From an uncultured Alphaproteobacteria bacterium (GTDB lineage: Bacteria; Pseudomonadota; Alphaproteobacteria; HIMB59), in NCBI GenBank assembly GCA_902555695.1, contig CACDTV010000003.1, positions 59,912-123,911 of the forward strand: a stretch of DNA of 64,000 nucleotides. The letters run 5' to 3'. The position numbers were made by a program, and so were the translations under genes. The notes under the pieces were generated by a model that was not told the origin of the DNA, made no database searches, and worked only from the letters and a program-made list of their open reading frames with translations. This document shows, in pieces, positions 1-64,000 of the stretch. Numbering within the stretch: the first letter of the stretch is position 1; each line of letters starts with the position of its first letter.

Positions 1-1
1 G

Positions 2-265
2 AGAGGTCATGCAGCTGCAAATCAAATTCCTGTCATTGCCTCTAATAGAATTGGCACAGAAAATGAAGGTTTAATATCTGTTACATTTTATGGAAGCTCC
101 TTTATCGCTAATCATTTGGGTAATATTGAAATTGAAATGGGCAAAAAAGATGAGGGCTTTGTATCTAAGAATTTCGACTTTTCAGAAATAACAAAATACC
201 GCCAATCTTGGGGAAATTTTAGAGATCGTAGACCAGATCTATATAAAAAAATTTGTGATTTTTAA
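2..265 (+). CDS. aguB: N-carbamoylputrescine amidase, C-terminal part (truncated by window edge)
   Basis: Only the last 87 residues are present; the 5' end lies outside the window. The frame reads RGHAAANQIPVIASNRIG near its start and ends with FRDRRPDLYKKICDF. The FRDRRPDLY tail and the FYGSSFIAN segment are typical of the AguB branch of the nitrilase superfamily, which hydrolyses N-carbamoylputrescine to putrescine, CO2 and ammonia in the cytoplasm. The catalytic Glu-Lys-Cys residues would lie partly upstream and cannot all be checked. It is followed 50 bp later by a putrescine-type ABC importer and then gamma-glutamylputrescine enzymes on the same or opposite strand, which supports a polyamine role. 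Family assignment is fairly secure; the exact substrate is inferred. Confidence 0.82.
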   Translation, partial: RGHAAANQIPVIASNRIGTENEGLISVTFYGSSFIANHLGNIEIEMGKKDEGFVSKNFDFSEITKYRQSWGNFRDRRPDLYKKICDF

Positions 266-303
266 AAAAAATTATCATATTATTCAAACTCTACTTATTT
301 AAG

Positions 304-311
304 AGGAGAGG
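304..311 (+). promoter_or_regulatory. Strong Shine-Dalgarno site of potF
   Basis: AGGAGAGG lies 4 bases before the ATG at 316. Such a strong ribosome binding site is rare in this window, where most starts lack one. It fits the high expression expected for a periplasmic binding protein. Confidence 0.7.
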
Positions 312-315
312 TAAT

Positions 316-1383
316 ATGAACAAATTTTTAACAGCTCTTTTAGTGCTAATACTCCCTATGAGTTTGAGCGCTAAAGAAGAGTTATTTATATACAATTGGT
401 CCGATTATATAGCTGAAGATACAATTGCAAATTTTGAGGAAGAAACTGGTATTGATGTAACATACGATGTATTTGACTCAAACGAAGTTCTAGAGGCTAA
501 GCTTTTAGCTGGAGGAAGTGGTTATGACTTAGTTGTTCCATCAGGCTCCTTTATGGAAAACCAAATTAAAGCAGGAGTTTTTCAAAAACTTGATAAAAGT
601 ATGATTCCAAACCTCAAAAATTTAGATCCAAGTGTTTTAGATAAAACTGATGCTCATGATCCAGGTGGGGAATACTCTGTTAATTACATGTATGGTACAA
701 CTGGAATTGGTTACAACGTTGCTGCCGTCGAGGAAAGAGGTGGAGATGTTGAGTCATGGGACATAATATTTGATGTAGATCAAATTTCTAAATATGAAGA
801 TTGTGGTGTGGCTTTCTTAGATGCACCAAGTGAAATTGTTGAGATTGCATTAAATTATCTTGGCCATGATCCAAATACAGAAAACACTAAAGCTAATCAA
901 GAGGCACTAGAATTATTGAATAATATTAGACCTTATATAAAGTATTTTGACTCTTCTCAGTACATTGATGATTTAGCAAATGGTGAGATTTGCTTAGCAA
1001 TAGGTTGGTCAGGTGATGTATTTATAGCAGCATACGAGGAAATCGAAGAGGTCTGGTATTCAATTCCAAATGAAGGAACAGTAATTTGGTTTGATATGAT
1101 GGGAATTCCAGCAGACGCAAAAAACGTAGAAAATGCTCATAAATTTATAGATTATATTTTGAGACCAGAAGTTGTTGCAGAAATTACTAACTATGTGTGG
1201 TACTCAAACCCTAATCTAGTAGCTAACACAACTGAAGGTTTGATAGATCCTGATATTCTTTCAGACCCAGCAATTTATCCAACAGAAGAGACATTAACTA
1301 AACTTTTTGCAGATACAGCTGACTCACCTCAAAAGTCTAGGATATCTTCGAGAGTATTTAATAGTTTTAAAGCTTCTCAATAA
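316..1383 (+). CDS. potF: Periplasmic putrescine/spermidine-binding protein of an ABC importer
   Basis: This 355-residue protein starts with a signal peptide (about residues 1-19, hydrophobic core LTALLVLILP, likely cut after SLSA). The mature start, YNWSDYIAEDTIANFEEETG, is characteristic of PotF/PotD, with the aromatic Trp-Ser-Asp site that contacts the polyamine amine groups. DSNEVLEAKLLAGGSGYDLVVPS follows as in PotF. It would deliver polyamine in the periplasm to the permease encoded just downstream. A near-perfect hairpin and T-run separate it from the ATPase gene, so it is probably made in excess over the membrane parts. Putrescine rather than spermidine is preferred because of the neighbouring aguB, puuA and puuB; the binding site itself does not prove the ligand. 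Confidence 0.9.
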   Translation: MNKFLTALLVLILPMSLSAKEELFIYNWSDYIAEDTIANFEEETGIDVTYDVFDSNEVLEAKLLAGGSGYDLVVPSGSFMENQIKAGVFQKLDKSMIPNLKNLDPSVLDKTDAHDPGGEYSVNYMYGTTGIGYNVAAVEERGGDVESWDIIFDVDQISKYEDCGVAFLDAPSEIVEIALNYLGHDPNTENTKANQEALELLNNIRPYIKYFDSSQYIDDLANGEICLAIGWSGDVFIAAYEEIEEVWYSIPNEGTVIWFDMMGIPADAKNVENAHKFIDYILRPEVVAEITNYVWYSNPNLVANTTEGLIDPDILSDPAIYPTEETLTKLFADTADSPQKSRISSRVFNSFKASQ

Positions 1384-1390
1384 TTTAATT

Positions 1391-1421
1391 AAAGCGCAAC
1401 TTTTACTTAAGTTGCGCTTTT
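1391..1421 (+). terminator. Intrinsic terminator between potF and the ABC ATPase gene
   Basis: A 12-base perfect inverted repeat, AAAGCGCAACTT (1391-1402) and AAGTTGCGCTTT (1409-1420), has a 6-base loop and runs into T residues. It begins 7 bases after the potF stop and ends 13 bases before the next start codon. It probably ends most potF transcripts, lets some readthrough supply the permease genes, and may protect the potF mRNA 3' end. Confidence 0.85.
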
Positions 1422-1434
1422 CACAATCTTTTTT

Positions 1435-2493
1435 ATGTCTGAACCTTTTTTACAAATCATAGATGTATCAAAAAGGTTTGATAATGTTGTTGCTTTAGAC
1501 AAAGTTAATCTAAAAATAGCAAAATCTGAAATATTCAGTCTCCTAGGATCTTCAGGATGCGGTAAGTCAACACTTTTGAGAATTATAGCAGGTTTCGAGA
1601 AGCCTGATGAAGGAAGAATTCTACTCGAGGGAAAGGATATCACGAAACTTCCACCATATGTAAGACCTTTAAATATTATGTTCCAAAATTATGCACTATT
1701 TCCGCATTTAAATGTCACTAATAATATCCAGTTTGGACTAAAAGAAGAAAAAATTTCTAAAGAAGAAATCAATCATCGTGTTAATGAAATTTTAAATTTA
1801 CTAGAGCTGAATGGTTTAGAGAAAAGAAAAATCAATGAGATATCTGGTGGTCAACAACAACGTGTAGCATTAGCAAGATGTCTAGTCAAAAAACCAAAAT
1901 TACTTTTATTGGATGAACCACTTGCAGCATTAGATAAACAGCTAAGAGTGCAAACACAATTCGAGTTAGTTAATCTACAATATAAGTTAGGCATCACTTT
2001 TATTATTGTTACCCATGATCAAGAGGAAGCAATGTCATTATCTGACAGAATGGCAATTATGAAAAATGGAGAAATCCTCCAAGTCGGTAATCCTGTTGAG
2101 ATATATGAAAAACCGAAGGACAAATATATAGCGAATTTTATTGGCACAGCCAATATCTTTAATGTTCTTAATAAAAATAATCAAATCATCATTAAAGAAT
2201 TAAATTATGAAGTTAAAAATATTAACAACAAAGAAAACTATGTTAAATGTTTAATTAGGCCTGAAAAAATTTCTGTTAAAAAACTAGAAAATCAATCTGA
2301 TAATTTAAATATTGGTGTAGTTAAAGAAGTAGCTTATTTAGGGAGCTATACAAAGTATTTAATTGAGGTTAATGGATTTGAATTTTATTCTTTTATGCAA
2401 AATAGTTTAGTTTCAGATAACCTTCAAATAAGATGGGATGACAAAGTTCAGATAAGTTTTAACGAAACATCAATATATTTCTTTAATGATTAA
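1435..2493 (+). CDS. potG: Polyamine ABC importer ATPase
   Basis: This 352-residue protein has Walker A GSSGCGKST (residues 38-46), Q-loop FQNYALFP (83-90), signature ISGGQQQRVALAR (136-148), Walker B LLLLDEP (156-162) and the switch His in VTHD (about 194). A C-terminal regulatory TOBE-type region follows from about residue 240. This is the PotA/PotG family that powers polyamine uptake at the inner face of the cytoplasmic membrane. It follows the potF terminator and overlaps the first permease gene by 8 bp. There is no visible Shine-Dalgarno before the ATG. PotA and PotG cannot be separated from sequence alone; I use the PotF-system name because of the PotF-like binding protein. Confidence 0.9.
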   Translation: MSEPFLQIIDVSKRFDNVVALDKVNLKIAKSEIFSLLGSSGCGKSTLLRIIAGFEKPDEGRILLEGKDITKLPPYVRPLNIMFQNYALFPHLNVTNNIQFGLKEEKISKEEINHRVNEILNLLELNGLEKRKINEISGGQQQRVALARCLVKKPKLLLLDEPLAALDKQLRVQTQFELVNLQYKLGITFIIVTHDQEEAMSLSDRMAIMKNGEILQVGNPVEIYEKPKDKYIANFIGTANIFNVLNKNNQIIIKELNYEVKNINNKENYVKCLIRPEKISVKKLENQSDNLNIGVVKEVAYLGSYTKYLIEVNGFEFYSFMQNSLVSDNLQIRWDDKVQISFNETSIYFFND

Positions 2494-3379
2494 AAATTTA
2501 AAAAAACAAAACGTGTGGTTTGTATTCACTCCATATTTATGGCTAGTTTTGTTCTTTTTTGTTCCATTAGCTTTAATTTTTAAAATATCAATATCTGTGT
2601 CTGAATGGGGTATGCCACCTTATCGTGATCTTTTCTCTTTTTCTGAAAATGGATTGAAGATTAATTCAACTCTTGGAAATTATTTATTCATTTTTTCAGA
2701 CCCTTTCTATATAAGATCATATCTCAATTCACTATCATTAGCTTTTACATCCACGGTATTATGTTTATTAATCGGTTATCCCATAGCTTTTTACGTTGCA
2801 AAATCTAAACCAAGTATAAGAAACATACTTTTGATTATGCTTATCATACCTTTTTGGAGCTCTTTTCTTTTAAGGGTATATGCATGGAAAGTCTTACTGC
2901 AAGGCTCTGGTATTATAAATTCAATTCTTATACATATTGGACTAATTTCTGAACCAATATCTATGTTACACAATCATTATGCTGTGATTTTAGGCGTTGT
3001 TTATACTTACCTTCCATTTATGATTTTACCGCTTTATGGATATTTGGTTAAATTTGATTTAAATTTGATTGATGCATCTAATGATTTAGGTGCAAAGCCT
3101 TTAAACACGTTTGTAAAAGTTATCTTACCTCTCTCTTTACCAGGAATTGTTGCGGGGAGTATGTTGGTTTTTATACCAGTTGTTGGAGAATATATAATTC
3201 CAGAAATGTTAGGTGGCAGTGATAAACTTTATTTTGGGAAAATAATTTGGGATGAATTTTTTGTAAATAGAGATTGGCCTATTGCTAGCGCACTTGCTAT
3301 GTCTGGTATTGTAATTCTTGTATTTCCAATAATTATTTTTCAATTAATGTACGCAAAATATAATTTTAAAAATGAATAA
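2486..3379 (+). CDS. potH: Polyamine ABC importer permease, first subunit
   Basis: This 297-residue integral membrane protein has about six hydrophobic segments, the first at roughly residues 13-35. The conserved cytoplasmic EAA-type loop appears as DASNDLGAKPLNTFVKVILPLSLPGI, the coupling element that contacts the ATPase. It matches the PotB/PotH family. The start overlaps the ATPase stop by 8 bp and its end overlaps the second permease by 8 bp, indicating translational coupling in one operon. Confidence 0.88.
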   Translation: MIKNLKKQNVWFVFTPYLWLVLFFFVPLALIFKISISVSEWGMPPYRDLFSFSENGLKINSTLGNYLFIFSDPFYIRSYLNSLSLAFTSTVLCLLIGYPIAFYVAKSKPSIRNILLIMLIIPFWSSFLLRVYAWKVLLQGSGIINSILIHIGLISEPISMLHNHYAVILGVVYTYLPFMILPLYGYLVKFDLNLIDASNDLGAKPLNTFVKVILPLSLPGIVAGSMLVFIPVVGEYIIPEMLGGSDKLYFGKIIWDEFFVNRDWPIASALAMSGIVILVFPIIIFQLMYAKYNFKNE

Positions 3380-4169
3380 ATTATTTTTTAAAATTTTTAC
3401 CTTAACAATTGGATTTTCATTTTTATATTTTCCTATTTTAACTCTTATAGCTTATTCTTTTAATGATAATAAAAGAGTTATGGTTTGGAAGGGTTTCTCT
3501 TTTAGATGGTATAAGGAATTATTTCAAAATGAACAAATTTTAGAGGCTTTTTATACTAGTTTAAAAATTGCCTCTCTTTCAGCAACATTTGCAACAATCA
3601 TGGGTGTAATGATTGGTTTTTCATTAACAAGAATATCAAAAATTCCAGCCAGGCCTTTCTTTATTTTCTTGAGTTCTTCTCCTTTGGTTATGCCTGAGAT
3701 AATTTTAGGGCTTTCTTTGTTGTTATTCTTTATATCATCTAACCATATTATTGGCTTTCCTTCCTCAAAAGGACAACTAACAGTCTTAATATCGCATATA
3801 ACTTTCTCTGTAGCTTTTGTTGCAGTTATTATCCAGTCAAGGTTGAGTAGTTACGATAAAAATATAGAAGAGGCTGCTCAGGATCTTGGGACAATTCCAA
3901 ATATGATTTTTTGGAAAGTAACTGCTCCTGTAATATTACCTGCAATATTATCAGGTTGGTTACTTGCATTTACACTCTCTTTGGACGATCTTGTCGTTGC
4001 TAGTTTTACTACCGGTCCAGGAGCTAACACTTTGCCAATAGTGGTTTTTTCTAAAGTTAGATTGGGATTGAGTCCAGAAGTTAATGCTCTTTCCGCAATA
4101 ATAATGCTAATTGTTATATTAGCAGCAATTAGTATTTACTTAATTAATAGATCAAACATTAAGAAGTAA
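3372..4169 (+). CDS. potI: Polyamine ABC importer permease, second subunit
   Basis: This 265-residue membrane protein of the PotC/PotI family has about six hydrophobic segments. Its EAA-type loop reads EEAAQDLGTIPNMIFWKVTAPVILPAI, and it is followed by the typical SLDDLVVASFTTGPG segment. It would form the heterodimeric channel with the product of the preceding gene. The last 18 bp overlap the convergent puuA, so the two transcription units end inside each other without a visible hairpin terminator. Confidence 0.88.
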   Translation: MNKLFFKIFTLTIGFSFLYFPILTLIAYSFNDNKRVMVWKGFSFRWYKELFQNEQILEAFYTSLKIASLSATFATIMGVMIGFSLTRISKIPARPFFIFLSSSPLVMPEIILGLSLLLFFISSNHIIGFPSSKGQLTVLISHITFSVAFVAVIIQSRLSSYDKNIEEAAQDLGTIPNMIFWKVTAPVILPAILSGWLLAFTLSLDDLVVASFTTGPGANTLPIVVFSKVRLGLSPEVNALSAIIMLIVILAAISIYLINRSNIKK

Positions 4170-5504
4170 ATATTCTCTTTCCCATGCTGTAATAATTTTA
4201 TTATAGGCATTTACCTCTAAGTCTTTGATTGAACAAAATAATTCTATAAACGTTTCACCAAATATCTCTTTTGCCTCCTTAGATCTAGAAAAAGTATCTA
4301 TTGATTGATAGATGCTTTCTGTCAGAGAAACATTTACGTTATAAGCAGCTTTTTTGGTCTCCGGGGTTGCTTTTAATTTTTTCTTCAAACCTAGATATCC
4401 CGCAGATAAAGTTGCAGCTATAGCTAAGTATGGATTTACGTCTGATCCACAAAGTCTATTTTCAATTCTCGCTTGGTTAGCAGAGTTAAAATTTGGGACT
4501 CTAAAACCACAGGTACGGTTTTCAAAACCCCAGTTTAGGTTAAAAGGTGTACCTTCCTCCCAAAAACCTCTAAGCCTTTTAAAGGAATTAACATTTGGTG
4601 CAAAAAGAGGTAAAAAAGCTTTTGAATATTTTTGTAATCCACCCAAATAGTTATCAAAATGTTTTGTAGTTTTAAGATTTTTATCCACAAATATTGGTTT
4701 ACCTTTTTTTAAAATTGATTGATGTATATGCATCGAGTTTCCTGGAGTATCTTCCATCGGTTTTGCCATAAAAGTTGCATACAAATTATGCTTCAATGCA
4801 GTATGTCTCAGAGTTCTTTTAAATAAAAAAACCTGATCAGCCAAGTCAAGAGGGTTACCATGCTTGAAGTTAATTTCCATTTGTGCTGGTCCATCCTCAT
4901 GATTAATGTTCTCAACCTCTAATTCTTGAGTTTCACAGTAGTCATATAGATCCTCAAAAATATGATCAAATTCATTAACAGCGTCAATACCGTAAGACTG
5001 ATTTCCTTTTTCAATTCTTCCAGATTGCCCACTCGGTGTCTCTAAAGGATTGTCTGGATCATTGTTTTTCTTAACTAAATAGAATTCAATTTCTGGAGCA
5101 ACTACTGGTTCAAGGCCTATTTTTTCATAAAGACCAATTACCTTTTTTAAAATACCTCTAGAGTGGACCTCTATAACATTATCATTGTTATCAACAGCAT
5201 CACAAATAACCTGTGCGGTTGGTTCTTCATACCATGGAACAGTTCTCAGAGTATTAAAATCAGGCTTTAATATAAAATCGCCATCTGTAGGATTTAAAAT
5301 CTGATCATCTATTGAATAAGTCACATCTCTAGATACTGCTAATTTGAATAGGGCTAAAGGTAATCTTAATCCACCTGACTCAATAGAGCTTAAAAATTTT
5401 TTTGTTGGTAATATTTTTCCCCTTGGTATACCTGAATTATCAGGAATCATACATTCTACCTCTGTTATTTTATTTTTCTTTAACCAATCGACATAATCAT
5501 TCAT
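4152..5504 (-). CDS. puuA: Gamma-glutamylputrescine synthetase (glutamine-synthetase family)
   Basis: This 450-residue protein belongs to the glutamine synthetase superfamily and would ligate glutamate to putrescine using ATP, the first step of the Puu putrescine degradation pathway. Visible elements are the metal-binding EIEFYL (about 138-143), QMEINFKHG, the MHIHQS segment, NSFKRLRG and the substrate-proximal NRTCGFRVP with NRLCGSDVNPYLA near the C-terminus. There is no GlnA-type adenylation Tyr region. It is transcribed divergently from puuB (the next gene in the pathway) and converges on the polyamine importer. It could act on another amine, but puuB next door makes putrescine the best guess. 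Confidence 0.86.
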   Translation of the reverse strand: MNDYVDWLKKNKITEVECMIPDNSGIPRGKILPTKKFLSSIESGGLRLPLALFKLAVSRDVTYSIDDQILNPTDGDFILKPDFNTLRTVPWYEEPTAQVICDAVDNNDNVIEVHSRGILKKVIGLYEKIGLEPVVAPEIEFYLVKKNNDPDNPLETPSGQSGRIEKGNQSYGIDAVNEFDHIFEDLYDYCETQELEVENINHEDGPAQMEINFKHGNPLDLADQVFLFKRTLRHTALKHNLYATFMAKPMEDTPGNSMHIHQSILKKGKPIFVDKNLKTTKHFDNYLGGLQKYSKAFLPLFAPNVNSFKRLRGFWEEGTPFNLNWGFENRTCGFRVPNFNSANQARIENRLCGSDVNPYLAIAATLSAGYLGLKKKLKATPETKKAAYNVNVSLTESIYQSIDTFSRSKEAKEIFGETFIELFCSIKDLEVNAYNKIITAWEREYLLLNV

Positions 5505-5544
5505 AGCTATAACTAACCTTTAAAATTTGATATTTATGTATCTG

Positions 5545-6834
5545 ATGGATTACTCAGATAATTATTACGTAAGAACAAAAGCATTCAGCTTTAATACTAA
5601 CAAATTAAATGAGAGCTTACAATGTGATGTTTGTATAATTGGTGCAGGTTTATCAGGAATTTCATCAGCATTATATTTATCTAAATTAAATCCAGATTTA
5701 AACATAGTCATATTGGAGAAAAATAAAGTTGGTTGGGGCGCATCTGGAAGAAATGGTGGGCAATTATTACATGGTTTTTCCTCAGAGAATTACTCTAGCC
5801 AAAAACACACTCAAGAGGAAATTAAGATATTATGGCAATTCACATTAGACGCTGTTAGAGAAGTAAAAAAAAATATCAAAGACTTAAATATACAATGTGA
5901 CTTAATCGAGGGTTATGTTTTAGCCGCAGTAAGTAAATCCCATGATGAGGAGTTAAAAAAATACGTAGACAGGCTTCAAACAAAATTTGATTATGAATCA
6001 GTGACGTATCTACCAAAAAATAGAATGGACCAGTATTTTGATAGCCCTTATTACAAATCTGCAATGTATGACTCAGAGTGTGGTCAAATTCATCCACTTA
6101 ATTACTGTCTAGGATTAGCAAGAGAATTATTAAAAAATCAAAATTGTAAAATATTTGAAGATACAGGAGTGATATCATATGAATCTCAAAAAAAAGTAAC
6201 AATAAAAACTGAAAAAAATTTAACTGTTAAATCTGATAAATTAATTATCTGCTGTAATGCATATATTGATAATTTGAATAAAAGTTTAAGAAAAAAAATA
6301 ATGCCTGTTAAAACTTATGTGTCAGCATTTACTGAAATTCCAAATACAGAATTGAGTAAATATTTTCGAAAACCTATCACAGTGGGAGATATGTTATTTG
6401 TACTAAATTATTTTAGACTGGATTCTAATAATAATTTAATTTTTGGTGGAGGTGTAAGTTACTCTAATATAGATCCGATAAATTTGGAATTATCTTTAAA
6501 AAAAAGTATAAAAAAGATACTTCCTGGTTTAGAAAAGTTCAAAGCTTGGTGTACTTGGAGTGGGCACGTTGCCATAACTGTAAACAGATTCCCTCATATC
6601 GGTAGTATTGATAATAATATTTTTTTTGCACAAGGATATTCAGGACATGGTTTAGCAATAACAACTATGGTAGGAAAAATGCTTGCTGAAACAATAACAA
6701 ATCAGAACAATAATTTGAGCTTATTTGAAAAGTTTAGACATAAAAACTTTCCTGGTTTTGGCGTAATTGATAAGCCATTATTAGTTTTAGCAATGAGTTA
6801 TTTTAAATTAAAAGATCAATTAAGCATGAAATAA
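5545..6834 (+). CDS. puuB: Gamma-glutamylputrescine oxidase (FAD-dependent, DAO family)
   Basis: The protein has an N-terminal dinucleotide-binding motif, DVCIIGAGLSGISSALYLS (GxGxxG at about residues 33-38), then GWGASGRNGGQLLHGFS. This strongly resembles the FAD site of PuuB, which oxidises gamma-glutamylputrescine to gamma-glutamyl-aminobutyraldehyde. The C-terminal FAQGYSGHGLAITT segment is also typical. I chose the ATG at 5545 because it gives an N-terminus (MDYSDNYY) of the usual length; an ATG at 5536 and a TTG at 5527 are also in frame. No Shine-Dalgarno is visible. It is divergent from puuA and its 3' end overlaps the convergent dehydrogenase gene by 15 bp. Confidence 0.86.
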   Translation: MDYSDNYYVRTKAFSFNTNKLNESLQCDVCIIGAGLSGISSALYLSKLNPDLNIVILEKNKVGWGASGRNGGQLLHGFSSENYSSQKHTQEEIKILWQFTLDAVREVKKNIKDLNIQCDLIEGYVLAAVSKSHDEELKKYVDRLQTKFDYESVTYLPKNRMDQYFDSPYYKSAMYDSECGQIHPLNYCLGLARELLKNQNCKIFEDTGVISYESQKKVTIKTEKNLTVKSDKLIICCNAYIDNLNKSLRKKIMPVKTYVSAFTEIPNTELSKYFRKPITVGDMLFVLNYFRLDSNNNLIFGGGVSYSNIDPINLELSLKKSIKKILPGLEKFKAWCTWSGHVAITVNRFPHIGSIDNNIFFAQGYSGHGLAITTMVGKMLAETITNQNNNLSLFEKFRHKNFPGFGVIDKPLLVLAMSYFKLKDQLSMK

Positions 6835-8085
6835 TTTATTTTTGCCTAATCTAGAGTTAGGGTCTAAGTGTTTTTTTAATTTTTTAATAAAAAGGTAATT
6901 TTCACTTGGTTTATATTTTTTTAATAGATAATTTTTTTTTAAACCAAGACCGTGTTCTGCTGCCACACTACCTTCACTTTGAATAGTCAAATCATAAATA
7001 AATTTTGAGAGGTTAGCACAATTCTTTTTTGAATTAGGATGTACTTTAAAATTGCAATGCAAATTACCATCTCCCAAATGCCCAAAAAAATAAGGAGTAA
7101 AGATTTTATTATCCTTTACAAATGTATTTACCTTCTTAATAAAGACAGACCACTTATCAATGGGTAAAGAAATATCAAATTTTTCAGTAAAATTATATTT
7201 TATCTGATTATATACTAACTCTTCTCTTTTGCTCCATATCCATGATTTCGATTTATCATGTTCTATTTTATCAATTTTAAATTCATTTAAATTAAAGTAT
7301 TTTTTTAAGTCTTTTTTGTAATTACCAATAATATTAGATTGTATCTCTATGATTAAATTGAAGTGATGTGTACTTTCATTAAATAAATAAGAGCTAGGTA
7401 TTGGAAATATTATTTCAAAACTTGTTAAATTATCGAAGTACTTGTTCCTTAAAAATTTTAGTAATCGAATTGACTTATTTAAACTATTTGTTTGTATTAA
7501 ATATGTAGAATTGTATTTTTTTTTTGGGATTAACTTTAAGCTCGCTCTTGTAATTATTCCAAAAATACCCTCAGAACCACAAAATAACTTCCACAATTTT
7601 GGGCCAAAATTATCTTTTTTGAGTTTATTTAAAAAATTTAAAATAGTTCCATCACTAAGCACCACTTCAAGGCCATTTATATGGTCCTCTATGTTACCAT
7701 ATCTCAAGGTTTGCAAACCCCCAACATTAGTAGATATATTACCGCCAATTGTACATTTATCACTTGGCGCAATATTAACTGGAAATAAAAGTTTTTTATT
7801 ATTTGCTGCTTTTTGAATAGTTTTTAACAATGTTCCGCTTTGAGCTGTTATTATAAAATTATCAGTATCAACTTCTTCAATACGATTCATTTTTTTAAAA
7901 TCTATTAGGATAGTTTTTTCAAATTGAGGTTTTGTGCCATCCACTCTATTAGTCTCTCCACCAATAGGTAAAATATGAAATTTATATTTGTTAGAAAATT
8001 TAACCAGTTTAGATACCTCCAAAGAATTTTTAGGGAAAGCAGTTATTTGGGCACTTTTTCTTATAGTTTTTATTGGAAACTTCAT
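6820..8085 (-). CDS. FAD-linked oxidase, GlcD / D-2-hydroxy-acid dehydrogenase type
   Basis: This 421-residue protein belongs to the PCMH-type FAD-binding family. The FAD domain spans roughly residues 10-190, with ILPIGGETNRVDG, GGNISTNVGGLQTLRYG (114-130) and FCGSEGIFGIITRASL. The C-terminal oxidase domain contains the conserved FGHLGDGNLH and AAEHGLGLKK motifs, which carry the metal and substrate residues of D-lactate, D-2-hydroxyglutarate and glycolate dehydrogenases. The exact substrate cannot be read from the sequence. It overlaps the upstream Sua5 gene by 4 bp (ATGA type), so the two are co-translated. It does not look like a polyamine gene despite its position. Confidence 0.82.
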   Translation of the reverse strand: MKFPIKTIRKSAQITAFPKNSLEVSKLVKFSNKYKFHILPIGGETNRVDGTKPQFEKTILIDFKKMNRIEEVDTDNFIITAQSGTLLKTIQKAANNKKLLFPVNIAPSDKCTIGGNISTNVGGLQTLRYGNIEDHINGLEVVLSDGTILNFLNKLKKDNFGPKLWKLFCGSEGIFGIITRASLKLIPKKKYNSTYLIQTNSLNKSIRLLKFLRNKYFDNLTSFEIIFPIPSSYLFNESTHHFNLIIEIQSNIIGNYKKDLKKYFNLNEFKIDKIEHDKSKSWIWSKREELVYNQIKYNFTEKFDISLPIDKWSVFIKKVNTFVKDNKIFTPYFFGHLGDGNLHCNFKVHPNSKKNCANLSKFIYDLTIQSEGSVAAEHGLGLKKNYLLKKYKPSENYLFIKKLKKHLDPNSRLGKNKLFHA

Positions 8086-9020
8086 TTAGATGCTCTTAGT
8101 AATCTATCATTTATAGCGATTCCTATTTTCTTATAAGGAATAGGTGCGATACTTATATTTTTATATTGGTTGTCGTTATCAGCTAAAAAAATAAAATGAT
8201 AAAGATTTTTGGCAGCTTCAATTAAATTTCTACTCTTACTTAAATTTTTGAATTGACCTTTCTTATTTGCTCCAAAGTTTATATATGCAGATTTTTTTTT
8301 AGCATTTTTGACATTTAAAAATATTTTCTTCTTAGGAGAATAATGTTTTTTTGAAGTTCCAGGAAAACTTAAATTTTTGTTATATTTACTAATAACCATA
8401 TAGGGTAATATTTTTTTCACATTTTCTAATGATATCATCCCTGGTCTTATTATATTCAATTTGTTATCAGATATTTTAATTAAAGTTGACTCGATACCAA
8501 CTTTACATTTTCCATCATCTACAATTAATAAATTTGTCTCAATAAATTGCTGAAAAACCATTTCACTGTTGATTGGGCTTAGTTGTTTAAATTTGTTTGC
8601 TGAAGGCATTACAAGAGGCTTACCTACTTTATTAATTAAATTTAATGTAAATTTATTATTTGGAACTCTTACAGCACACTCATTATTTAATGTAAGAGAT
8701 TTGGGTATTTCGAGAGACTTCCTTTGTAAAACAAGAGTAAGAGGCCCAGGCCAAAATTCTTTAGCTAAAATTAAATTTTCATCATCTAAATTAAAAAATT
8801 TATCTACCATTTTTAAACTTGAACAATGAAATATTAGTTTTTTTTTCAACGGTCTTTTTTTTAATAAGAAAATTTTTTTTGCTGCTTTAATATTGGTCCC
8901 TAAACCAGCTAGACCATAAACAGTTTCTGTTGGCAAGACTACTAATTCATCTTTTAATAGTTTAGACTTTAAGAAATGTGTAAGTTGCTTTGATAAATTT
9001 GATTTAACGATATTGGGCAT
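8082..9020 (-). CDS. tsaC: Threonylcarbamoyl-AMP synthase, Sua5 type
   Basis: This 312-residue protein has the YrdC-like domain over about residues 10-200 (LPTETVYGLAGLG at 29-41, KKRPLKKKL, AVRVPN, MPSANK, GIESTLIKI). A shorter Sua5-specific C-terminal domain (about 215-312) is joined by the PGTSKKHYSPK linker. It makes L-threonylcarbamoyl-AMP from Thr, bicarbonate and ATP for the t6A37 modification of ANN-decoding tRNAs. The length and second domain indicate Sua5 rather than the short TsaC form. It is divergent from glmU with 65 bp between start codons. Confidence 0.9.
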   Translation of the reverse strand: MPNIVKSNLSKQLTHFLKSKLLKDELVVLPTETVYGLAGLGTNIKAAKKIFLLKKRPLKKKLIFHCSSLKMVDKFFNLDDENLILAKEFWPGPLTLVLQRKSLEIPKSLTLNNECAVRVPNNKFTLNLINKVGKPLVMPSANKFKQLSPINSEMVFQQFIETNLLIVDDGKCKVGIESTLIKISDNKLNIIRPGMISLENVKKILPYMVISKYNKNLSFPGTSKKHYSPKKKIFLNVKNAKKKSAYINFGANKKGQFKNLSKSRNLIEAAKNLYHFIFLADNDNQYKNISIAPIPYKKIGIAINDRLLRASK

Positions 9021-9068
9021 AATTTACATAATTAGATATATTTTTAGTATTCAGTTAAGATTAATTAA

Positions 9069-9074
9069 TATTAT
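9069..9074 (+). promoter_or_regulatory. Candidate -10 element of glmU (near-leaderless)
   Basis: TATTAT lies 11 bases before the glmU ATG. With normal spacing, transcription would begin about 5 bases before the start codon. No convincing -35 hexamer or Shine-Dalgarno is visible, so this is tentative. Confidence 0.35.
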
Positions 9075-9085
9075 TTTACAACTTT

Positions 9086-10369
9086 ATGAATATATGCGCC
9101 ATTATTCTTTCTGCTGGAAAGAGCAAAAGATTTAAATCATCTAAACCAAAATTTCTTCATGAAATATCTGGTAAAGAGTTAATACAGTATAATTTAGATG
9201 CACTAAATAAAATTAAACAAGTAAAAAAAACTTTTATAATTTCAAGTAAAGCTAATAAAAAATATTTCATTCATGAAAAAGTATTTATTCAAAATCCAAT
9301 AGACGGTACTGGTGGAGCTTTTAAACAATTTTATAAATACAATAATAAATTTGATTATTTTTTATTGACCTTAGCAGATACACCTATTTTCGATTATAAA
9401 ATACTCTCTGATTTTGTTTCAAAAGGTGTAAAGAATGATGATGACTTATCAGTTCTTACACAAAATGTAAGAAATCCAAAAGGATATGGAAGAATAATTA
9501 AAAAAAATAATTTATTAATAAGTATTATTGAAGAAAATGAATGTTCAAACGAAGAGAAATTAATCAATGAGATAAATACTGGCATATTTTTAATTTCAAA
9601 AAATGCTGCATTAAATTTAAAGTTAATAAAAAAAAATAAAAATAAGAATGAATTTTACATTACTGATTTAGTAAATGTCTGTTTAAATAAAAAACTTAAA
9701 ATGACTACTTTTTTAAATAAAGCCACAGTGATATCAGGTGCTAACACCTTAAATGAACTTAATAAATTAGAAACATTATCTCAAGATTTTATAAAGAAAA
9801 AATTAATAGACAGTGGTGTTAGAATTATTCATCCTGATACGGTTTATATAGAGAGCAATGTTAGTATTGCTCCGGGAGTAGTAATTGAGCCACATGTTGT
9901 TATAAAAAAAAATGTAAGTATCAAAAGTAATTCTATTATTAAGTCCTTTTCTTATATTGAAAATTCCACAATAGGTAATAACTGCTCCATCGGCCCTTAT
10001 GCAAGAATAAGACCTGAGGTTATTATGGCAGATGAGGTAAAAATTGGTAATTTTGTTGAGATTAAAAAATCAAAATTATCAAAGGGAGTAAAAGTAAATC
10101 ATTTAAGTTATATCGGAGACTCATCTATAGGAACAAATAGTAATATTGGGGCCGGAACTATTACTTGTAATTATGATGGAAAAAATAAGCTGAAATGCAA
10201 AATAGGTAATAATACCTTTATTGGATCAAATTCTTCTATTATTGCACCTGTTAATATAGGTAATAAAGCATATATAGCTGCAGGATCTGTAATTACTAAA
10301 TCAATACCAAATAATCATTTTTCAATAGCCAGATCAAAACAGAAAAATAAAATTAATAATAAAAAATAA
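9086..10369 (+). CDS. glmU: Bifunctional UDP-GlcNAc pyrophosphorylase / glucosamine-1-phosphate acetyltransferase
   Basis: This 427-residue GlmU has two domains. The N-terminal nucleotidyltransferase starts IILSAGKSKRFKSSKPKFLH (the usual LAAGxGTRMxSxxPK loop, here with Lys-Ser-Lys in place of Gly-Thr). The C-terminal left-handed beta helix runs from about residue 245 with hexapeptide repeats and the acetyltransferase signature NHLSYIGDSSIG, GAGTITCNYDGKNK and IGSNSSIIAPV. It makes UDP-GlcNAc for peptidoglycan, lipid A and the glycans encoded later in the window. It overlaps glmS by 1 bp, so fructose-6-phosphate to UDP-GlcNAc enzymes are coupled. It is about 25 residues shorter than E. coli GlmU, in keeping with genome streamlining. 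Confidence 0.93.
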   Translation: MNICAIILSAGKSKRFKSSKPKFLHEISGKELIQYNLDALNKIKQVKKTFIISSKANKKYFIHEKVFIQNPIDGTGGAFKQFYKYNNKFDYFLLTLADTPIFDYKILSDFVSKGVKNDDDLSVLTQNVRNPKGYGRIIKKNNLLISIIEENECSNEEKLINEINTGIFLISKNAALNLKLIKKNKNKNEFYITDLVNVCLNKKLKMTTFLNKATVISGANTLNELNKLETLSQDFIKKKLIDSGVRIIHPDTVYIESNVSIAPGVVIEPHVVIKKNVSIKSNSIIKSFSYIENSTIGNNCSIGPYARIRPEVIMADEVKIGNFVEIKKSKLSKGVKVNHLSYIGDSSIGTNSNIGAGTITCNYDGKNKLKCKIGNNTFIGSNSSIIAPVNIGNKAYIAAGSVITKSIPNNHFSIARSKQKNKINNKK

Positions 10370-12165
10370 TGTGCGGTATAGTTGGTATCTTAAATTCATC
10401 TTCTTTAAAGAATAACTCTATAGATATTTTAAAAAAGTTGGAATATAGAGGGTATGACTCTGCTGGCATTTCCTTGTTTTCAAAAGAACGAATAAAAACC
10501 ATTAAAAGTGTCGGCAAAATATCAGAACTAAAAAATAAGGCTCAAAATGTATCAGATAAAAATTTTTATGGTGTGATAGGTCATACAAGATGGGCAACAC
10601 ATGGAGTTGTTAGTAAAAATAATGCTCATCCATTTGCAAATGATGATCTTACTTTAGTTTGTAATGGTATAATTGAAAACTATAGAAAAATTCAAAATCG
10701 ATTTGTAGAAATTCCTAAAAATATTCAATCAGATACTGAAATCAGTTTTTACTTTCTCACCTATTTAGTCAATAAATATAAAAATTCAGATGAAGCTATT
10801 AGAGTATTTAAAAGTGTAATTAAAGGAAACTACGCCTTTGTTATATTTATAAAAAAAAATAATTGTTTTTACTTATTAAAAAATGGTAGTCCAATCGCCT
10901 TATCACATAATAAAAACTCCTCTTACATATGCTCAGATTCATCTATTTTATCTGATTATAGTGATAAGATTTATCATCTTAAAGATGGTGATATTATTAA
11001 AATTCAGCAGTCTAAAATTTCTAGTTTAAATAAAGCTAAAATACTTTTTGAAAAAAATGAAATTAAACAAAACCCATATGATAAAGGAAAATATCAACAT
11101 TATATGTTGAAAGAGATTCATGAGCAGCCTGAAGTTATAAAAGCTACTCAAAAAAATTATGTACAAGAATTTTTTAATGATTTTGAAAGCAAATTTAAAA
11201 ATTTAATTTTAAACAAAAAAATAATATTTGTTGGATGTGGTACTGCATACCATGCCTGCTTAGTTGGGGAGTACTATTTTAATAAATATACAAATATAGA
11301 TACTTCATCAGAATTAGCTTCCGAGCTTAGATATAAAAAAATAAATAAAGACGAAAAAATATTATTTATTTTTATTTCACAATCTGGTGAAACCATGGAT
11401 ACATTGATGGCTTTAAAATATATCAAAAAAAACAAACATTCCTCTATAGTTATAACTAATTCTTTACAGAGTAGTATGGTAAGGGAGGCTGATGTAACTA
11501 TACCTACTTATGCTGATAAAGAAGTTGGTGTAGCCTCAACTAAAGCTTTTACTTGTCAAATATTGAGCTTAGCCAATCTTTCTATTGAAATTGGTAAAAT
11601 GACAAATTCCATATCGAAAAAAGATTATAATAAGAATTTAGCAATTCTAAAGTTATTACCAATAAAGTTGAAAAAATTAATAAACGATTTTACACCAGAG
11701 GCGAAAAAAATTGCAAAAAAATTAAGCCAATCTGATACTTGTTATTTTATTGGAAGGAATATTGTATACCCAATAGCATTAGAGGGATCCTTGAAATTAA
11801 AAGAGATATCTTACATGCATAGCGAAGGCTTTCCTGGAGGAGAAATGAAACATGGCCCAATTGCATTGATCGATAAAAAATCATTAACAATTTGCTTATC
11901 GCCAAACAACGAACTATATGAGAAATCTATTTCAAATGCTGAGGAAATTGCTGCTAGAAATGGTAAGGTTATAATTTTATCGAGTGTTAAAATTCACAGA
12001 AAATCATTAAACACACATAATGTAAGCTTACCCAAAGAAAACTTTATTGACACACCTTTCATTTATACTATTCCTCTTCAACTCATTTCATATTATTTTG
12101 CTCTTAATGAAGGTACTGATATTGATCAACCAAGGAATCTCGCTAAATCAGTTACCGTTGAATAA
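10369..12165 (+). CDS. glmS: Glutamine:fructose-6-phosphate aminotransferase (isomerising)
   Basis: This 598-residue protein starts MCGIVGI, with Cys2 as the glutaminase nucleophile, followed by KLEYRGYDSAGI and GHTRWATHG. Two SIS sugar-isomerase domains follow (about 285-420 and 450-585), with FVGCGTAYHACLVGEYYF, SQSGETMDTL, the loop SYMHSEGFPGGEMKHGPIAL and the conserved C-terminal LAKSVTVE. It makes glucosamine-6-phosphate. The start codon shares one base with the glmU stop, leaving no room for a glmS ribozyme-type leader. Confidence 0.95.
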   Translation: MCGIVGILNSSSLKNNSIDILKKLEYRGYDSAGISLFSKERIKTIKSVGKISELKNKAQNVSDKNFYGVIGHTRWATHGVVSKNNAHPFANDDLTLVCNGIIENYRKIQNRFVEIPKNIQSDTEISFYFLTYLVNKYKNSDEAIRVFKSVIKGNYAFVIFIKKNNCFYLLKNGSPIALSHNKNSSYICSDSSILSDYSDKIYHLKDGDIIKIQQSKISSLNKAKILFEKNEIKQNPYDKGKYQHYMLKEIHEQPEVIKATQKNYVQEFFNDFESKFKNLILNKKIIFVGCGTAYHACLVGEYYFNKYTNIDTSSELASELRYKKINKDEKILFIFISQSGETMDTLMALKYIKKNKHSSIVITNSLQSSMVREADVTIPTYADKEVGVASTKAFTCQILSLANLSIEIGKMTNSISKKDYNKNLAILKLLPIKLKKLINDFTPEAKKIAKKLSQSDTCYFIGRNIVYPIALEGSLKLKEISYMHSEGFPGGEMKHGPIALIDKKSLTICLSPNNELYEKSISNAEEIAARNGKVIILSSVKIHRKSLNTHNVSLPKENFIDTPFIYTIPLQLISYYFALNEGTDIDQPRNLAKSVTVE

Positions 12166-12182
12166 ATTGAATACTATTTAAT

Positions 12183-13460
12183 ATGAATATCGAAGTTGAT
12201 AATGAGATTTTAGCTAGTGTGATTGACGCTCGGTTTGGTATCAAACCACAGCTTTCTTCAAATATCGAAAAAGCTAATTTTAAACAATCTATTTTTTTTC
12301 CTGAGGATAAATTGAAATCAAATACATTTAATTCAGTGCCTTTAGACACATATGGAATAATCAATAAATCTAAGTTATTCACAAGAGAACCAATTACAGG
12401 AGAACAAATATCTTATTTAATTAATGATAATGGCTACACTGTTAAAGATAATAATCCAGATATTAAAATCGAAACAACAGATTATAAAATTTTTTATAGA
12501 TTTGAAATTAATGAGATTCAACACAAATACTGCTCATCAATTTTTACTAATTTAAAATTTAAAAAAATTAATATTGTTTTTCCAAATAGTAGCACAATAC
12601 ACTTTTTTTCTGAGAATATATCCCTTTTAAAAAAATATATTAAGAAAATTGCTAATAAAAAAATTCAAGAGAGTGATCTTATTAAAATCAAAGTCCCAAC
12701 TAGTTTATCTATTAATTACTCTAAAAATAATAATACCAAAGAGATTATAATCAAAAATAAATCTTATTTGGGAATATGTTATGAAATAGTTAATCTTTTA
12801 AGCTTAAATACTTTAGACAATAAGAATACGTATAATTCCAGCAATAATAGCAATTACTATATTAATATTCTTTTTTTTAATTTTTATAATTTTTTCCCTA
12901 AGTTTATATCTTTATTCATATTTAAATTTTTACTCAGGTTTAATAAATCTTACATATTTTCTAATCAAGTATTAGAAATTAATAATAATTTTAATAAACA
13001 AAATAATTTCTTCTCTAATATTATTGATGACAATCAATATCCTAGTTACTTATCAAAAGGAACTTTTTTCCCTAATTTAAAATTAAGTAATAAAAAGTAC
13101 ATTCATGAGATGCTCAAGAATGACGATACATACATACTTTCAAACAAATATAAAATAAAAAACATAAAAAATTTTATTTTTCTATCTGATGGTTCTGATA
13201 AAAATTCTTATCAAATCGGTAAAAGCTCATATAATTATTTAAATTTAGATAAATGCTATTACATTACAGACAGTCATGGCTTAATCACCACTGTAGATAT
13301 CGTTGATAATATCGGAATTATCAATCATGAAGATATTGACTCAAAGTATTCAGATAATAAACAATCCAGCATAGATAATTTTTATGCAACAGGTTATGAG
13401 CCATCATTACCTAAATTAAAGCTACCCAAAATTTGGCCTTTTAAATCTAAAACCCAATAA
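12183..13460 (+). CDS. Unrecognised Asn/Lys-rich protein, 425 residues
   Basis: I do not recognise a family. The protein has no signal peptide. Residues 1-95 look ordered (EILASVIDARFGIKPQL and PITGEQISYLI are the most distinctive stretches). The middle is Asn/Lys/Ile-rich with an aromatic hydrophobic patch at about 228-255 (INILFFNFYNFF and SLFIFKFLLRF) that could be membrane-associated. The C-terminus ends in a Pro/Lys-rich tail, PSLPKLKLPKIWPFKSK. It starts 17 bp after glmS on the same strand and precedes the DAHP synthase gene, so it may be transcribed with glmUS. The frame is long, uninterrupted and has codon use like its neighbours, so it is very probably expressed. Function unknown. 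Confidence 0.75.
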   Translation: MNIEVDNEILASVIDARFGIKPQLSSNIEKANFKQSIFFPEDKLKSNTFNSVPLDTYGIINKSKLFTREPITGEQISYLINDNGYTVKDNNPDIKIETTDYKIFYRFEINEIQHKYCSSIFTNLKFKKINIVFPNSSTIHFFSENISLLKKYIKKIANKKIQESDLIKIKVPTSLSINYSKNNNTKEIIIKNKSYLGICYEIVNLLSLNTLDNKNTYNSSNNSNYYINILFFNFYNFFPKFISLFIFKFLLRFNKSYIFSNQVLEINNNFNKQNNFFSNIIDDNQYPSYLSKGTFFPNLKLSNKKYIHEMLKNDDTYILSNKYKIKNIKNFIFLSDGSDKNSYQIGKSSYNYLNLDKCYYITDSHGLITTVDIVDNIGIINHEDIDSKYSDNKQSSIDNFYATGYEPSLPKLKLPKIWPFKSKTQ

Positions 13461-13486
13461 TTACTTTTATTTAATACATTTAACAA

Positions 13487-13492
13487 TATAAT
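13487..13492 (+). promoter_or_regulatory. Candidate -10 element of the class II DAHP synthase gene (near-leaderless)
   Basis: A consensus TATAAT ends 9 bases before the ATG at 13502, giving a predicted leader of about 3 bases. A weak TTACTT at 13461-13466 could be the -35 with a long 20-base spacer. Confidence 0.45.
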
Positions 13493-13501
13493 CCTTGCCT
13501 C

Positions 13502-14851
13502 ATGAAATGGACTAAAGATAGTTGGAAAAACTTTGAAGCTAAGCAAATGCCTGCTTACGCTGATCAAGGTAATTTAGACTCTGTAATAGAGGAATTATCC
13601 TCTATGCCTCCTTTAATATTTGCTGGTGAGACTAGGTCTCTAAAATCACAAATTCATCAAGTTCAAAAAGGAGAGTCCTTTTATTTACAAGGCGGTGACT
13701 GTGCTGAGAGCTTTCAGGAATTAAACCCCAATACAATTCGAGATAATTTTAAATTACTATTGCAAATGTCTGTTGTTTTGACTTTTGCCACTAATAAACC
13801 GGTCGTTAAACTAGGGAGAATGGGTGGACAATTTGCTAAACCAAGAAGCTCAGACTTTGAAGAAAAAAACGGTCAAAAGCTACCTAGTTATAGAGGAGAT
13901 ATTATCAATTCATTTGAGTTTAACGAGTCCTCTAGAGAACCAGACCCTAAAAGAATGATCAGAGCTTATAACCATTCAGCTTCAACTTTAAATTTATTAA
14001 GAGCTTTTGCTCAAGGAGGTTTTGCTAGTTTAACACAATTAAATAAATGGAATTTAGATTTTGCAGATAACTTTGATACAACAAAAAAATTTAAAGAATT
14101 ATCTGAAAAAATTGCAGAAAGTATAAAATTTATGAATGCCTGTGGTGTAAATGAAAAAAATACAAGAGAACTAAGAGAGACAGATTTTTACACAAGCCAT
14201 GAAGCACTTCTTTTACCTTATGAACAAGCTTTTACAAGAATAGATAGCACTACAGGTGAGTGGTACAATGTAAATTCTCATTTTTTGTGGGTAGGTGATA
14301 GAACTAGAGATCCTAATGGTGCTCACATACACTATTTAAGTGGTATAAAAAACCCTTTAGGTCTTAAAGTAGGTCCATCTACAACCATTGATGATTTAAA
14401 AAAAAATATTGAGATACTGAATCCCGAAAATGAAGGTGGGAGACTTACACTTATTGTTAGAATGGGAGCGGATAAAATTAACTCAAAATACCCTGATTTA
14501 TTGAAAGAAATTAATAAACTCGGTCTTAATCTTACATGGATATGTGATCCTATGCATGGAAATACATCTACAAGTAAATCTGGCTATAAAACTAGAGCTA
14601 CTGAGAATATTTTTAAAGAAATTCAGTCTTTTTTTGAAATTCATAAATCAGAGGGTTCAGTCGCAGGAGGCGTTCACCTTGAATTAACAGGTTTAGATGT
14701 AACTGAATGTGTCGGTGGGCCTGATGATATTAAAGATGAAAATTTAGGTGATAGATACCATACGTTTTGTGACCCAAGACTAAATGTTAATCAATCATTA
14801 GAGCTATCTTTTCTACTGGCTGACTTATTGTCCAATGGCGAAATGAATTAG
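13502..14851 (+). CDS. aroG: Class II 3-deoxy-7-phosphoheptulonate (DAHP) synthase
   Basis: This 449-residue enzyme is of the plant-like class II family, which condenses PEP with erythrose-4-phosphate at the entry to the shikimate pathway. Recognisable elements are WKNFEAKQMPAYAD at the N-terminus, FYLQGGDCAESF (the metal-binding Cys), KLGRMGGQFAKPRSS, SHFLWVGDRTRDPNGAHIHY, WICDPMHGNT (metal His) and GGVHLELTG plus RYHTFCDPRLN near the end. The length is normal. This is the housekeeping enzyme for aromatic amino acids; a second, very different DAHP-synthase-like protein is encoded at 47033 inside the glycan island. Confidence 0.93.
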   Translation: MKWTKDSWKNFEAKQMPAYADQGNLDSVIEELSSMPPLIFAGETRSLKSQIHQVQKGESFYLQGGDCAESFQELNPNTIRDNFKLLLQMSVVLTFATNKPVVKLGRMGGQFAKPRSSDFEEKNGQKLPSYRGDIINSFEFNESSREPDPKRMIRAYNHSASTLNLLRAFAQGGFASLTQLNKWNLDFADNFDTTKKFKELSEKIAESIKFMNACGVNEKNTRELRETDFYTSHEALLLPYEQAFTRIDSTTGEWYNVNSHFLWVGDRTRDPNGAHIHYLSGIKNPLGLKVGPSTTIDDLKKNIEILNPENEGGRLTLIVRMGADKINSKYPDLLKEINKLGLNLTWICDPMHGNTSTSKSGYKTRATENIFKEIQSFFEIHKSEGSVAGGVHLELTGLDVTECVGGPDDIKDENLGDRYHTFCDPRLNVNQSLELSFLLADLLSNGEMN

Positions 14852-14865
14852 TTTTCTTATTCATA

Positions 14866-15993
14866 ATGAATAAAAAAACAAATTCAAATTTAATTAATAA
14901 TTTTACTGATAATTATTTTTTAAAAACAAAAAAAATTATCCAAAAGTATGGAGATATTAAAGTTACTTATGCTGTTTTTATTCGTAGACCAGGTGTTATA
15001 GCATTAAAACTAGCAATAAATTGGATTAAACAAATTTCAAAAGACAGAGGAATTAAAGTATCAACTTTTAGTCCATTCAAAGAGGGTGACCATTTCGGTG
15101 CTGGAGAACCAATTCTTTATATTAGGGGTTCTTTTAAACATATAGTCGATTTGGAAACTTTACTCTTACAAAAAATTGGTCCAGCTTGTATAGCAGCAGC
15201 TAATGCATATCAAATGTGTTTAGACCTGCCTAAAACATCCTTTATAGCTATGGATGCAAGACATTGTGCAGGTACAGAGATGTCTGAATTAATGTCATAT
15301 GCGGCTTCAGTAGGATCAAAATCAGCAAAAAGAAAGAAAGCTAAAGGCTTTATTGGAACATCGATAGATGCAACATCACATTATTTTCAATCTAATAAAG
15401 CATTAGGAACGATGCCACATGCATTAATAGGATATGCAGGATCTACTATTGAGGCAGTAAAAATGTTTCATGAAACATTTCCAAAAGATGATTTAGTTGT
15501 ATTGCCTGATTATTTTGGTAAGGAAATTACTGACTCTATTCAAGTTTGTAGCCACTTCGATAAGTTGTCTAAAGCTGGAAAAGTAATGATAAGACTTGAT
15601 ACTCCAAATGGAAGATTTATTGAAAATCTTGATACCTCAAAATCATACGAGGTCTTAGAAAAACACGCACCTGGTTCAATCAAAGAATACAGATCTGACA
15701 AAGAGTTAAAACATTTAGTTGGGCCTGGAGTCTCTGCTGCATCTTTGTGGTATTTGAGAGCACAACTTGATAATTTTGGTTTTAAAAAAGTAAAAATTAT
15801 AGCATCTAGCGGATTTACAAATGAGAAATGCAAGGCAATGTCTTTAGCCAAAGCTCCAATAGATGTCATAGGAACTGGAAGTTATCTACCAGAAAAGTGG
15901 TCAGAAACATATGCAACTGCTGATATTATAAAATATGGTAATTCCTCTAGAGTAAAAGTTTCAAGAGAATACCTCTTAAAAAAAGTTAAATGA
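14866..15993 (+). CDS. Nicotinate phosphoribosyltransferase family protein
   Basis: This 375-residue protein is of the type II phosphoribosyltransferase fold. Visible motifs are the N-terminal YGDIKVTYAVFIRRPGVIA, FKEGDHFGAGEPILYIRG, AMDARHCAGTEMSELMSYAA, GFIGTSIDATS, LGTMPHALIGYAG and the phosphate-site stretch IIASSGFTNEKCKAM with VIGTGSYLP. It would convert nicotinate and PRPP to nicotinate mononucleotide in NAD salvage. It is shorter than E. coli PncB (about 400). It lies 14 bp after the DAHP synthase gene and overlaps gltX by 4 bp. Family confident; nicotinate rather than nicotinamide is inferred. Confidence 0.8.
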   Translation: MNKKTNSNLINNFTDNYFLKTKKIIQKYGDIKVTYAVFIRRPGVIALKLAINWIKQISKDRGIKVSTFSPFKEGDHFGAGEPILYIRGSFKHIVDLETLLLQKIGPACIAAANAYQMCLDLPKTSFIAMDARHCAGTEMSELMSYAASVGSKSAKRKKAKGFIGTSIDATSHYFQSNKALGTMPHALIGYAGSTIEAVKMFHETFPKDDLVVLPDYFGKEITDSIQVCSHFDKLSKAGKVMIRLDTPNGRFIENLDTSKSYEVLEKHAPGSIKEYRSDKELKHLVGPGVSAASLWYLRAQLDNFGFKKVKIIASSGFTNEKCKAMSLAKAPIDVIGTGSYLPEKWSETYATADIIKYGNSSRVKVSREYLLKKVK

Positions 15994-17321
15994 TAATTAC
16001 ACGTTTTGCCCCAAGCCCAACTGGTCACCTGCACTTAGGAAATATGAGATCTTGCTTCTTAAATTGGGCATATTCGAAAAAAAATAATGGTAAATTTATT
16101 CTTAGATATGACGATACTGACCAAGAGAGAAGCAAAGATGAATATGTAAAGTCCATAGCATCTGATCTTGATTGGTTAAAAATAAAATATGATGAAACTT
16201 TTTATCAAAGCAAAAGAATTGAGAGATATAATGAACTTTTCGATCAATTAATTTCTTTAAAATTTGTTTACCCATGTTTTGAGTCAAGTGAGGATTTAGA
16301 TATAAAAAAAAAGTTGCAGTTAAAAGCAGGAAAACCTCCAATCTACGATAGATCCTCATTAAATTTATCTAAAGAAGAAATTGAAAAAAAAATAATTAAT
16401 GGTAATCAGCCTTATTGGAGATTTAAGCTTTCACAGACTAAAATTAAATGGAATGATTTAGTAAAAGGAGAGACCGAAGTAGATCTAGCTTCTCAATCAG
16501 ATCCTGTTTTAAGGAGGGCTGATGGTAGCTACCTCTACCATTTTCCAAGTGTCGTCGATGATATAGATATGAAAATATCTCACATTATAAGAGGCGAAGA
16601 CCACTTAACTAATTCAGCAATTCATTTAGAATTATTTAAATGTTTAAATTCTGATTTACCTTCATTAGGTCACAATCCATTAATGCTTAATGAGGATGGA
16701 ACAAAACTAAGTAAGAGAAATTTGGACTCAATTTCACTTAAGCAATTCAGAAACAGTGGATATACAGTTAACAGTATTCTATCTTATTTGTATTCACTTG
16801 GTTTAAACTCAGATTATGATTTTGAAACCATTTTAAAGAATAATTTTAGAGATTTTAATTTAGAGGATATTTCTAAAAACTTACCAAAAATTGATATTCA
16901 TAAAATTGACTTTTTTCAAAAAAATTCATTAAGGTCAATGAATTTAAAAGGTTTAAATAATGAATTCCCTGAGCTAGAAGAGTTAGCTTTAACTGAAACT
17001 GAGTGGGAACTTATTAAAGAAAATGTTGAAAAGTATGAAGATATAAGAAGTTTATGGAATATTATTAATAGAAGAGAAATTAAAATTCAACCCTCAGGTG
17101 ACTTTATCAAACTTTTGATTAAAAATTTGAATGATATTTCAAATTTTAGTTTTGATGAATATGTCAATTACTTAATGAGTATTGATAAATCACTATCAAA
17201 AAAAGAAATATTTACTAATACACGTTATATACTTACAGGTAATCAAAATGGCCCATCTGTTAAAGACCTATATAATTATTTTGGCCACGAAGGTTTAAAA
17301 AAAATTTTAGATGAATATTAA
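15990..17321 (+). CDS. gltX: Glutamyl-tRNA synthetase
   Basis: This 443-residue class I aminoacyl-tRNA synthetase has FAPSPTGHLHLGN (HIGH-type signature at 6-18), RYDDTDQERS, the RGEDHLTNSAIH site and the KMSKS-type loop GTKLSKRNL (about 236-244). The C-terminal anticodon-binding region is present but short. Alphaproteobacteria usually carry two GltX paralogs, one charging tRNA-Gln non-discriminatingly; which one this is cannot be told. It overlaps the preceding gene by 4 bp and cysS by 11 bp. Confidence 0.92.
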   Translation: MIITRFAPSPTGHLHLGNMRSCFLNWAYSKKNNGKFILRYDDTDQERSKDEYVKSIASDLDWLKIKYDETFYQSKRIERYNELFDQLISLKFVYPCFESSEDLDIKKKLQLKAGKPPIYDRSSLNLSKEEIEKKIINGNQPYWRFKLSQTKIKWNDLVKGETEVDLASQSDPVLRRADGSYLYHFPSVVDDIDMKISHIIRGEDHLTNSAIHLELFKCLNSDLPSLGHNPLMLNEDGTKLSKRNLDSISLKQFRNSGYTVNSILSYLYSLGLNSDYDFETILKNNFRDFNLEDISKNLPKIDIHKIDFFQKNSLRSMNLKGLNNEFPELEELALTETEWELIKENVEKYEDIRSLWNIINRREIKIQPSGDFIKLLIKNLNDISNFSFDEYVNYLMSIDKSLSKKEIFTNTRYILTGNQNGPSVKDLYNYFGHEGLKKILDEY

Positions 17322-18645
17322 TCTTTTTAACACTTTAACCAAAAAAAAAGAAAAACTTATACCTATTAACTCATCTGCGGTTAAGATGTATGCTTGTGGA
17401 CCTACCCTTTACAGTAATCCACATATAGGAAACTTCAGACCAATTATAGTTTTTGATATCTTATTTAGAGTCTTAAGACTAATTTTCGGAGAGGATAGTG
17501 TACGTTACGTCAGAAATATAACAGACATTGACGATAAAATTATAGATAAAGCCAATGAACTTAAAATATCAACAGATGAGTTGGTTAATTCTACTCAAAA
17601 AATATATCAACAAAATCTAAGTTCTTTATCAATATTATCTCCAACATATGAACCAAAAGCCACAGATTATATTTCAAAAATGATTGAGATGATTACATCT
17701 CTTATTGAAAAAAAATATGCCTATGTATCTGAAGGACATGTTTTATTTGAAGCAAAGAAATTTAAGGGTTATGGTTCTCTTTCTAAGTTCTCATTAAAAG
17801 ACATAATATCTGGTGCAAGAGTAGAAGTTGCCGATTACAAAAAAAATCCTGAAGATTTTGTCCTTTGGAAACCGTCAAAAACAAATGAACCTCATTGGGA
17901 TAGCCCATGGGGCAATGGTAGACCTGGATGGCACATAGAGTGTTCAGCTATGATTTCAGAATTACTTGGAGAAACCATTGATATCCATGCGGGTGGTATT
18001 GATCTTATTTTTCCACATCACGAGAATGAAATTGCTCAGTCAACATGTTGTCATGATAAAAAAATGTCGAACTTTTGGCTCCATAATGGATTTATAAATT
18101 TTAAGGGTGAAAAAATGTCAAAATCTTTAGGAAATACCTCAATTGTTAATGATTTATTATCTAAACACGATCCTGCTGTTCTCAAATATTCACTACTGAC
18201 TACTCATTATCGTCAACCACTTGATTTTTCAAACGATCTTATAAGTTATAGTGAAAACATCATTAATAAGTGGAGAGAACATATTAAAGAGGTTAATAGC
18301 AAAGAATTAGACTCAGAATTTGTTAATGCACTTTTAGATGACCTAAATACTCCAAAAGCACTGATGAGATTACAGCAAATAATAGCTAACATTAAAAAAG
18401 ACAAGAATAATGATGATTTATTAGCTCATTTTAATAATGGTTTAAGCTTATTAGGATTAAATCCTAGTTTTAATAAAACAGATTTAAACCTTGATAAAGA
18501 ATTTATTGAAAATATGATATCTCGCCGACAAGAGGCTAAAAAAAATAAAGACTTTGAACTAGCAGATAAAATTAGAGATGAGTTATTTAAACAAGGGATT
18601 GTTTTAGAAGACTCCAAAAATGGCACAACATGGAAGAAAAACTAG
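17311..18645 (+). CDS. cysS: Cysteinyl-tRNA synthetase
   Basis: This 444-residue class I synthetase contains KMYACGPTLYSNPHIGNFRP (zinc Cys and HIGH motif at about 25-44), RNITDIDDKI, GRPGWHIECSAMISELLG, the zinc-site HHENEIAQS and the KMSKS loop GEKMSKSLGN (about 264-273). The C-terminal stretch SRRQEAKKNKDFELADKIRDEL is the typical DALR-proximal tail. It overlaps gltX by 11 bp and the citramalate synthase gene by 16 bp, so translation of the three is coupled. Confidence 0.94.
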   Translation: MNINLFNTLTKKKEKLIPINSSAVKMYACGPTLYSNPHIGNFRPIIVFDILFRVLRLIFGEDSVRYVRNITDIDDKIIDKANELKISTDELVNSTQKIYQQNLSSLSILSPTYEPKATDYISKMIEMITSLIEKKYAYVSEGHVLFEAKKFKGYGSLSKFSLKDIISGARVEVADYKKNPEDFVLWKPSKTNEPHWDSPWGNGRPGWHIECSAMISELLGETIDIHAGGIDLIFPHHENEIAQSTCCHDKKMSNFWLHNGFINFKGEKMSKSLGNTSIVNDLLSKHDPAVLKYSLLTTHYRQPLDFSNDLISYSENIINKWREHIKEVNSKELDSEFVNALLDDLNTPKALMRLQQIIANIKKDKNNDDLLAHFNNGLSLLGLNPSFNKTDLNLDKEFIENMISRRQEAKKNKDFELADKIRDELFKQGIVLEDSKNGTTWKKN

Positions 18646-20222
18646 AAAATAAAATTTATTTTTTTGACACTACATTAAGAGATGGTCAACAAACTACCGG
18701 TGTTGATTTTAGTGTAGATGATAAAATCAAATTCTCTAATGCTCTCGATGAATTAGGTTTAGATTATATCGAGGGTGGTTGGCCAGGGTCAAATCCAACT
18801 GATGATAGTTTTTTTAATTCTACAACAAATTTTAAAAATTCTAGTTTGGTTGCTTTTGGAATGACCAGAAGACCTAATACAAGTGTTTCAAACGATCCAG
18901 GTCTAAATACTTTAATTAATACAAATGTAAAACATATTTGCATTGTTGGGAAATCATCTTCATATCAGGTCGAAAAGGCTTTAGGCATTTCAAAATCTGA
19001 TAACCTAAAAATGATTGGTGAAAGTATCGCTCATATCAATGAAAAAGGTTTAGAGGCAATGTATGATGCTGAGCATTTTTTTGATGGATATAAATCGGAT
19101 CCTAAATTTGCATTAGATTGTTTAACTGAGGCTTTAAATAATGGAGCTAGATGGATAGTATTGTGTGATACTAATGGTGGAACTCTGCCAAATGAAGTAG
19201 AAACAATTGTTCAAGAAGTAACAAAATATATACCAGGTGAAAAACTGGGCATTCATGCGCATAATGATACAGAAAATGCAGTTGCCAACTCACTGGCTGC
19301 TGTGCGAGCAGGAGTGAGACAAATTCAAGGCACAATTAATGGATTAGGAGAAAGGTGTGGAAATGCTAATTTAGTATCTCTTATTCCCTCAATAATTTTG
19401 AAAACAAAATTTGAAACTAGTATTCCTAAAGAAAAATTATCAGCCTTAAAGAAAACCTCATTGCTTTTAGATGAAATTTTAAATCGTATGCCAAATACTC
19501 AACAAGCCTATGTTGGTGAAAATGCCTTTTCACATAAGGGAGGTTTGCATGTTTCAGCAATTAACAAAGACCCTAAAACATATGAGCATATAGACCCAGA
19601 AATAGTAGGTAATACTAGAAAAGTTGTAATTTCTGATCAATCTGGCCGATCTAATATCATATCTCTTTTAAATACTGTTGGTATTAACCCAGATGATCAT
19701 TCAGATAAATTAGATTTTTTACTCCAAAAAGTAAAAGAGAGAGAATTCAAGGGTTACGCTTACGATCAGGCAATTGCGAGTTTTGAGATACTAGCTAGAC
19801 AAACTCTTTTCGGTATCCCAGAGTACTTTGAATTAAAAAGATTTAAAGTTATTGATGATAGAAGATGGAATGCTAAAGGAGAATTAGTAACTGAGTCTGA
19901 AGCAACTGTAAGGATAGAAGTTGAAAAAAAAGAATACATGAATGTAGAAGTAGGAAATGGTCCAGTAAATGCTTTGGACAAAGCTTTAAGAAAATCATTA
20001 ATGGGCTTTTACCCTGCTTTAGAGGATTTAGAATTAACTGATTTTAAGGTAAGAATTTTATCCTCAGAGAAAGGAACAGATGCAATAGTTCGTGTTCTAA
20101 TCGAGACAAAGGATCAAAAAGGATCCATTTGGACAACAGTAGGTGTCTCAACTAATATAATTGATGCATCTTATAACGCCCTTAGAGAGAGTTTAATTTA
20201 TAAATTAATTAAGTCCTCTTGA
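18630..20222 (+). CDS. cimA: (R)-citramalate synthase
   Basis: This 530-residue HMGL-like TIM-barrel enzyme has FFDTTLRDGQQTTGVDFS (about 11-28), DYIEGGWPGSNP, GIHAHNDTENAVANS with the metal His pair, and GLGERCGNANL. The KGGLHVSAI segment and a C-terminal LeuA-type regulatory domain (about 395-530) follow. The GGWPGSNP segment is typical of the CimA/long LeuA-like group that joins pyruvate and acetyl-CoA on the way to 2-oxobutyrate and isoleucine. The alternative, 2-isopropylmalate synthase, is less likely by these motifs. Its start lies inside cysS, and its TGA overlaps the next gene's TTG. Confidence 0.87.
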   Translation: MEEKLENKIYFFDTTLRDGQQTTGVDFSVDDKIKFSNALDELGLDYIEGGWPGSNPTDDSFFNSTTNFKNSSLVAFGMTRRPNTSVSNDPGLNTLINTNVKHICIVGKSSSYQVEKALGISKSDNLKMIGESIAHINEKGLEAMYDAEHFFDGYKSDPKFALDCLTEALNNGARWIVLCDTNGGTLPNEVETIVQEVTKYIPGEKLGIHAHNDTENAVANSLAAVRAGVRQIQGTINGLGERCGNANLVSLIPSIILKTKFETSIPKEKLSALKKTSLLLDEILNRMPNTQQAYVGENAFSHKGGLHVSAINKDPKTYEHIDPEIVGNTRKVVISDQSGRSNIISLLNTVGINPDDHSDKLDFLLQKVKEREFKGYAYDQAIASFEILARQTLFGIPEYFELKRFKVIDDRRWNAKGELVTESEATVRIEVEKKEYMNVEVGNGPVNALDKALRKSLMGFYPALEDLELTDFKVRILSSEKGTDAIVRVLIETKDQKGSIWTTVGVSTNIIDASYNALRESLIYKLIKSS

Positions 20223-20908
20223 AAAAAACAATTCAATTTATATTAAACAAACCCCAGTTATCTGAAAATGTTGGTATGTCTCTAAGATCAATAGGATGTT
20301 TTGGTTTTGAGCACTTATCCTTAGTAAGTCCAAGAAAAATTTGGCCTAATGATAAGGGAATAAAATCTGCAAAGCATTTTTCATCCTTAGTTAAAAAAGT
20401 TAAGGTATATCAATCAATACCAGAAGCTATGAAAGGTAGTGATATCTTAATTGCAACGACAGTTAGGAAAAGAGACTTTCACATACCTCCAATAAAAGTA
20501 AATGAAATATCTAAACTAAAATCGAAAAAAATATCAATTTTATTTGGTCAAGAAAATAATGGATTATCCAATAAGGAGATATCACATGCTAATTTTCTAT
20601 TGTCTCTACCTACATACAACAAGAGTTCGCTCAATTTATCTCATACTGTAGCTTTAATTGCTTATGAATTGAGTCAAATATCTCTATCTAATATTAATCC
20701 AACTTTTGAAAATTCTCCTGCAAGCTCAAAAGATATTGAAAAATTTTTATCATTTCTGATGAAAATACTTGAAAAAAGAAAATTTACATCAATCTCATCC
20801 AAAAGAGATAATTTAGAAATATCTTTAAGAAATTTTTTAAAAACATCAAAAATAGACCAAAAACAAATAAAAACAGCCTATGGAATTTTAAAATTTATTA
20901 CAAAATAA
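20219..20908 (+). CDS. trmJ: tRNA (cytidine/uridine-2'-O-)-methyltransferase, TrmJ type (SPOUT)
   Basis: This 229-residue SPOUT methyltransferase starts IQFILNKPQLSENVGMSLRS, the NP-x-x-x-x-N-x-G motif of the TrmH superfamily. It has ILIATTVRKRD and the knot motif ILFGQENNGLSNKEI (about 106-120), then LPTYNKSSLNLSHTVALIAYEL. The C-terminal extension (about 165-229) is the dimer/tRNA-binding part found in TrmJ, which methylates position 32 in the anticodon loop. The start is TTG, overlapping the cimA stop as TTGA; no better ATG exists without losing the conserved N-terminus. Confidence 0.84.
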   Translation: MKKTIQFILNKPQLSENVGMSLRSIGCFGFEHLSLVSPRKIWPNDKGIKSAKHFSSLVKKVKVYQSIPEAMKGSDILIATTVRKRDFHIPPIKVNEISKLKSKKISILFGQENNGLSNKEISHANFLLSLPTYNKSSLNLSHTVALIAYELSQISLSNINPTFENSPASSKDIEKFLSFLMKILEKRKFTSISSKRDNLEISLRNFLKTSKIDQKQIKTAYGILKFITK

Positions 20909-20909
20909 A

Positions 20910-20937
20910 TTGACTTAAAAGGCTAAATCTATATAAA
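20910..20937 (+). promoter_or_regulatory. Promoter of rpsD
   Basis: TTGACT (20910-20915) and TATAAA (20932-20937) are separated by 16 bases, the best sigma-70-type protein-gene promoter I see in the window. The predicted start is near 20944, only about 4 bases before the rpsD ATG, so the mRNA would be almost leaderless. Confidence 0.65.
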
Positions 20938-20947
20938 TCACCAATTC

Positions 20948-21565
20948 ATGACAAAAAGACTATCGTCAAAACATAAAATTGATAGAAGACTAGGCCTAAA
21001 TTTATGGGGTAGACCTAAAAGTCCTTTTAATAGAAGACCCTATGGTCCTGGCCAACATGGTCAAGCAAGAAGAAGAAAACCTTCTGATTTTGGAGTTCAA
21101 TTAGCAGCTAAACAAAAGCTCAAAAAATATTATGGCGATATTACTGAGAAGCAATTTTTAAAAATTTATCAAGCAGCTTCTAGAAAAAAAGGCGATACTA
21201 GTCAAATTCTAATTGAACTTTTAGAACGAAGATTAGATGCTGTTGTGTTTAGACTAAAGTTTGCTCCAACTGTATTTTCCGCAAGACAACTAGTAAATCA
21301 CGGGCATGTTTTGGTAAACGGTAAAGTAGTAAATAAAAAATCTTATCAGGTTAATGATGGTGATGAAATATCCCTTCAACAAACTAGCCAGAATATTCCA
21401 ATGATAATTCAAACATTGAGCTCTAATGAAAGAGATGTTCCTGAGTATTTGCAACTAGAAATATCAAAATGTCTTGGTAAATTTGTTAGAGGACCTCAAT
21501 TGACAGATGTTCCTTACCCTGTTCAGATGGAACCTAATTTAGTCGTTGAATTCTACTCTAGATAA
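20948..21565 (+). CDS. rpsD: 30S ribosomal protein S4
   Basis: This 205-residue S4 starts [22 protein letters not shown], followed by [17 protein letters not shown]. The S4 RNA-binding domain covers about residues 94-155 ([34 protein letters not shown]). It nucleates 30S assembly by binding the 16S 5' domain. It stands alone rather than in the alpha operon, as is usual in alphaproteobacteria, and has its own promoter. No S4-type autoregulatory leader can exist because the leader is predicted to be a few bases long. Confidence 0.96.
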
Positions 21566-21624
21566 TCAATAGTTAATAATCTATTCAATTAATCTAACAG
21601 CGCATAAATTTCGAAAAGATATTT

Positions 21625-22077
21625 ATGAAAATAAAAATACTAACAGTCATATTTTCTCTTTTTATTACAAGCCTTTTCGCTGCTGGATCTAGCTCCGATG
21701 ATAGTGCTAAAACTAATTATGGAAAAGATTATAAGTCAGCAATTAAGCTAATAAGAAGCAAAGATTATGATAAGGCAATAAGAAAGCTGAAGACTCTTAC
21801 AACTGCTAGTTCTACAGATTTTACTAAAGCTGATGTTTACAATGAGTTAGGTTTTGCTTACAGAAAAAGTGAAGACTTTGATAATGCAGCAAAATATTAC
21901 AAAAAAGCTCTTGAATTAGACCCAGAACACTTAGGTGCTATCGAATACCAAGGTGAGATGTATGTAGATCTTGGTCAAAAAGAAAATGCCCTAAATAATT
22001 TAGCTTTACTCAAAAAACTAGTTGGAGAAAATAATTCTTATTATAAAGAATTAAATAATTATATTTCAAATAACTAA
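21625..22077 (+). CDS. Secreted tetratricopeptide-repeat protein
   Basis: This 150-residue protein has a signal peptide (about 1-19, hydrophobic ILTVIFSLFITSLFA, likely cut before AGSSS), followed by a Ser/Asp-rich linker. Two to three TPR units follow: KDYDKAIRKLKTL (about 52-64), ADVYNELGFAYRKSEDFDNAAKYYKKALELDPEH (about 73-106) and AIEYQGEMYVDLGQKENAL. It probably acts as a periplasmic protein-protein scaffold; no enzymatic domain is visible. It is followed by a clear terminator and lies between rpsD and the convergent grxD operon. Confidence 0.8.
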   Translation: MKIKILTVIFSLFITSLFAAGSSSDDSAKTNYGKDYKSAIKLIRSKDYDKAIRKLKTLTTASSTDFTKADVYNELGFAYRKSEDFDNAAKYYKKALELDPEHLGAIEYQGEMYVDLGQKENALNNLALLKKLVGENNSYYKELNNYISNN

Positions 22078-22082
22078 TGAGA

Positions 22083-22107
22083 GGGGCAAAATAAATGCCC
22101 CTTTTTT
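22083..22107 (+). terminator. Intrinsic terminator after the TPR gene
   Basis: GGGGCA (22083-22088) and TGCCCC (22096-22101) form a GC stem with a 7-base loop, directly followed by six T residues. It terminates the plus-strand transcript 5 bases after the TPR stop. The grxD stop codon lies at its edge. Read on the minus strand it lacks a T-run, so it is probably one-directional. Confidence 0.88.
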
Positions 22108-22447
22108 AATTTACTTCTGTTTTGATGCCTTTTGTGTTTAGTAATTCTAGAAGTTCACCAGACTCAGCCATTTCTTTCATAATATCACAACCACCTACAA
22201 ATTCTTTTTTTATGTAAAGTTGAGGTATCGTAGGCCAATTTGAATATGTTTTTATACCTTCTCTAATGTTGTTATCTTCAAGTACATTACAATGGCCAAA
22301 CTCAACCCCAGTTTTTTTTAAAATTGCGCTTGCGACTGACGAGAAACCACACATAGGAAAGTCAGGGTTACCTTTCATAAATAGGAAAACTTCATTATCT
22401 CCAATCATTTTTTCAATTTGTTCTTTTGTACTACTCTCTAATTCCAT
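22106..22447 (-). CDS. grxD: Monothiol glutaredoxin, CGFS type
   Basis: This 113-residue Grx4-type protein has the active site CGFS (residues 33-36) in KGNPDFPMCGFSSVASAIL, the glutathione-binding WPTIPQLY and GGCDIM. CGFS glutaredoxins carry a [2Fe-2S] cluster shared with BolA proteins and deliver it to client proteins. The start codon directly abuts the bolA stop by 1 bp overlap, matching the known Grx4-BolA partnership. It lies last in the purine-bolA-grxD run. Confidence 0.94.
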   Translation of the reverse strand: MELESSTKEQIEKMIGDNEVFLFMKGNPDFPMCGFSSVASAILKKTGVEFGHCNVLEDNNIREGIKTYSNWPTIPQLYIKKEFVGGCDIMKEMAESGELLELLNTKGIKTEVN

Positions 22448-22680
22448 TATTTTGTTCCTTTCGTTTTTAATTGCATAGCATGAAGCTCTTTATCCATTAA
22501 TCCATCTAGTAATTTGTAAACTAACTGGTGTTGTTGTATACGTGACAATCCGTTAAACATATCACTTTCAATTTCAACTGAATAATGATCGTTATCACCG
22601 GCAAGATCCTCAATTACAATTTTAGAATTTGGAAATTTGTTCTCAAGGAGTCCTTCTAATTTTTTTTGTTCAATAGGCAT
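22447..22680 (-). CDS. bolA: BolA-family protein
   Basis: This 77-residue protein has the BolA KH-like fold signature, with IVIEDLAGDNDHYSVEIESDMFNGLSRIQQHQLVYKLL in order and the conserved cluster-facing His in the C-terminal KELHAMQLKT. It is of the short IbaG/YrbA-like kind. It likely works with the adjacent CGFS glutaredoxin in iron-sulfur trafficking. It follows purL with no gap. Confidence 0.9.
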   Translation of the reverse strand: MPIEQKKLEGLLENKFPNSKIVIEDLAGDNDHYSVEIESDMFNGLSRIQQHQLVYKLLDGLMDKELHAMQLKTKGTK

Positions 22681-24846
22681 CTAACTAATTATCTTCTCAA
22701 AATCATTACGATATTTATTCATAATATCAAAATAGTCAAATTTTTTAGAGTTTATCTCAATACCTTCTTTGATTATCTCCCCAATTTCATGGTATTCAGC
22801 ACCTTTTTTTGTCAGAAATGAAGTTACTTCTTCAAAATCTTTACTTCTGATTTCAATCACATATCCAGCACTATATTCGCAGAATAAATCAATAGGATCA
22901 GGGACCTTGACCCTAAAACCCATATCCTTATATTGCATTTTTAATAATGCCGAAAAGATACCCCCTCTGGAAATATCATTGCAAGACATTATGCATTTCA
23001 AATCTGATAATTCCAAAACACAATTTGCAATTTTTTTTTCAAAATCTAGATCTAATACCTCTAAGTCATTAAATTCACATATGTTAAAAGCAATTTTTTG
23101 ATCTTGTAATAAGTAAGGACTAAAATTTTTTGTTAATTGTTTTCCTAAAATAAGGATCTTATTACCAATTTCACAAAACTTATTTGTGTTTATTTTATTT
23201 AAATCCATATTGGAACCTACCATTCCTATTACAGGTGTAGGCTTAATTGGTATTTCATTTGTCTGGTTATATAAAGATACATTACCTGAAACAATAGGTG
23301 TATTGAATTTGATAGCTGCAGTTTTTAATCCATTAATAGATAAAACCAACTCTCCCATAATGTTTGGATCTAAAGGACTTGCAAAGTTAAGGTTATTTGT
23401 AATCGCTAAAGGATTAATATTGCATGCAATTAGATTTCTATATGACTCAGCAACTGTATATTTCATTCCTTCATAAGGATTGATTCTTATGTATAATGGA
23501 TTGCAATCGGTAGATGCACCAATAACTTTTTGTGTTCCGTGAATCTTTACTATACCTGATGATTGACCTGGTTCTCTGATAGTATCTCCCATCACTGTAG
23601 AGTCATATTGATCGAAAACCCAACTTTTATCTAAATAATTAAGGTTTGTAAGAAGGTTAATTATCATATCTTCCAATTTAATTTTGGAAAAATCAAAATC
23701 TTTATTTTTTCTTTTTCTTGGGATGTAAAACTCTCTATCGTATTCAGGAGCATCATCAACAATTATTTCTACAGGAAGATCGACAACTTTTTTATTATTT
23801 GACTCAAACACAACTCTTTTTGTATCAGTAATTTCTCCAATGACTTCATAATCAATTTGCCATTTTTGAAGAATTTCTCTAACTTTATGATTATTTTTTT
23901 TATCAATAACAGCTAGCATTCTTTCTTGGCTTTCAGATAAAAGTATCTCATAGGCGCTCAGTGGTTGCCTCAATGGAACTTTATCAAGATTGATATAAAC
24001 ACCTACATTTCCTTTTGAAGCCATTTCTACACTGGAGGAGGTAATACCCGCAGCTCCCATATCTTGCATAGACTCTATTAAACCTGAAGACATTAATTCT
24101 AAGCAACCTTCCATTAAAAGTTTTTCCATGAAGGGATCACCAACCTGTACAGAGGGTCTTTTTTCATCCTCATCTTCCTCTGAAAAAACATCAGAGGCCA
24201 TACTTGCTCCATGAATTCCATCTTTTCCAGTTTTAGATCCAATGTAAACAATAAGGCCACCAATAGATTTTGGTTTAGAGTAAAAAATTTTATCTTTTTG
24301 AACATGTCCCACAGCCATAGCATTAACCAAATTATTAAAATCATATGTTGTCTCAAACTCACACTCACCACCAATATTAGGAATACCAATACAGTTACCA
24401 TAGTGTCCAATTCCATGAACTACACCATTTAACAAGTATTTTGTCTTTTCAGTTTCTATTAAACCAAATCTAATTGAGTCAAGAGTAGCAATTGGTCTTG
24501 CTCCCATTGTAAATATATCTCGTAGTATACCTCCAACACCTGTTGCTGAACCGTTGAAAGGTTCTATGTAACTTGGATGATTGTGGCTTTCTATTTTAAA
24601 CGCAATACCATCGTTATCTTGCAAATCAATTACACCAGCGTTTTCTCCTGGTCCCTGAATTACTATTTCATTATCTGTAGGGAGTTTCTTAAGCCATTTT
24701 TTTGAAGTTTTATAACAACAGTGTTCATTCCACATAGCAGAAAAAATACCCAATTCCTCAATACTTAAGTCTCTGTTTAGATATTTCCTAATGACCTGAA
24801 ATTCATCTAAAGTTAAACCGTGTTGAAGTATTAACTCTTCATTCAT
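22681..24846 (-). CDS. purL: Phosphoribosylformylglycinamidine synthase, large subunit (small PurL)
   Basis: This 721-residue PurL of the small, PurS/PurQ-dependent type amidates FGAR to FGAM in purine synthesis. Recognisable parts are EELGIFSAMWNEHCCYKTSK (about 36-55), VIQGPGENAGVIDLQDND, KIESHNHPSYIEPFNGSATGVGGILRDI and GASMASDVFSEE. DMGAAGITSSSVEMASKGN and the second half from about 400, with SGNVSLYNQTN, follow. PurQ and PurS, its glutaminase and bridging partners, are encoded immediately upstream; purL and purQ overlap by 4 bp. Confidence 0.95.
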   Translation of the reverse strand: MNEELILQHGLTLDEFQVIRKYLNRDLSIEELGIFSAMWNEHCCYKTSKKWLKKLPTDNEIVIQGPGENAGVIDLQDNDGIAFKIESHNHPSYIEPFNGSATGVGGILRDIFTMGARPIATLDSIRFGLIETEKTKYLLNGVVHGIGHYGNCIGIPNIGGECEFETTYDFNNLVNAMAVGHVQKDKIFYSKPKSIGGLIVYIGSKTGKDGIHGASMASDVFSEEDEDEKRPSVQVGDPFMEKLLMEGCLELMSSGLIESMQDMGAAGITSSSVEMASKGNVGVYINLDKVPLRQPLSAYEILLSESQERMLAVIDKKNNHKVREILQKWQIDYEVIGEITDTKRVVFESNNKKVVDLPVEIIVDDAPEYDREFYIPRKRKNKDFDFSKIKLEDMIINLLTNLNYLDKSWVFDQYDSTVMGDTIREPGQSSGIVKIHGTQKVIGASTDCNPLYIRINPYEGMKYTVAESYRNLIACNINPLAITNNLNFASPLDPNIMGELVLSINGLKTAAIKFNTPIVSGNVSLYNQTNEIPIKPTPVIGMVGSNMDLNKINTNKFCEIGNKILILGKQLTKNFSPYLLQDQKIAFNICEFNDLEVLDLDFEKKIANCVLELSDLKCIMSCNDISRGGIFSALLKMQYKDMGFRVKVPDPIDLFCEYSAGYVIEIRSKDFEEVTSFLTKKGAEYHEIGEIIKEGIEINSKKFDYFDIMNKYRNDFEKIIS

Positions 24847-25523
24847 GAAATTAAAGACTCTATAATAAGTCTTCCATCTTGTGATTGATGAAAATCAGAA
24901 TATGCTCTCTCGGGATGAGGCATCATTCCAAGAACATTCTTTTTTTTGTTTGTAATACCTGCAATAGCCTCTATTGAACCATTTATATTTTCTTCAGTAT
25001 TTGAGAATTCACCTTTGCAATATTCAAATGCAATTTGTTCATTATTTTTTAATAAATTTAAAGTTTCAGTATCACAATAAAAATTTCCCTCGTTATGAGC
25101 TACAGGTATTTGAAGAATTTGGTTATCTTTGATTGATAAATTAAAATTATTTTTAAATTTTTTTTTAATAAAACAATTTTTTCCTAAAAATTTAAGTTTT
25201 TTATTTCGAATTAATGCTCCTTCAAGAAGTCCAATTTCAGTTAAAATTTGAAAGCCATTACAAATACCTAATAAATATCTATTATCATTTGCATGTTTTA
25301 CAACCTCATCAATAATTTTACTTTTTGATGCCATTGCTCCTGATCTTAAATAATCACCAAAGCTAAAACCCCCAGGTAAAATTACTAAATCAACTTTTGG
25401 CAATGATGTCTCCTCATGCCAAATATTATGAACCTCACCTTTAGTTAAATCTTTTAAGTAGCATAATGCGTCTCTGTCACAATTAGATCCAGGAAATGTT
25501 ATAACAGCAGATTTAAAACTCAT
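24843..25523 (-). CDS. purQ: Phosphoribosylformylglycinamidine synthase, glutaminase subunit
   Basis: This 226-residue class I glutamine amidotransferase starts AVITFPGSNCDRDA. It has the nucleophile elbow LLGICNGFQIL (Cys at about 88), the oxyanion segment LPGGFSFGDYLRSGA (49-63) and the C-terminal His-Glu in MMPHPERAY. It supplies ammonia to PurL. It overlaps purL and purS by 4 bp each. Confidence 0.95.
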   Translation of the reverse strand: MSFKSAVITFPGSNCDRDALCYLKDLTKGEVHNIWHEETSLPKVDLVILPGGFSFGDYLRSGAMASKSKIIDEVVKHANDNRYLLGICNGFQILTEIGLLEGALIRNKKLKFLGKNCFIKKKFKNNFNLSIKDNQILQIPVAHNEGNFYCDTETLNLLKNNEQIAFEYCKGEFSNTEENINGSIEAIAGITNKKKNVLGMMPHPERAYSDFHQSQDGRLIIESLIS

Positions 25524-25759
25524 CCAAGCACTTCGTACTCTTCAATAATATCGTTGACCAAAAGTTTTTTGCAAGCAGAGTCGATTTTTTGTGCTTTTTC
25601 CTCTTTACTTATATTATCGGGTAAATCTAATTCAATGAGTTTTCCCTGTCGGATATTTGAAAATTCTGTAAATCCTAAACTATTAAGCGACTGTTCAATC
25701 ACTTTTCCCTGTGGTTCTAAAATTTGGCCTTTAAGTCTTACTAAAATTTTTATTCGCAT
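25520..25759 (-). CDS. purS: Phosphoribosylformylglycinamidine synthase, PurS subunit
   Basis: This 79-residue protein starts KILVRLKGQILEPQGKVIEQSL, the usual PurS opening (V.LK..VLDPQG.A...AL). It bridges PurL and PurQ in the FGAM synthase complex. It sits between purC and purQ, sharing one base with purC. Confidence 0.93.
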   Translation of the reverse strand: MRIKILVRLKGQILEPQGKVIEQSLNSLGFTEFSNIRQGKLIELDLPDNISKEEKAQKIDSACKKLLVNDIIEEYEVLG

Positions 25760-26475
25760 TAAATTGTCAAGTTTAACCTATTAAGCACCTCTTCATATGC
25801 TTCTTCGATATTTCCTAAATCTCTACGAAATCGATCTTTATCAAGTTTTTTATTTGTTTTTAAATCCCACAAACGACATGTATCTGGTGATATTTCATCT
25901 GCTAAAACAAGCTCATCAGTTTTTTTACAAATTCCAAATTCTAATTTAAAGTCAACTAGATTTATTCCTATAGAATAGAACGTAGACCTTAATATGTCAT
26001 TTATTCTCAAAGAATATTCATCTATTAACTCTAATTCATCAAAATCACATAAACCTAAATTAAGAATATGTTCAGAACTTATATGAGGATCGCCAAGTTC
26101 ATCAGATTTTAAACAATACTCAATTAGCGTATCAGATAATTGTGTTCCTTCTTTTACACCAAACTTTTTAGATAAAGAGCCAGCAAAGAAATTTCTAACT
26201 AAAACTTCAATTGGAATAATATCTACTTTTTTTAAAAGCTGAGATTTTTTATCAATTTTCTTTATAAAGTGTGTTGGAATATCACAATGATTCAATATTT
26301 GAAATAAATAACTCGATATAGCATTATTAATTGCACCTTTATTCTTTATCGAGCCCTTTTTTAAATTATTAAAAGCTGTAGCATCATTTTTATAGGTAGC
26401 TATGACTTCCTTGCTAGTTTTGGCATAAATAATTTTTGCTTTTCCCTCATATAATTTTTTCAATTTTACTGCCAT
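25759..26475 (-). CDS. purC: SAICAR synthase
   Basis: This 238-residue protein starts KLYEGKAKIIYAKTSKEVIATYKNDATAFN, the ATP-binding start of PurC. It has IEVLVRNFFAGSL, LVDFKLEFGICKKTDELVLADEISPDTCRLWD and DKDRFRRDLG. It joins CAIR and aspartate in purine synthesis. The length is typical, and it overlaps purB by 1 bp. Confidence 0.95.
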   Translation of the reverse strand: MAVKLKKLYEGKAKIIYAKTSKEVIATYKNDATAFNNLKKGSIKNKGAINNAISSYLFQILNHCDIPTHFIKKIDKKSQLLKKVDIIPIEVLVRNFFAGSLSKKFGVKEGTQLSDTLIEYCLKSDELGDPHISSEHILNLGLCDFDELELIDEYSLRINDILRSTFYSIGINLVDFKLEFGICKKTDELVLADEISPDTCRLWDLKTNKKLDKDRFRRDLGNIEEAYEEVLNRLNLTI

Positions 26476-27764
26476 TAATTAATCCTTTTAAATATTTTAT
26501 CAACATTTTTAAAAAGATTTTTATTATTGAAAATATTATTAACTTTACTTGATATTTTTAATTTGGCTAAACGAGGATGACTCAAAAGATTATCTTTAAA
26601 AGACATATTACCTTTCCAAGTTTTCAAAGCACAATCTTGAACAATCTTATAGGCATCTTCTCTTAATACTTTATTTTCAATAAGAAAAATCAGGACATTT
26701 TGTGAATAGGGTAGGCCTTTTAAAAGATTTAAATTTTTCATCATATTTTTTTTATTTATGTTTAAATTATTTAAAACGTTGATCATTCTTTGAACTGCAA
26801 AGTCGAGGGTTATGGTGGCATTGGGCGCGTTTATTCTCTCAACACTGGAGTGACTTATATCTCTTTCATGCCATGAAGTTATATTCTCCAAAGCAGGAAT
26901 GGTTAATGATCTAATCACTCTTGCTAGTCCTGTTAAATTTTCTGATAAAATTGGATTTTTTTTATGAGGCATTGCCGAACTACCCTTTTGGCCTTTTCCA
27001 AAACCTTCTTCAACTTCTAAAACTTCTGTTCTTTGTAGGTGTCTAATCTCAGTTGATAGACGTTCTATGGAACTTGCGATAATAGCAAAAGAGCAAAAAA
27101 GGTCCGCATGCCTGTCTCTTGGAATTATCTGCGTAGAGACAGGTTCGATTGAAAATTTTAATTTTTTAGCAATCATTTGCTCTACCCTTGTGTCAATATT
27201 TGAATATGTCCCTACAGGACCAGACATTTGAATTGTTTGTATTTGTTTTATCGAATTTTTAAGACGATCTATGTTTCTTTTGTTTTCGGCTAGATATCCT
27301 AATATTTTTAATCCAAAAGTAGTCGTTTCGGCGTGAATACCATGACTTCTACCGATACATAATGTGTACTTATGTTTTTTTGCAATATTTAAAAGAGATT
27401 TACTCAAAGTTTTTAAACCTTCAAGAATTATATTGCTTGATTGGTTAAGTTGTATGGAGAAAGAAGTATCTAAAATATCACTAGAAGTTAGTCCCTTATG
27501 AATATACCTAGACTCGGGTCCTACATACTTTGCTACATTAGTTAAAAAAGCAATTACATCATGCTTTGTTTTTTCTTCAATTTTTTCTATTTCTTTTACC
27601 TTAAACTTTGCTTTTTTTTTGATTTTGTTTGAGGTCCCCTTAGGTATTTGACCCAATTTTTCCATTGCCTCGCAAGCGAGAATTTCAAGGTCAAGCCATA
27701 TTTGAAATTTATTACTATCTTCCCAGATTTCTTTAAGAATTTTTCTAGAGTATCTTGGTATCAA
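26475..27764 (-). CDS. purB: Adenylosuccinate lyase
   Basis: This 429-residue fumarase/aspartase superfamily enzyme starts IPRYSRKILKEIWEDSNKFQIWLDLEI. It has KTKHDVIAFL, YIHKGLTSSDILDTSFSIQL, the RSHGIHAETTTFGLK His site and the family signature GSSAMPHKKNPILSENLTG. It acts twice in purine synthesis, on SAICAR and on adenylosuccinate. It overlaps map by 4 bp. Confidence 0.95.
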   Translation of the reverse strand: MIPRYSRKILKEIWEDSNKFQIWLDLEILACEAMEKLGQIPKGTSNKIKKKAKFKVKEIEKIEEKTKHDVIAFLTNVAKYVGPESRYIHKGLTSSDILDTSFSIQLNQSSNIILEGLKTLSKSLLNIAKKHKYTLCIGRSHGIHAETTTFGLKILGYLAENKRNIDRLKNSIKQIQTIQMSGPVGTYSNIDTRVEQMIAKKLKFSIEPVSTQIIPRDRHADLFCSFAIIASSIERLSTEIRHLQRTEVLEVEEGFGKGQKGSSAMPHKKNPILSENLTGLARVIRSLTIPALENITSWHERDISHSSVERINAPNATITLDFAVQRMINVLNNLNINKKNMMKNLNLLKGLPYSQNVLIFLIENKVLREDAYKIVQDCALKTWKGNMSFKDNLLSHPRLAKLKISSKVNNIFNNKNLFKNVDKIFKRIN

Positions 27765-28540
27765 TTATAAAAAGCCTTACTTGGGGACTCTGTTAGAATC
27801 TCAATAATATCACCATTAATGTATATCGTATGTTCGTACTGAGCGCTAAGTGTTTTATCTTTTGTCACTGCAGTCCAACCATCGTTAAGTATTTTAGATT
27901 GATATTTACCAACATTGATCATGGGTTCAATTGTAAAAATCATTCCGTCTACAAATTTTACCTTATCATACTCACTATCGTAATAGTGTAAAATACTAGG
28001 ATTCTCGTGAAACTTTAATCCAACTCCATGTCCACAAAAATCTCTAACAACACTAAAGTTGTTTGATGTTGCTATATTCTCAATTTTTTTTCCTATTTTA
28101 CTGATAGGCTCACCAACTTTTATCTCGCCAATACTCTCTATCAAACAATCGTGGGTAACCTTGCATAGATTACTTGCTTTAATTGAAATGTCTCCTACTT
28201 TAAACATCCTTGATGAGTCCCCATGCCAACCATCTATTATTGTCGTTACATCTACGTTTAAAATATCTCCATTTTGAAGGTTTCGATTATGGTTTGGAAT
28301 CCCATGACAAATAACATGATTTAATGAGGTACATGTAGACTTTGGAAAACCTCTGTAAAACAACGGTGCAGGTGTGCCTCCTAGTTCTTGAATTCTTGTT
28401 AAACAATAATCATCAATCTCAGATGTTGAGATATCTTCTTTTATAATATTATTTAGTTCGTCTAAAATAGTTGCAGTAATTTTACTTGCCTCTCTACAAG
28501 GTTCTACTTCATCACTTTTGTATGATTTAATTTTCATCAA
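27761..28540 (-). CDS. map: Type I methionine aminopeptidase
   Basis: This 259-residue protein has all five metal ligands in context: the two Asp in NVDVTTIIDGWHGDSSRMF, His in RDFCGHGVGLKFHENP, Glu in FTIEPMINVG and Glu in SAQYEHTIYI. The catalytic His is in STCTSLNHVICHGIPN. It removes N-terminal Met from nascent proteins. It overlaps sfsA by 14 bp; the reading frame offers tandem Met codons at the start. Confidence 0.94.
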   Translation of the reverse strand: MMKIKSYKSDEVEPCREASKITATILDELNNIIKEDISTSEIDDYCLTRIQELGGTPAPLFYRGFPKSTCTSLNHVICHGIPNHNRNLQNGDILNVDVTTIIDGWHGDSSRMFKVGDISIKASNLCKVTHDCLIESIGEIKVGEPISKIGKKIENIATSNNFSVVRDFCGHGVGLKFHENPSILHYYDSEYDKVKFVDGMIFTIEPMINVGKYQSKILNDGWTAVTKDKTLSAQYEHTIYINGDIIEILTESPSKAFYN

Positions 28541-29222
28541 TATTTATCTCACCAGTAATATTTATACCCCTATATGATACGTTACATTTAAAAGCTCTAA
28601 ATTGTACGCCACTTTTTTTTGCTATTAGAGATTTTTCATAATACTCATTATCCAAATCTTTAGCTATAGAAAATCTATCTACATCATTTCGTTGAATTAA
28701 ATATATTAAAAAACATTTACCGCCTTTTTTGGACATATTACTTAACTCAATTAGGTGTTTAGATCCCCTTGAAGTAACTGCATCTGGAAATTCTGCTAAA
28801 TTCTTTTTCCTTGATAAAGTAACTGATTTGACTTCAATGTAAGTATCTCCATTAGGGTGGCTAGCAAAAATATCAATTCTAGAATTTTTTCCATATTTCA
28901 CCTCTTTTTTGAAATCACCTTTAATTTCCTGCAATATTTTTTTTCCCCTTATAGCGTTAAAAATTATGTCATTTGGTAGAGATGTGTTTACACCTACAAA
29001 AGTTTTGAGGTCTTTAATTGCCTCCAATCTATATTTTAATTTTGCATTTGGGTTTTCAACTTTTGCAACTAACACTTTAGAACCCTCTTTCAATAAACCT
29101 AAAAGTGACCCTGTATTTGGGCAGTAAGCTGTGACAACCACATTATCAATCTTTAAATCGACAAAAAATCGCTTATAGCGTTTTATAAAAAAACCCTCTA
29201 AGATTTCCTCTTTATACTTCAT
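28527..29222 (-). CDS. sfsA: SfsA family protein (sugar fermentation stimulation protein homolog)
   Basis: This 231-residue protein matches SfsA along its length. It has FIKRYKRFFVDLKIDN near the start, TAYCPNTGSLLGLL, the nuclease-like SRIDIFASHPNGDTYIEVKSVTLSRKKNLAEFPDAVTSRGSKHLIEL, and a DRFSIAKDLDNEYYE tail region. The E-V-K within YIEVKSVTL resembles a PD-(D/E)xK nuclease core. Its cellular role is not settled; DNA binding has been reported for the E. coli protein. Its start codon is 2 bp from the divergent CinA-type gene. Confidence 0.87.
   Translation of the reverse strand: MKYKEEILEGFFIKRYKRFFVDLKIDNVVVTAYCPNTGSLLGLLKEGSKVLVAKVENPNAKLKYRLEAIKDLKTFVGVNTSLPNDIIFNAIRGKKILQEIKGDFKKEVKYGKNSRIDIFASHPNGDTYIEVKSVTLSRKKNLAEFPDAVTSRGSKHLIELSNMSKKGGKCFLIYLIQRNDVDRFSIAKDLDNEYYEKSLIAKKSGVQFRAFKCNVSYRGINITGEINIDEN
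29213..29218 (+). promoter_or_regulatory. Candidate -10 element of the CinA-type gene (leaderless)
   Basis: TATACT lies inside the 5' end of sfsA (opposite strand). Normal spacing places the transcription start exactly at the A of the ATG at 29225. No good -35 is visible. Confidence 0.35.
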
Positions 29223-29224
29223 TT

Positions 29225-29968
29225 ATGGTAACTACTAAAAAAATTAATTCAGCTTGTCTTGTAATCATTGGCAATGAGATATTATCAGGTAGGACACAAG
29301 ATAAAAATATAAATCATATAGCTAAAGAGTTGTTCATTTGTGGTATATCTCTGCAGTTAGTGGTTGTAATTCCTGACCAAAAAAAAATAATTATTTCTCA
29401 AATAAGAAAATTAAAAAATCAATATGATTTTGTTATCACTACTGGTGGTATAGGTCCTACTCACGATGACATTACATCTGAGTCAATTAGTTTGGCAGTT
29501 AAAAAAAAATACAAATTACATAATGGTGCATATAAAGAATTAAAAAAATATTACAGGAAAATTAAATCTGAATTAACTGATGCTAGAATGAAAATGGCGT
29601 ATATGCCGGAAGGCTCTAAGTTAATTTTAAATAAAGTTAGTGGAGCACCAGGTTTTAAAATTGAAAATATTTATGTTTTTGCTGGCATACCTTCAATAGT
29701 ACAAGCGATGATGAAAGAATTTAAAAAAATGATAAAAATTAAAAATAAATTTTATTCAACCACAATATCTACAAAACTTTTTGAGAGTAAAATAGCCCAT
29801 CTACTTGTTCAAGCTGAGAGAAAATATAAAAATATTTCTATAGGTAGCTATCCAGTTTTTGATGGAAAACCGAAGGGTGTAGAGATTGTTATAAACTCTC
29901 AAGTGAATAAACTCGATGTTAGTAATGCGAAAAAATTCATATTAAGAGAAATAAACAAAATCATTTAA
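29225..29968 (+). CDS. CinA N-terminal (MoCF-biosynthesis-like) domain protein
   Basis: This 247-residue protein of the COG1058 type begins ACLVIIGNEILSGRTQDKN. It has VITTGGIGPTHDDITSESI (about 78-96), MPEGSKLILNKVSGAPGF and AGIPSIVQAMM, all standard for the molybdopterin-binding-like fold of CinA. The C-terminal nicotinamide-nucleotide amidase domain of full CinA is absent. In full CinA this domain has ADP-ribose pyrophosphatase activity; here the activity is inferred only. It is the last protein gene before the tRNA/rRNA block. Confidence 0.84.
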   Translation: MVTTKKINSACLVIIGNEILSGRTQDKNINHIAKELFICGISLQLVVVIPDQKKIIISQIRKLKNQYDFVITTGGIGPTHDDITSESISLAVKKKYKLHNGAYKELKKYYRKIKSELTDARMKMAYMPEGSKLILNKVSGAPGFKIENIYVFAGIPSIVQAMMKEFKKMIKIKNKFYSTTISTKLFESKIAHLLVQAERKYKNISIGSYPVFDGKPKGVEIVINSQVNKLDVSNAKKFILREINKII

Positions 29969-29979
29969 GATTAGGCTAA

Positions 29980-29985
29980 TATAAT
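29980..29985 (+). promoter_or_regulatory. Candidate -10 element of the tRNA-Met/tRNA-fMet unit
   Basis: A consensus TATAAT lies 20 bases before the first base of tRNA-Met. The region where a -35 should be is A-rich with no clear hexamer. Confidence 0.4.
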
Positions 29986-30005
29986 ATAAAACAATATTTC
30001 TTTAT

Positions 30006-30082
30006 GGCGGAGTAGCTCAGTTGGTTAGAGCGGTGGAATCATAATCCATGTGTCGGGGGTTCAAATCCCTCCTCCGCTACCA
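30006..30082 (+). tRNA. tRNA-Met (CAT), elongator
   Basis: A 77-base cloverleaf with encoded CCA. The acceptor GGCGGAG pairs with CTCCGCT (G1-U72 wobble). The D-arm is AGCTCAGTTGGTTAGAGC. The anticodon stem GTGGA/TCCAT encloses loop ATCATAA with anticodon CAT. It lacks the initiator hallmarks present in the next tRNA, and the body matches elongator Met rather than lysidine-modified Ile2, though the two share the anticodon. Confidence 0.9.
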
Positions 30083-30133
30083 AGAATAATCATTGTAATT
30101 ATTGATATTTTAACATATCTTTCGTTTTCTGAT

Positions 30134-30210
<77 letters not shown>

Positions 30211-30240
30211 ACTTCCTAAAAAACGCTTTCTTTTCAATAG

Positions 30241-30302
30241 TTTTTTTTTATTTTTTTTAATGAAATGCATTTGACAATGTCCCCATAAAGTGTAGATATA
30301 TT
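30241..30302 (+). promoter_or_regulatory. Candidate rRNA operon promoter with UP-like T tracts
   Basis: A perfect -35, TTGACA (30271-30276), follows two T tracts (30241-30249 and 30251-30258) that sit where an alpha-CTD-binding UP element would be. The -10 is ambiguous: TAGATA (30293-30298, 16-base spacer), GATATA (30295-30300, 18-base spacer) or TATATT (30297-30302, 20-base spacer). It is the only consensus -35 in the 290 bases before 16S. Confidence 0.6.
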
Positions 30303-30351
30303 CTACTTTTTATTCGATTCACTAGGCCATTTATTGTGCATTAGTGATTCT

Positions 30352-30360
30352 TGCTCTTTA
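30352..30360 (+). promoter_or_regulatory. boxA antitermination site in the rRNA leader
   Basis: TGCTCTTTA matches the first nine bases of the bacterial rRNA boxA consensus, about 50 bases after the predicted promoter. It would recruit NusB/NusE for rRNA antitermination. Confidence 0.7.
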
Positions 30361-30384
30361 TTTTTTGTAAATATGAAATGAATA

Positions 30385-30469
30385 GACGGTGGGTTTATAA
30401 CGTCAAATTTCGATAAAGCTTTCATTTGAGAAAAATGACTGCTCGTTATTTTGGCGTCTAACCTACGTC
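30385..30469 (+). other. Extended hairpin in the 16S leader RNA
   Basis: The segments GTGGGTT (30389-30395) and AACCTAC (30460-30466) pair, as do ACGTCAAA (30400-30407) and TTTGGCGT (30450-30457). GAC/GTC closes the outer end and TCATTT/AAATGA (30422-30427, 30433-30438) forms an apical hairpin. It lies between boxA and mature 16S and may guide folding or processing of the pre-rRNA. Confidence 0.55.
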
Positions 30470-30503
30470 AATTTAAAACTTTGTTTTTTATGAGTAGGTA
30501 ATT

Positions 30504-32001
<1,498 letters not shown>

Positions 32002-32094
32002 AGGAAAAAAAACTTTGAACTAAGTGTACGTTCGAAGTAACCACCGTCTATTTGTTTTGCTTTTTTCAACATGTGTTGATAAAGAGCATTGATT

Positions 32095-32171
32095 GGGCGT
32101 GTAGCTCAGTTGGTTAGAGCGCGCGCTTGATAAGCGTGAGGTCGGAGGTTCAAGTCCTCCCTCGCCCACCA
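32095..32171 (+). tRNA. tRNA-Ile (GAT)
   Basis: A 77-base tRNA in the 16S-23S spacer with encoded CCA. The anticodon stem CGCGC/GCGTG encloses TTGATAA (anticodon GAT). The acceptor GGGCGTG against CTCGCCC has a U6-U67 mismatch; all other acceptor pairs are intact. Confidence 0.96.
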
Positions 32172-32179
32172 ACAATGTT

Positions 32180-32255
32180 GGGGGATTAGCTCAGCTGGGA
32201 GAGCGCCTGATTTGCATTCAGGAGGTCAGCGGTTCGATCCCGCTATCCTCCACCA
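32180..32255 (+). tRNA. tRNA-Ala (TGC)
   Basis: A 76-base tRNA with encoded CCA, 8 bp after tRNA-Ile. The acceptor GGGGGAT against ATCCTCC contains the G3-U70 wobble that identifies tRNA-Ala to its synthetase. The anticodon loop is TTTGCAT (anticodon TGC). This is the standard spacer pair of alphaproteobacterial rRNA operons. Confidence 0.97.
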
Positions 32256-32370
32256 ACTTTTTAAAATCGTAAATATGTAAGCTGATAACACAGACGAATG
32301 ACTTGCACGAGTTATTCGTCAATTAAACAACTAATATAACAACAAATAACTACAAAAAGTTATTAACTAC

Positions 32371-32389
32371 AAACTTTTCACTGTGTGTT
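32371..32389 (+). other. Left arm of the pre-23S processing stem
   Basis: AAACTTTTCACTGTGTGTT pairs with 35112-35130 over 19 positions, with one A-C mismatch and one G-U wobble, and continues into the 5'/3' pairing of mature 23S (32393-32402 with 35101-35110). This is the expected RNase III substrate. Confidence 0.8.
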
Positions 32390-32392
32390 AAT

Positions 32393-35111
<2,719 letters not shown>

Positions 35112-35130
35112 AATACACAGCGAAAAGTTT
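35112..35130 (+). other. Right arm of the pre-23S processing stem
   Basis: AATACACAGCGAAAAGTTT is the partner of 32371-32389. Cleavage here would separate 23S from the 5S precursor. Confidence 0.8.
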
Positions 35131-35155
35131 TAACTATAATGTTATAAAAAGTTTG

Positions 35156-35266
35156 TGGCGGTCATAGCGGAGTGAAAAAACCCGATCCCATTTCGAACTC
35201 GGTCGTGAAGGCCTCCAGCGCCGATGGTACTTAGTCTTAAGGCTTGGGAGAGTAGGACGCCGCCTA
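35156..35266 (+). rRNA. rrf: 5S ribosomal RNA
   Basis: About 111 bases. The terminal helix pairs GGCGG (35157-35161) with CCGCC (35260-35264). Conserved internal parts are CCCGATCCCATTTCGAACTCGG and GCCGATGGTACTTAGTC, with GGGAGAGTAGGACG before the 3' helix. No strong hairpin terminator follows; only a T-rich stretch (35266-35278) is seen. No tRNA-fMet follows it, unlike many alphaproteobacterial operons. Confidence 0.93.
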
Positions 35267-35312
35267 TTTTATATTTTTAGTTTGCATATTCATAACACAG
35301 TAATAACCTCAT

Positions 35313-35318
35313 TATAAT
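35313..35318 (+). promoter_or_regulatory. Candidate -10 element at the start of the glycan island (leaderless)
   Basis: TATAAT ends 5 bases before the ATG at 35324, predicting transcription to begin at or within a base of the start codon. No clear -35. Readthrough from the rRNA operon is an alternative source of transcription. Confidence 0.35.
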
Positions 35319-35323
35319 TAGAG

Positions 35324-36208
35324 ATGTACTCAGGATATAATTTTGAAAACTTGATTCTTGATAGAGCAAATCTTCCAAGTTTCTTTCCACTTGTCGCATA
35401 CTATGAACATGGTTGGTCTTTACAAGACTCTTTAATTAAGTCTTACTCTGAAAGTTCTTCGAATACTCATTTTTCATGGAATAATAGAATGAAAAATTTA
35501 TTCTCAAAAAAATCAAGAAAAAATATCCATATAATCGGATCACCAATGATTTTCTACAGAGAAAAGTTTTCAATTAAAAAAAAAAGAAAATTTAATAGTA
35601 TTTTTTTTTATGCACATTCTACAAAAAAAATCATACACGACATAGATAAATTAACTATTTTAAAATCTTTAAAAGGAATACCTGAAAGCTTAAAACCAAT
35701 TGATATCTGTTTACATAGTCATGACTATAATCTTTTAAAAAAATTCTTTATTGAAGAAGGTTTTAGAGTAGTAACAGCTGGGAATATATATTCAAAAAAA
35801 TTCCCTCAAATTTTTTATAATTTACTCTCCTCTTATGAATATGCCTTTAGTAATCAATTAGGTTCATATACCCTCTATGCTTTAGATTTAAACATACCAT
35901 TTAATCTAATCGGACCCGAACCAAAACACTTAAACATCGGTAATGATAAAAATGTACCAAAAGTTTACAAGGTTTCAGATTATTATATTGCTAAGAAAAT
36001 TTATAAGCTTTTTGATAAACTTTCATATAGAATTACAAGTGAACAGCATTTAATGTATAAATCAGAACTTGGTCTTAACTCAAGAGTCTCATCAGGTGAT
36101 CTCAGAAATATCATCTTAAAAGACTCATTGAGTATTTCGAAAAACATAATGGCATATTGTAAGTATTTCCCAAAGTCACTTATATCTTTTTACAAATCAT
36201 ATGAATGA
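35324..36208 (+). CDS. Unrecognised protein, probable polysaccharide biosynthesis role
   Basis: This 294-residue soluble protein has no signal peptide or membrane segment. I do not recognise a family with certainty. The N-terminal part contains ANLPSFFPLVAYYEHGWSLQD, and a His-Gly pair after a Tyr/Glu/Asp recurs in some capsule glycosyltransferases. The C-terminal half has the stretch YEYAFSNQLGSYTLYALDLNIPFNLIGPEP, which resembles the donor-site half of GT-B type sugar transferases acting on capsule precursors. It is the first gene after the rRNA operon and overlaps the methyltransferase gene by 8 bp. A glycosyltransferase-like role is inferred from this weak motif evidence and the neighbours. 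Confidence 0.6.
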   Translation: MYSGYNFENLILDRANLPSFFPLVAYYEHGWSLQDSLIKSYSESSSNTHFSWNNRMKNLFSKKSRKNIHIIGSPMIFYREKFSIKKKRKFNSIFFYAHSTKKIIHDIDKLTILKSLKGIPESLKPIDICLHSHDYNLLKKFFIEEGFRVVTAGNIYSKKFPQIFYNLLSSYEYAFSNQLGSYTLYALDLNIPFNLIGPEPKHLNIGNDKNVPKVYKVSDYYIAKKIYKLFDKLSYRITSEQHLMYKSELGLNSRVSSGDLRNIILKDSLSISKNIMAYCKYFPKSLISFYKSYE

Positions 36209-36812
36209 AAAGGAATATAGTTGGTCAGATAGCACACCTGATAATAGTCATAGCTATTTATTTAATACTTTCAAAAAAATTATTTTAGAGAAAGAGAGTT
36301 TTCAAAATAAGACTCTTTTAGATCTGGGATGTGGAAATGGCAGTCTAACGAAACTAATTGCACCATATTTTAAGAAAACAATCGCAATTGATCCATCTAT
36401 TTCTGGCATTGAACAGGCAAAAAGTAATTACGATGGAGATATTGACTTTCAAAACAATTATATTGAAAATATTGATGAATTTTTTGAAGTTGTATCCCTT
36501 TTTGAGGTAATCGAGCATATATATGATCCAATTTCATTTATGAAAAATGTTAAGGAGAGATTAAAAAAAGATGGAAAAATTTTCCTTTCAACTCCTTATC
36601 ACGGATATTTCAAAAATTTAGTTATATCATTGATGAACGGATTTGATCATCACTTTGATCCTCTTTGGACTCATGGACATATAAAATTTTTCTCGAAAAA
36701 AAAAATATTTGAATTGTGTGATATCGTGGGTTTAAGATTAGTTAATGTATATTATTGCGGTAGGATTTATCCATTATCAAAATCTATGATTTGTAAAATT
36801 GAAAAAAAATAA
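36201..36812 (+). CDS. Class I SAM-dependent methyltransferase
   Basis: This 203-residue protein has the SAM-binding motif I LLDLGCGNGSLTKLI (about 39-53), acidic motif AIDPS, motif IV SLFEVIEHIYDPISFM and post-motif KDGKIFLSTPYHG. The HEHI-type segment places it with UbiG/Methyltransf_23-like enzymes that often methylate sugars or lipid-linked glycans. Substrate unknown. It overlaps both neighbours by 8 and 14 bp. Confidence 0.8.
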   Translation: MNEKEYSWSDSTPDNSHSYLFNTFKKIILEKESFQNKTLLDLGCGNGSLTKLIAPYFKKTIAIDPSISGIEQAKSNYDGDIDFQNNYIENIDEFFEVVSLFEVIEHIYDPISFMKNVKERLKKDGKIFLSTPYHGYFKNLVISLMNGFDHHFDPLWTHGHIKFFSKKKIFELCDIVGLRLVNVYYCGRIYPLSKSMICKIEKK

Positions 36813-37917
36813 ATTCACATTTTTTTTAACTGACAATTATGCAGAGGTGTATACAGTTTATCCAATAATTTATGATCTTAGTAATAGAGGCTACCAAATA
36901 ACAGTCTTTCTAGATGAGAATCTTTTTTTTAATAAAAAAATCCTTACAAAATTTATTTTAATATTTAAAGAATTAAATTGTGAACTAATTTTTAGTAAAA
37001 AAATTAATCAAGAACAATCGAGAATAATAAGAATTATTAAAGAATTTACTAATTTTTTTTTTATAATACATCCAAATAGAAAAAAATTATTTGAAAACAA
37101 AACAATATTTATTGAAAACTCATTTAGAACTAAAGTATCTTTATTTGTAGTTATTTATTCATTTTTTTTTAAGAATAAAATTTTTATATATGACCATGGA
37201 TCAAAATTGGTTTTTTACGTCAATAGGTATAAAAAAAGATATTTATTTTTTGGCAAAGAGAGAATTTACCACCTTTCATACAGTAAAATTGAGGAATACT
37301 GGATAAAAAATAATGATTTTAATAATCTAGTTAAAGTTGGATTTCCAATTGTTCCAAATAAAATAAATAAATTACTTACTAGAAATGAAAAAGATGAGAG
37401 TTTTTTTCTAATATGTGGGAGAGGTGTAGGAGCTTTTATTAATTTGGAAGAGTATAATTTTATTATTAATAGTGCACTTAGTTCATTAAGGAAGTATTTT
37501 AAAAATGAAAAAATTATTTATTACCCACATCCAAAAGAGAGATCATTGAAATTATGTAAATCTATAATTAATAAATATGAAAATGTTAAAATTGCCGATT
37601 TGAATTACCCAAGTATCGACTATGTTTCTAGATCTATTGGTGTAATAACTATTCTCTCAAGCATTATTTTTTTAGCAAGAGCATTTGAAAAAAAAGTAAT
37701 AGAGTACTATCCATATAAACACAATTTAAAGAAATTCCATCCTGAATTAAATCATAAAACACCATACTCAAAACTAGGTTTTCCCTCTGCTAGAAATGTT
37801 TCAGATTTAGAAAATTTAATTAAGACTGAGTTTTTAAATCTATCTCACAAAAAGAAAATTAAGTCTATAGAATTTGATGATTTTAATATTGAAGAAATAC
37901 TAAAAAAAATTAACTAG
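36799..37917 (+). CDS. Putative capsule-type glycosyltransferase (GT-B-like)
   Basis: This 372-residue protein starts at a TTG (36799) inside the methyltransferase gene; the beginning KFTFFLTDNYAEVYTVYPI suits a Rossmann-type first strand. The second half carries FFLICGRGVGAF and IIYYPHPKER (about 240-250), then SRSIGVITILSSIIFLARAFEKKVIEYYP. The YPHPKE and the Gly/Ser-rich segment resemble CDP-glycerol/polysialyl-type transferases that build capsules. Assignment rests on these motifs and on the nonulosonic acid genes next to it. It ends 3 bp before the convergent neuB-type gene. Confidence 0.6.
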   Translation: MKKNKFTFFLTDNYAEVYTVYPIIYDLSNRGYQITVFLDENLFFNKKILTKFILIFKELNCELIFSKKINQEQSRIIRIIKEFTNFFFIIHPNRKKLFENKTIFIENSFRTKVSLFVVIYSFFFKNKIFIYDHGSKLVFYVNRYKKRYLFFGKERIYHLSYSKIEEYWIKNNDFNNLVKVGFPIVPNKINKLLTRNEKDESFFLICGRGVGAFINLEEYNFIINSALSSLRKYFKNEKIIYYPHPKERSLKLCKSIINKYENVKIADLNYPSIDYVSRSIGVITILSSIIFLARAFEKKVIEYYPYKHNLKKFHPELNHKTPYSKLGFPSARNVSDLENLIKTEFLNLSHKKKIKSIEFDDFNIEEILKKIN

Positions 37918-37920
37918 TTT

Positions 37921-38979
37921 TTAATTCTTAGCTAAATATTCATGTAGTAAAATAGTATCTTCATCAAGGTCTATAGATATCTTTTTACCAATTATGTCAT
38001 CTACCTCTTTAGGTGAAATACCTGTGCCAGGTCTTTTTGCAATTAAGTCTTTGTCACTTATGGTATGACCTTTTTTTAATTTTTTATTTGTGACCAAGCT
38101 TCTTCTTGCATTTTTATGAGCAATTTTCTCATTGCTTAATAATTCTTTTTTCCCTGATCCAATACTTTTGAAAAATTCATTACAGTTTATTATATATTGT
38201 TTCATTTCATCTGGATCCAATGATAGCCAATGATCAGCACTTAATTTTAAATTTTTATCAATAGTAAAGTGTTTTTCAAAAACTCTCGAACCGTATAATG
38301 TTGATGATGGCCCAACTAAATAATCAAGAGTGTGATCACTTAATCCCAGTAAGTAATCTCCAAAGTTTTTATTTATATCTAACAAAGCAGATAAATTTGC
38401 ATCTTCAGTTTTTGTAGGATATGACAAAGTACAATGCATAATACATACTGGAGGATCACCATTTTCTCTAATCAATTTTAATGCATAATCAATATCTTCA
38501 ATCGTTGAAGCACCAGTAGATAGTAACAATGGTTTTTTATGATTAGCTAAATGCTTTAAAAGATTTTTATTAGTTATGTCACAAGAGGCTATTTTAAAAC
38601 CATTAATCCCTATATCTATTAACATATCTGAGGACTCCTCATCAAAAGGAGTTGAGAGAAATTCAATTTCATTGAAATCACAAATCTCTTTTAATCTGCG
38701 ATACTCTTTAGTTCCAAAGGAGTCTAAAAGTTTATAAGAGTCATATTGACTTCCAGTAGGCTTCTCTTCACCTTCCCAGTTCCAAAATCTCTCGGAGTTT
38801 TTTACAACTAGTTTTTCAGCTTTGTAAGTCTGGAATTTTATTATATCACAACCAGCGCTTTTAGCGGAGATTATTAACTTTTCACCTATATCTAAACTAT
38901 TATTATAATTTACACCTGCTTCAGCTATAATAACAATATTGTCACTTGAGCAATTTGTCTTTCCTATATTGAATTCCAT
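37921..38979 (-). CDS. neuB: NeuB-family nonulosonic acid synthase
   Basis: This 352-residue protein has an N-terminal TIM barrel and a C-terminal SAF/antifreeze-like domain (about 285-350, ending around KRPGTGISPKEVDDIIG). It would condense PEP with a six-carbon amino sugar to give sialic, legionaminic or pseudaminic acid. Visible parts are IIAEAGVNYNN (the usual GVNHNG has Tyr for His), IIKFQTYKAE, STPFDEESSDML, and the metal His residues in GLSDHTL and FEKHFTID. Which nonulosonic acid is made cannot be read. It starts the downstream end of a minus-strand block with the flippase, AsnB-type and methyltransferase genes. Confidence 0.87.
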   Translation of the reverse strand: MEFNIGKTNCSSDNIVIIAEAGVNYNNSLDIGEKLIISAKSAGCDIIKFQTYKAEKLVVKNSERFWNWEGEEKPTGSQYDSYKLLDSFGTKEYRRLKEICDFNEIEFLSTPFDEESSDMLIDIGINGFKIASCDITNKNLLKHLANHKKPLLLSTGASTIEDIDYALKLIRENGDPPVCIMHCTLSYPTKTEDANLSALLDINKNFGDYLLGLSDHTLDYLVGPSSTLYGSRVFEKHFTIDKNLKLSADHWLSLDPDEMKQYIINCNEFFKSIGSGKKELLSNEKIAHKNARRSLVTNKKLKKGHTISDKDLIAKRPGTGISPKEVDDIIGKKISIDLDEDTILLHEYLAKN

Positions 38980-39010
38980 TACAACTTTTTATATTAAAGT
39001 TCTTTCAAGT

Positions 39011-40690
39011 CTATATTTTTTTTATTGAAATATTACTATTATTAACTTTCAAAATATAATCAAAGTCATTACTTTTACCAATTATATGTGAGCTCATTAT
39101 TATTGTTTTTTTTCCTTTGAATTTTTTCAAAAAATTTAAGATTAATTCTCTATTTTTTTTATCAACTGAGGATAGAGGCTCATCTAAAATTAATATATCA
39201 AACTCAGAGATAAATGCTCTAGCAATATTCAACCTTTGAATCTCTCCAAGAGATAGATCATTATTATCAAAATTTGGTTTTTTATTTAATTTATTTATCA
39301 GATGGCTTAATTTAAGCTCATTCAAAATATTTTTTAGTTTATTTCTATTAATTTTTCTCTCTAGTAACAAACTTCTATTAATTTTATCATCGAGAAGAGT
39401 TACTTTTTGACCAACATAAGAGATATTTTTTAGATTTATATAAGAATTTTTATATTTTTTTCCTTCAAATAAAAAATCTGCCTTTTTGAAACCACAAATA
39501 TAATTAATCAATGTAGACTTACCAGCACCTGATTTACCTGCAATTAAATAATAATTATTTGGTTTAATAGTTAATTTTTGATCTTTAATTATATGGTTTT
39601 TTTCGTAAAAAATATTCAAGTTTTCAATTTTTATTATTTTATTTACTCTAGTTTCCACTGTTTTATGATTTATTTCAGACTGATTTTTTAAATCTTTAAT
39701 AATGTCTATCGAACTTTTAAATGAACTATATCTATAAAGACAAGTATCCAAAGATATCTTAATTCTAGATATTGCAGGATAGAGTCTCAGAAAAACAAGC
39801 CCATATATTGAAAAGTAATACAATATTTGTTCATTAGTATATAGATAACTAGAAATTAAAAGTGAAAATAAAATGATCACTAGTAGTCCATTTTCAAATA
39901 TAATCCTCGGTATTCTTATAATCAAAAAATGATAAACATTTGCTTTCACAAAAAATCTAACCACCTTATTGAATTTATTGATTTGCGATAAACTGCTGGA
40001 AAAAATTTTATAGACCCTACTATTTATAAAAGTATCGTTAACAATAGAATTAATTAAAATTAAAGATGAAGTTCTGTTTGTGCCAGAGCTTTGTGTTTTT
40101 TTTGTATTTATCCTCAAATAGAAAATTAAAGTTAGAATAATTATAATTAGAATGTAAATACTATGTTCAGGGATTAATAAAATTAAAAAACCCAGCATAA
40201 AAAATAATACAATAGACTCAGTCATAAGATCTAATAACTTGTCCAAAAAAGAATTAAAAATTACATCAAACTCTTTAGCAAAAATTGTATTAATTTTATT
40301 AAGATCTAAATTGTCAACTTGATCTTGCTTCAGTTTTAAAATTAAAGAATAAGCCCTCCTTAAATAAATATAAATAGCCTCACTAACAAAGTAAGATTTA
40401 AATAGTTGTATTAAAACTTGATATATGGCTTTGATGAAAAAAATAAAAAGGCTTAAAATAACTATTTTTGAATAATCAAACCTACATAAATTAATATAAT
40501 TATTTAGTATGCCATTAGAAGCACATGATGTTTCAAAATTTGAAATTAAATTAACAATTACTATTAATGTTCCTACACCTATTAACTCAAATAACCCATT
40601 TAGAATTAGACCTATTAATAATACAAAAAGATAAAAGAATGATTTTGTACCAAATGTCTCTTCTATTGATTTAAAATATTTTTTTCCCAT
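39011..40690 (-). CDS. ABC transporter, fused membrane and ATPase domains (PglK-like flippase)
   Basis: This 559-residue half-transporter has about six membrane segments (roughly 17-300) and an ATPase domain from about 350. It has Walker A GKSGAGKST (385-393), Q-loop SYVGQKVTLLDD, Walker B ILILDEP (499-505), D-loop SSVD and switch His535. The signature is LSLGE (479-483) rather than LSGGQ, a notable deviation. Length and the segment RLYPAISRIKISLDTCLYRYSS resemble PglK, which flips undecaprenyl-diphosphate-linked glycans across the inner membrane. It overlaps the AsnB-type gene by 28 bp. Confidence 0.8.
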   Translation of the reverse strand: MGKKYFKSIEETFGTKSFFYLFVLLIGLILNGLFELIGVGTLIVIVNLISNFETSCASNGILNNYINLCRFDYSKIVILSLFIFFIKAIYQVLIQLFKSYFVSEAIYIYLRRAYSLILKLKQDQVDNLDLNKINTIFAKEFDVIFNSFLDKLLDLMTESIVLFFMLGFLILLIPEHSIYILIIIILTLIFYLRINTKKTQSSGTNRTSSLILINSIVNDTFINSRVYKIFSSSLSQINKFNKVVRFFVKANVYHFLIIRIPRIIFENGLLVIILFSLLISSYLYTNEQILYYFSIYGLVFLRLYPAISRIKISLDTCLYRYSSFKSSIDIIKDLKNQSEINHKTVETRVNKIIKIENLNIFYEKNHIIKDQKLTIKPNNYYLIAGKSGAGKSTLINYICGFKKADFLFEGKKYKNSYINLKNISYVGQKVTLLDDKINRSLLLERKINRNKLKNILNELKLSHLINKLNKKPNFDNNDLSLGEIQRLNIARAFISEFDILILDEPLSSVDKKNRELILNFLKKFKGKKTIIMSSHIIGKSNDFDYILKVNNSNISIKKI

Positions 40691-42528
40691 ATCCCAAGAA
40701 TAAATATTTGACCAATTAGATAACTATTTTTGTTGTCTTTAGAATTAATAAACTGGTCGATGTATTCAGAGAGTTTATTTTTATTTATATATGTTTTAAT
40801 TAAATCACTTGATAAACAAATATCATAAACCATGTCTCTAAGTGTATTTTTAATCCAATATGTTTGGGGATCTGCTAATGTTTTTTTATTTCTATAAAAT
40901 ATTTCTTTACCCATTACTCTCTTATGTGGGTATTTGAACAAAAACCTTTGGATTGTTTTACCAAATTTATACTCAGATGGTACAGAGAGTAGGTGTTCGA
41001 CTAAGTCATGATCTAAAAATGGAACTCTTGTTTCCATTGAGTACCTAGAGGAAGACCTATCACAGTACCTCAATGATCTAGGCAACTTATAGTGAAATAG
41101 ATCGTTGCATTGAGCATTAAGCAAATTGCTACTAAATTTATCAAAAAATAAACCTCTTTTTCTTACATAATTTATATTTTCAAAAAGAAAAAAATCATTT
41201 TTTTTGTATCCTGTACCATCAATTGTCGAAACGCCAGGAAAACTAAATTGACCTAAAGATGAAAGTACAAAATTGCTACTATTATTTGGATTATATAGGT
41301 TTTTGATAATAGATTTAACCTTGAAATTCACTTTATCAATGTTTTGTGTTTCTACCATATCTAAGAAGTATGGAATTAAATAATAAGGATAACCTGCACC
41401 CAACTCATCACCTCCAGAGCCATCTAAGATAACTTTAGATTCATTTTTATTTTTTTTATAAAGTAAATGTTGTGCGACAATTCTCAGTGAAGAAAATGGT
41501 TCGTATTCTGTCTCCATTGTAGAATTCAATTCTTTTTCTAAGTCGTTATCATTTAAAGTAGTTAGATAATGATCAGAATTCATCAAATTTGATAATACCT
41601 CAGACTCTTTTGTTTCAGAGTATTTCTCATATAGAGAATTGTCATAATCAAACGTAAATGATTTTAGCTTAAATTTTTTCTTATTTATCATCGAGGACAT
41701 AACAGCAGAGTCAATTCCACCAGATATATGAATACCTATTTCTGACTCAGTATCTAGGTGTTGATCAAAAGAGCTATCAAGGAGTTGTAAATATTTATCA
41801 GATAATTGATAAAAATTTTTATTAGAATTTATTTCTGATGCTGAGTTGATATTTTTTTCAAAATCATAATATTTTTTTATAGAGAAAGAACTATTGTCTA
41901 TTTCTAAAAAATGCCCTGGGGGTAATTGATTTATGTTTTTAAACCATGATTCGTTGTTTGAATTTATGAGACCATGTTGAAGAAAAATAACTAGTTCATC
42001 TTCATTGAGATCCTTGTTAATTCTATCAATTTCAAATAATGGAGCTATCTCAGATGAGAAGCAAATACCTCTATAATCAGCAAAGTAATGTAGAGGCTTA
42101 ATACCAAATCTGTCTCTAATTAAATATCTTTTATTATTTTTTTTATCAATTATGGCAATAGCAAACATACCCTTAATTAGATTTATAAAGTTAATTGAAA
42201 ACTTGTCGAAAAGATCAGAAAGAATTTCACTATCACATTTTGTTAAATATTTTTTATTTGGAAAATATTTTTCTTTCAACTGTTTATGATTATATATTTC
42301 TCCATTAAAGATAATAATCACATCTTTACTTTTGTTAAATAAAGGCTGAGATGCTAATTCACTTTTATCATTAATTGCAAGTCTATTGATACCAAAATTG
42401 GAATTCGTGTTTTCGTATATTCCTTTACTGTCAGGTCCACGAAAATTCATTTTTTCTAGTATTTTTTCTATAGAAAAATTATTATCTTTAAACTTTGAAA
42501 AGTAAAATTGTCCTGCAATACCACACAT
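40663..42528 (-). CDS. asnB: Asparagine-synthetase-type glutamine amidotransferase
   Basis: This 621-residue protein starts MCGIAGQFYFS with nucleophile Cys2 and has MNFRGPDSKGIY, IIFNGEIYNHKQL and RDRFGIKPLHYF in the class II glutaminase domain. The synthetase domain has IHISGGIDSAVM (ATP pyrophosphate loop, about 266-277), ILDGSGGDELGAGYPYY and SMETRVPFLDHDLVEHLLS. Both catalytic halves look intact. In glycan loci such proteins often amidate sugar uronic acids instead of aspartate (WbpS-like); the placement between a flippase and a methyltransferase supports that, but true asparagine synthesis is not excluded. Confidence 0.85.
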   Translation of the reverse strand: MCGIAGQFYFSKFKDNNFSIEKILEKMNFRGPDSKGIYENTNSNFGINRLAINDKSELASQPLFNKSKDVIIIFNGEIYNHKQLKEKYFPNKKYLTKCDSEILSDLFDKFSINFINLIKGMFAIAIIDKKNNKRYLIRDRFGIKPLHYFADYRGICFSSEIAPLFEIDRINKDLNEDELVIFLQHGLINSNNESWFKNINQLPPGHFLEIDNSSFSIKKYYDFEKNINSASEINSNKNFYQLSDKYLQLLDSSFDQHLDTESEIGIHISGGIDSAVMSSMINKKKFKLKSFTFDYDNSLYEKYSETKESEVLSNLMNSDHYLTTLNDNDLEKELNSTMETEYEPFSSLRIVAQHLLYKKNKNESKVILDGSGGDELGAGYPYYLIPYFLDMVETQNIDKVNFKVKSIIKNLYNPNNSSNFVLSSLGQFSFPGVSTIDGTGYKKNDFFLFENINYVRKRGLFFDKFSSNLLNAQCNDLFHYKLPRSLRYCDRSSSRYSMETRVPFLDHDLVEHLLSVPSEYKFGKTIQRFLFKYPHKRVMGKEIFYRNKKTLADPQTYWIKNTLRDMVYDICLSSDLIKTYINKNKLSEYIDQFINSKDNKNSYLIGQIFILGIWEKNILNQ

Positions 42529-43389
42529 TTAAAAATTTATATAAGAAGAATTTTTGTTTAACTTACCTAAAAATTTCTCTTTCAATGTTATTAAAGTTGT
42601 ATCACCAACTCTATCCCATTTAAAAGAAAATTTTCTTTTCAAATTTCTTTTTAAAAATCTCACATTATTAGTTCTTCCATCAACTAATATACTTGATCCG
42701 GGTATTAAAGTGCTTTCCAAAAAACATATATCAGCTGAAATTGGGGTTCTCTCTATACATTGAAAACTAATGTTATTTATTTTACCTATAGGATCTGTTG
42801 GGTGAGGACCATCTAGGTAAATAAAATCTGGATTGATATCGGGGATAAATTTATACTTGTGACAAACTTCAGAGTTGTAGAGTATTGTTTCAACTGGCGA
42901 TACAGAGAAATTTACAATATCCTTAAGATGTGGTGGTAATTTTTTTCTGGTATTATTAATCCATTTCTTTGATGTATCTACACAATACAATTTAAACATT
43001 TTAGTATTTCTCATTTTGTTTATTTTTGGATTATTTTTTAAGTATTTTCTATTTTCATAAATAGCCTGAGCAATAACCAAGGTGCTATAACCGACACCAA
43101 ATTCAAGAACTGTAAATGGTTTTTTCTTTTTTATTAATTTATAAATCCTAGCTAAATCTATTATCTCAGGTTCATATTGATTTTTTTTTTCTTTAATTGG
43201 ACCGTAAATATCGAAGTCTGAGTCTTGTTTAAATTTATTTGTTTTTAATAATATATCTAACTTATTTTTATAAAATGTATTTCTTAAATTGGTTTCAGTA
43301 AACAAATTATAAAATATTTTTAAAAGTGGCTCTAAAATCCAAAAGGGATCATTACATATATAGAAAAAAAATTTTTTTAAAAATTTCAT
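42529..43389 (-). CDS. SAM-dependent methyltransferase-like protein
   Basis: This 286-residue protein contains a SAM-type motif I, TVLEFGVGYSTLVIAQAI (about 93-110), a following acidic LYCVDTS, and PDFIYLDGPHPTDP, which resembles a class I methyltransferase catalytic strand. The N-terminal FFFYICNDPFWILEPLLKIF is hydrophobic and may contact the membrane. The substrate is unknown. Its stop abuts the AsnB-type start, and its start is 46 bp from the divergent FMN oxidase gene. Confidence 0.68.
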   Translation of the reverse strand: MKFLKKFFFYICNDPFWILEPLLKIFYNLFTETNLRNTFYKNKLDILLKTNKFKQDSDFDIYGPIKEKKNQYEPEIIDLARIYKLIKKKKPFTVLEFGVGYSTLVIAQAIYENRKYLKNNPKINKMRNTKMFKLYCVDTSKKWINNTRKKLPPHLKDIVNFSVSPVETILYNSEVCHKYKFIPDINPDFIYLDGPHPTDPIGKINNISFQCIERTPISADICFLESTLIPGSSILVDGRTNNVRFLKRNLKRKFSFKWDRVGDTTLITLKEKFLGKLNKNSSYINF

Positions 43390-43435
43390 TAAATTTAATA
43401 TTGTAAATTGTATCAGTTATATTAGAACTTTAAAT

Positions 43436-44476
43436 GTGAAATTTTCAACTATTAGAGAGTTATTTTTATTATCCCAAAAAAAATTTAGTAAAGGTCTTTG
43501 CGAATGGGTTAATTCTGGTGCCGAAGATGATGTAACTATGAAAAGAAATATAGAGTATTTAAACAAGCTACAGCTATATCCTGAAATATTAAAAAAAAGA
43601 GAGAATTTAAATTTTAAGAAAAATTTTTTTGGAGAGGATATTTCTTCACCGCTCATTTTATCTCCAATGGGTCATCAAACCCAATTCCACAAAGATGGTG
43701 AGATTGAGATGTGTAAAGGTGTTGACAACTATGGATCGATCTCTTTTTTTAGCACACAAAGTAGGATTAAGCTTGAAGATGTAAGGGCTAAAAATAAAAA
43801 AGCAAATTTAGTATATCAAATATTTCTATTTGGAAATAAGGATTGGATAAAAGCTGAAATAAAAAGAGCTGAAAAAAACAATTGTTTAGCTTTAGCTATC
43901 TGTGTAGATGCCTCTATAAGATCATTTAGATACTCTGATAGAGAGTCAGGCTATGATGCAAGAAATTTTGGAAGAAGAACTCTAAAAGAACCACCAGATC
44001 CATCACAAGATTTATCTTATGACTGGGAAATAATCTCTTGGATTAAAAAAAATACCTCTTTACCTTTGATAGTTAAAGGACTTATTAATGTGAAAGATGT
44101 AAAAAAATGTATGGATTTTGGAGTTGAAGGTATTTGGATTTCAAATCATGGAGGAAGAATGTTCAATTCAAATATTTCAAGTATTGAAGCTTTAATGGAT
44201 ATTAAATCAATAATTAAAAATAAAAAAATTGTAGTGATAAGTGATAGTGGAGTTAGAAGAGGATCAGATGTAATAAAATTTCTCTGTTTAGGGTCACATT
44301 TTGTTGGAATAGGTAGACCAGCAATATGGGGGCTAGGACTAGATGGAAATAGAGGAGTTACAAATGTCTTTAATCATTTACATGAAGAGCTATATGTTGC
44401 ATCCATAAACGGTGGTTTTTCAAGTTTTAAAGATTATAATGATAAAAGGTTAAGATTTTCAAAAAATAAAATTTAA
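43436..44476 (+). CDS. FMN-dependent alpha-hydroxy-acid oxidase/dehydrogenase, divergent
   Basis: This 346-residue TIM-barrel flavoprotein of the LldD/glycolate oxidase family starts at GTG. Catalytic residues kept are Asp158, Lys214 (PLIVKGL), His238 and Arg241 (ISNHGGR), with the phosphate site DSGVRRGSDV and IGRPAIWGL. The two substrate-binding tyrosines of glycolate oxidase (Y24, Y129) are Trp24 (LCEWVNSGAED) and Phe130 (YQIFLF), and loop 4 is short. It should oxidise a 2-hydroxy acid to a 2-oxo acid, but on an unusual substrate. It is first in a nine-gene operon that makes CMP-activated sugars, so the substrate may be a sugar acid (inference). Its stop shares a base with the neuA start. 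Confidence 0.82.
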   Translation: MKFSTIRELFLLSQKKFSKGLCEWVNSGAEDDVTMKRNIEYLNKLQLYPEILKKRENLNFKKNFFGEDISSPLILSPMGHQTQFHKDGEIEMCKGVDNYGSISFFSTQSRIKLEDVRAKNKKANLVYQIFLFGNKDWIKAEIKRAEKNNCLALAICVDASIRSFRYSDRESGYDARNFGRRTLKEPPDPSQDLSYDWEIISWIKKNTSLPLIVKGLINVKDVKKCMDFGVEGIWISNHGGRMFNSNISSIEALMDIKSIIKNKKIVVISDSGVRRGSDVIKFLCLGSHFVGIGRPAIWGLGLDGNRGVTNVFNHLHEELYVASINGGFSSFKDYNDKRLRFSKNKI

Positions 44477-45192
44477 TGAAAACAATATGTATAATTCCTG
44501 CTCGCGGAGGATCTAAGGGCATCAGAAAAAAAAATATTCAATTGCTTGGAGGGAAGCCTTTAATTTATTATCCTATTAATTCCGCTATTAAGAGTGGTGT
44601 TTGTGATGTAGTGCTTGTATCAACAGATGACAAAGAGATTGCTAAAATAGCTAAAAGATATGGAGCAGAAGTTCCTTTTTTAAGACCAAAAAAATATTCA
44701 AAAGATTTTACAACTACTGAAGAAACTCTTAAACAATCCCTTCTTTCTTATGAGAACTATTCTGGCCATAAATTTGATATTTGTATTTTCTTAACTTGTA
44801 CTAATATATTTAGAAAAGTTAGTTGGATCGTAGAAGCTGTTAATACTCTTAAAGCGAAAAAAAATATTGATAGTGCTTTCTCTGTTCACCAATTATATAA
44901 ACATTTCTGGCATTTTAAGAACAATAAACTCTCTAAAGTTCTTCCTTGGATGAATAAATACACAAGTAGACAAGTTGCACCTAAACTTTTTAGGGAAGAT
45001 ACTGGATTGGCCTGTGCTACTAGATCAAAATTTTGGAGAGCTGGAAAAAGAATTGGACCAAATGTTCACATTATACCAAATGATGATAGCCTCTCAGGCA
45101 TTGATATTCACAGTTTGGATGACTTAGCACTCGCTAATGCTGTTTACAATAATTTAAAGAGAAATAAAAGACTAAGTGAATACTCACTGTAA
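44476..45192 (+). CDS. neuA: CMP-nonulosonic acid synthetase (NeuA/PseF/LegF family)
   Basis: This 238-residue cytidylyltransferase starts CIIPARGGSKGIRKKNIQLLGGKPLI, the CTP-binding signature of CMP-Neu5Ac synthetases (about 5-30). It has VSTDDKEIAKIA, FLRPKKYSKDFTTT and the C-terminal DIHSLDDLALANAV metal-binding segment. It activates a nonulosonic acid with CTP. Its likely partner is the NeuB-type enzyme at 37921-38979. Confidence 0.9.
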   Translation: MKTICIIPARGGSKGIRKKNIQLLGGKPLIYYPINSAIKSGVCDVVLVSTDDKEIAKIAKRYGAEVPFLRPKKYSKDFTTTEETLKQSLLSYENYSGHKFDICIFLTCTNIFRKVSWIVEAVNTLKAKKNIDSAFSVHQLYKHFWHFKNNKLSKVLPWMNKYTSRQVAPKLFREDTGLACATRSKFWRAGKRIGPNVHIIPNDDSLSGIDIHSLDDLALANAVYNNLKRNKRLSEYSL

Positions 45193-45208
45193 TTTATATT
45201 AAGTAAAA

Positions 45209-46027
45209 ATGAAAGATCTTAGTATTTTACTATTTGGTTATAATAGACCCTCACATTTAAGAAGGCTTTTAATAAGCTTAGAAAATCAAAAAATTAAAAA
45301 TAATATTTACTTTATATTGGATGGACCAAAATCAAAATCAGATAATATAGTACAAAAAGAAATAAAATTAATGACTGAGAAAAATCATTTTTTAAATATC
45401 CAGTGTTTTTTTAGAAAAAATAATCTTGGTTTGGCCAATTCTATTATTAATGGATTAACTAGAATTAAAAAAAAATCTAAATACTTTTTAATTTTGGAAG
45501 ATGACTGCATTCCACGTTTAGGAATTTTCGAATACATAAATTCTGCTTTAAAATTATCAAATAATAATCCACAAAATAATATTATTTGTTGTTATCAAAC
45601 TCCAAATATATTTGAAAAAAGTAACTATCTAAAATTTTATAATACAGATTTATTTATTCCATGGGGTTGGGTGATATCCAATCTAACTTTAGAAAGATTT
45701 ATTAAATTCTATAAAACCAAAGACTCTTGTCATATAGAAGATGAATTTTTTAATAAAATTTCAAATACAATAAAATCAAAAAAAAATATTTGGTCTTTAG
45801 ATTTTATGAAATTCTGTAAATTAAATAATATTTCTTTTATATATCCAAATTTTTCTTTTATTAAAAACATAGGTTTCGATGGATCAGGTATTAATTCGAA
45901 AATTACTAATAATTTTGATACAAAGTTTCAATCATTTAAAAATATTACAAATAAAATTTTAATTTCAAATAATATTAAAAAAAAGCAAAAAAACTTTATA
46001 AAAAGAAATCTTTCTTTTTTTTACTAA
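45209..46027 (+). CDS. GT-A type glycosyltransferase
   Basis: This 272-residue protein begins DLSILLFGYNRPSHLRRLLISLENQ, a Rossmann-like nucleotide-sugar binding start. It has FFRKNNLGLANSIINGL and the metal-binding LEDDCIPRLGIFEYINSAL (Glu-Asp-Asp at about 97-99), then IPWGWVISNLTLERFI. The pattern resembles GNT-I-like GT-A enzymes. No membrane anchor. Acceptor and donor unknown; placement just after neuA suggests it may transfer a sugar of the same glycan. Confidence 0.75.
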   Translation: MKDLSILLFGYNRPSHLRRLLISLENQKIKNNIYFILDGPKSKSDNIVQKEIKLMTEKNHFLNIQCFFRKNNLGLANSIINGLTRIKKKSKYFLILEDDCIPRLGIFEYINSALKLSNNNPQNNIICCYQTPNIFEKSNYLKFYNTDLFIPWGWVISNLTLERFIKFYKTKDSCHIEDEFFNKISNTIKSKKNIWSLDFMKFCKLNNISFIYPNFSFIKNIGFDGSGINSKITNNFDTKFQSFKNITNKILISNNIKKKQKNFIKRNLSFFY

Positions 46028-46028
46028 T

Positions 46029-47036
46029 ATGAATTTCGCAATAATTGGATATGGAAGTATTGGAAAAAAATACCTAAGAATACTTAATAAAAAGTTAAAT
46101 AGAAAAAGAGATAATATTTTCATTTTTGATAAGGTTTTTTCTAAAAATAAAAAAAAAATTAATAATTATTTTTATAATAGTAGTGAAATAAATAAATTAT
46201 CTTACAATTTTTCTTTATCAATAATATCTACTCCCTCCAACAGTCATTTTCAAGATGTAGTTAAATTGATAGGTAAATCAAACTCTATACTTATTGAAAA
46301 GCCATTTGTTTTAAGCCTTAAACATGCAAATAAATTAATTGAATTAAGTAAATATCATAAGGTCAAAATGTATGTTTGTTTTCAAAATAGATTAAATAAA
46401 TCAATTCAATATTTGGTACAAAAAAAAAGAATTTTTAATAAACCTTTTTATATTGATTGTTGTTTATTTTGGCATAGAGATTTTAACTATTATAAAAATA
46501 ATTGGAGGGGGAATTATAGCTCAGATGGGGGTGTTTTAACAAATCAAGCAATTCATTTGCTAGATACTATTACATATCTTTTTGGTGAAATAAAAAAATT
46601 TAACGCAATTGCAGGTTTTAATCAAAGTAAATTAGCTTCAGAGGATATTATAATACTAAATTCAATAACAAAAGAAAATTCAATATTTTCTTTAAGAGCT
46701 ACTACAAGATCTGACCATAATTACAATACAGAGATTAATATATTTTATGATAAGCAAAGAATTATGATTTCAGGTAAAAATTTTAACAAAATCTATGTAT
46801 ATAAAAATGGTAAAAAATATTTGTTAAAAAATTACTCTGAGACTTTTTATGATCAGTCAGGCAATGGGCACGAGAAAATAATAAGTTTATTTATAAAAAA
46901 CAAAAAAAAATCCCTTGAAATGTTTGAAATTTCTAAAAATCTACATGTTATGAATGTAATACACTCAATCTACAATCATATTTTTAGTTTTAAGCTAGAT
47001 AAAATTTCCACAAAAGGTAGTCTATTAGGAAGATGA
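46029..47036 (+). CDS. Gfo/Idh/MocA family oxidoreductase
   Basis: This 335-residue protein has the N-terminal NAD(P) fold FAIIGYGSIGKKYLRIL (about 2-18), the family motif LIEKPFVLS with the catalytic Lys, and QAIHLLDTITYLFGEI in the C-terminal domain carrying the conserved His. Family members oxidise or reduce sugar hydroxyls or C=O groups. It lies 1 bp after the glycosyltransferase gene and overlaps the DAHP-synthase-like gene by 4 bp. A second member is encoded at 50133. Confidence 0.82.
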   Translation: MNFAIIGYGSIGKKYLRILNKKLNRKRDNIFIFDKVFSKNKKKINNYFYNSSEINKLSYNFSLSIISTPSNSHFQDVVKLIGKSNSILIEKPFVLSLKHANKLIELSKYHKVKMYVCFQNRLNKSIQYLVQKKRIFNKPFYIDCCLFWHRDFNYYKNNWRGNYSSDGGVLTNQAIHLLDTITYLFGEIKKFNAIAGFNQSKLASEDIIILNSITKENSIFSLRATTRSDHNYNTEINIFYDKQRIMISGKNFNKIYVYKNGKKYLLKNYSETFYDQSGNGHEKIISLFIKNKKKSLEMFEISKNLHVMNVIHSIYNHIFSFKLDKISTKGSLLGR

Positions 47037-47911
47037 TTCAAAATAAAAAACCAACAAAGGATATATCAAAAGATGATATTGATAATAAATTATTTAAGGT
47101 CTGCAATAAAAAAACAAAAAGATTAGTAAAGATAAATAATAAAATAACCTTTGGTAATGGAGATTTAAATATCATAGCCGGTCCAAATGGAGTAGAGTCT
47201 AAAAAATTAATTCATAAAACAGCTTCTTTTTTAAATAGGCTAGGTGTCAAAATTCTTAGAGGACACGTTTTTAAACCTTTAACCTTCCCATATAGGTCTA
47301 GTCAATATTCTGAGTCTGGTGTTAAGGGTTTAGAGTGGCTTAAAGAAGTGCGATCTGAATATGATATGACAATTGTATCGGAAATTACAGAGCTTCAATA
47401 CCTTGATAAGATGTTAAATACAATTGATATACTCCAAATTGGTACAAGAAATATGCAAAACTTTGAACTTGTCAGAGAGGTTGCAAGATCAAAAAAACCA
47501 ATAATTCTAAAAAGACACTTTGGATCAAGTTTGAGGGACCTTTTGGGTGTAGCTGAGCATATTCTTTATGAGGGTAATTATAAACTCATTTTATGTGAAA
47601 GAGGTATTTCCGCTCCTCATACTCACCGTGAGACATCAAGATATTTATTAGATATCCAGGCTATACCAGCTTTAAGGGAATTGACAAATTTTCCTATAAT
47701 CTCAGACCCTAGTCATGCATCATTTTGGGCACCATGGGTGCCTAGTTTGGCTTATGCTTCTGTTGCTGCAGGAGTTGATGGATTAATTATTGAAACTCAT
47801 CCAAATCCGTCAAAATCTAAGGTAGACCCACTACAGCCTTTGAATTTTAATACATTTAAAAAAGTTTTTAAAAATATTAAATCACTAAAAAGATTGACTA
47901 AAAAATTTTAA
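47033..47911 (+). CDS. DAHP-synthase/KDO8P-synthase family aldolase with altered active site
   Basis: This 292-residue protein matches the type I-beta DAHP synthase fold: IIAGPNGVES (48-56), RGHVFKPLTFPYRSSQYS, IVSEITE, ILQIGTRNMQN, IILKRHF, LILCERG, SDPSHAS, IIETHPNP. Metal-binding His228, Glu254 and Asp265 are in place, but the fourth ligand Cys is Asn52, as in metal-independent KDO8P synthases. The erythrose-4-phosphate motif KPRTS is KPLTF, followed by YRSSQYS, reminiscent of the KDO8P synthase ANRSS. It likely joins PEP to an aldose, but perhaps not E4P. A normal class II DAHP synthase is encoded at 13502, so this copy is not needed for aromatic amino acids. It sits between Gfo/Idh and AroE-like genes. 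Confidence 0.83.
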   Translation: MIQNKKPTKDISKDDIDNKLFKVCNKKTKRLVKINNKITFGNGDLNIIAGPNGVESKKLIHKTASFLNRLGVKILRGHVFKPLTFPYRSSQYSESGVKGLEWLKEVRSEYDMTIVSEITELQYLDKMLNTIDILQIGTRNMQNFELVREVARSKKPIILKRHFGSSLRDLLGVAEHILYEGNYKLILCERGISAPHTHRETSRYLLDIQAIPALRELTNFPIISDPSHASFWAPWVPSLAYASVAAGVDGLIIETHPNPSKSKVDPLQPLNFNTFKKVFKNIKSLKRLTKKF

Positions 47912-47915
47912 ATTT

Positions 47916-48689
47916 ATGATTTCAGGCATTATTGGTCATCCGCTTAAGAACCCAAGGTCAATTTCAATTTGGAAAGATTTTTTTAAAAAAAATAATATTA
48001 AATCCGAGATGATTAAATGGGAAATAGATGATGCTAATTTTAATCAATTTATCACTGAACTATTTAATAATCCACATTTTTTAGCTACTGCAGTCACTAT
48101 GCCATATAAAAAAAAAGCATTAGACTTTGCAGAGGTGATTGATGTATCAGCACAATCAGCTCAGAGTACAAATTTATTAATTAAAAAGAATAATATTATA
48201 ACAGCATATAATACTGATGTATTAGGGGCTGAGAAAAGTATATTTAAACAAATATCAAAATTTAAATATATTATTATTTTAGGTTTTGGTGGAACTGGTG
48301 AGGCAATTTATAGATATTTTAACAAAAAATATCCAAAAAAAAATATTATTGTTATTAGTAGTAAAAAATTCAAAGAAGTTACATTTAAAAAAAAACTCAC
48401 ACAAAAACTTATTTCTCATAAATCAATTATTATAAATTGTACACCGTTAGGTAGTGATTTATCGAATGAATACCTAAATAAATTGCCAATATGTGAGGAT
48501 TTACTAAATGATATTGAGCCTAATTCTTTAATTTTTGATATTGTTTATTCACCAGAGAAAACTAAGCTTTATTATGAGTGTAAAAAAAGAAATATTAAAT
48601 ATATTAATGGTAAAAATATGAATACTTACCAAGCACAAGAAGCGTTAGATCTTATTTTTGATGCTTATAAAAAAAATGAAAAGATTTAA
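47916..48689 (+). CDS. Shikimate dehydrogenase (AroE)-like reductase
   Basis: This 257-residue protein has the AroE layout. Catalytic Lys65 (TMPYKKK), Asn86 (STNLL), Asp101 (YNTDVLG), NAD(P) motif ILGFGGTGEA (121-130) and the C-terminal Gln segment TYQAQEALDL are kept. The substrate carboxylate-binding motif, usually HSxSP, is NPRSIS at 12-17, so the first Ser is replaced by Pro. It would reduce a ring ketone or similar keto acid. It lies 4 bp after the DAHP-synthase-like gene and overlaps the SDR gene. Housekeeping shikimate dehydrogenase is possible but unlikely in this operon. Confidence 0.8.
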   Translation: MISGIIGHPLKNPRSISIWKDFFKKNNIKSEMIKWEIDDANFNQFITELFNNPHFLATAVTMPYKKKALDFAEVIDVSAQSAQSTNLLIKKNNIITAYNTDVLGAEKSIFKQISKFKYIIILGFGGTGEAIYRYFNKKYPKKNIIVISSKKFKEVTFKKKLTQKLISHKSIIINCTPLGSDLSNEYLNKLPICEDLLNDIEPNSLIFDIVYSPEKTKLYYECKKRNIKYINGKNMNTYQAQEALDLIFDAYKKNEKI

Positions 48690-49464
48690 TATAAAAAATA
48701 AAAATATACTTATAGCGGGTGGTTCAGGCCAGATTGGAAAAAGTATAATTGATTTTTTTTTAAAATTAAACGCAAGAATTATAAATCTTGATATTCAAGA
48801 TATTAAACAGCAGAAAATTAATTCAAATAGGAACTACTTATTCTATAAAATTGATTTTAGTAAAAAGGAGGATATAGATCTTATTTTTAACAACTTTATT
48901 AAAAAAAAACGCATAGATACTCTGATTAATCTTTTCCACTTCAAAGGTAACTTTAGGAAACTAGAGCCTAATAATAGTTTTTTTGAGTCATTTGATAAGT
49001 ATGACTTTTCAAATTGGAATAATACAATAAATGTAAATTTGAATGGATTATTTCTAATATGCCAGAAAACTCTTAAAATTATGATGGGCCAAAAAAAAGG
49101 TAATATAATTAATGTTTCCTCTACTTACGGTGTTGTATCTCCAAAAAAACATATTTATGGAAAATCTGGCATCAACAACCCGATAGCTTATTCAACCACA
49201 AAAGCTGGAATTATTAATTTCACAAGATATCTTGCTACTCATTATGCAGAATACAATATAAGAGCAAATGTTATTTCTCCTGGTGGTGTAAAAAATAAAA
49301 TGCAATCAAAAGAGTTTGTTAAAAACTATAAAATAAACACTCCCTTAAAACGTTTGGCAAATCCGTGGGAATATAATGAAGCTTTCTTATATTTAGCGTC
49401 AGATGCTTCTTCATATATGACCGGATCAAATTTAATTATCGATGGTGGCTGGACTGCTTGGTGA
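48676..49464 (+). CDS. Short-chain dehydrogenase/reductase
   Basis: This SDR has the cofactor motif AGGSGQIGKSI (about 14-24), the catalytic Ser in NVSSTYG, the YSTTK active site and NVISPGG. The C-terminus LIIDGGWTAW is typical of classical SDRs. I chose the ATG at 48676; in-frame ATG at 48661 and TTG at 48658 lie further inside the AroE-like gene. It is in the middle of the CMP-sugar operon and probably changes an oxidation state on a sugar intermediate. Confidence 0.83.
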   Translation: MKRFNIKNKNILIAGGSGQIGKSIIDFFLKLNARIINLDIQDIKQQKINSNRNYLFYKIDFSKKEDIDLIFNNFIKKKRIDTLINLFHFKGNFRKLEPNNSFFESFDKYDFSNWNNTINVNLNGLFLICQKTLKIMMGQKKGNIINVSSTYGVVSPKKHIYGKSGINNPIAYSTTKAGIINFTRYLATHYAEYNIRANVISPGGVKNKMQSKEFVKNYKINTPLKRLANPWEYNEAFLYLASDASSYMTGSNLIIDGGWTAW

Positions 49465-50143
49465 CGAAATAATTTTTTGTATTCAAGCTAGGGTAAAATC
49501 GAATAGGCTACCCGCCAAAATTTTTTTTGATTTTTACGGAGAAAAAATTATTAATAGAATTATCTCAATCTGTCTAAAGTGTACCAACTCTTCTAATATT
49601 TTTATTTTGACAGGATCAAAAGAAAATAACAGTATTATTGAAAACGAAACATCATTATCTGGTGTAAAAGTTTTTTATGGTTCAGAAAACGACCTTTATA
49701 GTAGATATAAAGATTTCATATCCAATATCTCTCCAAATTGTAAATATTTTTTTAGGATTACTAGTGATAATTATTTAATTCAACCTGAAATATTAAAAGC
49801 AATGGCAAATGATTTAATCAAATCTAACGTTTTATATTCCTACGTTAAACCGTTATCACATTTTTCTGGAGAATTAATATCAAGAGATTTTTTTCTTAAA
49901 TATAATCCAGATAAAATTACCCCATCAATACAAGAACATGTTACGACAGATATAAGAAATGATAAAAATATCAAAATAAAGTCATATGATAGCAATTTTA
50001 TGGATATAAATCATAATTTGAATCTTACGCTTGACGATATTAATGATTTTATATTTATGAAAAAAATTGAAAAATTAAATTTATGCAAAAATTTGGACTG
50101 TTTAGGTGATATTAAAGAATTAAAAAAACATTTTGAAATTTAA
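49442..50143 (+). CDS. SpsF-like cytidylyltransferase
   Basis: This 233-residue protein has the nucleotide-binding start FCIQARVKSNRLPAKIF (SpsF-type usual ARMGSTRLPGK), then NIFILTGSKENNSIIE, VFYGSENDLYSRYKDF and the metal-binding ITSDNYLI. SpsF-type proteins activate 3-deoxy-sugar acids with CTP alongside NeuB-type synthases. It is the second nucleotidyltransferase of this operon besides neuA. It overlaps the SDR gene by 23 bp and the next by 11 bp. Substrate unknown. Confidence 0.75.
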   Translation: MVAGLLGDEIIFCIQARVKSNRLPAKIFFDFYGEKIINRIISICLKCTNSSNIFILTGSKENNSIIENETSLSGVKVFYGSENDLYSRYKDFISNISPNCKYFFRITSDNYLIQPEILKAMANDLIKSNVLYSYVKPLSHFSGELISRDFFLKYNPDKITPSIQEHVTTDIRNDKNIKIKSYDSNFMDINHNLNLTLDDINDFIFMKKIEKLNLCKNLDCLGDIKELKKHFEI

Positions 50144-51062
50144 TATCTGTATTATTGGTAAAGGTTCAATTGGGAAAAGACACCATAGAATTCTAGAGAA
50201 AAACTTTGACTGTAATATATTTTTTATTCGGAGATTTCCTAAATTTTTAAATGAAATTGAATTAAAAATTTCTTTAATAAAAAAATTTAATTTTGATTTT
50301 TTTATTATCTGTAATCCTACTATTTTACACTATGCAGTTATCAAAAGATTAATCATCTTTAAAAAACCTATATTGGTTGAAAAACCACTTTTTTATCCAA
50401 AAAATATCATTAACAATAAGCTGATACTTAAAAATAAAAAAATAATCTTTACCGCATATATGATGAGATATGATAAAGGTATTAACTATCTATTAAAATA
50501 TGTTAGGTCAAGAAAACCCATAAGTGCTGATATTAATTGGTTAACATACATGCCAAATTGGCACAAAAATGAAAATTATAAAAATTCTTACGCTTCAATT
50601 CAAAAATTAGGAGGAGGGGTAATTTCTACATGTTCTCATGAAATTGATTTGGCGATTTATTTATTTGGGGACGTTATAAGTGTATACTCAACTAATTTAA
50701 ATCAAGGTTTAAAAAACATTGATGTTGAAGATAAAAATATCTCAATACTTAAACATAAGAATGGTGTTGTTTCTAAAATATTATTAGATTTTTCATCCAG
50801 GTATATTGAAAGAAAAATTAAGCTATATTATGAAAAATTCATTATTGAGTGGGATTTTCTAAGTTCTGCAATATTTAAAATCACAAATACTAATACAAAA
50901 AAAATTTATACATATAAACAGAATATTGATGACTTATATTTAAAAGAATTAAATGAATTTATTTTCTCTAATAAGAAAAGTATAAGAATTAACTATGAAA
51001 ATACTATTCAAACACAAAATATAATAAAAAAATTATTTTTATCTGCTAGGAGAATTTATTAA
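50133..51062 (+). CDS. Gfo/Idh/MocA family oxidoreductase, second copy
   Basis: This 309-residue protein begins FNICIIGKGSIGKRHHRIL with the dinucleotide motif, has ILVEKPLFYPK with the catalytic Lys and CSHEIDLAIYLFGDV with the conserved His. It is distinct from the copy at 46029, with limited identity beyond the motifs. It ends the operon, overlapping the convergent glycosyltransferase gene by 24 bp. Confidence 0.8.
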   Translation: MKFNICIIGKGSIGKRHHRILEKNFDCNIFFIRRFPKFLNEIELKISLIKKFNFDFFIICNPTILHYAVIKRLIIFKKPILVEKPLFYPKNIINNKLILKNKKIIFTAYMMRYDKGINYLLKYVRSRKPISADINWLTYMPNWHKNENYKNSYASIQKLGGGVISTCSHEIDLAIYLFGDVISVYSTNLNQGLKNIDVEDKNISILKHKNGVVSKILLDFSSRYIERKIKLYYEKFIIEWDFLSSAIFKITNTNTKKIYTYKQNIDDLYLKELNEFIFSNKKSIRINYENTIQTQNIIKKLFLSARRIY

Positions 51063-51821
51063 TATTTTTTTCAAAACATAGTAATTCAATATTGTCTCAT
51101 AAATAATTCTTTGAGCTAAAAATACCATACCACCTGGTAAATAAATTATGACTTTTTTAAAAAAGGCAAAATAAAAAAAAGCTACAAAAACTGAGAAAAA
51201 AGGTATTTTTCTTAAAGTCTTTTTTAAATTTTTTGTTTTAGAATAAACAATATAATCAGACTCCTTATTAGCTATATTTATCTGACTTCTGAACCAATAA
51301 GAAAAATCTTTCTTGTCGTCATGATAAATTTCTCCTTGAAGAATTTTTATTTTATTTTCTGGTATATTGAGACACTCTTTATGTCCAATTTCACTATAAT
51401 TATATATATTTTTAAATAAGAAAGTTTTAGATGGATAAATTTTTTCCCTAATTATTGTTTTATTTATTTGAAAATATATTTTACTTGAATATCCATGGAT
51501 ATTTCTATCTATATTTAGTTTCAAAATTGATTTTACCAGTTTTTCATTTAAAACATAATCAGCATCTATCAACATTATATAATCTTTTTTACAATGATTA
51601 GTCGCAAATTTTAGCTTATCAAAATAACTACTCAATGTTGTATCAATAACCGTTACATTTTTAAATTCTTTTGATATAGCTTTTGTGTTATCTAAGCTAC
51701 CACTATCGATTAGATATACTGATTGAAAAAGTGTTAATTTTGATAAAGTTAATTTTATATTCTTTTCCTCATTCAATATAGGAATATAAACACTTAAATT
51801 ATCAATTACTTTCGAACTCAT
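51039..51821 (-). CDS. Family 2 glycosyltransferase
   Basis: This 260-residue GT-A enzyme starts LSVYIPILNEEKNIKLTLSKL and has YLIDSGSLDNTKAISKEF and the metal-binding DYIMLIDADYVL. A hydrophobic C-terminal stretch (FFSVFVAFFYFAFFKKVIIYLPGG) suggests membrane attachment. It resembles WaaE/KdtX-like transferases. It is last in the minus-strand heptose-type operon (overlap of 20 bp with the epimerase gene). Confidence 0.8.
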   Translation of the reverse strand: MSSKVIDNLSVYIPILNEEKNIKLTLSKLTLFQSVYLIDSGSLDNTKAISKEFKNVTVIDTTLSSYFDKLKFATNHCKKDYIMLIDADYVLNEKLVKSILKLNIDRNIHGYSSKIYFQINKTIIREKIYPSKTFLFKNIYNYSEIGHKECLNIPENKIKILQGEIYHDDKKDFSYWFRSQINIANKESDYIVYSKTKNLKKTLRKIPFFSVFVAFFYFAFFKKVIIYLPGGMVFLAQRIIYETILNYYVLKKILINSPSR

Positions 51822-52731
51822 TTATATAATTGATCAACATTTTTTTAAATATGAATTTTCTTTTAAGTAATTTACTAATCTTTGAATTATTTCCTATATT
51901 AACAATTTTTTTTGTATTTGTCTTTGATGAAAAAACAACAAATTTTTTACTATTATGGGTCAATTCTAATAGTAAGTAAATGAGTTCTTTGAGACTAATT
52001 TTAAATTTACTTGATATAATAAATTCTTCATAATATTTTTTTTGATTTAGTTTTATGTAATCACTGACTGCATTAGTAAATTCATTTACATGCAAAAAAT
52101 CTAAATACACATTACCATTTGTATTTAATTTAATTTTTTTTTTATTTTTTATTGAGTCCGTTATCATTTGAAACAATTTGTGCTCCTCATCAAGTAGGCC
52201 ATATAAATTAAATAGTTTAAAAGATGCGCACTTAACCTTATATTTTTCTGAAAAAAATTTTAAGATTTCACTTTGTATTTTTTTTGATAAACCATATTCA
52301 GTAAAAGGGTCTTTGATTGTTTTTTCGCTGATTATTTGACATTTATTTCCATATTCTTGATTTGTACCAGTATGAAAAACTTTACAATTATATTTTGAAG
52401 AATAATCAAAAATTTCTCTTAACCCTATACTATTTATCTTTAATGCATTATCTAAATTAAAATCGTTAATATTTTTTGCTGTATAGGCATGATTAATATA
52501 GATGATATCAGGTTTTACTCTTTTTAGTATTTTTGCAAATTTTGTAGTTTTAAAAAGGTCACATTCTATAATTTCGATTTTTTTTTTTAAATCAATTAAT
52601 CTCTTTAGTCTATTAGACTTATATTTGTTTATATTTTTTGAAATAATCCCAATTACTATGTAATTCTCACAAAGTTTTTTTGCTAAATGATACCCGGTAA
52701 AACTACTTACACCTGTTAAGATTAATTTCAT
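51802..52731 (-). CDS. NAD-dependent sugar epimerase/dehydratase
   Basis: This 309-residue extended SDR has the start LILTGVSSFTGYHLAKKL with a GxxGxxG-type motif, FHTGTNQEYG and the EYGLSKKIQSE catalytic Tyr-Lys. The INHAYTAKNINDF segment follows the usual NxA pattern. It acts on a nucleotide-sugar, likely the product of the HddA/HddC pair in the same operon. It overlaps both neighbours. Confidence 0.78.
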   Translation of the reverse strand: MKLILTGVSSFTGYHLAKKLCENYIVIGIISKNINKYKSNRLKRLIDLKKKIEIIECDLFKTTKFAKILKRVKPDIIYINHAYTAKNINDFNLDNALKINSIGLREIFDYSSKYNCKVFHTGTNQEYGNKCQIISEKTIKDPFTEYGLSKKIQSEILKFFSEKYKVKCASFKLFNLYGLLDEEHKLFQMITDSIKNKKKIKLNTNGNVYLDFLHVNEFTNAVSDYIKLNQKKYYEEFIISSKFKISLKELIYLLLELTHNSKKFVVFSSKTNTKKIVNIGNNSKISKLLKRKFIFKKMLINYINEFESN

Positions 52732-53723
52732 TTATTTAAATAAAAAGCTTTAGCAGGATGACAATATTTGTTGACTATTAAAACTTTATTTTTTCCAAAA
52801 GTATCTCTTATTTTATTTATACTTTTTTTGTTACATACTATTAGATAGAAACCATCACCACCAGCTCCAAGAAGTTTGTAACCATAGATATTATTAATGG
52901 TTGAAAATTGTTTTTCAATTTTCAATAATTTTGATGTAAAAATTTTTTTAGATAATTTTTTTTTCAAATTCCATGTTTCCAATAATTTTACTCCAAATTT
53001 TTTAATATCAAGTTTTTTATCTGATAAATCTTTGTATATGCTTTTTGATATATTCAATATTTGTTTAAGTTCAAAAGTATTATTATTATCTTTGCGAGAT
53101 TGATCTTTTAGTATTTCATTTGCATCTCTAAATGATCCTGTCCACACTAAACAGATACTTTGAAAAATTTTTTTTTCGTAATTTTTATTTATTTTTTTTT
53201 TATATATCTGATTGTTGCTTTTAATATTGTAGAAATTAAAACCACCGTACAAACAAGGTAAATAATCTTGAATTCCAATAGGTGATTTTAATTTTGAAAT
53301 TTCTATTTTTTTTGCAATATTTAAAATCTGATTTTGTCTTAGCTGATAATTAAATAATTTATTGATTGCAATTATTAAAGCTAAGCAAAATGAACTTGAT
53401 GAACCTAATCCACTTCCCGCAGGTATATCGTTAATAATAGTGATATTAAGACTTTCTTTAATTCTAAAAAATTTAAGAGTTTCTCTTACAATATTATTAG
53501 AAATTAAATTTATGTTATTAACTTTTTCAATTGAAGAATAGTTTATTCTAAATTTATCTGGATAAAAAAAACTACCTTTCTTTACAATAACATAAATAAA
53601 CTTATCAATAGCACAACTAAGAATGAAACTTCCATATTTAGTGTAAAAATTCTCAAAATCAGTACCGCCACCAAAAAAACTTATCCTTAATGGTGTCTTA
53701 ACTAAAACAGAGTTGTAGCTCAT
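52728..53723 (-). CDS. hddA: GHMP-family sugar kinase (HddA-like heptose kinase)
   Basis: This 331-residue protein has PLRISFFGGGTDF at 11-23, the ATP-binding PAGSGLGSSSSF (101-112) and the C-terminal GAGGDGFYLIV. These match D-glycero-D-manno-heptose 7-phosphate kinases (HddA) and related fucokinase-like enzymes. It probably phosphorylates a sugar at C1 for later activation by the nucleotidyltransferase at 55201. It lies 3 bp after the RmlC-like gene. Confidence 0.82.
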   Translation of the reverse strand: MSYNSVLVKTPLRISFFGGGTDFENFYTKYGSFILSCAIDKFIYVIVKKGSFFYPDKFRINYSSIEKVNNINLISNNIVRETLKFFRIKESLNITIINDIPAGSGLGSSSSFCLALIIAINKLFNYQLRQNQILNIAKKIEISKLKSPIGIQDYLPCLYGGFNFYNIKSNNQIYKKKINKNYEKKIFQSICLVWTGSFRDANEILKDQSRKDNNNTFELKQILNISKSIYKDLSDKKLDIKKFGVKLLETWNLKKKLSKKIFTSKLLKIEKQFSTINNIYGYKLLGAGGDGFYLIVCNKKSINKIRDTFGKNKVLIVNKYCHPAKAFYLNK

Positions 53724-53726
53724 TTA

Positions 53727-54200
53727 TTATGAGTGTTTTAGTTCCCAACTATAAGGTATGTCATTTTTGAAAGGATCTATTTTGATCATTTCATTTGGAT
53801 CATGCGGTATGTCTGCACAGTTAGCTAAAATTGTCATTTTATCACCATATGACTTGTAACCATTAACTAATCCTGGGGGTATTTGGACAAGTTTATAATT
53901 ATCTTCACCAAGGAAAATTTCCATAATATTTCCATAAGTTTTCGACTCTTTTCTTGGATCATATATGACTAACTTTGCCCTACCAGAAACAATACAATTA
54001 TTAACAGTCATTTTTGTATGTTGATGCCATGCTTTTATTGAACCTGGCCAACATGTTGAGAAATAAATTTCACCAAATCCAACAAAATGACCATCAGTTT
54101 TTTTAAGCATATGCATTACTTTCCCCCTTTCATCAATAATTTGATTTAAGGGGATAATTTTTACACCTTCGATTATTTGATTGTTATTTAATTTGCTCAT
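53727..54200 (-). CDS. Sugar epimerase, RmlC/cupin family
   Basis: This 157-residue protein has IDERGKVMHML, GFGEIYFSTCWPGSIKAWHQHTKMT with His59 and His61, and VQIPPGLVNGYKSYGD. In RmlC the latter motif normally carries His (PxGxxHG) but here has Asn113. This is the dTDP-4-dehydrorhamnose 3,5-epimerase superfamily. In this operon it may epimerise a 4-keto heptose or hexose nucleotide. It overlaps the upstream epimerase gene by 4 bp. Confidence 0.75.
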   Translation of the reverse strand: MSKLNNNQIIEGVKIIPLNQIIDERGKVMHMLKKTDGHFVGFGEIYFSTCWPGSIKAWHQHTKMTVNNCIVSGRAKLVIYDPRKESKTYGNIMEIFLGEDNYKLVQIPPGLVNGYKSYGDKMTILANCADIPHDPNEMIKIDPFKNDIPYSWELKHS

Positions 54201-55204
54201 AAAAATAAATCCTTATTTACTCTATTTGAATTAATCAGTTTTGTTAACCAATTTAATCTAACAAATTTACTTTTATTATACTCTTCCTCAGATATATATT
54301 TCTTAATATTATTAATTGTAATAGAAGTGCCTTTTTCAAGAGGAGTAAATTTAAATTTAGGAAAATATCTATTAAATTTTTCAAAACTAACTTTATATGT
54401 TCTATTATCTGCTTCTTTCGAATTTTTTATTAAAATTTTTATCTCTGGTAAAATTTTTTTTACAATTAATGCCAAGTTTTTGATTCGCGTGTTATTATTA
54501 CCAATATTAAAAATTTGATTATTAATTAATTTAGGGTCTTGTTTCATTATTAATTCAAAATACTTGCAAACATCATCAAGATAAGTTACAGGCCTCCATT
54601 GATTACCTGAGCTATTTATTATTATCTGTTTATTGAAAATTGCATTTGCAATAAAGTTATTTAACACAGTGTCAAGTCTCATATATTTTGAGATTCCATA
54701 AATAGTCCCATTTCGAATAAAAGTAGGAGCAAAACTATTATCAGATAACTTTGATAACTCTTTTTCTGCTATAACTTTAGATTTGGCATAAGTTGTTTGG
54801 GGATTTGTAGTGTCTCTCTCACTTTTAGGTTTCAAGTTATTGCTTACACCATACATTATACATGATGATGAAAAAATAAATTTTTTTACGCCCGCTTTTT
54901 TTGCCAATTTTGCTATTTTGATAGTTGCTTTGTAATTAATATCTTCAGTCCATTTTTTATTAAAATTTCCTATCGGATCGTTGCTTAGTGCTGCTAAATG
55001 AATCACTGTCTCAATATCTTTGAAATCACTTATGTTTAGATTTCGAATATCTTTTATTTTTGATCTTTGATTTAATCTTTGTTTATTGACTGAGCAGTTA
55101 TTAAAAAAACCACAATCAAGACCTTTTACAGGATGCCCCTTACGAATAAAATATTCGAACATCTTGCTCCCAATATACCCTTTTGTGCCAGTTATAAGAA
55201 TCAT
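54197..55204 (-). CDS. NAD-dependent nucleotide-sugar epimerase/dehydratase
   Basis: This 335-residue extended SDR starts ILITGTKGYIGSKMFEYF and has VIHLAALSNDP, SSSCIMYGVS and catalytic TTYAKSK. PVTYLDDVCKYFELI is typical of GalE/RmlB-like enzymes. It overlaps the nucleotidyltransferase by 4 bp. Likely converts the NDP-sugar made by its neighbours; exact chemistry unknown. Confidence 0.82.
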   Translation of the reverse strand: MILITGTKGYIGSKMFEYFIRKGHPVKGLDCGFFNNCSVNKQRLNQRSKIKDIRNLNISDFKDIETVIHLAALSNDPIGNFNKKWTEDINYKATIKIAKLAKKAGVKKFIFSSSCIMYGVSNNLKPKSERDTTNPQTTYAKSKVIAEKELSKLSDNSFAPTFIRNGTIYGISKYMRLDTVLNNFIANAIFNKQIIINSSGNQWRPVTYLDDVCKYFELIMKQDPKLINNQIFNIGNNNTRIKNLALIVKKILPEIKILIKNSKEADNRTYKVSFEKFNRYFPKFKFTPLEKGTSITINNIKKYISEEEYNKSKFVRLNWLTKLINSNRVNKDLFL

Positions 55205-55905
55205 AATAAGATCTTGCTATATTTATCTAATTTTTTATTTTTAGAGAACCATTTTTTTGCTCTTGAATAAATCTCTGGATTAGTAATGCTTATGTATTTA
55301 TTTGTGGTTTTTGTGTATGAAATTTTTTTAAGATTTGAGGCATAAATTATATAGTCGTTAAATGATTTAAAACTATTTTTAAAAATTATATTCCTATTCA
55401 CTACACTATATCCCATTTCAACGTAATCACATATTTTATTTCTCTTTTTGTAATATTTGATTTTTTTATTATTAATAAATACGTTCCCTTGTTCATTTGC
55501 CAATTTTTTACTTTGCAAAAGAAGGTGTATCATAGATTTTTTTTCAACTTTATTAAAATGTTTTTTAAAATTAAAATTTATATAATTATCCCCGTACATT
55601 AACATAAAATTTTGATCTAATTTTTTTTGTATTTTTTTTAGCCTCTCACCTGTTTCTAATTTAGGATCTGTATAAATACAATTTATCTTTTTAATTTTAT
55701 TTTGTCTTACATATTCATGGATTATTTTATGTTTGTATCCAGTTAATAGTAAAATTTCTTTAAAATTATTAATCTTTAATTGATTAATTAAAATTTGCAA
55801 AAAATTTATATTATTTACCTTTATCATGGGCTTTGGAATTGTTAGTGTATAAGGCAACAACCTCTTACCTTTTCCACCACATAGAATTACAGCTTGATCT
55901 AGCAT
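55201..55905 (-). CDS. hddC: Sugar-phosphate nucleotidyltransferase (HddC-like)
   Basis: This 234-residue protein starts DQAVILCGGKGKRLLPYT, then IPKPMIKVNN, the NTP-sugar pyrophosphorylase signature (about 4-30). MLMYGDNYINFNF is the metal-binding site. Together with the HddA-like kinase it probably activates a heptose-1-phosphate. It is first in a six-gene minus-strand operon (55905 to 51039). It is divergent from the WecA-like gene with 58 bp between starts. Confidence 0.8.
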   Translation of the reverse strand: MLDQAVILCGGKGKRLLPYTLTIPKPMIKVNNINFLQILINQLKINNFKEILLLTGYKHKIIHEYVRQNKIKKINCIYTDPKLETGERLKKIQKKLDQNFMLMYGDNYINFNFKKHFNKVEKKSMIHLLLQSKKLANEQGNVFINNKKIKYYKKRNKICDYVEMGYSVVNRNIIFKNSFKSFNDYIIYASNLKKISYTKTTNKYISITNPEIYSRAKKWFSKNKKLDKYSKILL

Positions 55906-55938
55906 TTATTATTTGTTTAAGAAATTATACTAATCAAA

Positions 55939-55944
55939 TATAAT
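55939..55944 (+). promoter_or_regulatory. Candidate -10 element of the WecA-like gene
   Basis: TATAAT lies 19 bases before the ATG at 55964 in the short divergent spacer. The predicted leader is about 13 bases. The -35 region is not clear. Confidence 0.4.
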
Positions 55945-55963
55945 AATAATCAATTTTAGATAA

Positions 55964-56941
55964 ATGTCTTTTCAACATATTCTCCCTTTATATCTGACAC
56001 TAATATTAATTTTATATGGTTCAATGTTTTATATTTCTAACGTATTAAATGTTTATGGTAAATCTAAGTTATCTAATAAAGAAGTGCCACTATTAGGTGG
56101 CATTATTATTTTGATTTTCTATCATTTGAGTATTTATTTTTTTGGTATAGATCTTATTAATTATGATATTTCTATCAATTTCATTATAACCTTGTTTTTT
56201 ATTCTGGGTTATTTAGATGATAAATATAATCTGAGTGCATCAGTAAGACTTATCTCTCAATTCATTTTGTGTTTATTGTTTTTGTATATGAATAACTTTT
56301 TTTTAATAAGTAATTTAAATTTATTTAGTATATCAATAGAAATTAATTTATTTCTATCTTATCTTTTAACAATAATAAGCTTAATGGTATTATTAAATTG
56401 TTTAAATTACTTTGATGGATTAAATGGTTTAGTAATATTTTTTGCAGCATTGTTTGTATTATTATTTTTTTATTTTATTCAGTTTGCAAATATTTTATTT
56501 ATAATAACAATTTTTCTTCCTATTTTGTTCGTATTTTATCTAAACATTACAGATAAAATTTTTTTAGGCGACTCAGGTGTATATATAATTTCATTTATTT
56601 TATCATTAATGCTTATATTTATGCATAATCATGTTGATAGTGAGTTAAAAGGTAAAAGTATTATGCCTATTTTAATTTTTTTTATACCTTTTCTAGATTT
56701 TTTGAGGGTATCTATCTCTAGACTTATAAACAAAAAATCTCTCCTTCTTAAGGACTCAAATCATTTGCATGATTTACTTTTTAGAAAATTAGGTAATAAA
56801 GCAACATTTCTTTATTTAATAGTTTTTCAAACCTTTATTATTATAAATGTCGCACTTTTCAACAGGTATTCATTTCAGCTTATTATCATCTTCCTTCTAA
56901 TTTACTTTACAACATTCTACATACTAAAGAAAAAAATATGA
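55964..56941 (+). CDS. Undecaprenyl-phosphate sugar-1-phosphate transferase, WecA/MraY family
   Basis: This 325-residue protein has about ten membrane segments. It carries the family motifs GYLDDKYN (82-89, Mg site), NCLNYFDGLNGL (145-156), FLGDSG (about 197-203) and the C-terminal DSNHLHDLLFR His cluster. It transfers a sugar-1-phosphate (often GlcNAc or QuiNAc) to undecaprenyl phosphate, starting lipid-linked glycan synthesis at the cytoplasmic face. UDP-GlcNAc from GlmU would be a suitable donor. It overlaps the next gene by 4 bp. Confidence 0.85.
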   Translation: MSFQHILPLYLTLILILYGSMFYISNVLNVYGKSKLSNKEVPLLGGIIILIFYHLSIYFFGIDLINYDISINFIITLFFILGYLDDKYNLSASVRLISQFILCLLFLYMNNFFLISNLNLFSISIEINLFLSYLLTIISLMVLLNCLNYFDGLNGLVIFFAALFVLLFFYFIQFANILFIITIFLPILFVFYLNITDKIFLGDSGVYIISFILSLMLIFMHNHVDSELKGKSIMPILIFFIPFLDFLRVSISRLINKKSLLLKDSNHLHDLLFRKLGNKATFLYLIVFQTFIIINVALFNRYSFQLIIIFLLIYFTTFYILKKKI

Positions 56942-57864
56942 AAATTGCTGCTATTATTCCTTGTTACAAAATTAAAAATGATTTGATTTCTTTATTAAAT
57001 AAATCTCTTGATCATTTTGATGTAATAATTGTAGTAGACGACAATTGTCCTTACAAAACAGGATCTAAAGTTTTAAAAAAATTTAAAAATAATAAAAAAA
57101 TATACGTAATTCATAATAAGATAAACCTTGGTGTAGGCGGTGCTGTGAAAAAAGGAATAGAATATTTAATCAAAAGTGATGTTGAAATTTTTGTAAAAAT
57201 TGATGGTGATGGCCAAATGTCTTTGGAAGATCTCGACCACATGTTATTACCTATCAAAAATGGTAATGCTTCATATGTAAAGGGCAGTAGATTTCTTGAC
57301 ATAAAATCTAGAATATTAATGCCGAAGCTAAGATATTATGGAAATAAACTTATGTCGATAATGTATAAATTTTTCTCAAATGACATAAGCGTTTCAGACC
57401 CTCTTAATGGTTATTTAATCATGCACAGAAATATATTTAAAAGCATAAATTTAAATAAATTATCTAATGACTTTTTCTTTGAAACAGATTTACTCTTTAA
57501 TTTAAAAGATAACAGTATAAGTGTAGTCGAATTACCTGTTCTAATTAATTATGAAGACCACAGTAGTAGTTTCAAACCTTTATTTGAGTCATTTAATTTT
57601 ATTTTCAAATTTTTAAATAAATCTTTGAACAGATTGATATTTTATCATTTAAACATAAAATTTTTCTCAATCATGTTTATACCAACAGTCATCTTGGTTT
57701 ATTTTTTCTTTTATAGCCTTATTAATTTGCTAAATGTGATATTTTTATTTGATGATCAATTATTTAATAATTTTTTTTCAATAATTAAAACTTTTATTTA
57801 TATGATATCATATTTCCTGATTTATAGACTATTAGATATAATCGTAACAAATGTTAAAAGATAA
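56938..57864 (+). CDS. Family 2 glycosyltransferase with C-terminal membrane segments
   Basis: This 308-residue protein has a GT-A domain IAAIIPCYKIKNDLISLL, VVDDNCPYKTGSKVL, NLGVGGAVKKGIEYLI and the metal motif KIDGDGQM, like DPM1/GtrB. Two or three hydrophobic segments follow from about 235. Such proteins often load sugars onto polyprenol phosphate. It overlaps both neighbours (4 and 14 bp). Confidence 0.82.
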   Translation: MKIAAIIPCYKIKNDLISLLNKSLDHFDVIIVVDDNCPYKTGSKVLKKFKNNKKIYVIHNKINLGVGGAVKKGIEYLIKSDVEIFVKIDGDGQMSLEDLDHMLLPIKNGNASYVKGSRFLDIKSRILMPKLRYYGNKLMSIMYKFFSNDISVSDPLNGYLIMHRNIFKSINLNKLSNDFFFETDLLFNLKDNSISVVELPVLINYEDHSSSFKPLFESFNFIFKFLNKSLNRLIFYHLNIKFFSIMFIPTVILVYFFFYSLINLLNVIFLFDDQLFNNFFSIIKTFIYMISYFLIYRLLDIIVTNVKR

Positions 57865-58519
57865 ATATGACGTTACTATAGCTATTTTAAATTATAATAG
57901 AGAGAAATACATTGATAGATCTATTAGGTCGTGTTTAGATCAAATTGTATTCAATAAAAAAATCGAAATATTAATTTTAGATGATTTTTCAACAGACTCA
58001 TCATACAAAAAAATAACTGAGTATAAATCAATTGATAATATTAATATTATTAAAAATAAAAAAAATTATGGTATTGGCTATTCATCACAAAAGTGTCTAG
58101 AAAAGTCCAAAGGTAAATACTTTATGCGTGTTGACTCAGATGATTTTTTAAATAAACACGCAATAAATGATATGATTAAAATATTAGAATTTAATAAAGA
58201 TTTATCTTTTGTCTGCTCTGATCATTATAGAGTAAATGAAGAGGGCAGAAAAAGAAAACTTATTAAGTTAAATAAAATTAATACAATTAAAAATCATGGA
58301 GCTGGTATTCTTTTTAATAAAAAAGATATAGTTCAAGTTGGTGGATTTAATAAAAAATTATTAGAAGCAGAGGATTACGATCTTATAAGTAAATTATTAA
58401 AGAAAAATAAAAAATATTTTTATTTACCTGTTCCATATTATAGATATTTTATTCACAAAAGTAATATTAGCCACTCAGGTAAAAGAAAAAAAATTATTGA
58501 AAAAATATTAAAGTCCTAA
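57851..58519 (+). CDS. Family 2 glycosyltransferase
   Basis: This 222-residue GT-A protein has VTIAILNYNREKYIDRSIRS, LILDDFSTDSSYKKI and the metal motif MRVDSDDFLN, with a C-terminal AEDYDLISKLLK catalytic segment. Soluble, short. It ends with a 4 bp overlap with the convergent membrane protein gene. Confidence 0.83.
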   Translation: MLKDKYDVTIAILNYNREKYIDRSIRSCLDQIVFNKKIEILILDDFSTDSSYKKITEYKSIDNINIIKNKKNYGIGYSSQKCLEKSKGKYFMRVDSDDFLNKHAINDMIKILEFNKDLSFVCSDHYRVNEEGRKRKLIKLNKINTIKNHGAGILFNKKDIVQVGGFNKKLLEAEDYDLISKLLKKNKKYFYLPVPYYRYFIHKSNISHSGKRKKIIEKILKS

Positions 58520-60102
58520 AGTATTTTAATTTTTAAAACTTTGTATCTTGAAACAGTTTTCACATCAAAAATATACTTAGTTCCTTTTTTATTGAGGTTA
58601 AGAAATATTTCTTTCTTAATTTTTTGAAATTCAACATTACCGTTTTCGTATATCCTTCCAAACAAATATATATAATTAACATTATCTTTTAATTGCAGGC
58701 ATTTATTTAAGCTTGAATTACAAAACCTTGTATCTAAATCTTTTGATAAATTTGCAGAAAATGTTAGCTCATCTGTTTTAAATACAAGGCTCTCTTGCTT
58801 ATTAAAATCATTTACAAGAAAATTTTCAAATTCCTTTGAATTTTCCCTGTTTTTAATAATCTCTAATTTATCAGATAGAAAAAACCCCCCCCCAAGCAAG
58901 TAACTAATAGATAATAAAAAAAATATGCAGAATAAAACGATAAATTTTTTAAAATAAATACCAAAATAATATTTTGCAAAAAGTATCTGTAGGAAAATTA
59001 TTATAAAAGATGTTGGTAAATAATAGTTTAATTCGTTAGGTGGTAGTACATATAAAAAAATTGCGGATATCATTATAAAATAATAAATAATTATATTTAA
59101 AAATTTTGAATTTATTATTTTTGTTCCTTTGTAAAATACCCATATCAATGCAATATTAATTATAAATATTACTTTTTCATTAGAGACAAATTTGTTAAGA
59201 ATCAGGTGTCCACTAAACACATTTAACCCATCATTAATTTTGGTCATTGAAAAATAGTTTGTATTATCAACGCTTGTATTTATTCCAGCAATGCTATTGG
59301 TATTAAAAATATTTTTATTTAAAAAAAAATCTGAAATATAATTCATAAAAATATAAAAAGTATTAGATACACCACTAATTTTAAATAAGATTAAAGTTAA
59401 AAATAACAAATTTAATAATATAAAAATTATAAAAAATGATATTTTTTCAATTTCTTTTTTATCAAAATATAAGTACGACATGAAGATAGATATAATTAAT
59501 ATCAAATGATGAAATCTAAAAAATATTCCCACTATGATTAATGGGAATAAAAAAATTTTTGATATTAAACTTACTTTTTGGATATCGAATAAGTAGTTAT
59601 ATAGAAAAATAAAAATTATAATACTTAATGGAAAATATACCATTTCATTCGAATAACTAGCAATTTGGTTTAAGTTGTATGGTTGAAAGAAAAAACTCAA
59701 AAAACAAATATTTTTAAAAAAACTATTATCTAATTTTAATTTTATTAAAAATCTAGAAAAGTATATGTAAGCAAAACTCCATAAAATACCTAATAAAAGT
59801 ATTGGAAAAAAATACCAATATTTAAGTCCAAATGACAATATTCCTAAATAATGTATTAGTGAAATACCTATTTGAAATGTATATATATTATTTTCTGGAA
59901 TTAAATTGTAAAAATTACTAAAAAATTTATTTTCATATAAACCTTTTGCTATGTCTAGGTATAATGGACCATGTACTTCCGACAATATACCGAAGTTATA
60001 ACTAAGGTTGAAAATATTTATTGAAACTATAAATGTAATTAAAAATACTATGGCTAAATTTATAAGTAATTTTTTATCAATATTTATACTAGAAAAATTC
60101 AT
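58516..60102 (-). CDS. Polytopic membrane protein (GT-C-like) with a G9 tract
   Basis: This 528-residue protein has about ten or more membrane segments (first at about 13-33) and a short C-terminal soluble region from about 410. The layout recalls GT-C glycosyltransferases that use polyprenol-linked sugars, but I see no firm motif. The coding strand has nine consecutive G (58885-58893 on the plus strand as C9) coding Gly404-406, unusual at this base composition. A slip would shift the frame near the C-terminus. Its 5' end overlaps the plus-strand Wzz-like gene. Confidence 0.65.
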   Translation of the reverse strand: MNFSSINIDKKLLINLAIVFLITFIVSINIFNLSYNFGILSEVHGPLYLDIAKGLYENKFFSNFYNLIPENNIYTFQIGISLIHYLGILSFGLKYWYFFPILLLGILWSFAYIYFSRFLIKLKLDNSFFKNICFLSFFFQPYNLNQIASYSNEMVYFPLSIIIFIFLYNYLFDIQKVSLISKIFLFPLIIVGIFFRFHHLILIISIFMSYLYFDKKEIEKISFFIIFILLNLLFLTLILFKISGVSNTFYIFMNYISDFFLNKNIFNTNSIAGINTSVDNTNYFSMTKINDGLNVFSGHLILNKFVSNEKVIFIINIALIWVFYKGTKIINSKFLNIIIYYFIMISAIFLYVLPPNELNYYLPTSFIIIFLQILFAKYYFGIYFKKFIVLFCIFFLLSISYLLGGGFFLSDKLEIIKNRENSKEFENFLVNDFNKQESLVFKTDELTFSANLSKDLDTRFCNSSLNKCLQLKDNVNYIYLFGRIYENGNVEFQKIKKEIFLNLNKKGTKYIFDVKTVSRYKVLKIKIL

Positions 60103-60829
60103 AGTTATAAGATTATTTGCATTTTCTTTTTTATTTTCATTACTATTTTACTTACTATGGTCTGTGACTTTTGAAAAATCAAATCAAAAAAAGTATTCAA
60201 ATTTATTAATTTCCTTTAATAATACATGCTATCTAGATCATTTACTAGAGGCGTACTTAGGTAGATTTGAAAAAAAAAGATATATAATTTCTCTAAAAAG
60301 ATCAGTCGATAATGAGCATATTGAGTACACGGATTTAATAAAATCCAATATCAATCTTTGTTACAAGTCTATTACATACGAGCTAGTTGTTTTAGATAAT
60401 CGTAAAAAAGAATTATTATCTTACATTGATGACATGATTTTTAAAATTAATAATACACGTGATCATGATATGCAAAATTTCCTGAGTTCTTATGAAAATT
60501 TAATTTTATATATTGAAAAAAATAAAATAACTAAAAATTCATATTTAAATAAAATTATTATGAATTTAAAGAATAACTATAAAATAAATCTTAATTTTGA
60601 CTCAGATAAATTAGATTATAAAAAGAATGAATATTTAGGCTTTTTAAATGAAATTTATTATAAAAAACACGAAAAGACTTTCGATAGAATAGTATATTCC
60701 AAAAAAGTGAAGGCATATAATCAGACTGAATTATTTAGGATTAATAAATTTATACTTTTTTTTATATTTTATATTTTAATTTCAATACTATTCTTTTGTG
60801 GATTTAAATTTTTTGAACAAAAAAGGTAA
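60050..60829 (+). CDS. Wzz-like chain-length protein (two membrane segments, tentative)
   Basis: The protein has a membrane segment near its N-terminus (LFAFSFLFSLLFYLLW), a charged middle of about 190 residues predicted helical, and a second segment at the end (FILFFIFYILISILFFCGF). This matches the topology of Wzz/polysaccharide co-polymerases, though no Pro-rich Wzz motif is clear. I chose the ATG at 60050; an ATG at 60008 adds 14 residues. Its start overlaps the minus-strand membrane protein gene by about 53 bp and its end overlaps the next minus-strand gene by 61 bp. Confidence 0.55.
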   Translation: MAKFISNFLSIFILEKFIVIRLFAFSFLFSLLFYLLWSVTFEKSNQKKYSNLLISFNNTCYLDHLLEAYLGRFEKKRYIISLKRSVDNEHIEYTDLIKSNINLCYKSITYELVVLDNRKKELLSYIDDMIFKINNTRDHDMQNFLSSYENLILYIEKNKITKNSYLNKIIMNLKNNYKINLNFDSDKLDYKKNEYLGFLNEIYYKKHEKTFDRIVYSKKVKAYNQTELFRINKFILFFIFYILISILFFCGFKFFEQKR

Positions 60830-61962
60830 AATATAATTATTACTGGAACAATATATCTAGATGTTAGAAAAAACTCCGTAATGAATAGATTTGAAAATAT
60901 TATAATCATAAACAATATTTGACTTTCATTTCCTTGGAAGAAAATCTCAGTCTTAAATATATAATATAAAAAAATTACAATAATAGATACATTAAGAAAA
61001 CCCAATGCATTTAAAATCACAAATAGTCCACTGTCATAATAGAAAGGTGGTTGATAGTAATCACCACCAAAAAAAAAAGATAAAATACTGACTGGGGTGT
61101 AAATTTCAATAGAGTCTATTCTAGAGTCACTTATGTTACCTATATTAAAATTGTTAAGATATATATATAAGTTTTCAAATACTAAATTATTTTGAACTAT
61201 ATTTATTAAAGAAAAAACAAACATTATTGAAAGGGTAATAGTTATAAAAAGTTCAATTTTTAAATTGATAAAATATTTAAGATAAATCTTCCTTCCAAAA
61301 AAATAAAATAAAAATAAACAAAAAAATATTGTATATAAAGTTGAGTCTAATAAATAAATCAATATAAAATTAATTATTATATTTAAAAAATTAAGATATC
61401 TATTTTTTAAAAAAATAAGATTAGTTATGCCAATAACAAGTAATAGCGCAGATAATATATGCTTATCTCCCCTCCAAGTATATGAGGAGGTTAAAGGAAA
61501 ACTATAATTATTAATATTAAAATCAAATAAATTTATATCAAAATTTAATTCAGCAGATATTTTAAAATAAAAAATATGTATTATTAAAATTATAAACAAA
61601 ATATTTACTAAAATAAAAAATATTTTTTTATTTAATTCAATTATATTTATATTTTTTAAAAGAAGTAAAAGAGACAATGGCATAATTATTTTATAAATAA
61701 TTGCAATTTTTTCTAAATAAAAAATACTTTGTTCAGTTATACTTAAACCAATAAAAAAACTAAAAAACAATGCGGTAAATGTGTAAAGTAAAATAGCTAT
61801 ATCTTTAATTTTAAAAAAATTAATATTTATAAATAGAAAAATTACTACAAATAAATCAACTATTCTAAATCCATAAAATACTTTATAGTTTAATAAAGAT
61901 AATAATAATATTATTGATAAAAATAGAGTATTATACTTTTGAAGATGAAAATAATTATTCAT
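60769..61962 (-). CDS. Polytopic membrane protein, O-antigen polymerase/ligase-like
   Basis: This 397-residue protein has about ten hydrophobic segments with a periplasmic-type loop around residues 270-310 (SDSRIDSIEIYTPVSILSFFFGGDYY). Such an Arg-containing loop is usual for Wzy/WaaL-like proteins. No sequence motif is decisive. It likely joins or transfers lipid-linked repeat units at the periplasmic face. It overlaps the upstream glycosyltransferase by 8 bp. Confidence 0.6.
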   Translation of the reverse strand: MNNYFHLQKYNTLFLSIILLLSLLNYKVFYGFRIVDLFVVIFLFININFFKIKDIAILLYTFTALFFSFFIGLSITEQSIFYLEKIAIIYKIIMPLSLLLLLKNINIIELNKKIFFILVNILFIILIIHIFYFKISAELNFDINLFDFNINNYSFPLTSSYTWRGDKHILSALLLVIGITNLIFLKNRYLNFLNIIINFILIYLLDSTLYTIFFCLFLFYFFGRKIYLKYFINLKIELFITITLSIMFVFSLINIVQNNLVFENLYIYLNNFNIGNISDSRIDSIEIYTPVSILSFFFGGDYYQPPFYYDSGLFVILNALGFLNVSIIVIFLYYIFKTEIFFQGNESQILFMIIIFSNLFITEFFLTSRYIVPVIIIFYLFCSKNLNPQKNSIEIKI

Positions 61963-62701
61963 AATATTGTTTGATTTTCAAAATTTTTTTTAAAAATGTT
62001 CTGGTGATTGGAAATGATAAATTATTTTTTTTAAATATTTTTAAATCTTCCATAAATACTTTATACAAATTTTTTATATTAGTAGAGTCCCCACCTAAGC
62101 TCATCGATAAACTATAATAATTAATGTGTTTTGTTCTTAAGTTTGATTTAGAAATTAAATTAATCATAAAATCAAAATCAGCTGCAATTGGGAAATCAAG
62201 AGAGTAATATCCTAGTTCATTATGCAAATCTTTTTTATAAATTATCGATGTGTGCGCAGGTATATTGTGAAAGGAAAAAATATTATATTTTTTATGTAAT
62301 TTCCAAGACCTTTGAGTTTTTCCATTAATATGAAATTTAATATTTGATGAAACCATATCAACATTTTCCTCATTTATAATCCTATTTGAATCCTTTAAGT
62401 AACTATCATTTATATAGTGATCATCATCATGTAAAAAACAAATATATTCAGTTTTAACTTCATTAATTGCCTGATTAATGGCAAAAAACTTATTTCTATA
62501 ATCATTATCTTTTTCAATTATGAATTGGCTCTGAGGATATTTTTTATTCAAATTTTTTATATCATCTTTTGAAATGTCTTTAAAAATAACTATATGATCA
62601 AAATGATCTTTACCTTGCTTGTAAAGTGTATCAAAAGAATTATATAAAGATGATTTTATACCTTTTATTACTGAAATGACGCTTATTTTTTTTAAATGCA
62701 T
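61955..62701 (-). CDS. Family 2 glycosyltransferase
   Basis: This 248-residue GT-A protein has KISVISVIKGIKSSLYNSFDTLYKQ, HIVIFKDISKDDI, NDYRNKFFAINQAINEVKTEYICFLHDDDHY with the metal-binding Asp-Asp-Asp, and FPIAADFDFMINLIS. It is close to WcaA/GT2 enzymes of colanic-acid type loci. It is the first gene of a two-gene minus-strand unit and is divergent from the partial gene at the right edge with 41 bp between starts. Confidence 0.82.
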   Translation of the reverse strand: MHLKKISVISVIKGIKSSLYNSFDTLYKQGKDHFDHIVIFKDISKDDIKNLNKKYPQSQFIIEKDNDYRNKFFAINQAINEVKTEYICFLHDDDHYINDSYLKDSNRIINEENVDMVSSNIKFHINGKTQRSWKLHKKYNIFSFHNIPAHTSIIYKKDLHNELGYYSLDFPIAADFDFMINLISKSNLRTKHINYYSLSMSLGGDSTNIKNLYKVFMEDLKIFKKNNLSFPITRTFLKKILKIKQYYE

Positions 62702-62742
62702 AATCCTATATTTTCAAATATAACAAATTTAAGATAATAATA

Positions 62743-64000
62743 ATGTACAAAGATAATACAAATTTATTTAATATAAATTTAATTCTCATATCGCTATTCC
62801 CACTCTTCGTTTTTTTAGGGCCATTTTTTGAAAACTTTATTTTTATTGCTTATTTTATCTTATGTTTGATTATTTTAATCAAAAAAAATCTATATTTTGA
62901 AAAAAGTTTATTGATGTCTTTATTTTTATTTTATTTTTTTATTCTTCTTTCAGGTACCATTTCTCAAAACTATGACTCAATAGTAAAATCGATATTATAT
63001 ATATTATATTTATTACCAATAATTTTTTTCTACACATTAAAGTTTGATAAAAATAATTTTAAAACAATAAGTTATGTTTTTATTTTTTTTATTTTAATTC
63101 TTTCTTTTGATTTAATTATCCAAAAAATTGTTGGTTATAATATTTTTGGAATGCCACTAAACGAGTGTTATGACACTGTAAATAATAATATTAAAAAAAA
63201 TTGTAGACCTTCAAGTTTTTTTGGTGACGAATTAGTTGCAGGTTCTTTTATTGCTAAGTTCTCTTTTATTCCTATTCTAATCACAATGGCAAGTTTTGAT
63301 AAAATTAAAATTAATAAAATTACTTTTTTATTTTTGTTTTATATATTAGGCTTATTTGCTATCTATCTTACGGGCGAAAGAATGGCTTTTTTAATACATT
63401 CTTTATTTTTTTTAGTTTTTATTATTTTAATTTCATTCAAATATAAGAAATTAATTATTTTATTTTTGTGTTTATTGATTTTCTTATTTATAGCATTACT
63501 TAGTCAAAATAATTATGGTTCAAAAAGATTAATTTCTATTTTTTCTAATTTATACAGCAAAGATATAGTTGAAATACCTATACTTACACATGGCATTCAA
63601 GAAAAGGAAACTATTACAAATTTAGTCATCTATGATGAATATTTAAATGATTTTAAAATAGAGAAGAACGCTGTTATTGGTAAAATTCAAATAAAAAGAA
63701 ATTATTACGAACAATGTAATGAAGAAACATTGCAAGTCTGTGAGAGAAATAAGTCGGCAAGATTATTTAAAGTATCCCAAAAAAACAGGAATTTAAAAAT
63801 TATAAATTATAAAAAAAATTTCAATAACACTTCTTTTTATGTTAATGCGAGTATTTTTGAAAAAGATCTGAATGAATTAGAATATGAAGATTTTAGAATA
63901 TTCAGCAAGGATAAAATTGTAAAGACCTTTTTAGATACGGGTTGGGGAGCACATGTACAGGCATCTTTTGAAATATTTAAATCAAATTATTTGTTCGGTA
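62743..64000 (+). CDS. O-antigen ligase/polymerase-like membrane protein, 3'-truncated by window edge
   Basis: The reading frame is open from ATG 62743 to the window end (419 codons). About nine hydrophobic segments lie in the first 250 residues (for example INLILISLFPLFVFLGPFF), with LTGERMAFLIHSLFFLV, a pattern seen in O-antigen ligase-like proteins. A long hydrophilic segment (about 265-400) ends in FLDTGWGAHVQASFEIFKSN, where the Wzy_C-type periplasmic loop is expected. The C-terminus is missing. Likely role: ligation or polymerisation of the glycan made by the island. Confidence 0.7.
   Translation, partial: MYKDNTNLFNINLILISLFPLFVFLGPFFENFIFIAYFILCLIILIKKNLYFEKSLLMSLFLFYFFILLSGTISQNYDSIVKSILYILYLLPIIFFYTLKFDKNNFKTISYVFIFFILILSFDLIIQKIVGYNIFGMPLNECYDTVNNNIKKNCRPSSFFGDELVAGSFIAKFSFIPILITMASFDKIKINKITFLFLFYILGLFAIYLTGERMAFLIHSLFFLVFIILISFKYKKLIILFLCLLIFLFIALLSQNNYGSKRLISIFSNLYSKDIVEIPILTHGIQEKETITNLVIYDEYLNDFKIEKNAVIGKIQIKRNYYEQCNEETLQVCERNKSARLFKVSQKNRNLKIINYKKNFNNTSFYVNASIFEKDLNELEYEDFRIFSKDKIVKTFLDTGWGAHVQASFEIFKSNYLFG

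Follow-up and report, generated by a model that had tools for sequence, protein, structure and literature searches.

The described enzymes closest to the first gene reported here are the type I-beta DAHP synthases, the KDO8P synthases and the NeuB/PseI sialic and pseudaminic acid synthases; for the second gene they are the shikimate dehydrogenases (SDH) AroE and YdiB. Metal-free KDO8P synthases are marked by an exchange of the metal-binding cysteine for asparagine, according to PMC3052366. An SDH-related enzyme (TM-KFR, PDB 7cok) reduces 5-ketofructose in sugar utilisation, and a second SDH-like protein was inactive with this ketosugar (PMC7954740).

The window analysed here, a 64,000-nucleotide stretch of DNA from an uncultured alphaproteobacterium, contains derivatives of a DAHP synthase and of AroE in two open reading frames on one strand with a gap of 4 nt. 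The neighbours are CMP-sugar genes, as the sequence-only reading of this DNA had described, and the first letters of the aldolase gene overlap the stop of the Gfo/Idh gene that lies upstream. The locus comprises the following genes:

43436..44476, + strand: FMN-dependent alpha-hydroxy-acid dehydrogenase family protein (Pfam FMN_dh, 274 bits)
44476..45192, + strand: PseF-like CMP-sugar (ulosonate) cytidylyltransferase (TIGR03584 PseF, 141 bits, under the cut-off of 205.7)
45209..46027, + strand: family 2 glycosyltransferase, a candidate for the sugar transfer (Pfam Glycos_transf_2, 30 bits)
46029..47036, + strand: Gfo/Idh/MocA family dehydrogenase, a core member of the module (Pfam GFO_IDH_MocA, 45 bits)
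47033..47911, + strand: DAHP-synthase-derived PEP aldolase, 292 aa, open reading frame intact (Pfam DAHP_synth_1, 169 bits)
47916..48689, + strand: AroE-derived dehydrogenase, 257 aa, open reading frame intact (Pfam Shikimate_dh_N, 47 bits)

A true NeuB, recognised by Pfam, is encoded separately in the window (37921-38979), and the class II DAHP synthase noted earlier at 13502 was confirmed with 669 bits. Housekeeping aroE, kdsA and class II DAHP synthase genes are present elsewhere in the same genome. The case considered in the earlier reading, that the genome might have no other aroE, thus does not apply.

The AlphaFold2 model of the aldolase (pLDDT 86.9) has the fold of the type I-beta DAHP synthases, which were its best Foldseek matches (1vs1, 1rzm, 1zco). 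The aldolase is 34-43% identical to these enzymes and retains the residues on the PEP side and the catalytic residues. It differs from them at three sites. First, Asn52 in AGPNGVES (47177..47200, + strand) occupies the position of the metal-binding cysteine. This position is Asn in 33/33 aldolases of the module and Cys in 8/8 type I-beta DAHP synthases; the KDO8P synthase references have Cys in four cases and Asn in two. Second, the loop KPLTFPYRSS (47273..47302, + strand) stands in place of the acceptor motif KPRTSPY and includes a three-residue insertion. KPLTF or KPLSF was found in all 33 module aldolases, and KPRTS or KPRTN in all eight references. Third, the loop ISAPHTHR (47606..47629, + strand), which follows ERG, contains another three-residue insertion with an invariant HTH (33/33). 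The lengthening of both loops is likewise fixed (33/33), and His162 is present in 30/33. Asn52, Leu83 and Phe85 occur together in 33/33 module aldolases versus 0/8 type I-beta DAHP synthases, and among the relatives listed 120/120 carry both KPLTFPYR and HTH. This residue pattern exceeds chance. Asn52 and KPLTF had been pointed out from the sequence, and the alignments bear them out. The proposed likeness of YRSSQYS to the ANRSS motif of KDO8P synthases did not survive alignment: YRS lies inside an insertion that neither the DAHP synthase nor the KDO8P synthase references have, and the two motifs therefore do not correspond in position; ANRSS itself is absent from the aligned window protein.

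The aldolase also falls outside the other two families. Its identity to KDO8P synthases is 21-25%, and it scored 96 bits with the KDO8P synthase model against a cut-off of 314. With NeuB/PseI it would share the condensation of PEP towards a CMP-activated ulosonic acid, and the operon partners are similar; nevertheless only PF00793 was found in the window protein, and the NeuB domain PF03102 and the SAF domain were absent. In the trees the module aldolases form a clade of their own on a long branch (support 100/100). As this clade lies outside that of the KDO8P synthases, the asparagine at the cysteine position appears to be an independent change. When rooted on KDO8P synthase, the tree lets the aldolase branch arise among the type I-beta DAHP synthases with weak support; without the KDO8P synthases, the module aldolases and the type I-beta DAHP synthases separate. 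The window aldolase missed the type I-beta model TIGR01361 narrowly (251.7 bits, cut-off 267.75), and an alphaproteobacterial module aldolase also remained under this cut-off with 261.2 bits. Together with the origin in the rooted tree, the narrow miss leaves room for the aldolase being a changed DAHP synthase.

Of the four metal ligands only the cysteine is gone; the His, Glu and Asp ligands are retained in the module aldolases. Since three ligands are kept and invariant histidines were gained, another metal site is possible, namely one in which the lost cysteine is replaced by a site rebuilt from the HTH loop and His162. The conservation of these histidines would fit a metal-dependent aldolase of this kind. 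We nevertheless rate it as rather unlikely, because the same Cys-to-Asn exchange is the mark of the metal-free KDO8P synthases and because in the model HTH belongs to a loop predicted with less certainty (block means 66 and 78).

The AroE-like protein has the SDH fold in its AlphaFold2 model (pLDDT 93.4) and shares with AroE and YdiB the catalytic Lys and Asp. Lys65, Asn86, Asp101 and Gln239 are retained in 33/33 module proteins, and the AroE features Lys65/Asp102 and GxGG were likewise found in 33/33. The carboxylate-binding motif HSxSP of ordinary AroE is altered to NPRSISIW (47949..47972, + strand). Both this exchange, which the sequence-only reading had given as NPRSIS, and the retention of Lys65 and Asp101 were seen in the alignments. 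In the 32 module proteins that have the N-terminus, HSxSP is replaced throughout by [AP]RS[PIV] plus a tryptophan. Arg14 and Trp19 are present in 32/32 of them, compared with 2/23 and 0/23 of the ordinary copies; HSxSP is found in 0/32, and the ordinary copies have His13 in 22/23 and Ser14 in 23/23. In addition, Asn59 is lost and the Leu/Phe before Gln is changed to Asn. The former carboxylate pocket has an invariant Arg14/Ser15, which points to continued binding of an acid. The protein scored 115.1 bits with TIGR00507 (cut-off 200.2) and stayed under the cut-offs of all 17 AroE-type models that it matched. In a tree with housekeeping AroE copies chosen by a pattern-based pick, the AroE-like proteins form their own clade (100/100). 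The 5-ketofructose reductase 7cok, an SDH-type enzyme acting on a sugar as predicted for the AroE-like protein, appeared in its fold list at rank 50; the two were compared by this list only, and for the AroE-like protein glycan synthesis rather than sugar utilisation is proposed.

From the sequence alone the two proteins had been taken for a paralogous pair acting on a non-shikimate sugar acid, to be checked on family trees. The second aroE and the separate 100/100 clades of both proteins uphold the paralogy, with the qualification that the KDO8P-rooted tree weakly places the aldolase among the type I-beta DAHP synthases; substrate, product and metal-independence are predictions. The linkage to a CMP synthetase and a Gfo/Idh gene across loci, set out below, adds evidence that could not be seen from the one sequence.

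Neighbouring genes were studied for aldolase relatives passing thresholds of 1e-40, 1e-70 and 1e-75; a Clostridiales locus was left out as its stretch had no aldolase match. The AroE-like gene was present in 18/19 loci fetched by the aldolase alone, and the aldolase in 12/12 loci fetched by the AroE-like gene. Among the 31 loci having both, the two genes are on one strand in 30 and less than 250 nt apart in 22. At least two AroE-family genes were found in 23/24 module genomes. The distances of the partners correlate (r 0.73, 31 loci), with a partial r of 0.70 given the housekeeping aroE (20 loci). The genes could still be hitchhikers in a variable glycan island that do no joint work, since such islands shuffle and in 9/31 loci the pair is more than 1 kb apart. 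We consider this very improbable in view of the correlated divergence and of the two-way linkage, which spans distant genomes including one outside the class of the window.

A gene of the CMP-synthetase family, the linked PseF/KdsB-type cytidylyltransferase that is a feature of CMP-ulosonate biosynthesis, lies within 8 kb of the aldolase in 29/32 loci (the window's own PseF match being under its cut-off), and the homologous Gfo/Idh cluster is found within this distance in 29/32 as well. The FMN dehydrogenase is a recurrent, non-universal member (13/32 within 8 kb); in the split locus L124 it adjoins the CMP synthetase. A family 2 glycosyltransferase of the window type occurs in 9/32 loci, and a glycosyltransferase–cytidylyltransferase fusion of another type in 13 (verified with Pfam on two). 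In L061, the one of the 19 loci that has no AroE-like gene beside the aldolase, that gene adjoins a CMP synthetase on a different contig of the same fragmented genome. In locus L114 a 19.5-kb stretch holds the pair but neither Gfo nor CMP synthetase; about 63 kb away on that contig there are a CMP synthetase, an FMN dehydrogenase and a weak Gfo-like match. No phosphatase and no aroB or aroD homologue was recurrent among the neighbour clusters typed, several of which have no Pfam match.

These neighbours bear on the reading that the pair amounts to an additional DAHP synthase plus a shikimate/quinate dehydrogenase, which together with housekeeping AroB and AroD would provide an aromatic or cyclitol acid decoration. 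The folds and sequence families of both proteins, the narrow TIGR01361 miss and the rooted tree speak for it. We regard it as quite improbable, because the Arg and Ser of KPRTS are replaced in every module aldolase (33/33) and the AroE motif in 32/32 partners, because aroB and aroD do not recur among the typed neighbours, and because the steady partner is a synthetase of the CMP-ulosonate type.

The module is carried in surface-glycan islands of marine alphaproteobacteria, Pelagibacterales among them. Two scans of the viral collection found no relative. Phage and plasmid records gave 15 phage and 105 plasmid matches, all below 60% identity; the best plasmid identity was 41% among the 60 plasmid matches listed. 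Of 11 plasmid matches fetched, ten are annotated as DAHP or KDO8P synthases and one is unannotated.

We think it probable that the pair makes a 3-deoxy-2-ulosonic acid that is not DAHP and that would be CMP-activated by the neighbouring synthetase for a surface glycan; the predicted end product is an acidic surface sugar. The changed residues fall at positions that contact substrate or metal in the parent families. From an acceptor motif that has been exchanged and two loops that have grown, next to unaltered PEP-side and catalytic residues, we infer the substrate, product and metal-independence of the aldolase as follows: it would condense PEP with an aldose other than erythrose 4-phosphate, without a Cys-bound metal, to an ulosonate. 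In its ring form this ulosonate would, like shikimate, carry an acid on a six-membered ring, and owing to this resemblance the AroE-like enzyme may oxidise or reduce C4 of the ulosonate, which matches C3 of shikimate, with the altered acid side bound by its Arg/Ser pair. The Gfo/Idh enzyme would perform the partner redox step, the PseF-like enzyme would make the CMP sugar and the family 2 glycosyltransferase would use it.

Alternatively, the AroE-like enzyme could precede the aldolase by turning a keto-sugar into the acceptor aldose in a reduction or oxidation, the aldolase product then going directly to the CMP synthetase. This order draws on the SDH-related ketosugar enzyme of PMC7954740 and on the variable gene order (aldolase first in 19 and AroE-like gene first in 3 of the 22 close pairs). 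It seems unlikely to us, since the invariant Arg14/Ser15 suits a bound acid, and thus an ulosonate better than a neutral sugar.

Text searches of an open-access library of articles gave no description of the pair or the module; within that scope, it is a previously undescribed variation on CMP-ulosonate biosynthesis. The parts of PMC3052366, PMC7371886 and PMC8430335 consulted concern other matters. Heptulosaric acid was considered as the product, and the titles and abstract beginnings of the open-access matches listed gave no link to such genes. The broader reading adds to the pair's proposed chemistry: an undescribed class of CMP-ulosonic acids from shikimate-pathway stock, made in the glycan islands of these marine bacteria by a metal-free, DAHP-synthase-derived aldolase using a non-erythrose 4-phosphate aldose and an AroE-derived sugar-acid dehydrogenase that takes the aldolase product in its ring form. 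To this reading we give an even chance.

Where source annotations are given, the proteins bear the names DAHP synthase, shikimate dehydrogenase or hypothetical protein, and a probable sugar pathway of ocean bacteria is thereby concealed. Roseibium and Nisaea, both named genera, have AroE-like relatives, which makes the pathway reading testable. The surface sugars of such cells are relevant to attack by phages and to grazing. If the proposed reading is true, the pair would represent a third evolutionary source of enzymes starting CMP-ulosonate biosynthesis, besides KDO8P synthase and NeuB, an independent case of metal-ligand loss in the aldolase fold, and a recruitment of AroE to sugar acids.

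From the sequences compared, the aldolase and the AroE-like dehydrogenase are probably makers of a 3-deoxy-2-ulosonic acid other than DAHP, which would be CMP-activated for a surface glycan. In the window both genes lie in a plus-strand run that starts at 43436, in which the genes are spaced by at most 16 nt or overlap slightly. The run consists of an FMN-dependent dehydrogenase, a PseF-like CMP-sugar synthetase, a family 2 glycosyltransferase, a Gfo/Idh dehydrogenase, the aldolase, the AroE-like gene, an SDR, a second cytidylyltransferase and a second Gfo/Idh gene, in this order. The features concerned are:

30504-35268, complete 16S-tRNA-Ile-tRNA-Ala-23S-5S operon, immediately ahead of the glycan island
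37921-38979, NeuB-type synthase
40663-42528, AsnB-type glutamine amidotransferase gene
47033-47911, plus strand, aldolase (292 aa)
47916-48689, plus strand, AroE-like gene (257 aa)
48673-51062, SDR/cytidylyltransferase/Gfo block

The NeuB-type synthase and the SDR/cytidylyltransferase/Gfo block seem to make up another ulosonate cassette, distinct from that of the pair. At the related locus L056 the same four families stand together as one block (14865-18337).

For the comparison 32 loci were used, namely the window, 12 loci found by AroE-like alignment and 19 that the aldolase retrieved on its own (E ≤ 1e-40 or 1e-70). The AroE-like alignment of genome contigs gave 13 loci; L017 (Clostridiales) was left out. 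Four further aldolase matches fall in the genomes or contigs of L005, L006, L009 and L012 and add nothing to the count. All 12 loci retrieved with the AroE-like protein contained the aldolase, and the AroE-like gene was present in 18 of the 19 retrieved with the aldolase alone. The exception is L061; there another contig of that genome, 3.8 kb long, carries the AroE-like gene together with a CMP synthetase. Where both genes were present (31 loci), they shared a strand in 30 and were less than 250 nt apart in 22. Up to 8 kb from the aldolase, we found a CMP synthetase in 29/32 loci, a homologous Gfo/Idh cluster likewise in 29/32, an AsnB-type gene in 16/32 and an FMN dehydrogenase in 13/32. The recurrent AsnB-type gene hints that the sugar acid is amidated. 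The next commonest neighbours were a glycosyltransferase-cytidylyltransferase type (13 loci), a CapD-like polysaccharide gene (12) and an ABC transporter (12). In GC-rich loci the longest ORFs were taken as genes, and gene starts there are thus approximate.

Single loci showed further arrangements. In L050 the CMP synthetase is fused to a methyltransferase-like domain (7473-9221, 582 aa), and a family 2 glycosyltransferase to a cytidylyltransferase-like domain (6099-7466, 455 aa), the type seen in 13 loci. In L052 the aldolase and the AroE-like gene are separated by genes for a radical-SAM/SPASM protein and a HisC-like aminotransferase (7254-9115); L046 has two ORFs of comparable size and start at this place.

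When 398 genomes of the phylum were searched, a 33rd locus came up in genome G837, outside the window's class. Its aldolase shares 76% identity with the L060 aldolase and overlaps the AroE-like gene, and neither Gfo nor CMP synthetase was found in the 19.5 kb of this locus. Some 63 kb off, the same contig carries a group made up of a CMP synthetase (63% identity to the L059 one), an FMN dehydrogenase and a weak Gfo-like match:

L124 7761-10804 and L114 8434-10240, split units of G837 (same contig, spacing about 63 kb)

Consequently, the pair can stand apart from the rest of the module, and the split counts against a fixed four-gene operon.

The 33 module aldolases were aligned with eight type I-beta DAHP synthases and six KDO8P synthases. 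Position 52 is Asn in 33/33, compared with Cys in 8/8 DAHP synthases; the KDO8P synthases have four Cys and two Asn. The Arg of KPRTS (position 83, 8/8 DAHP synthases), which we take to contact the E4P phosphate, is Leu in 33/33, and position 85 is Phe in 33/33 versus Ser or Asn. Three-residue insertions follow PY and ERG[IV], the latter with HTH in 33/33, and [SC]-D is replaced by V264-D265 (33/33; next residue Pro in 32). K160, E189, R190, H228, E254 and D265, which include PEP-side residues and the His, Glu and Asp metal ligands, are unchanged in 33/33. Among the best 120 of 7292 aldolase relatives, all contain KPLTFPYR, HTH and VDP; 116 show the Asn, and in four the pattern failed to match that stretch.

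The AroE-like proteins (33 sequences, E. coli numbering) were compared with 23 ordinary copies; the L051 ORF as called has no N-terminus, leaving 32 for N-terminal positions. Ser14 is replaced by Ala or Pro in 32/32, position 15 is Arg in 32/32 versus 2/23 ordinary copies, Ser16 is retained, and position 20 is Trp in 32/32 versus 0/23. Asn59 is absent and L241 is Asn in 33/33, and Thr61 is Ala in 7/33. Lys65, Asn86, Asp102 and Gln244, whose roles we assume from known AroE sites, are retained in 33/33. The catalytic pair is kept and the acid pocket rebuilt. The motif pattern was found in 91 of the 102 relatives listed for the window protein, the other 11 including truncated copies, conservative variants and ordinary enzymes, and in all of the best 120 of 967 relatives of the L060 protein.

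Neither gene is the sole copy of its family in the window's genome (1.08 Mb, 71% complete). The class II DAHP synthase noted at 13502 was confirmed. A further AroE-family gene, the only other one, was found at G000:C4:113686 with HSLSP intact, in what we read as maf-aroE-coaE-dnaQ; the sequence-only reading would have fallen had the AroE-like gene been the housekeeping copy. The one other DAHP_synth_1 gene is kdsA, in a neighbourhood read as pyrG-kdsA-eno. With the housekeeping AroE as query, 23 of 24 module genomes gave at least two matches and the partial genome G433 gave one. HS[LR]SP was present in 21 of the 23 best non-module copies inspected; that of G157 reads ASRTP, and in G428 the pattern gave no non-module copy.

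In the AroE tree a 100/100 branch separates the module proteins from 22 housekeeping copies, E. coli AroE and YdiB. The module aldolases, too, are set off by a 100/100 branch in their tree, and their stem is long (1.85). When the KDO8P synthases serve as root, the module clade originates among the type I-beta DAHP synthases with weak support (nearest join 70/83; DAHP synthases monophyletic in 16% of bootstrap trees); a tree that leaves out the KDO8P synthases keeps module aldolases and DAHP synthases apart. Thus the separate clades expected from the sequence alone were recovered for both proteins, but the rooted aldolase clade falls weakly inside the DAHP synthases. The pair could also be an extra DAHP synthase with a shikimate/quinate dehydrogenase for aromatic or cyclitol acid decoration. 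We consider this unlikely; since the rooted tree does not set the clade outside the DAHP synthases, it gains slightly, and synthesis of a different ulosonate loses slightly.

Tree distances of the partners correlate (r 0.73, 31 loci, 0/2000 permutations as high), also given housekeeping aroE distances (partial r 0.70, 20 loci, 0/2000) and in a subset of 13 taken from the more distant loci (r 0.58, p 0.002). AlphaFold2 gave good models, with pLDDT values of 86.9 (aldolase, less certain in the KPLTF and HTH loops) and 93.4 (AroE-like). Foldseek matched the aldolase model to type I-beta DAHP synthases first, then KDO8P synthases, and the AroE-like model to shikimate dehydrogenases; for the latter, 5-ketofructose reductase 7cok ranked 50th.

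The distribution of the module is patchy. In the window's family the aldolase was found in 2/52 genomes at 1e-40 and the AroE-like protein in 1/52 at 1e-30, the second genome's copy being too diverged for that threshold. The aldolase was found in 6/385 genomes of the class (1e-70, own genome counted), in 17/397 of the family of G433, the genome of L005 and a named Pelagibacterales cell, and, with the L060 query, in 3/398 of the phylum (1e-75, own genome counted). AroE-like relatives carry the source names Roseibium, Nisaea, a Rhodospirillaceae, an Azospirillum MAG and a Pelagibacteraceae bacterium; aldolase relatives, Pelagibacter and a Marinimicrobia MAG. The window's island begins right behind the rRNA operon (5S end 35268), and of the 14 relatives scanned, six (L006, L009, L012, L048, L049, L056) have rRNA genes that share a stretch with the module; the module is therefore often in one hot spot. 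Several short phage records among H61-H75 carry host-like DAHP synthase genes, possibly host DNA.

Because the PEP-side residues are kept, the acceptor motif replaced and the loops longer, we infer that the aldolase would still condense PEP, with a different acceptor. No recurrent phosphatase was seen among the neighbour types identified, a slight argument for an acceptor without phosphate, as in NeuB. To the AroE-like enzyme a ring-form ulosonate could be a shikimate look-alike, its C4 matching shikimate C3. One paper describes an SDH-related enzyme, purified and characterised, that reduces 5-ketofructose, and another SDH-like protein inactive with it (PMC7954740); a sugar substrate thus has precedent there without being general. 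The CMP synthetase and glycosyltransferase would determine the fate of the sugar. Text searches of one open-access library listed no description of the pair or module, and the words shikimate and DAHP are absent from the main text of the nab-cluster paper (PMC7371886). We file the module as CMP-ulosonate biosynthesis in a new form.
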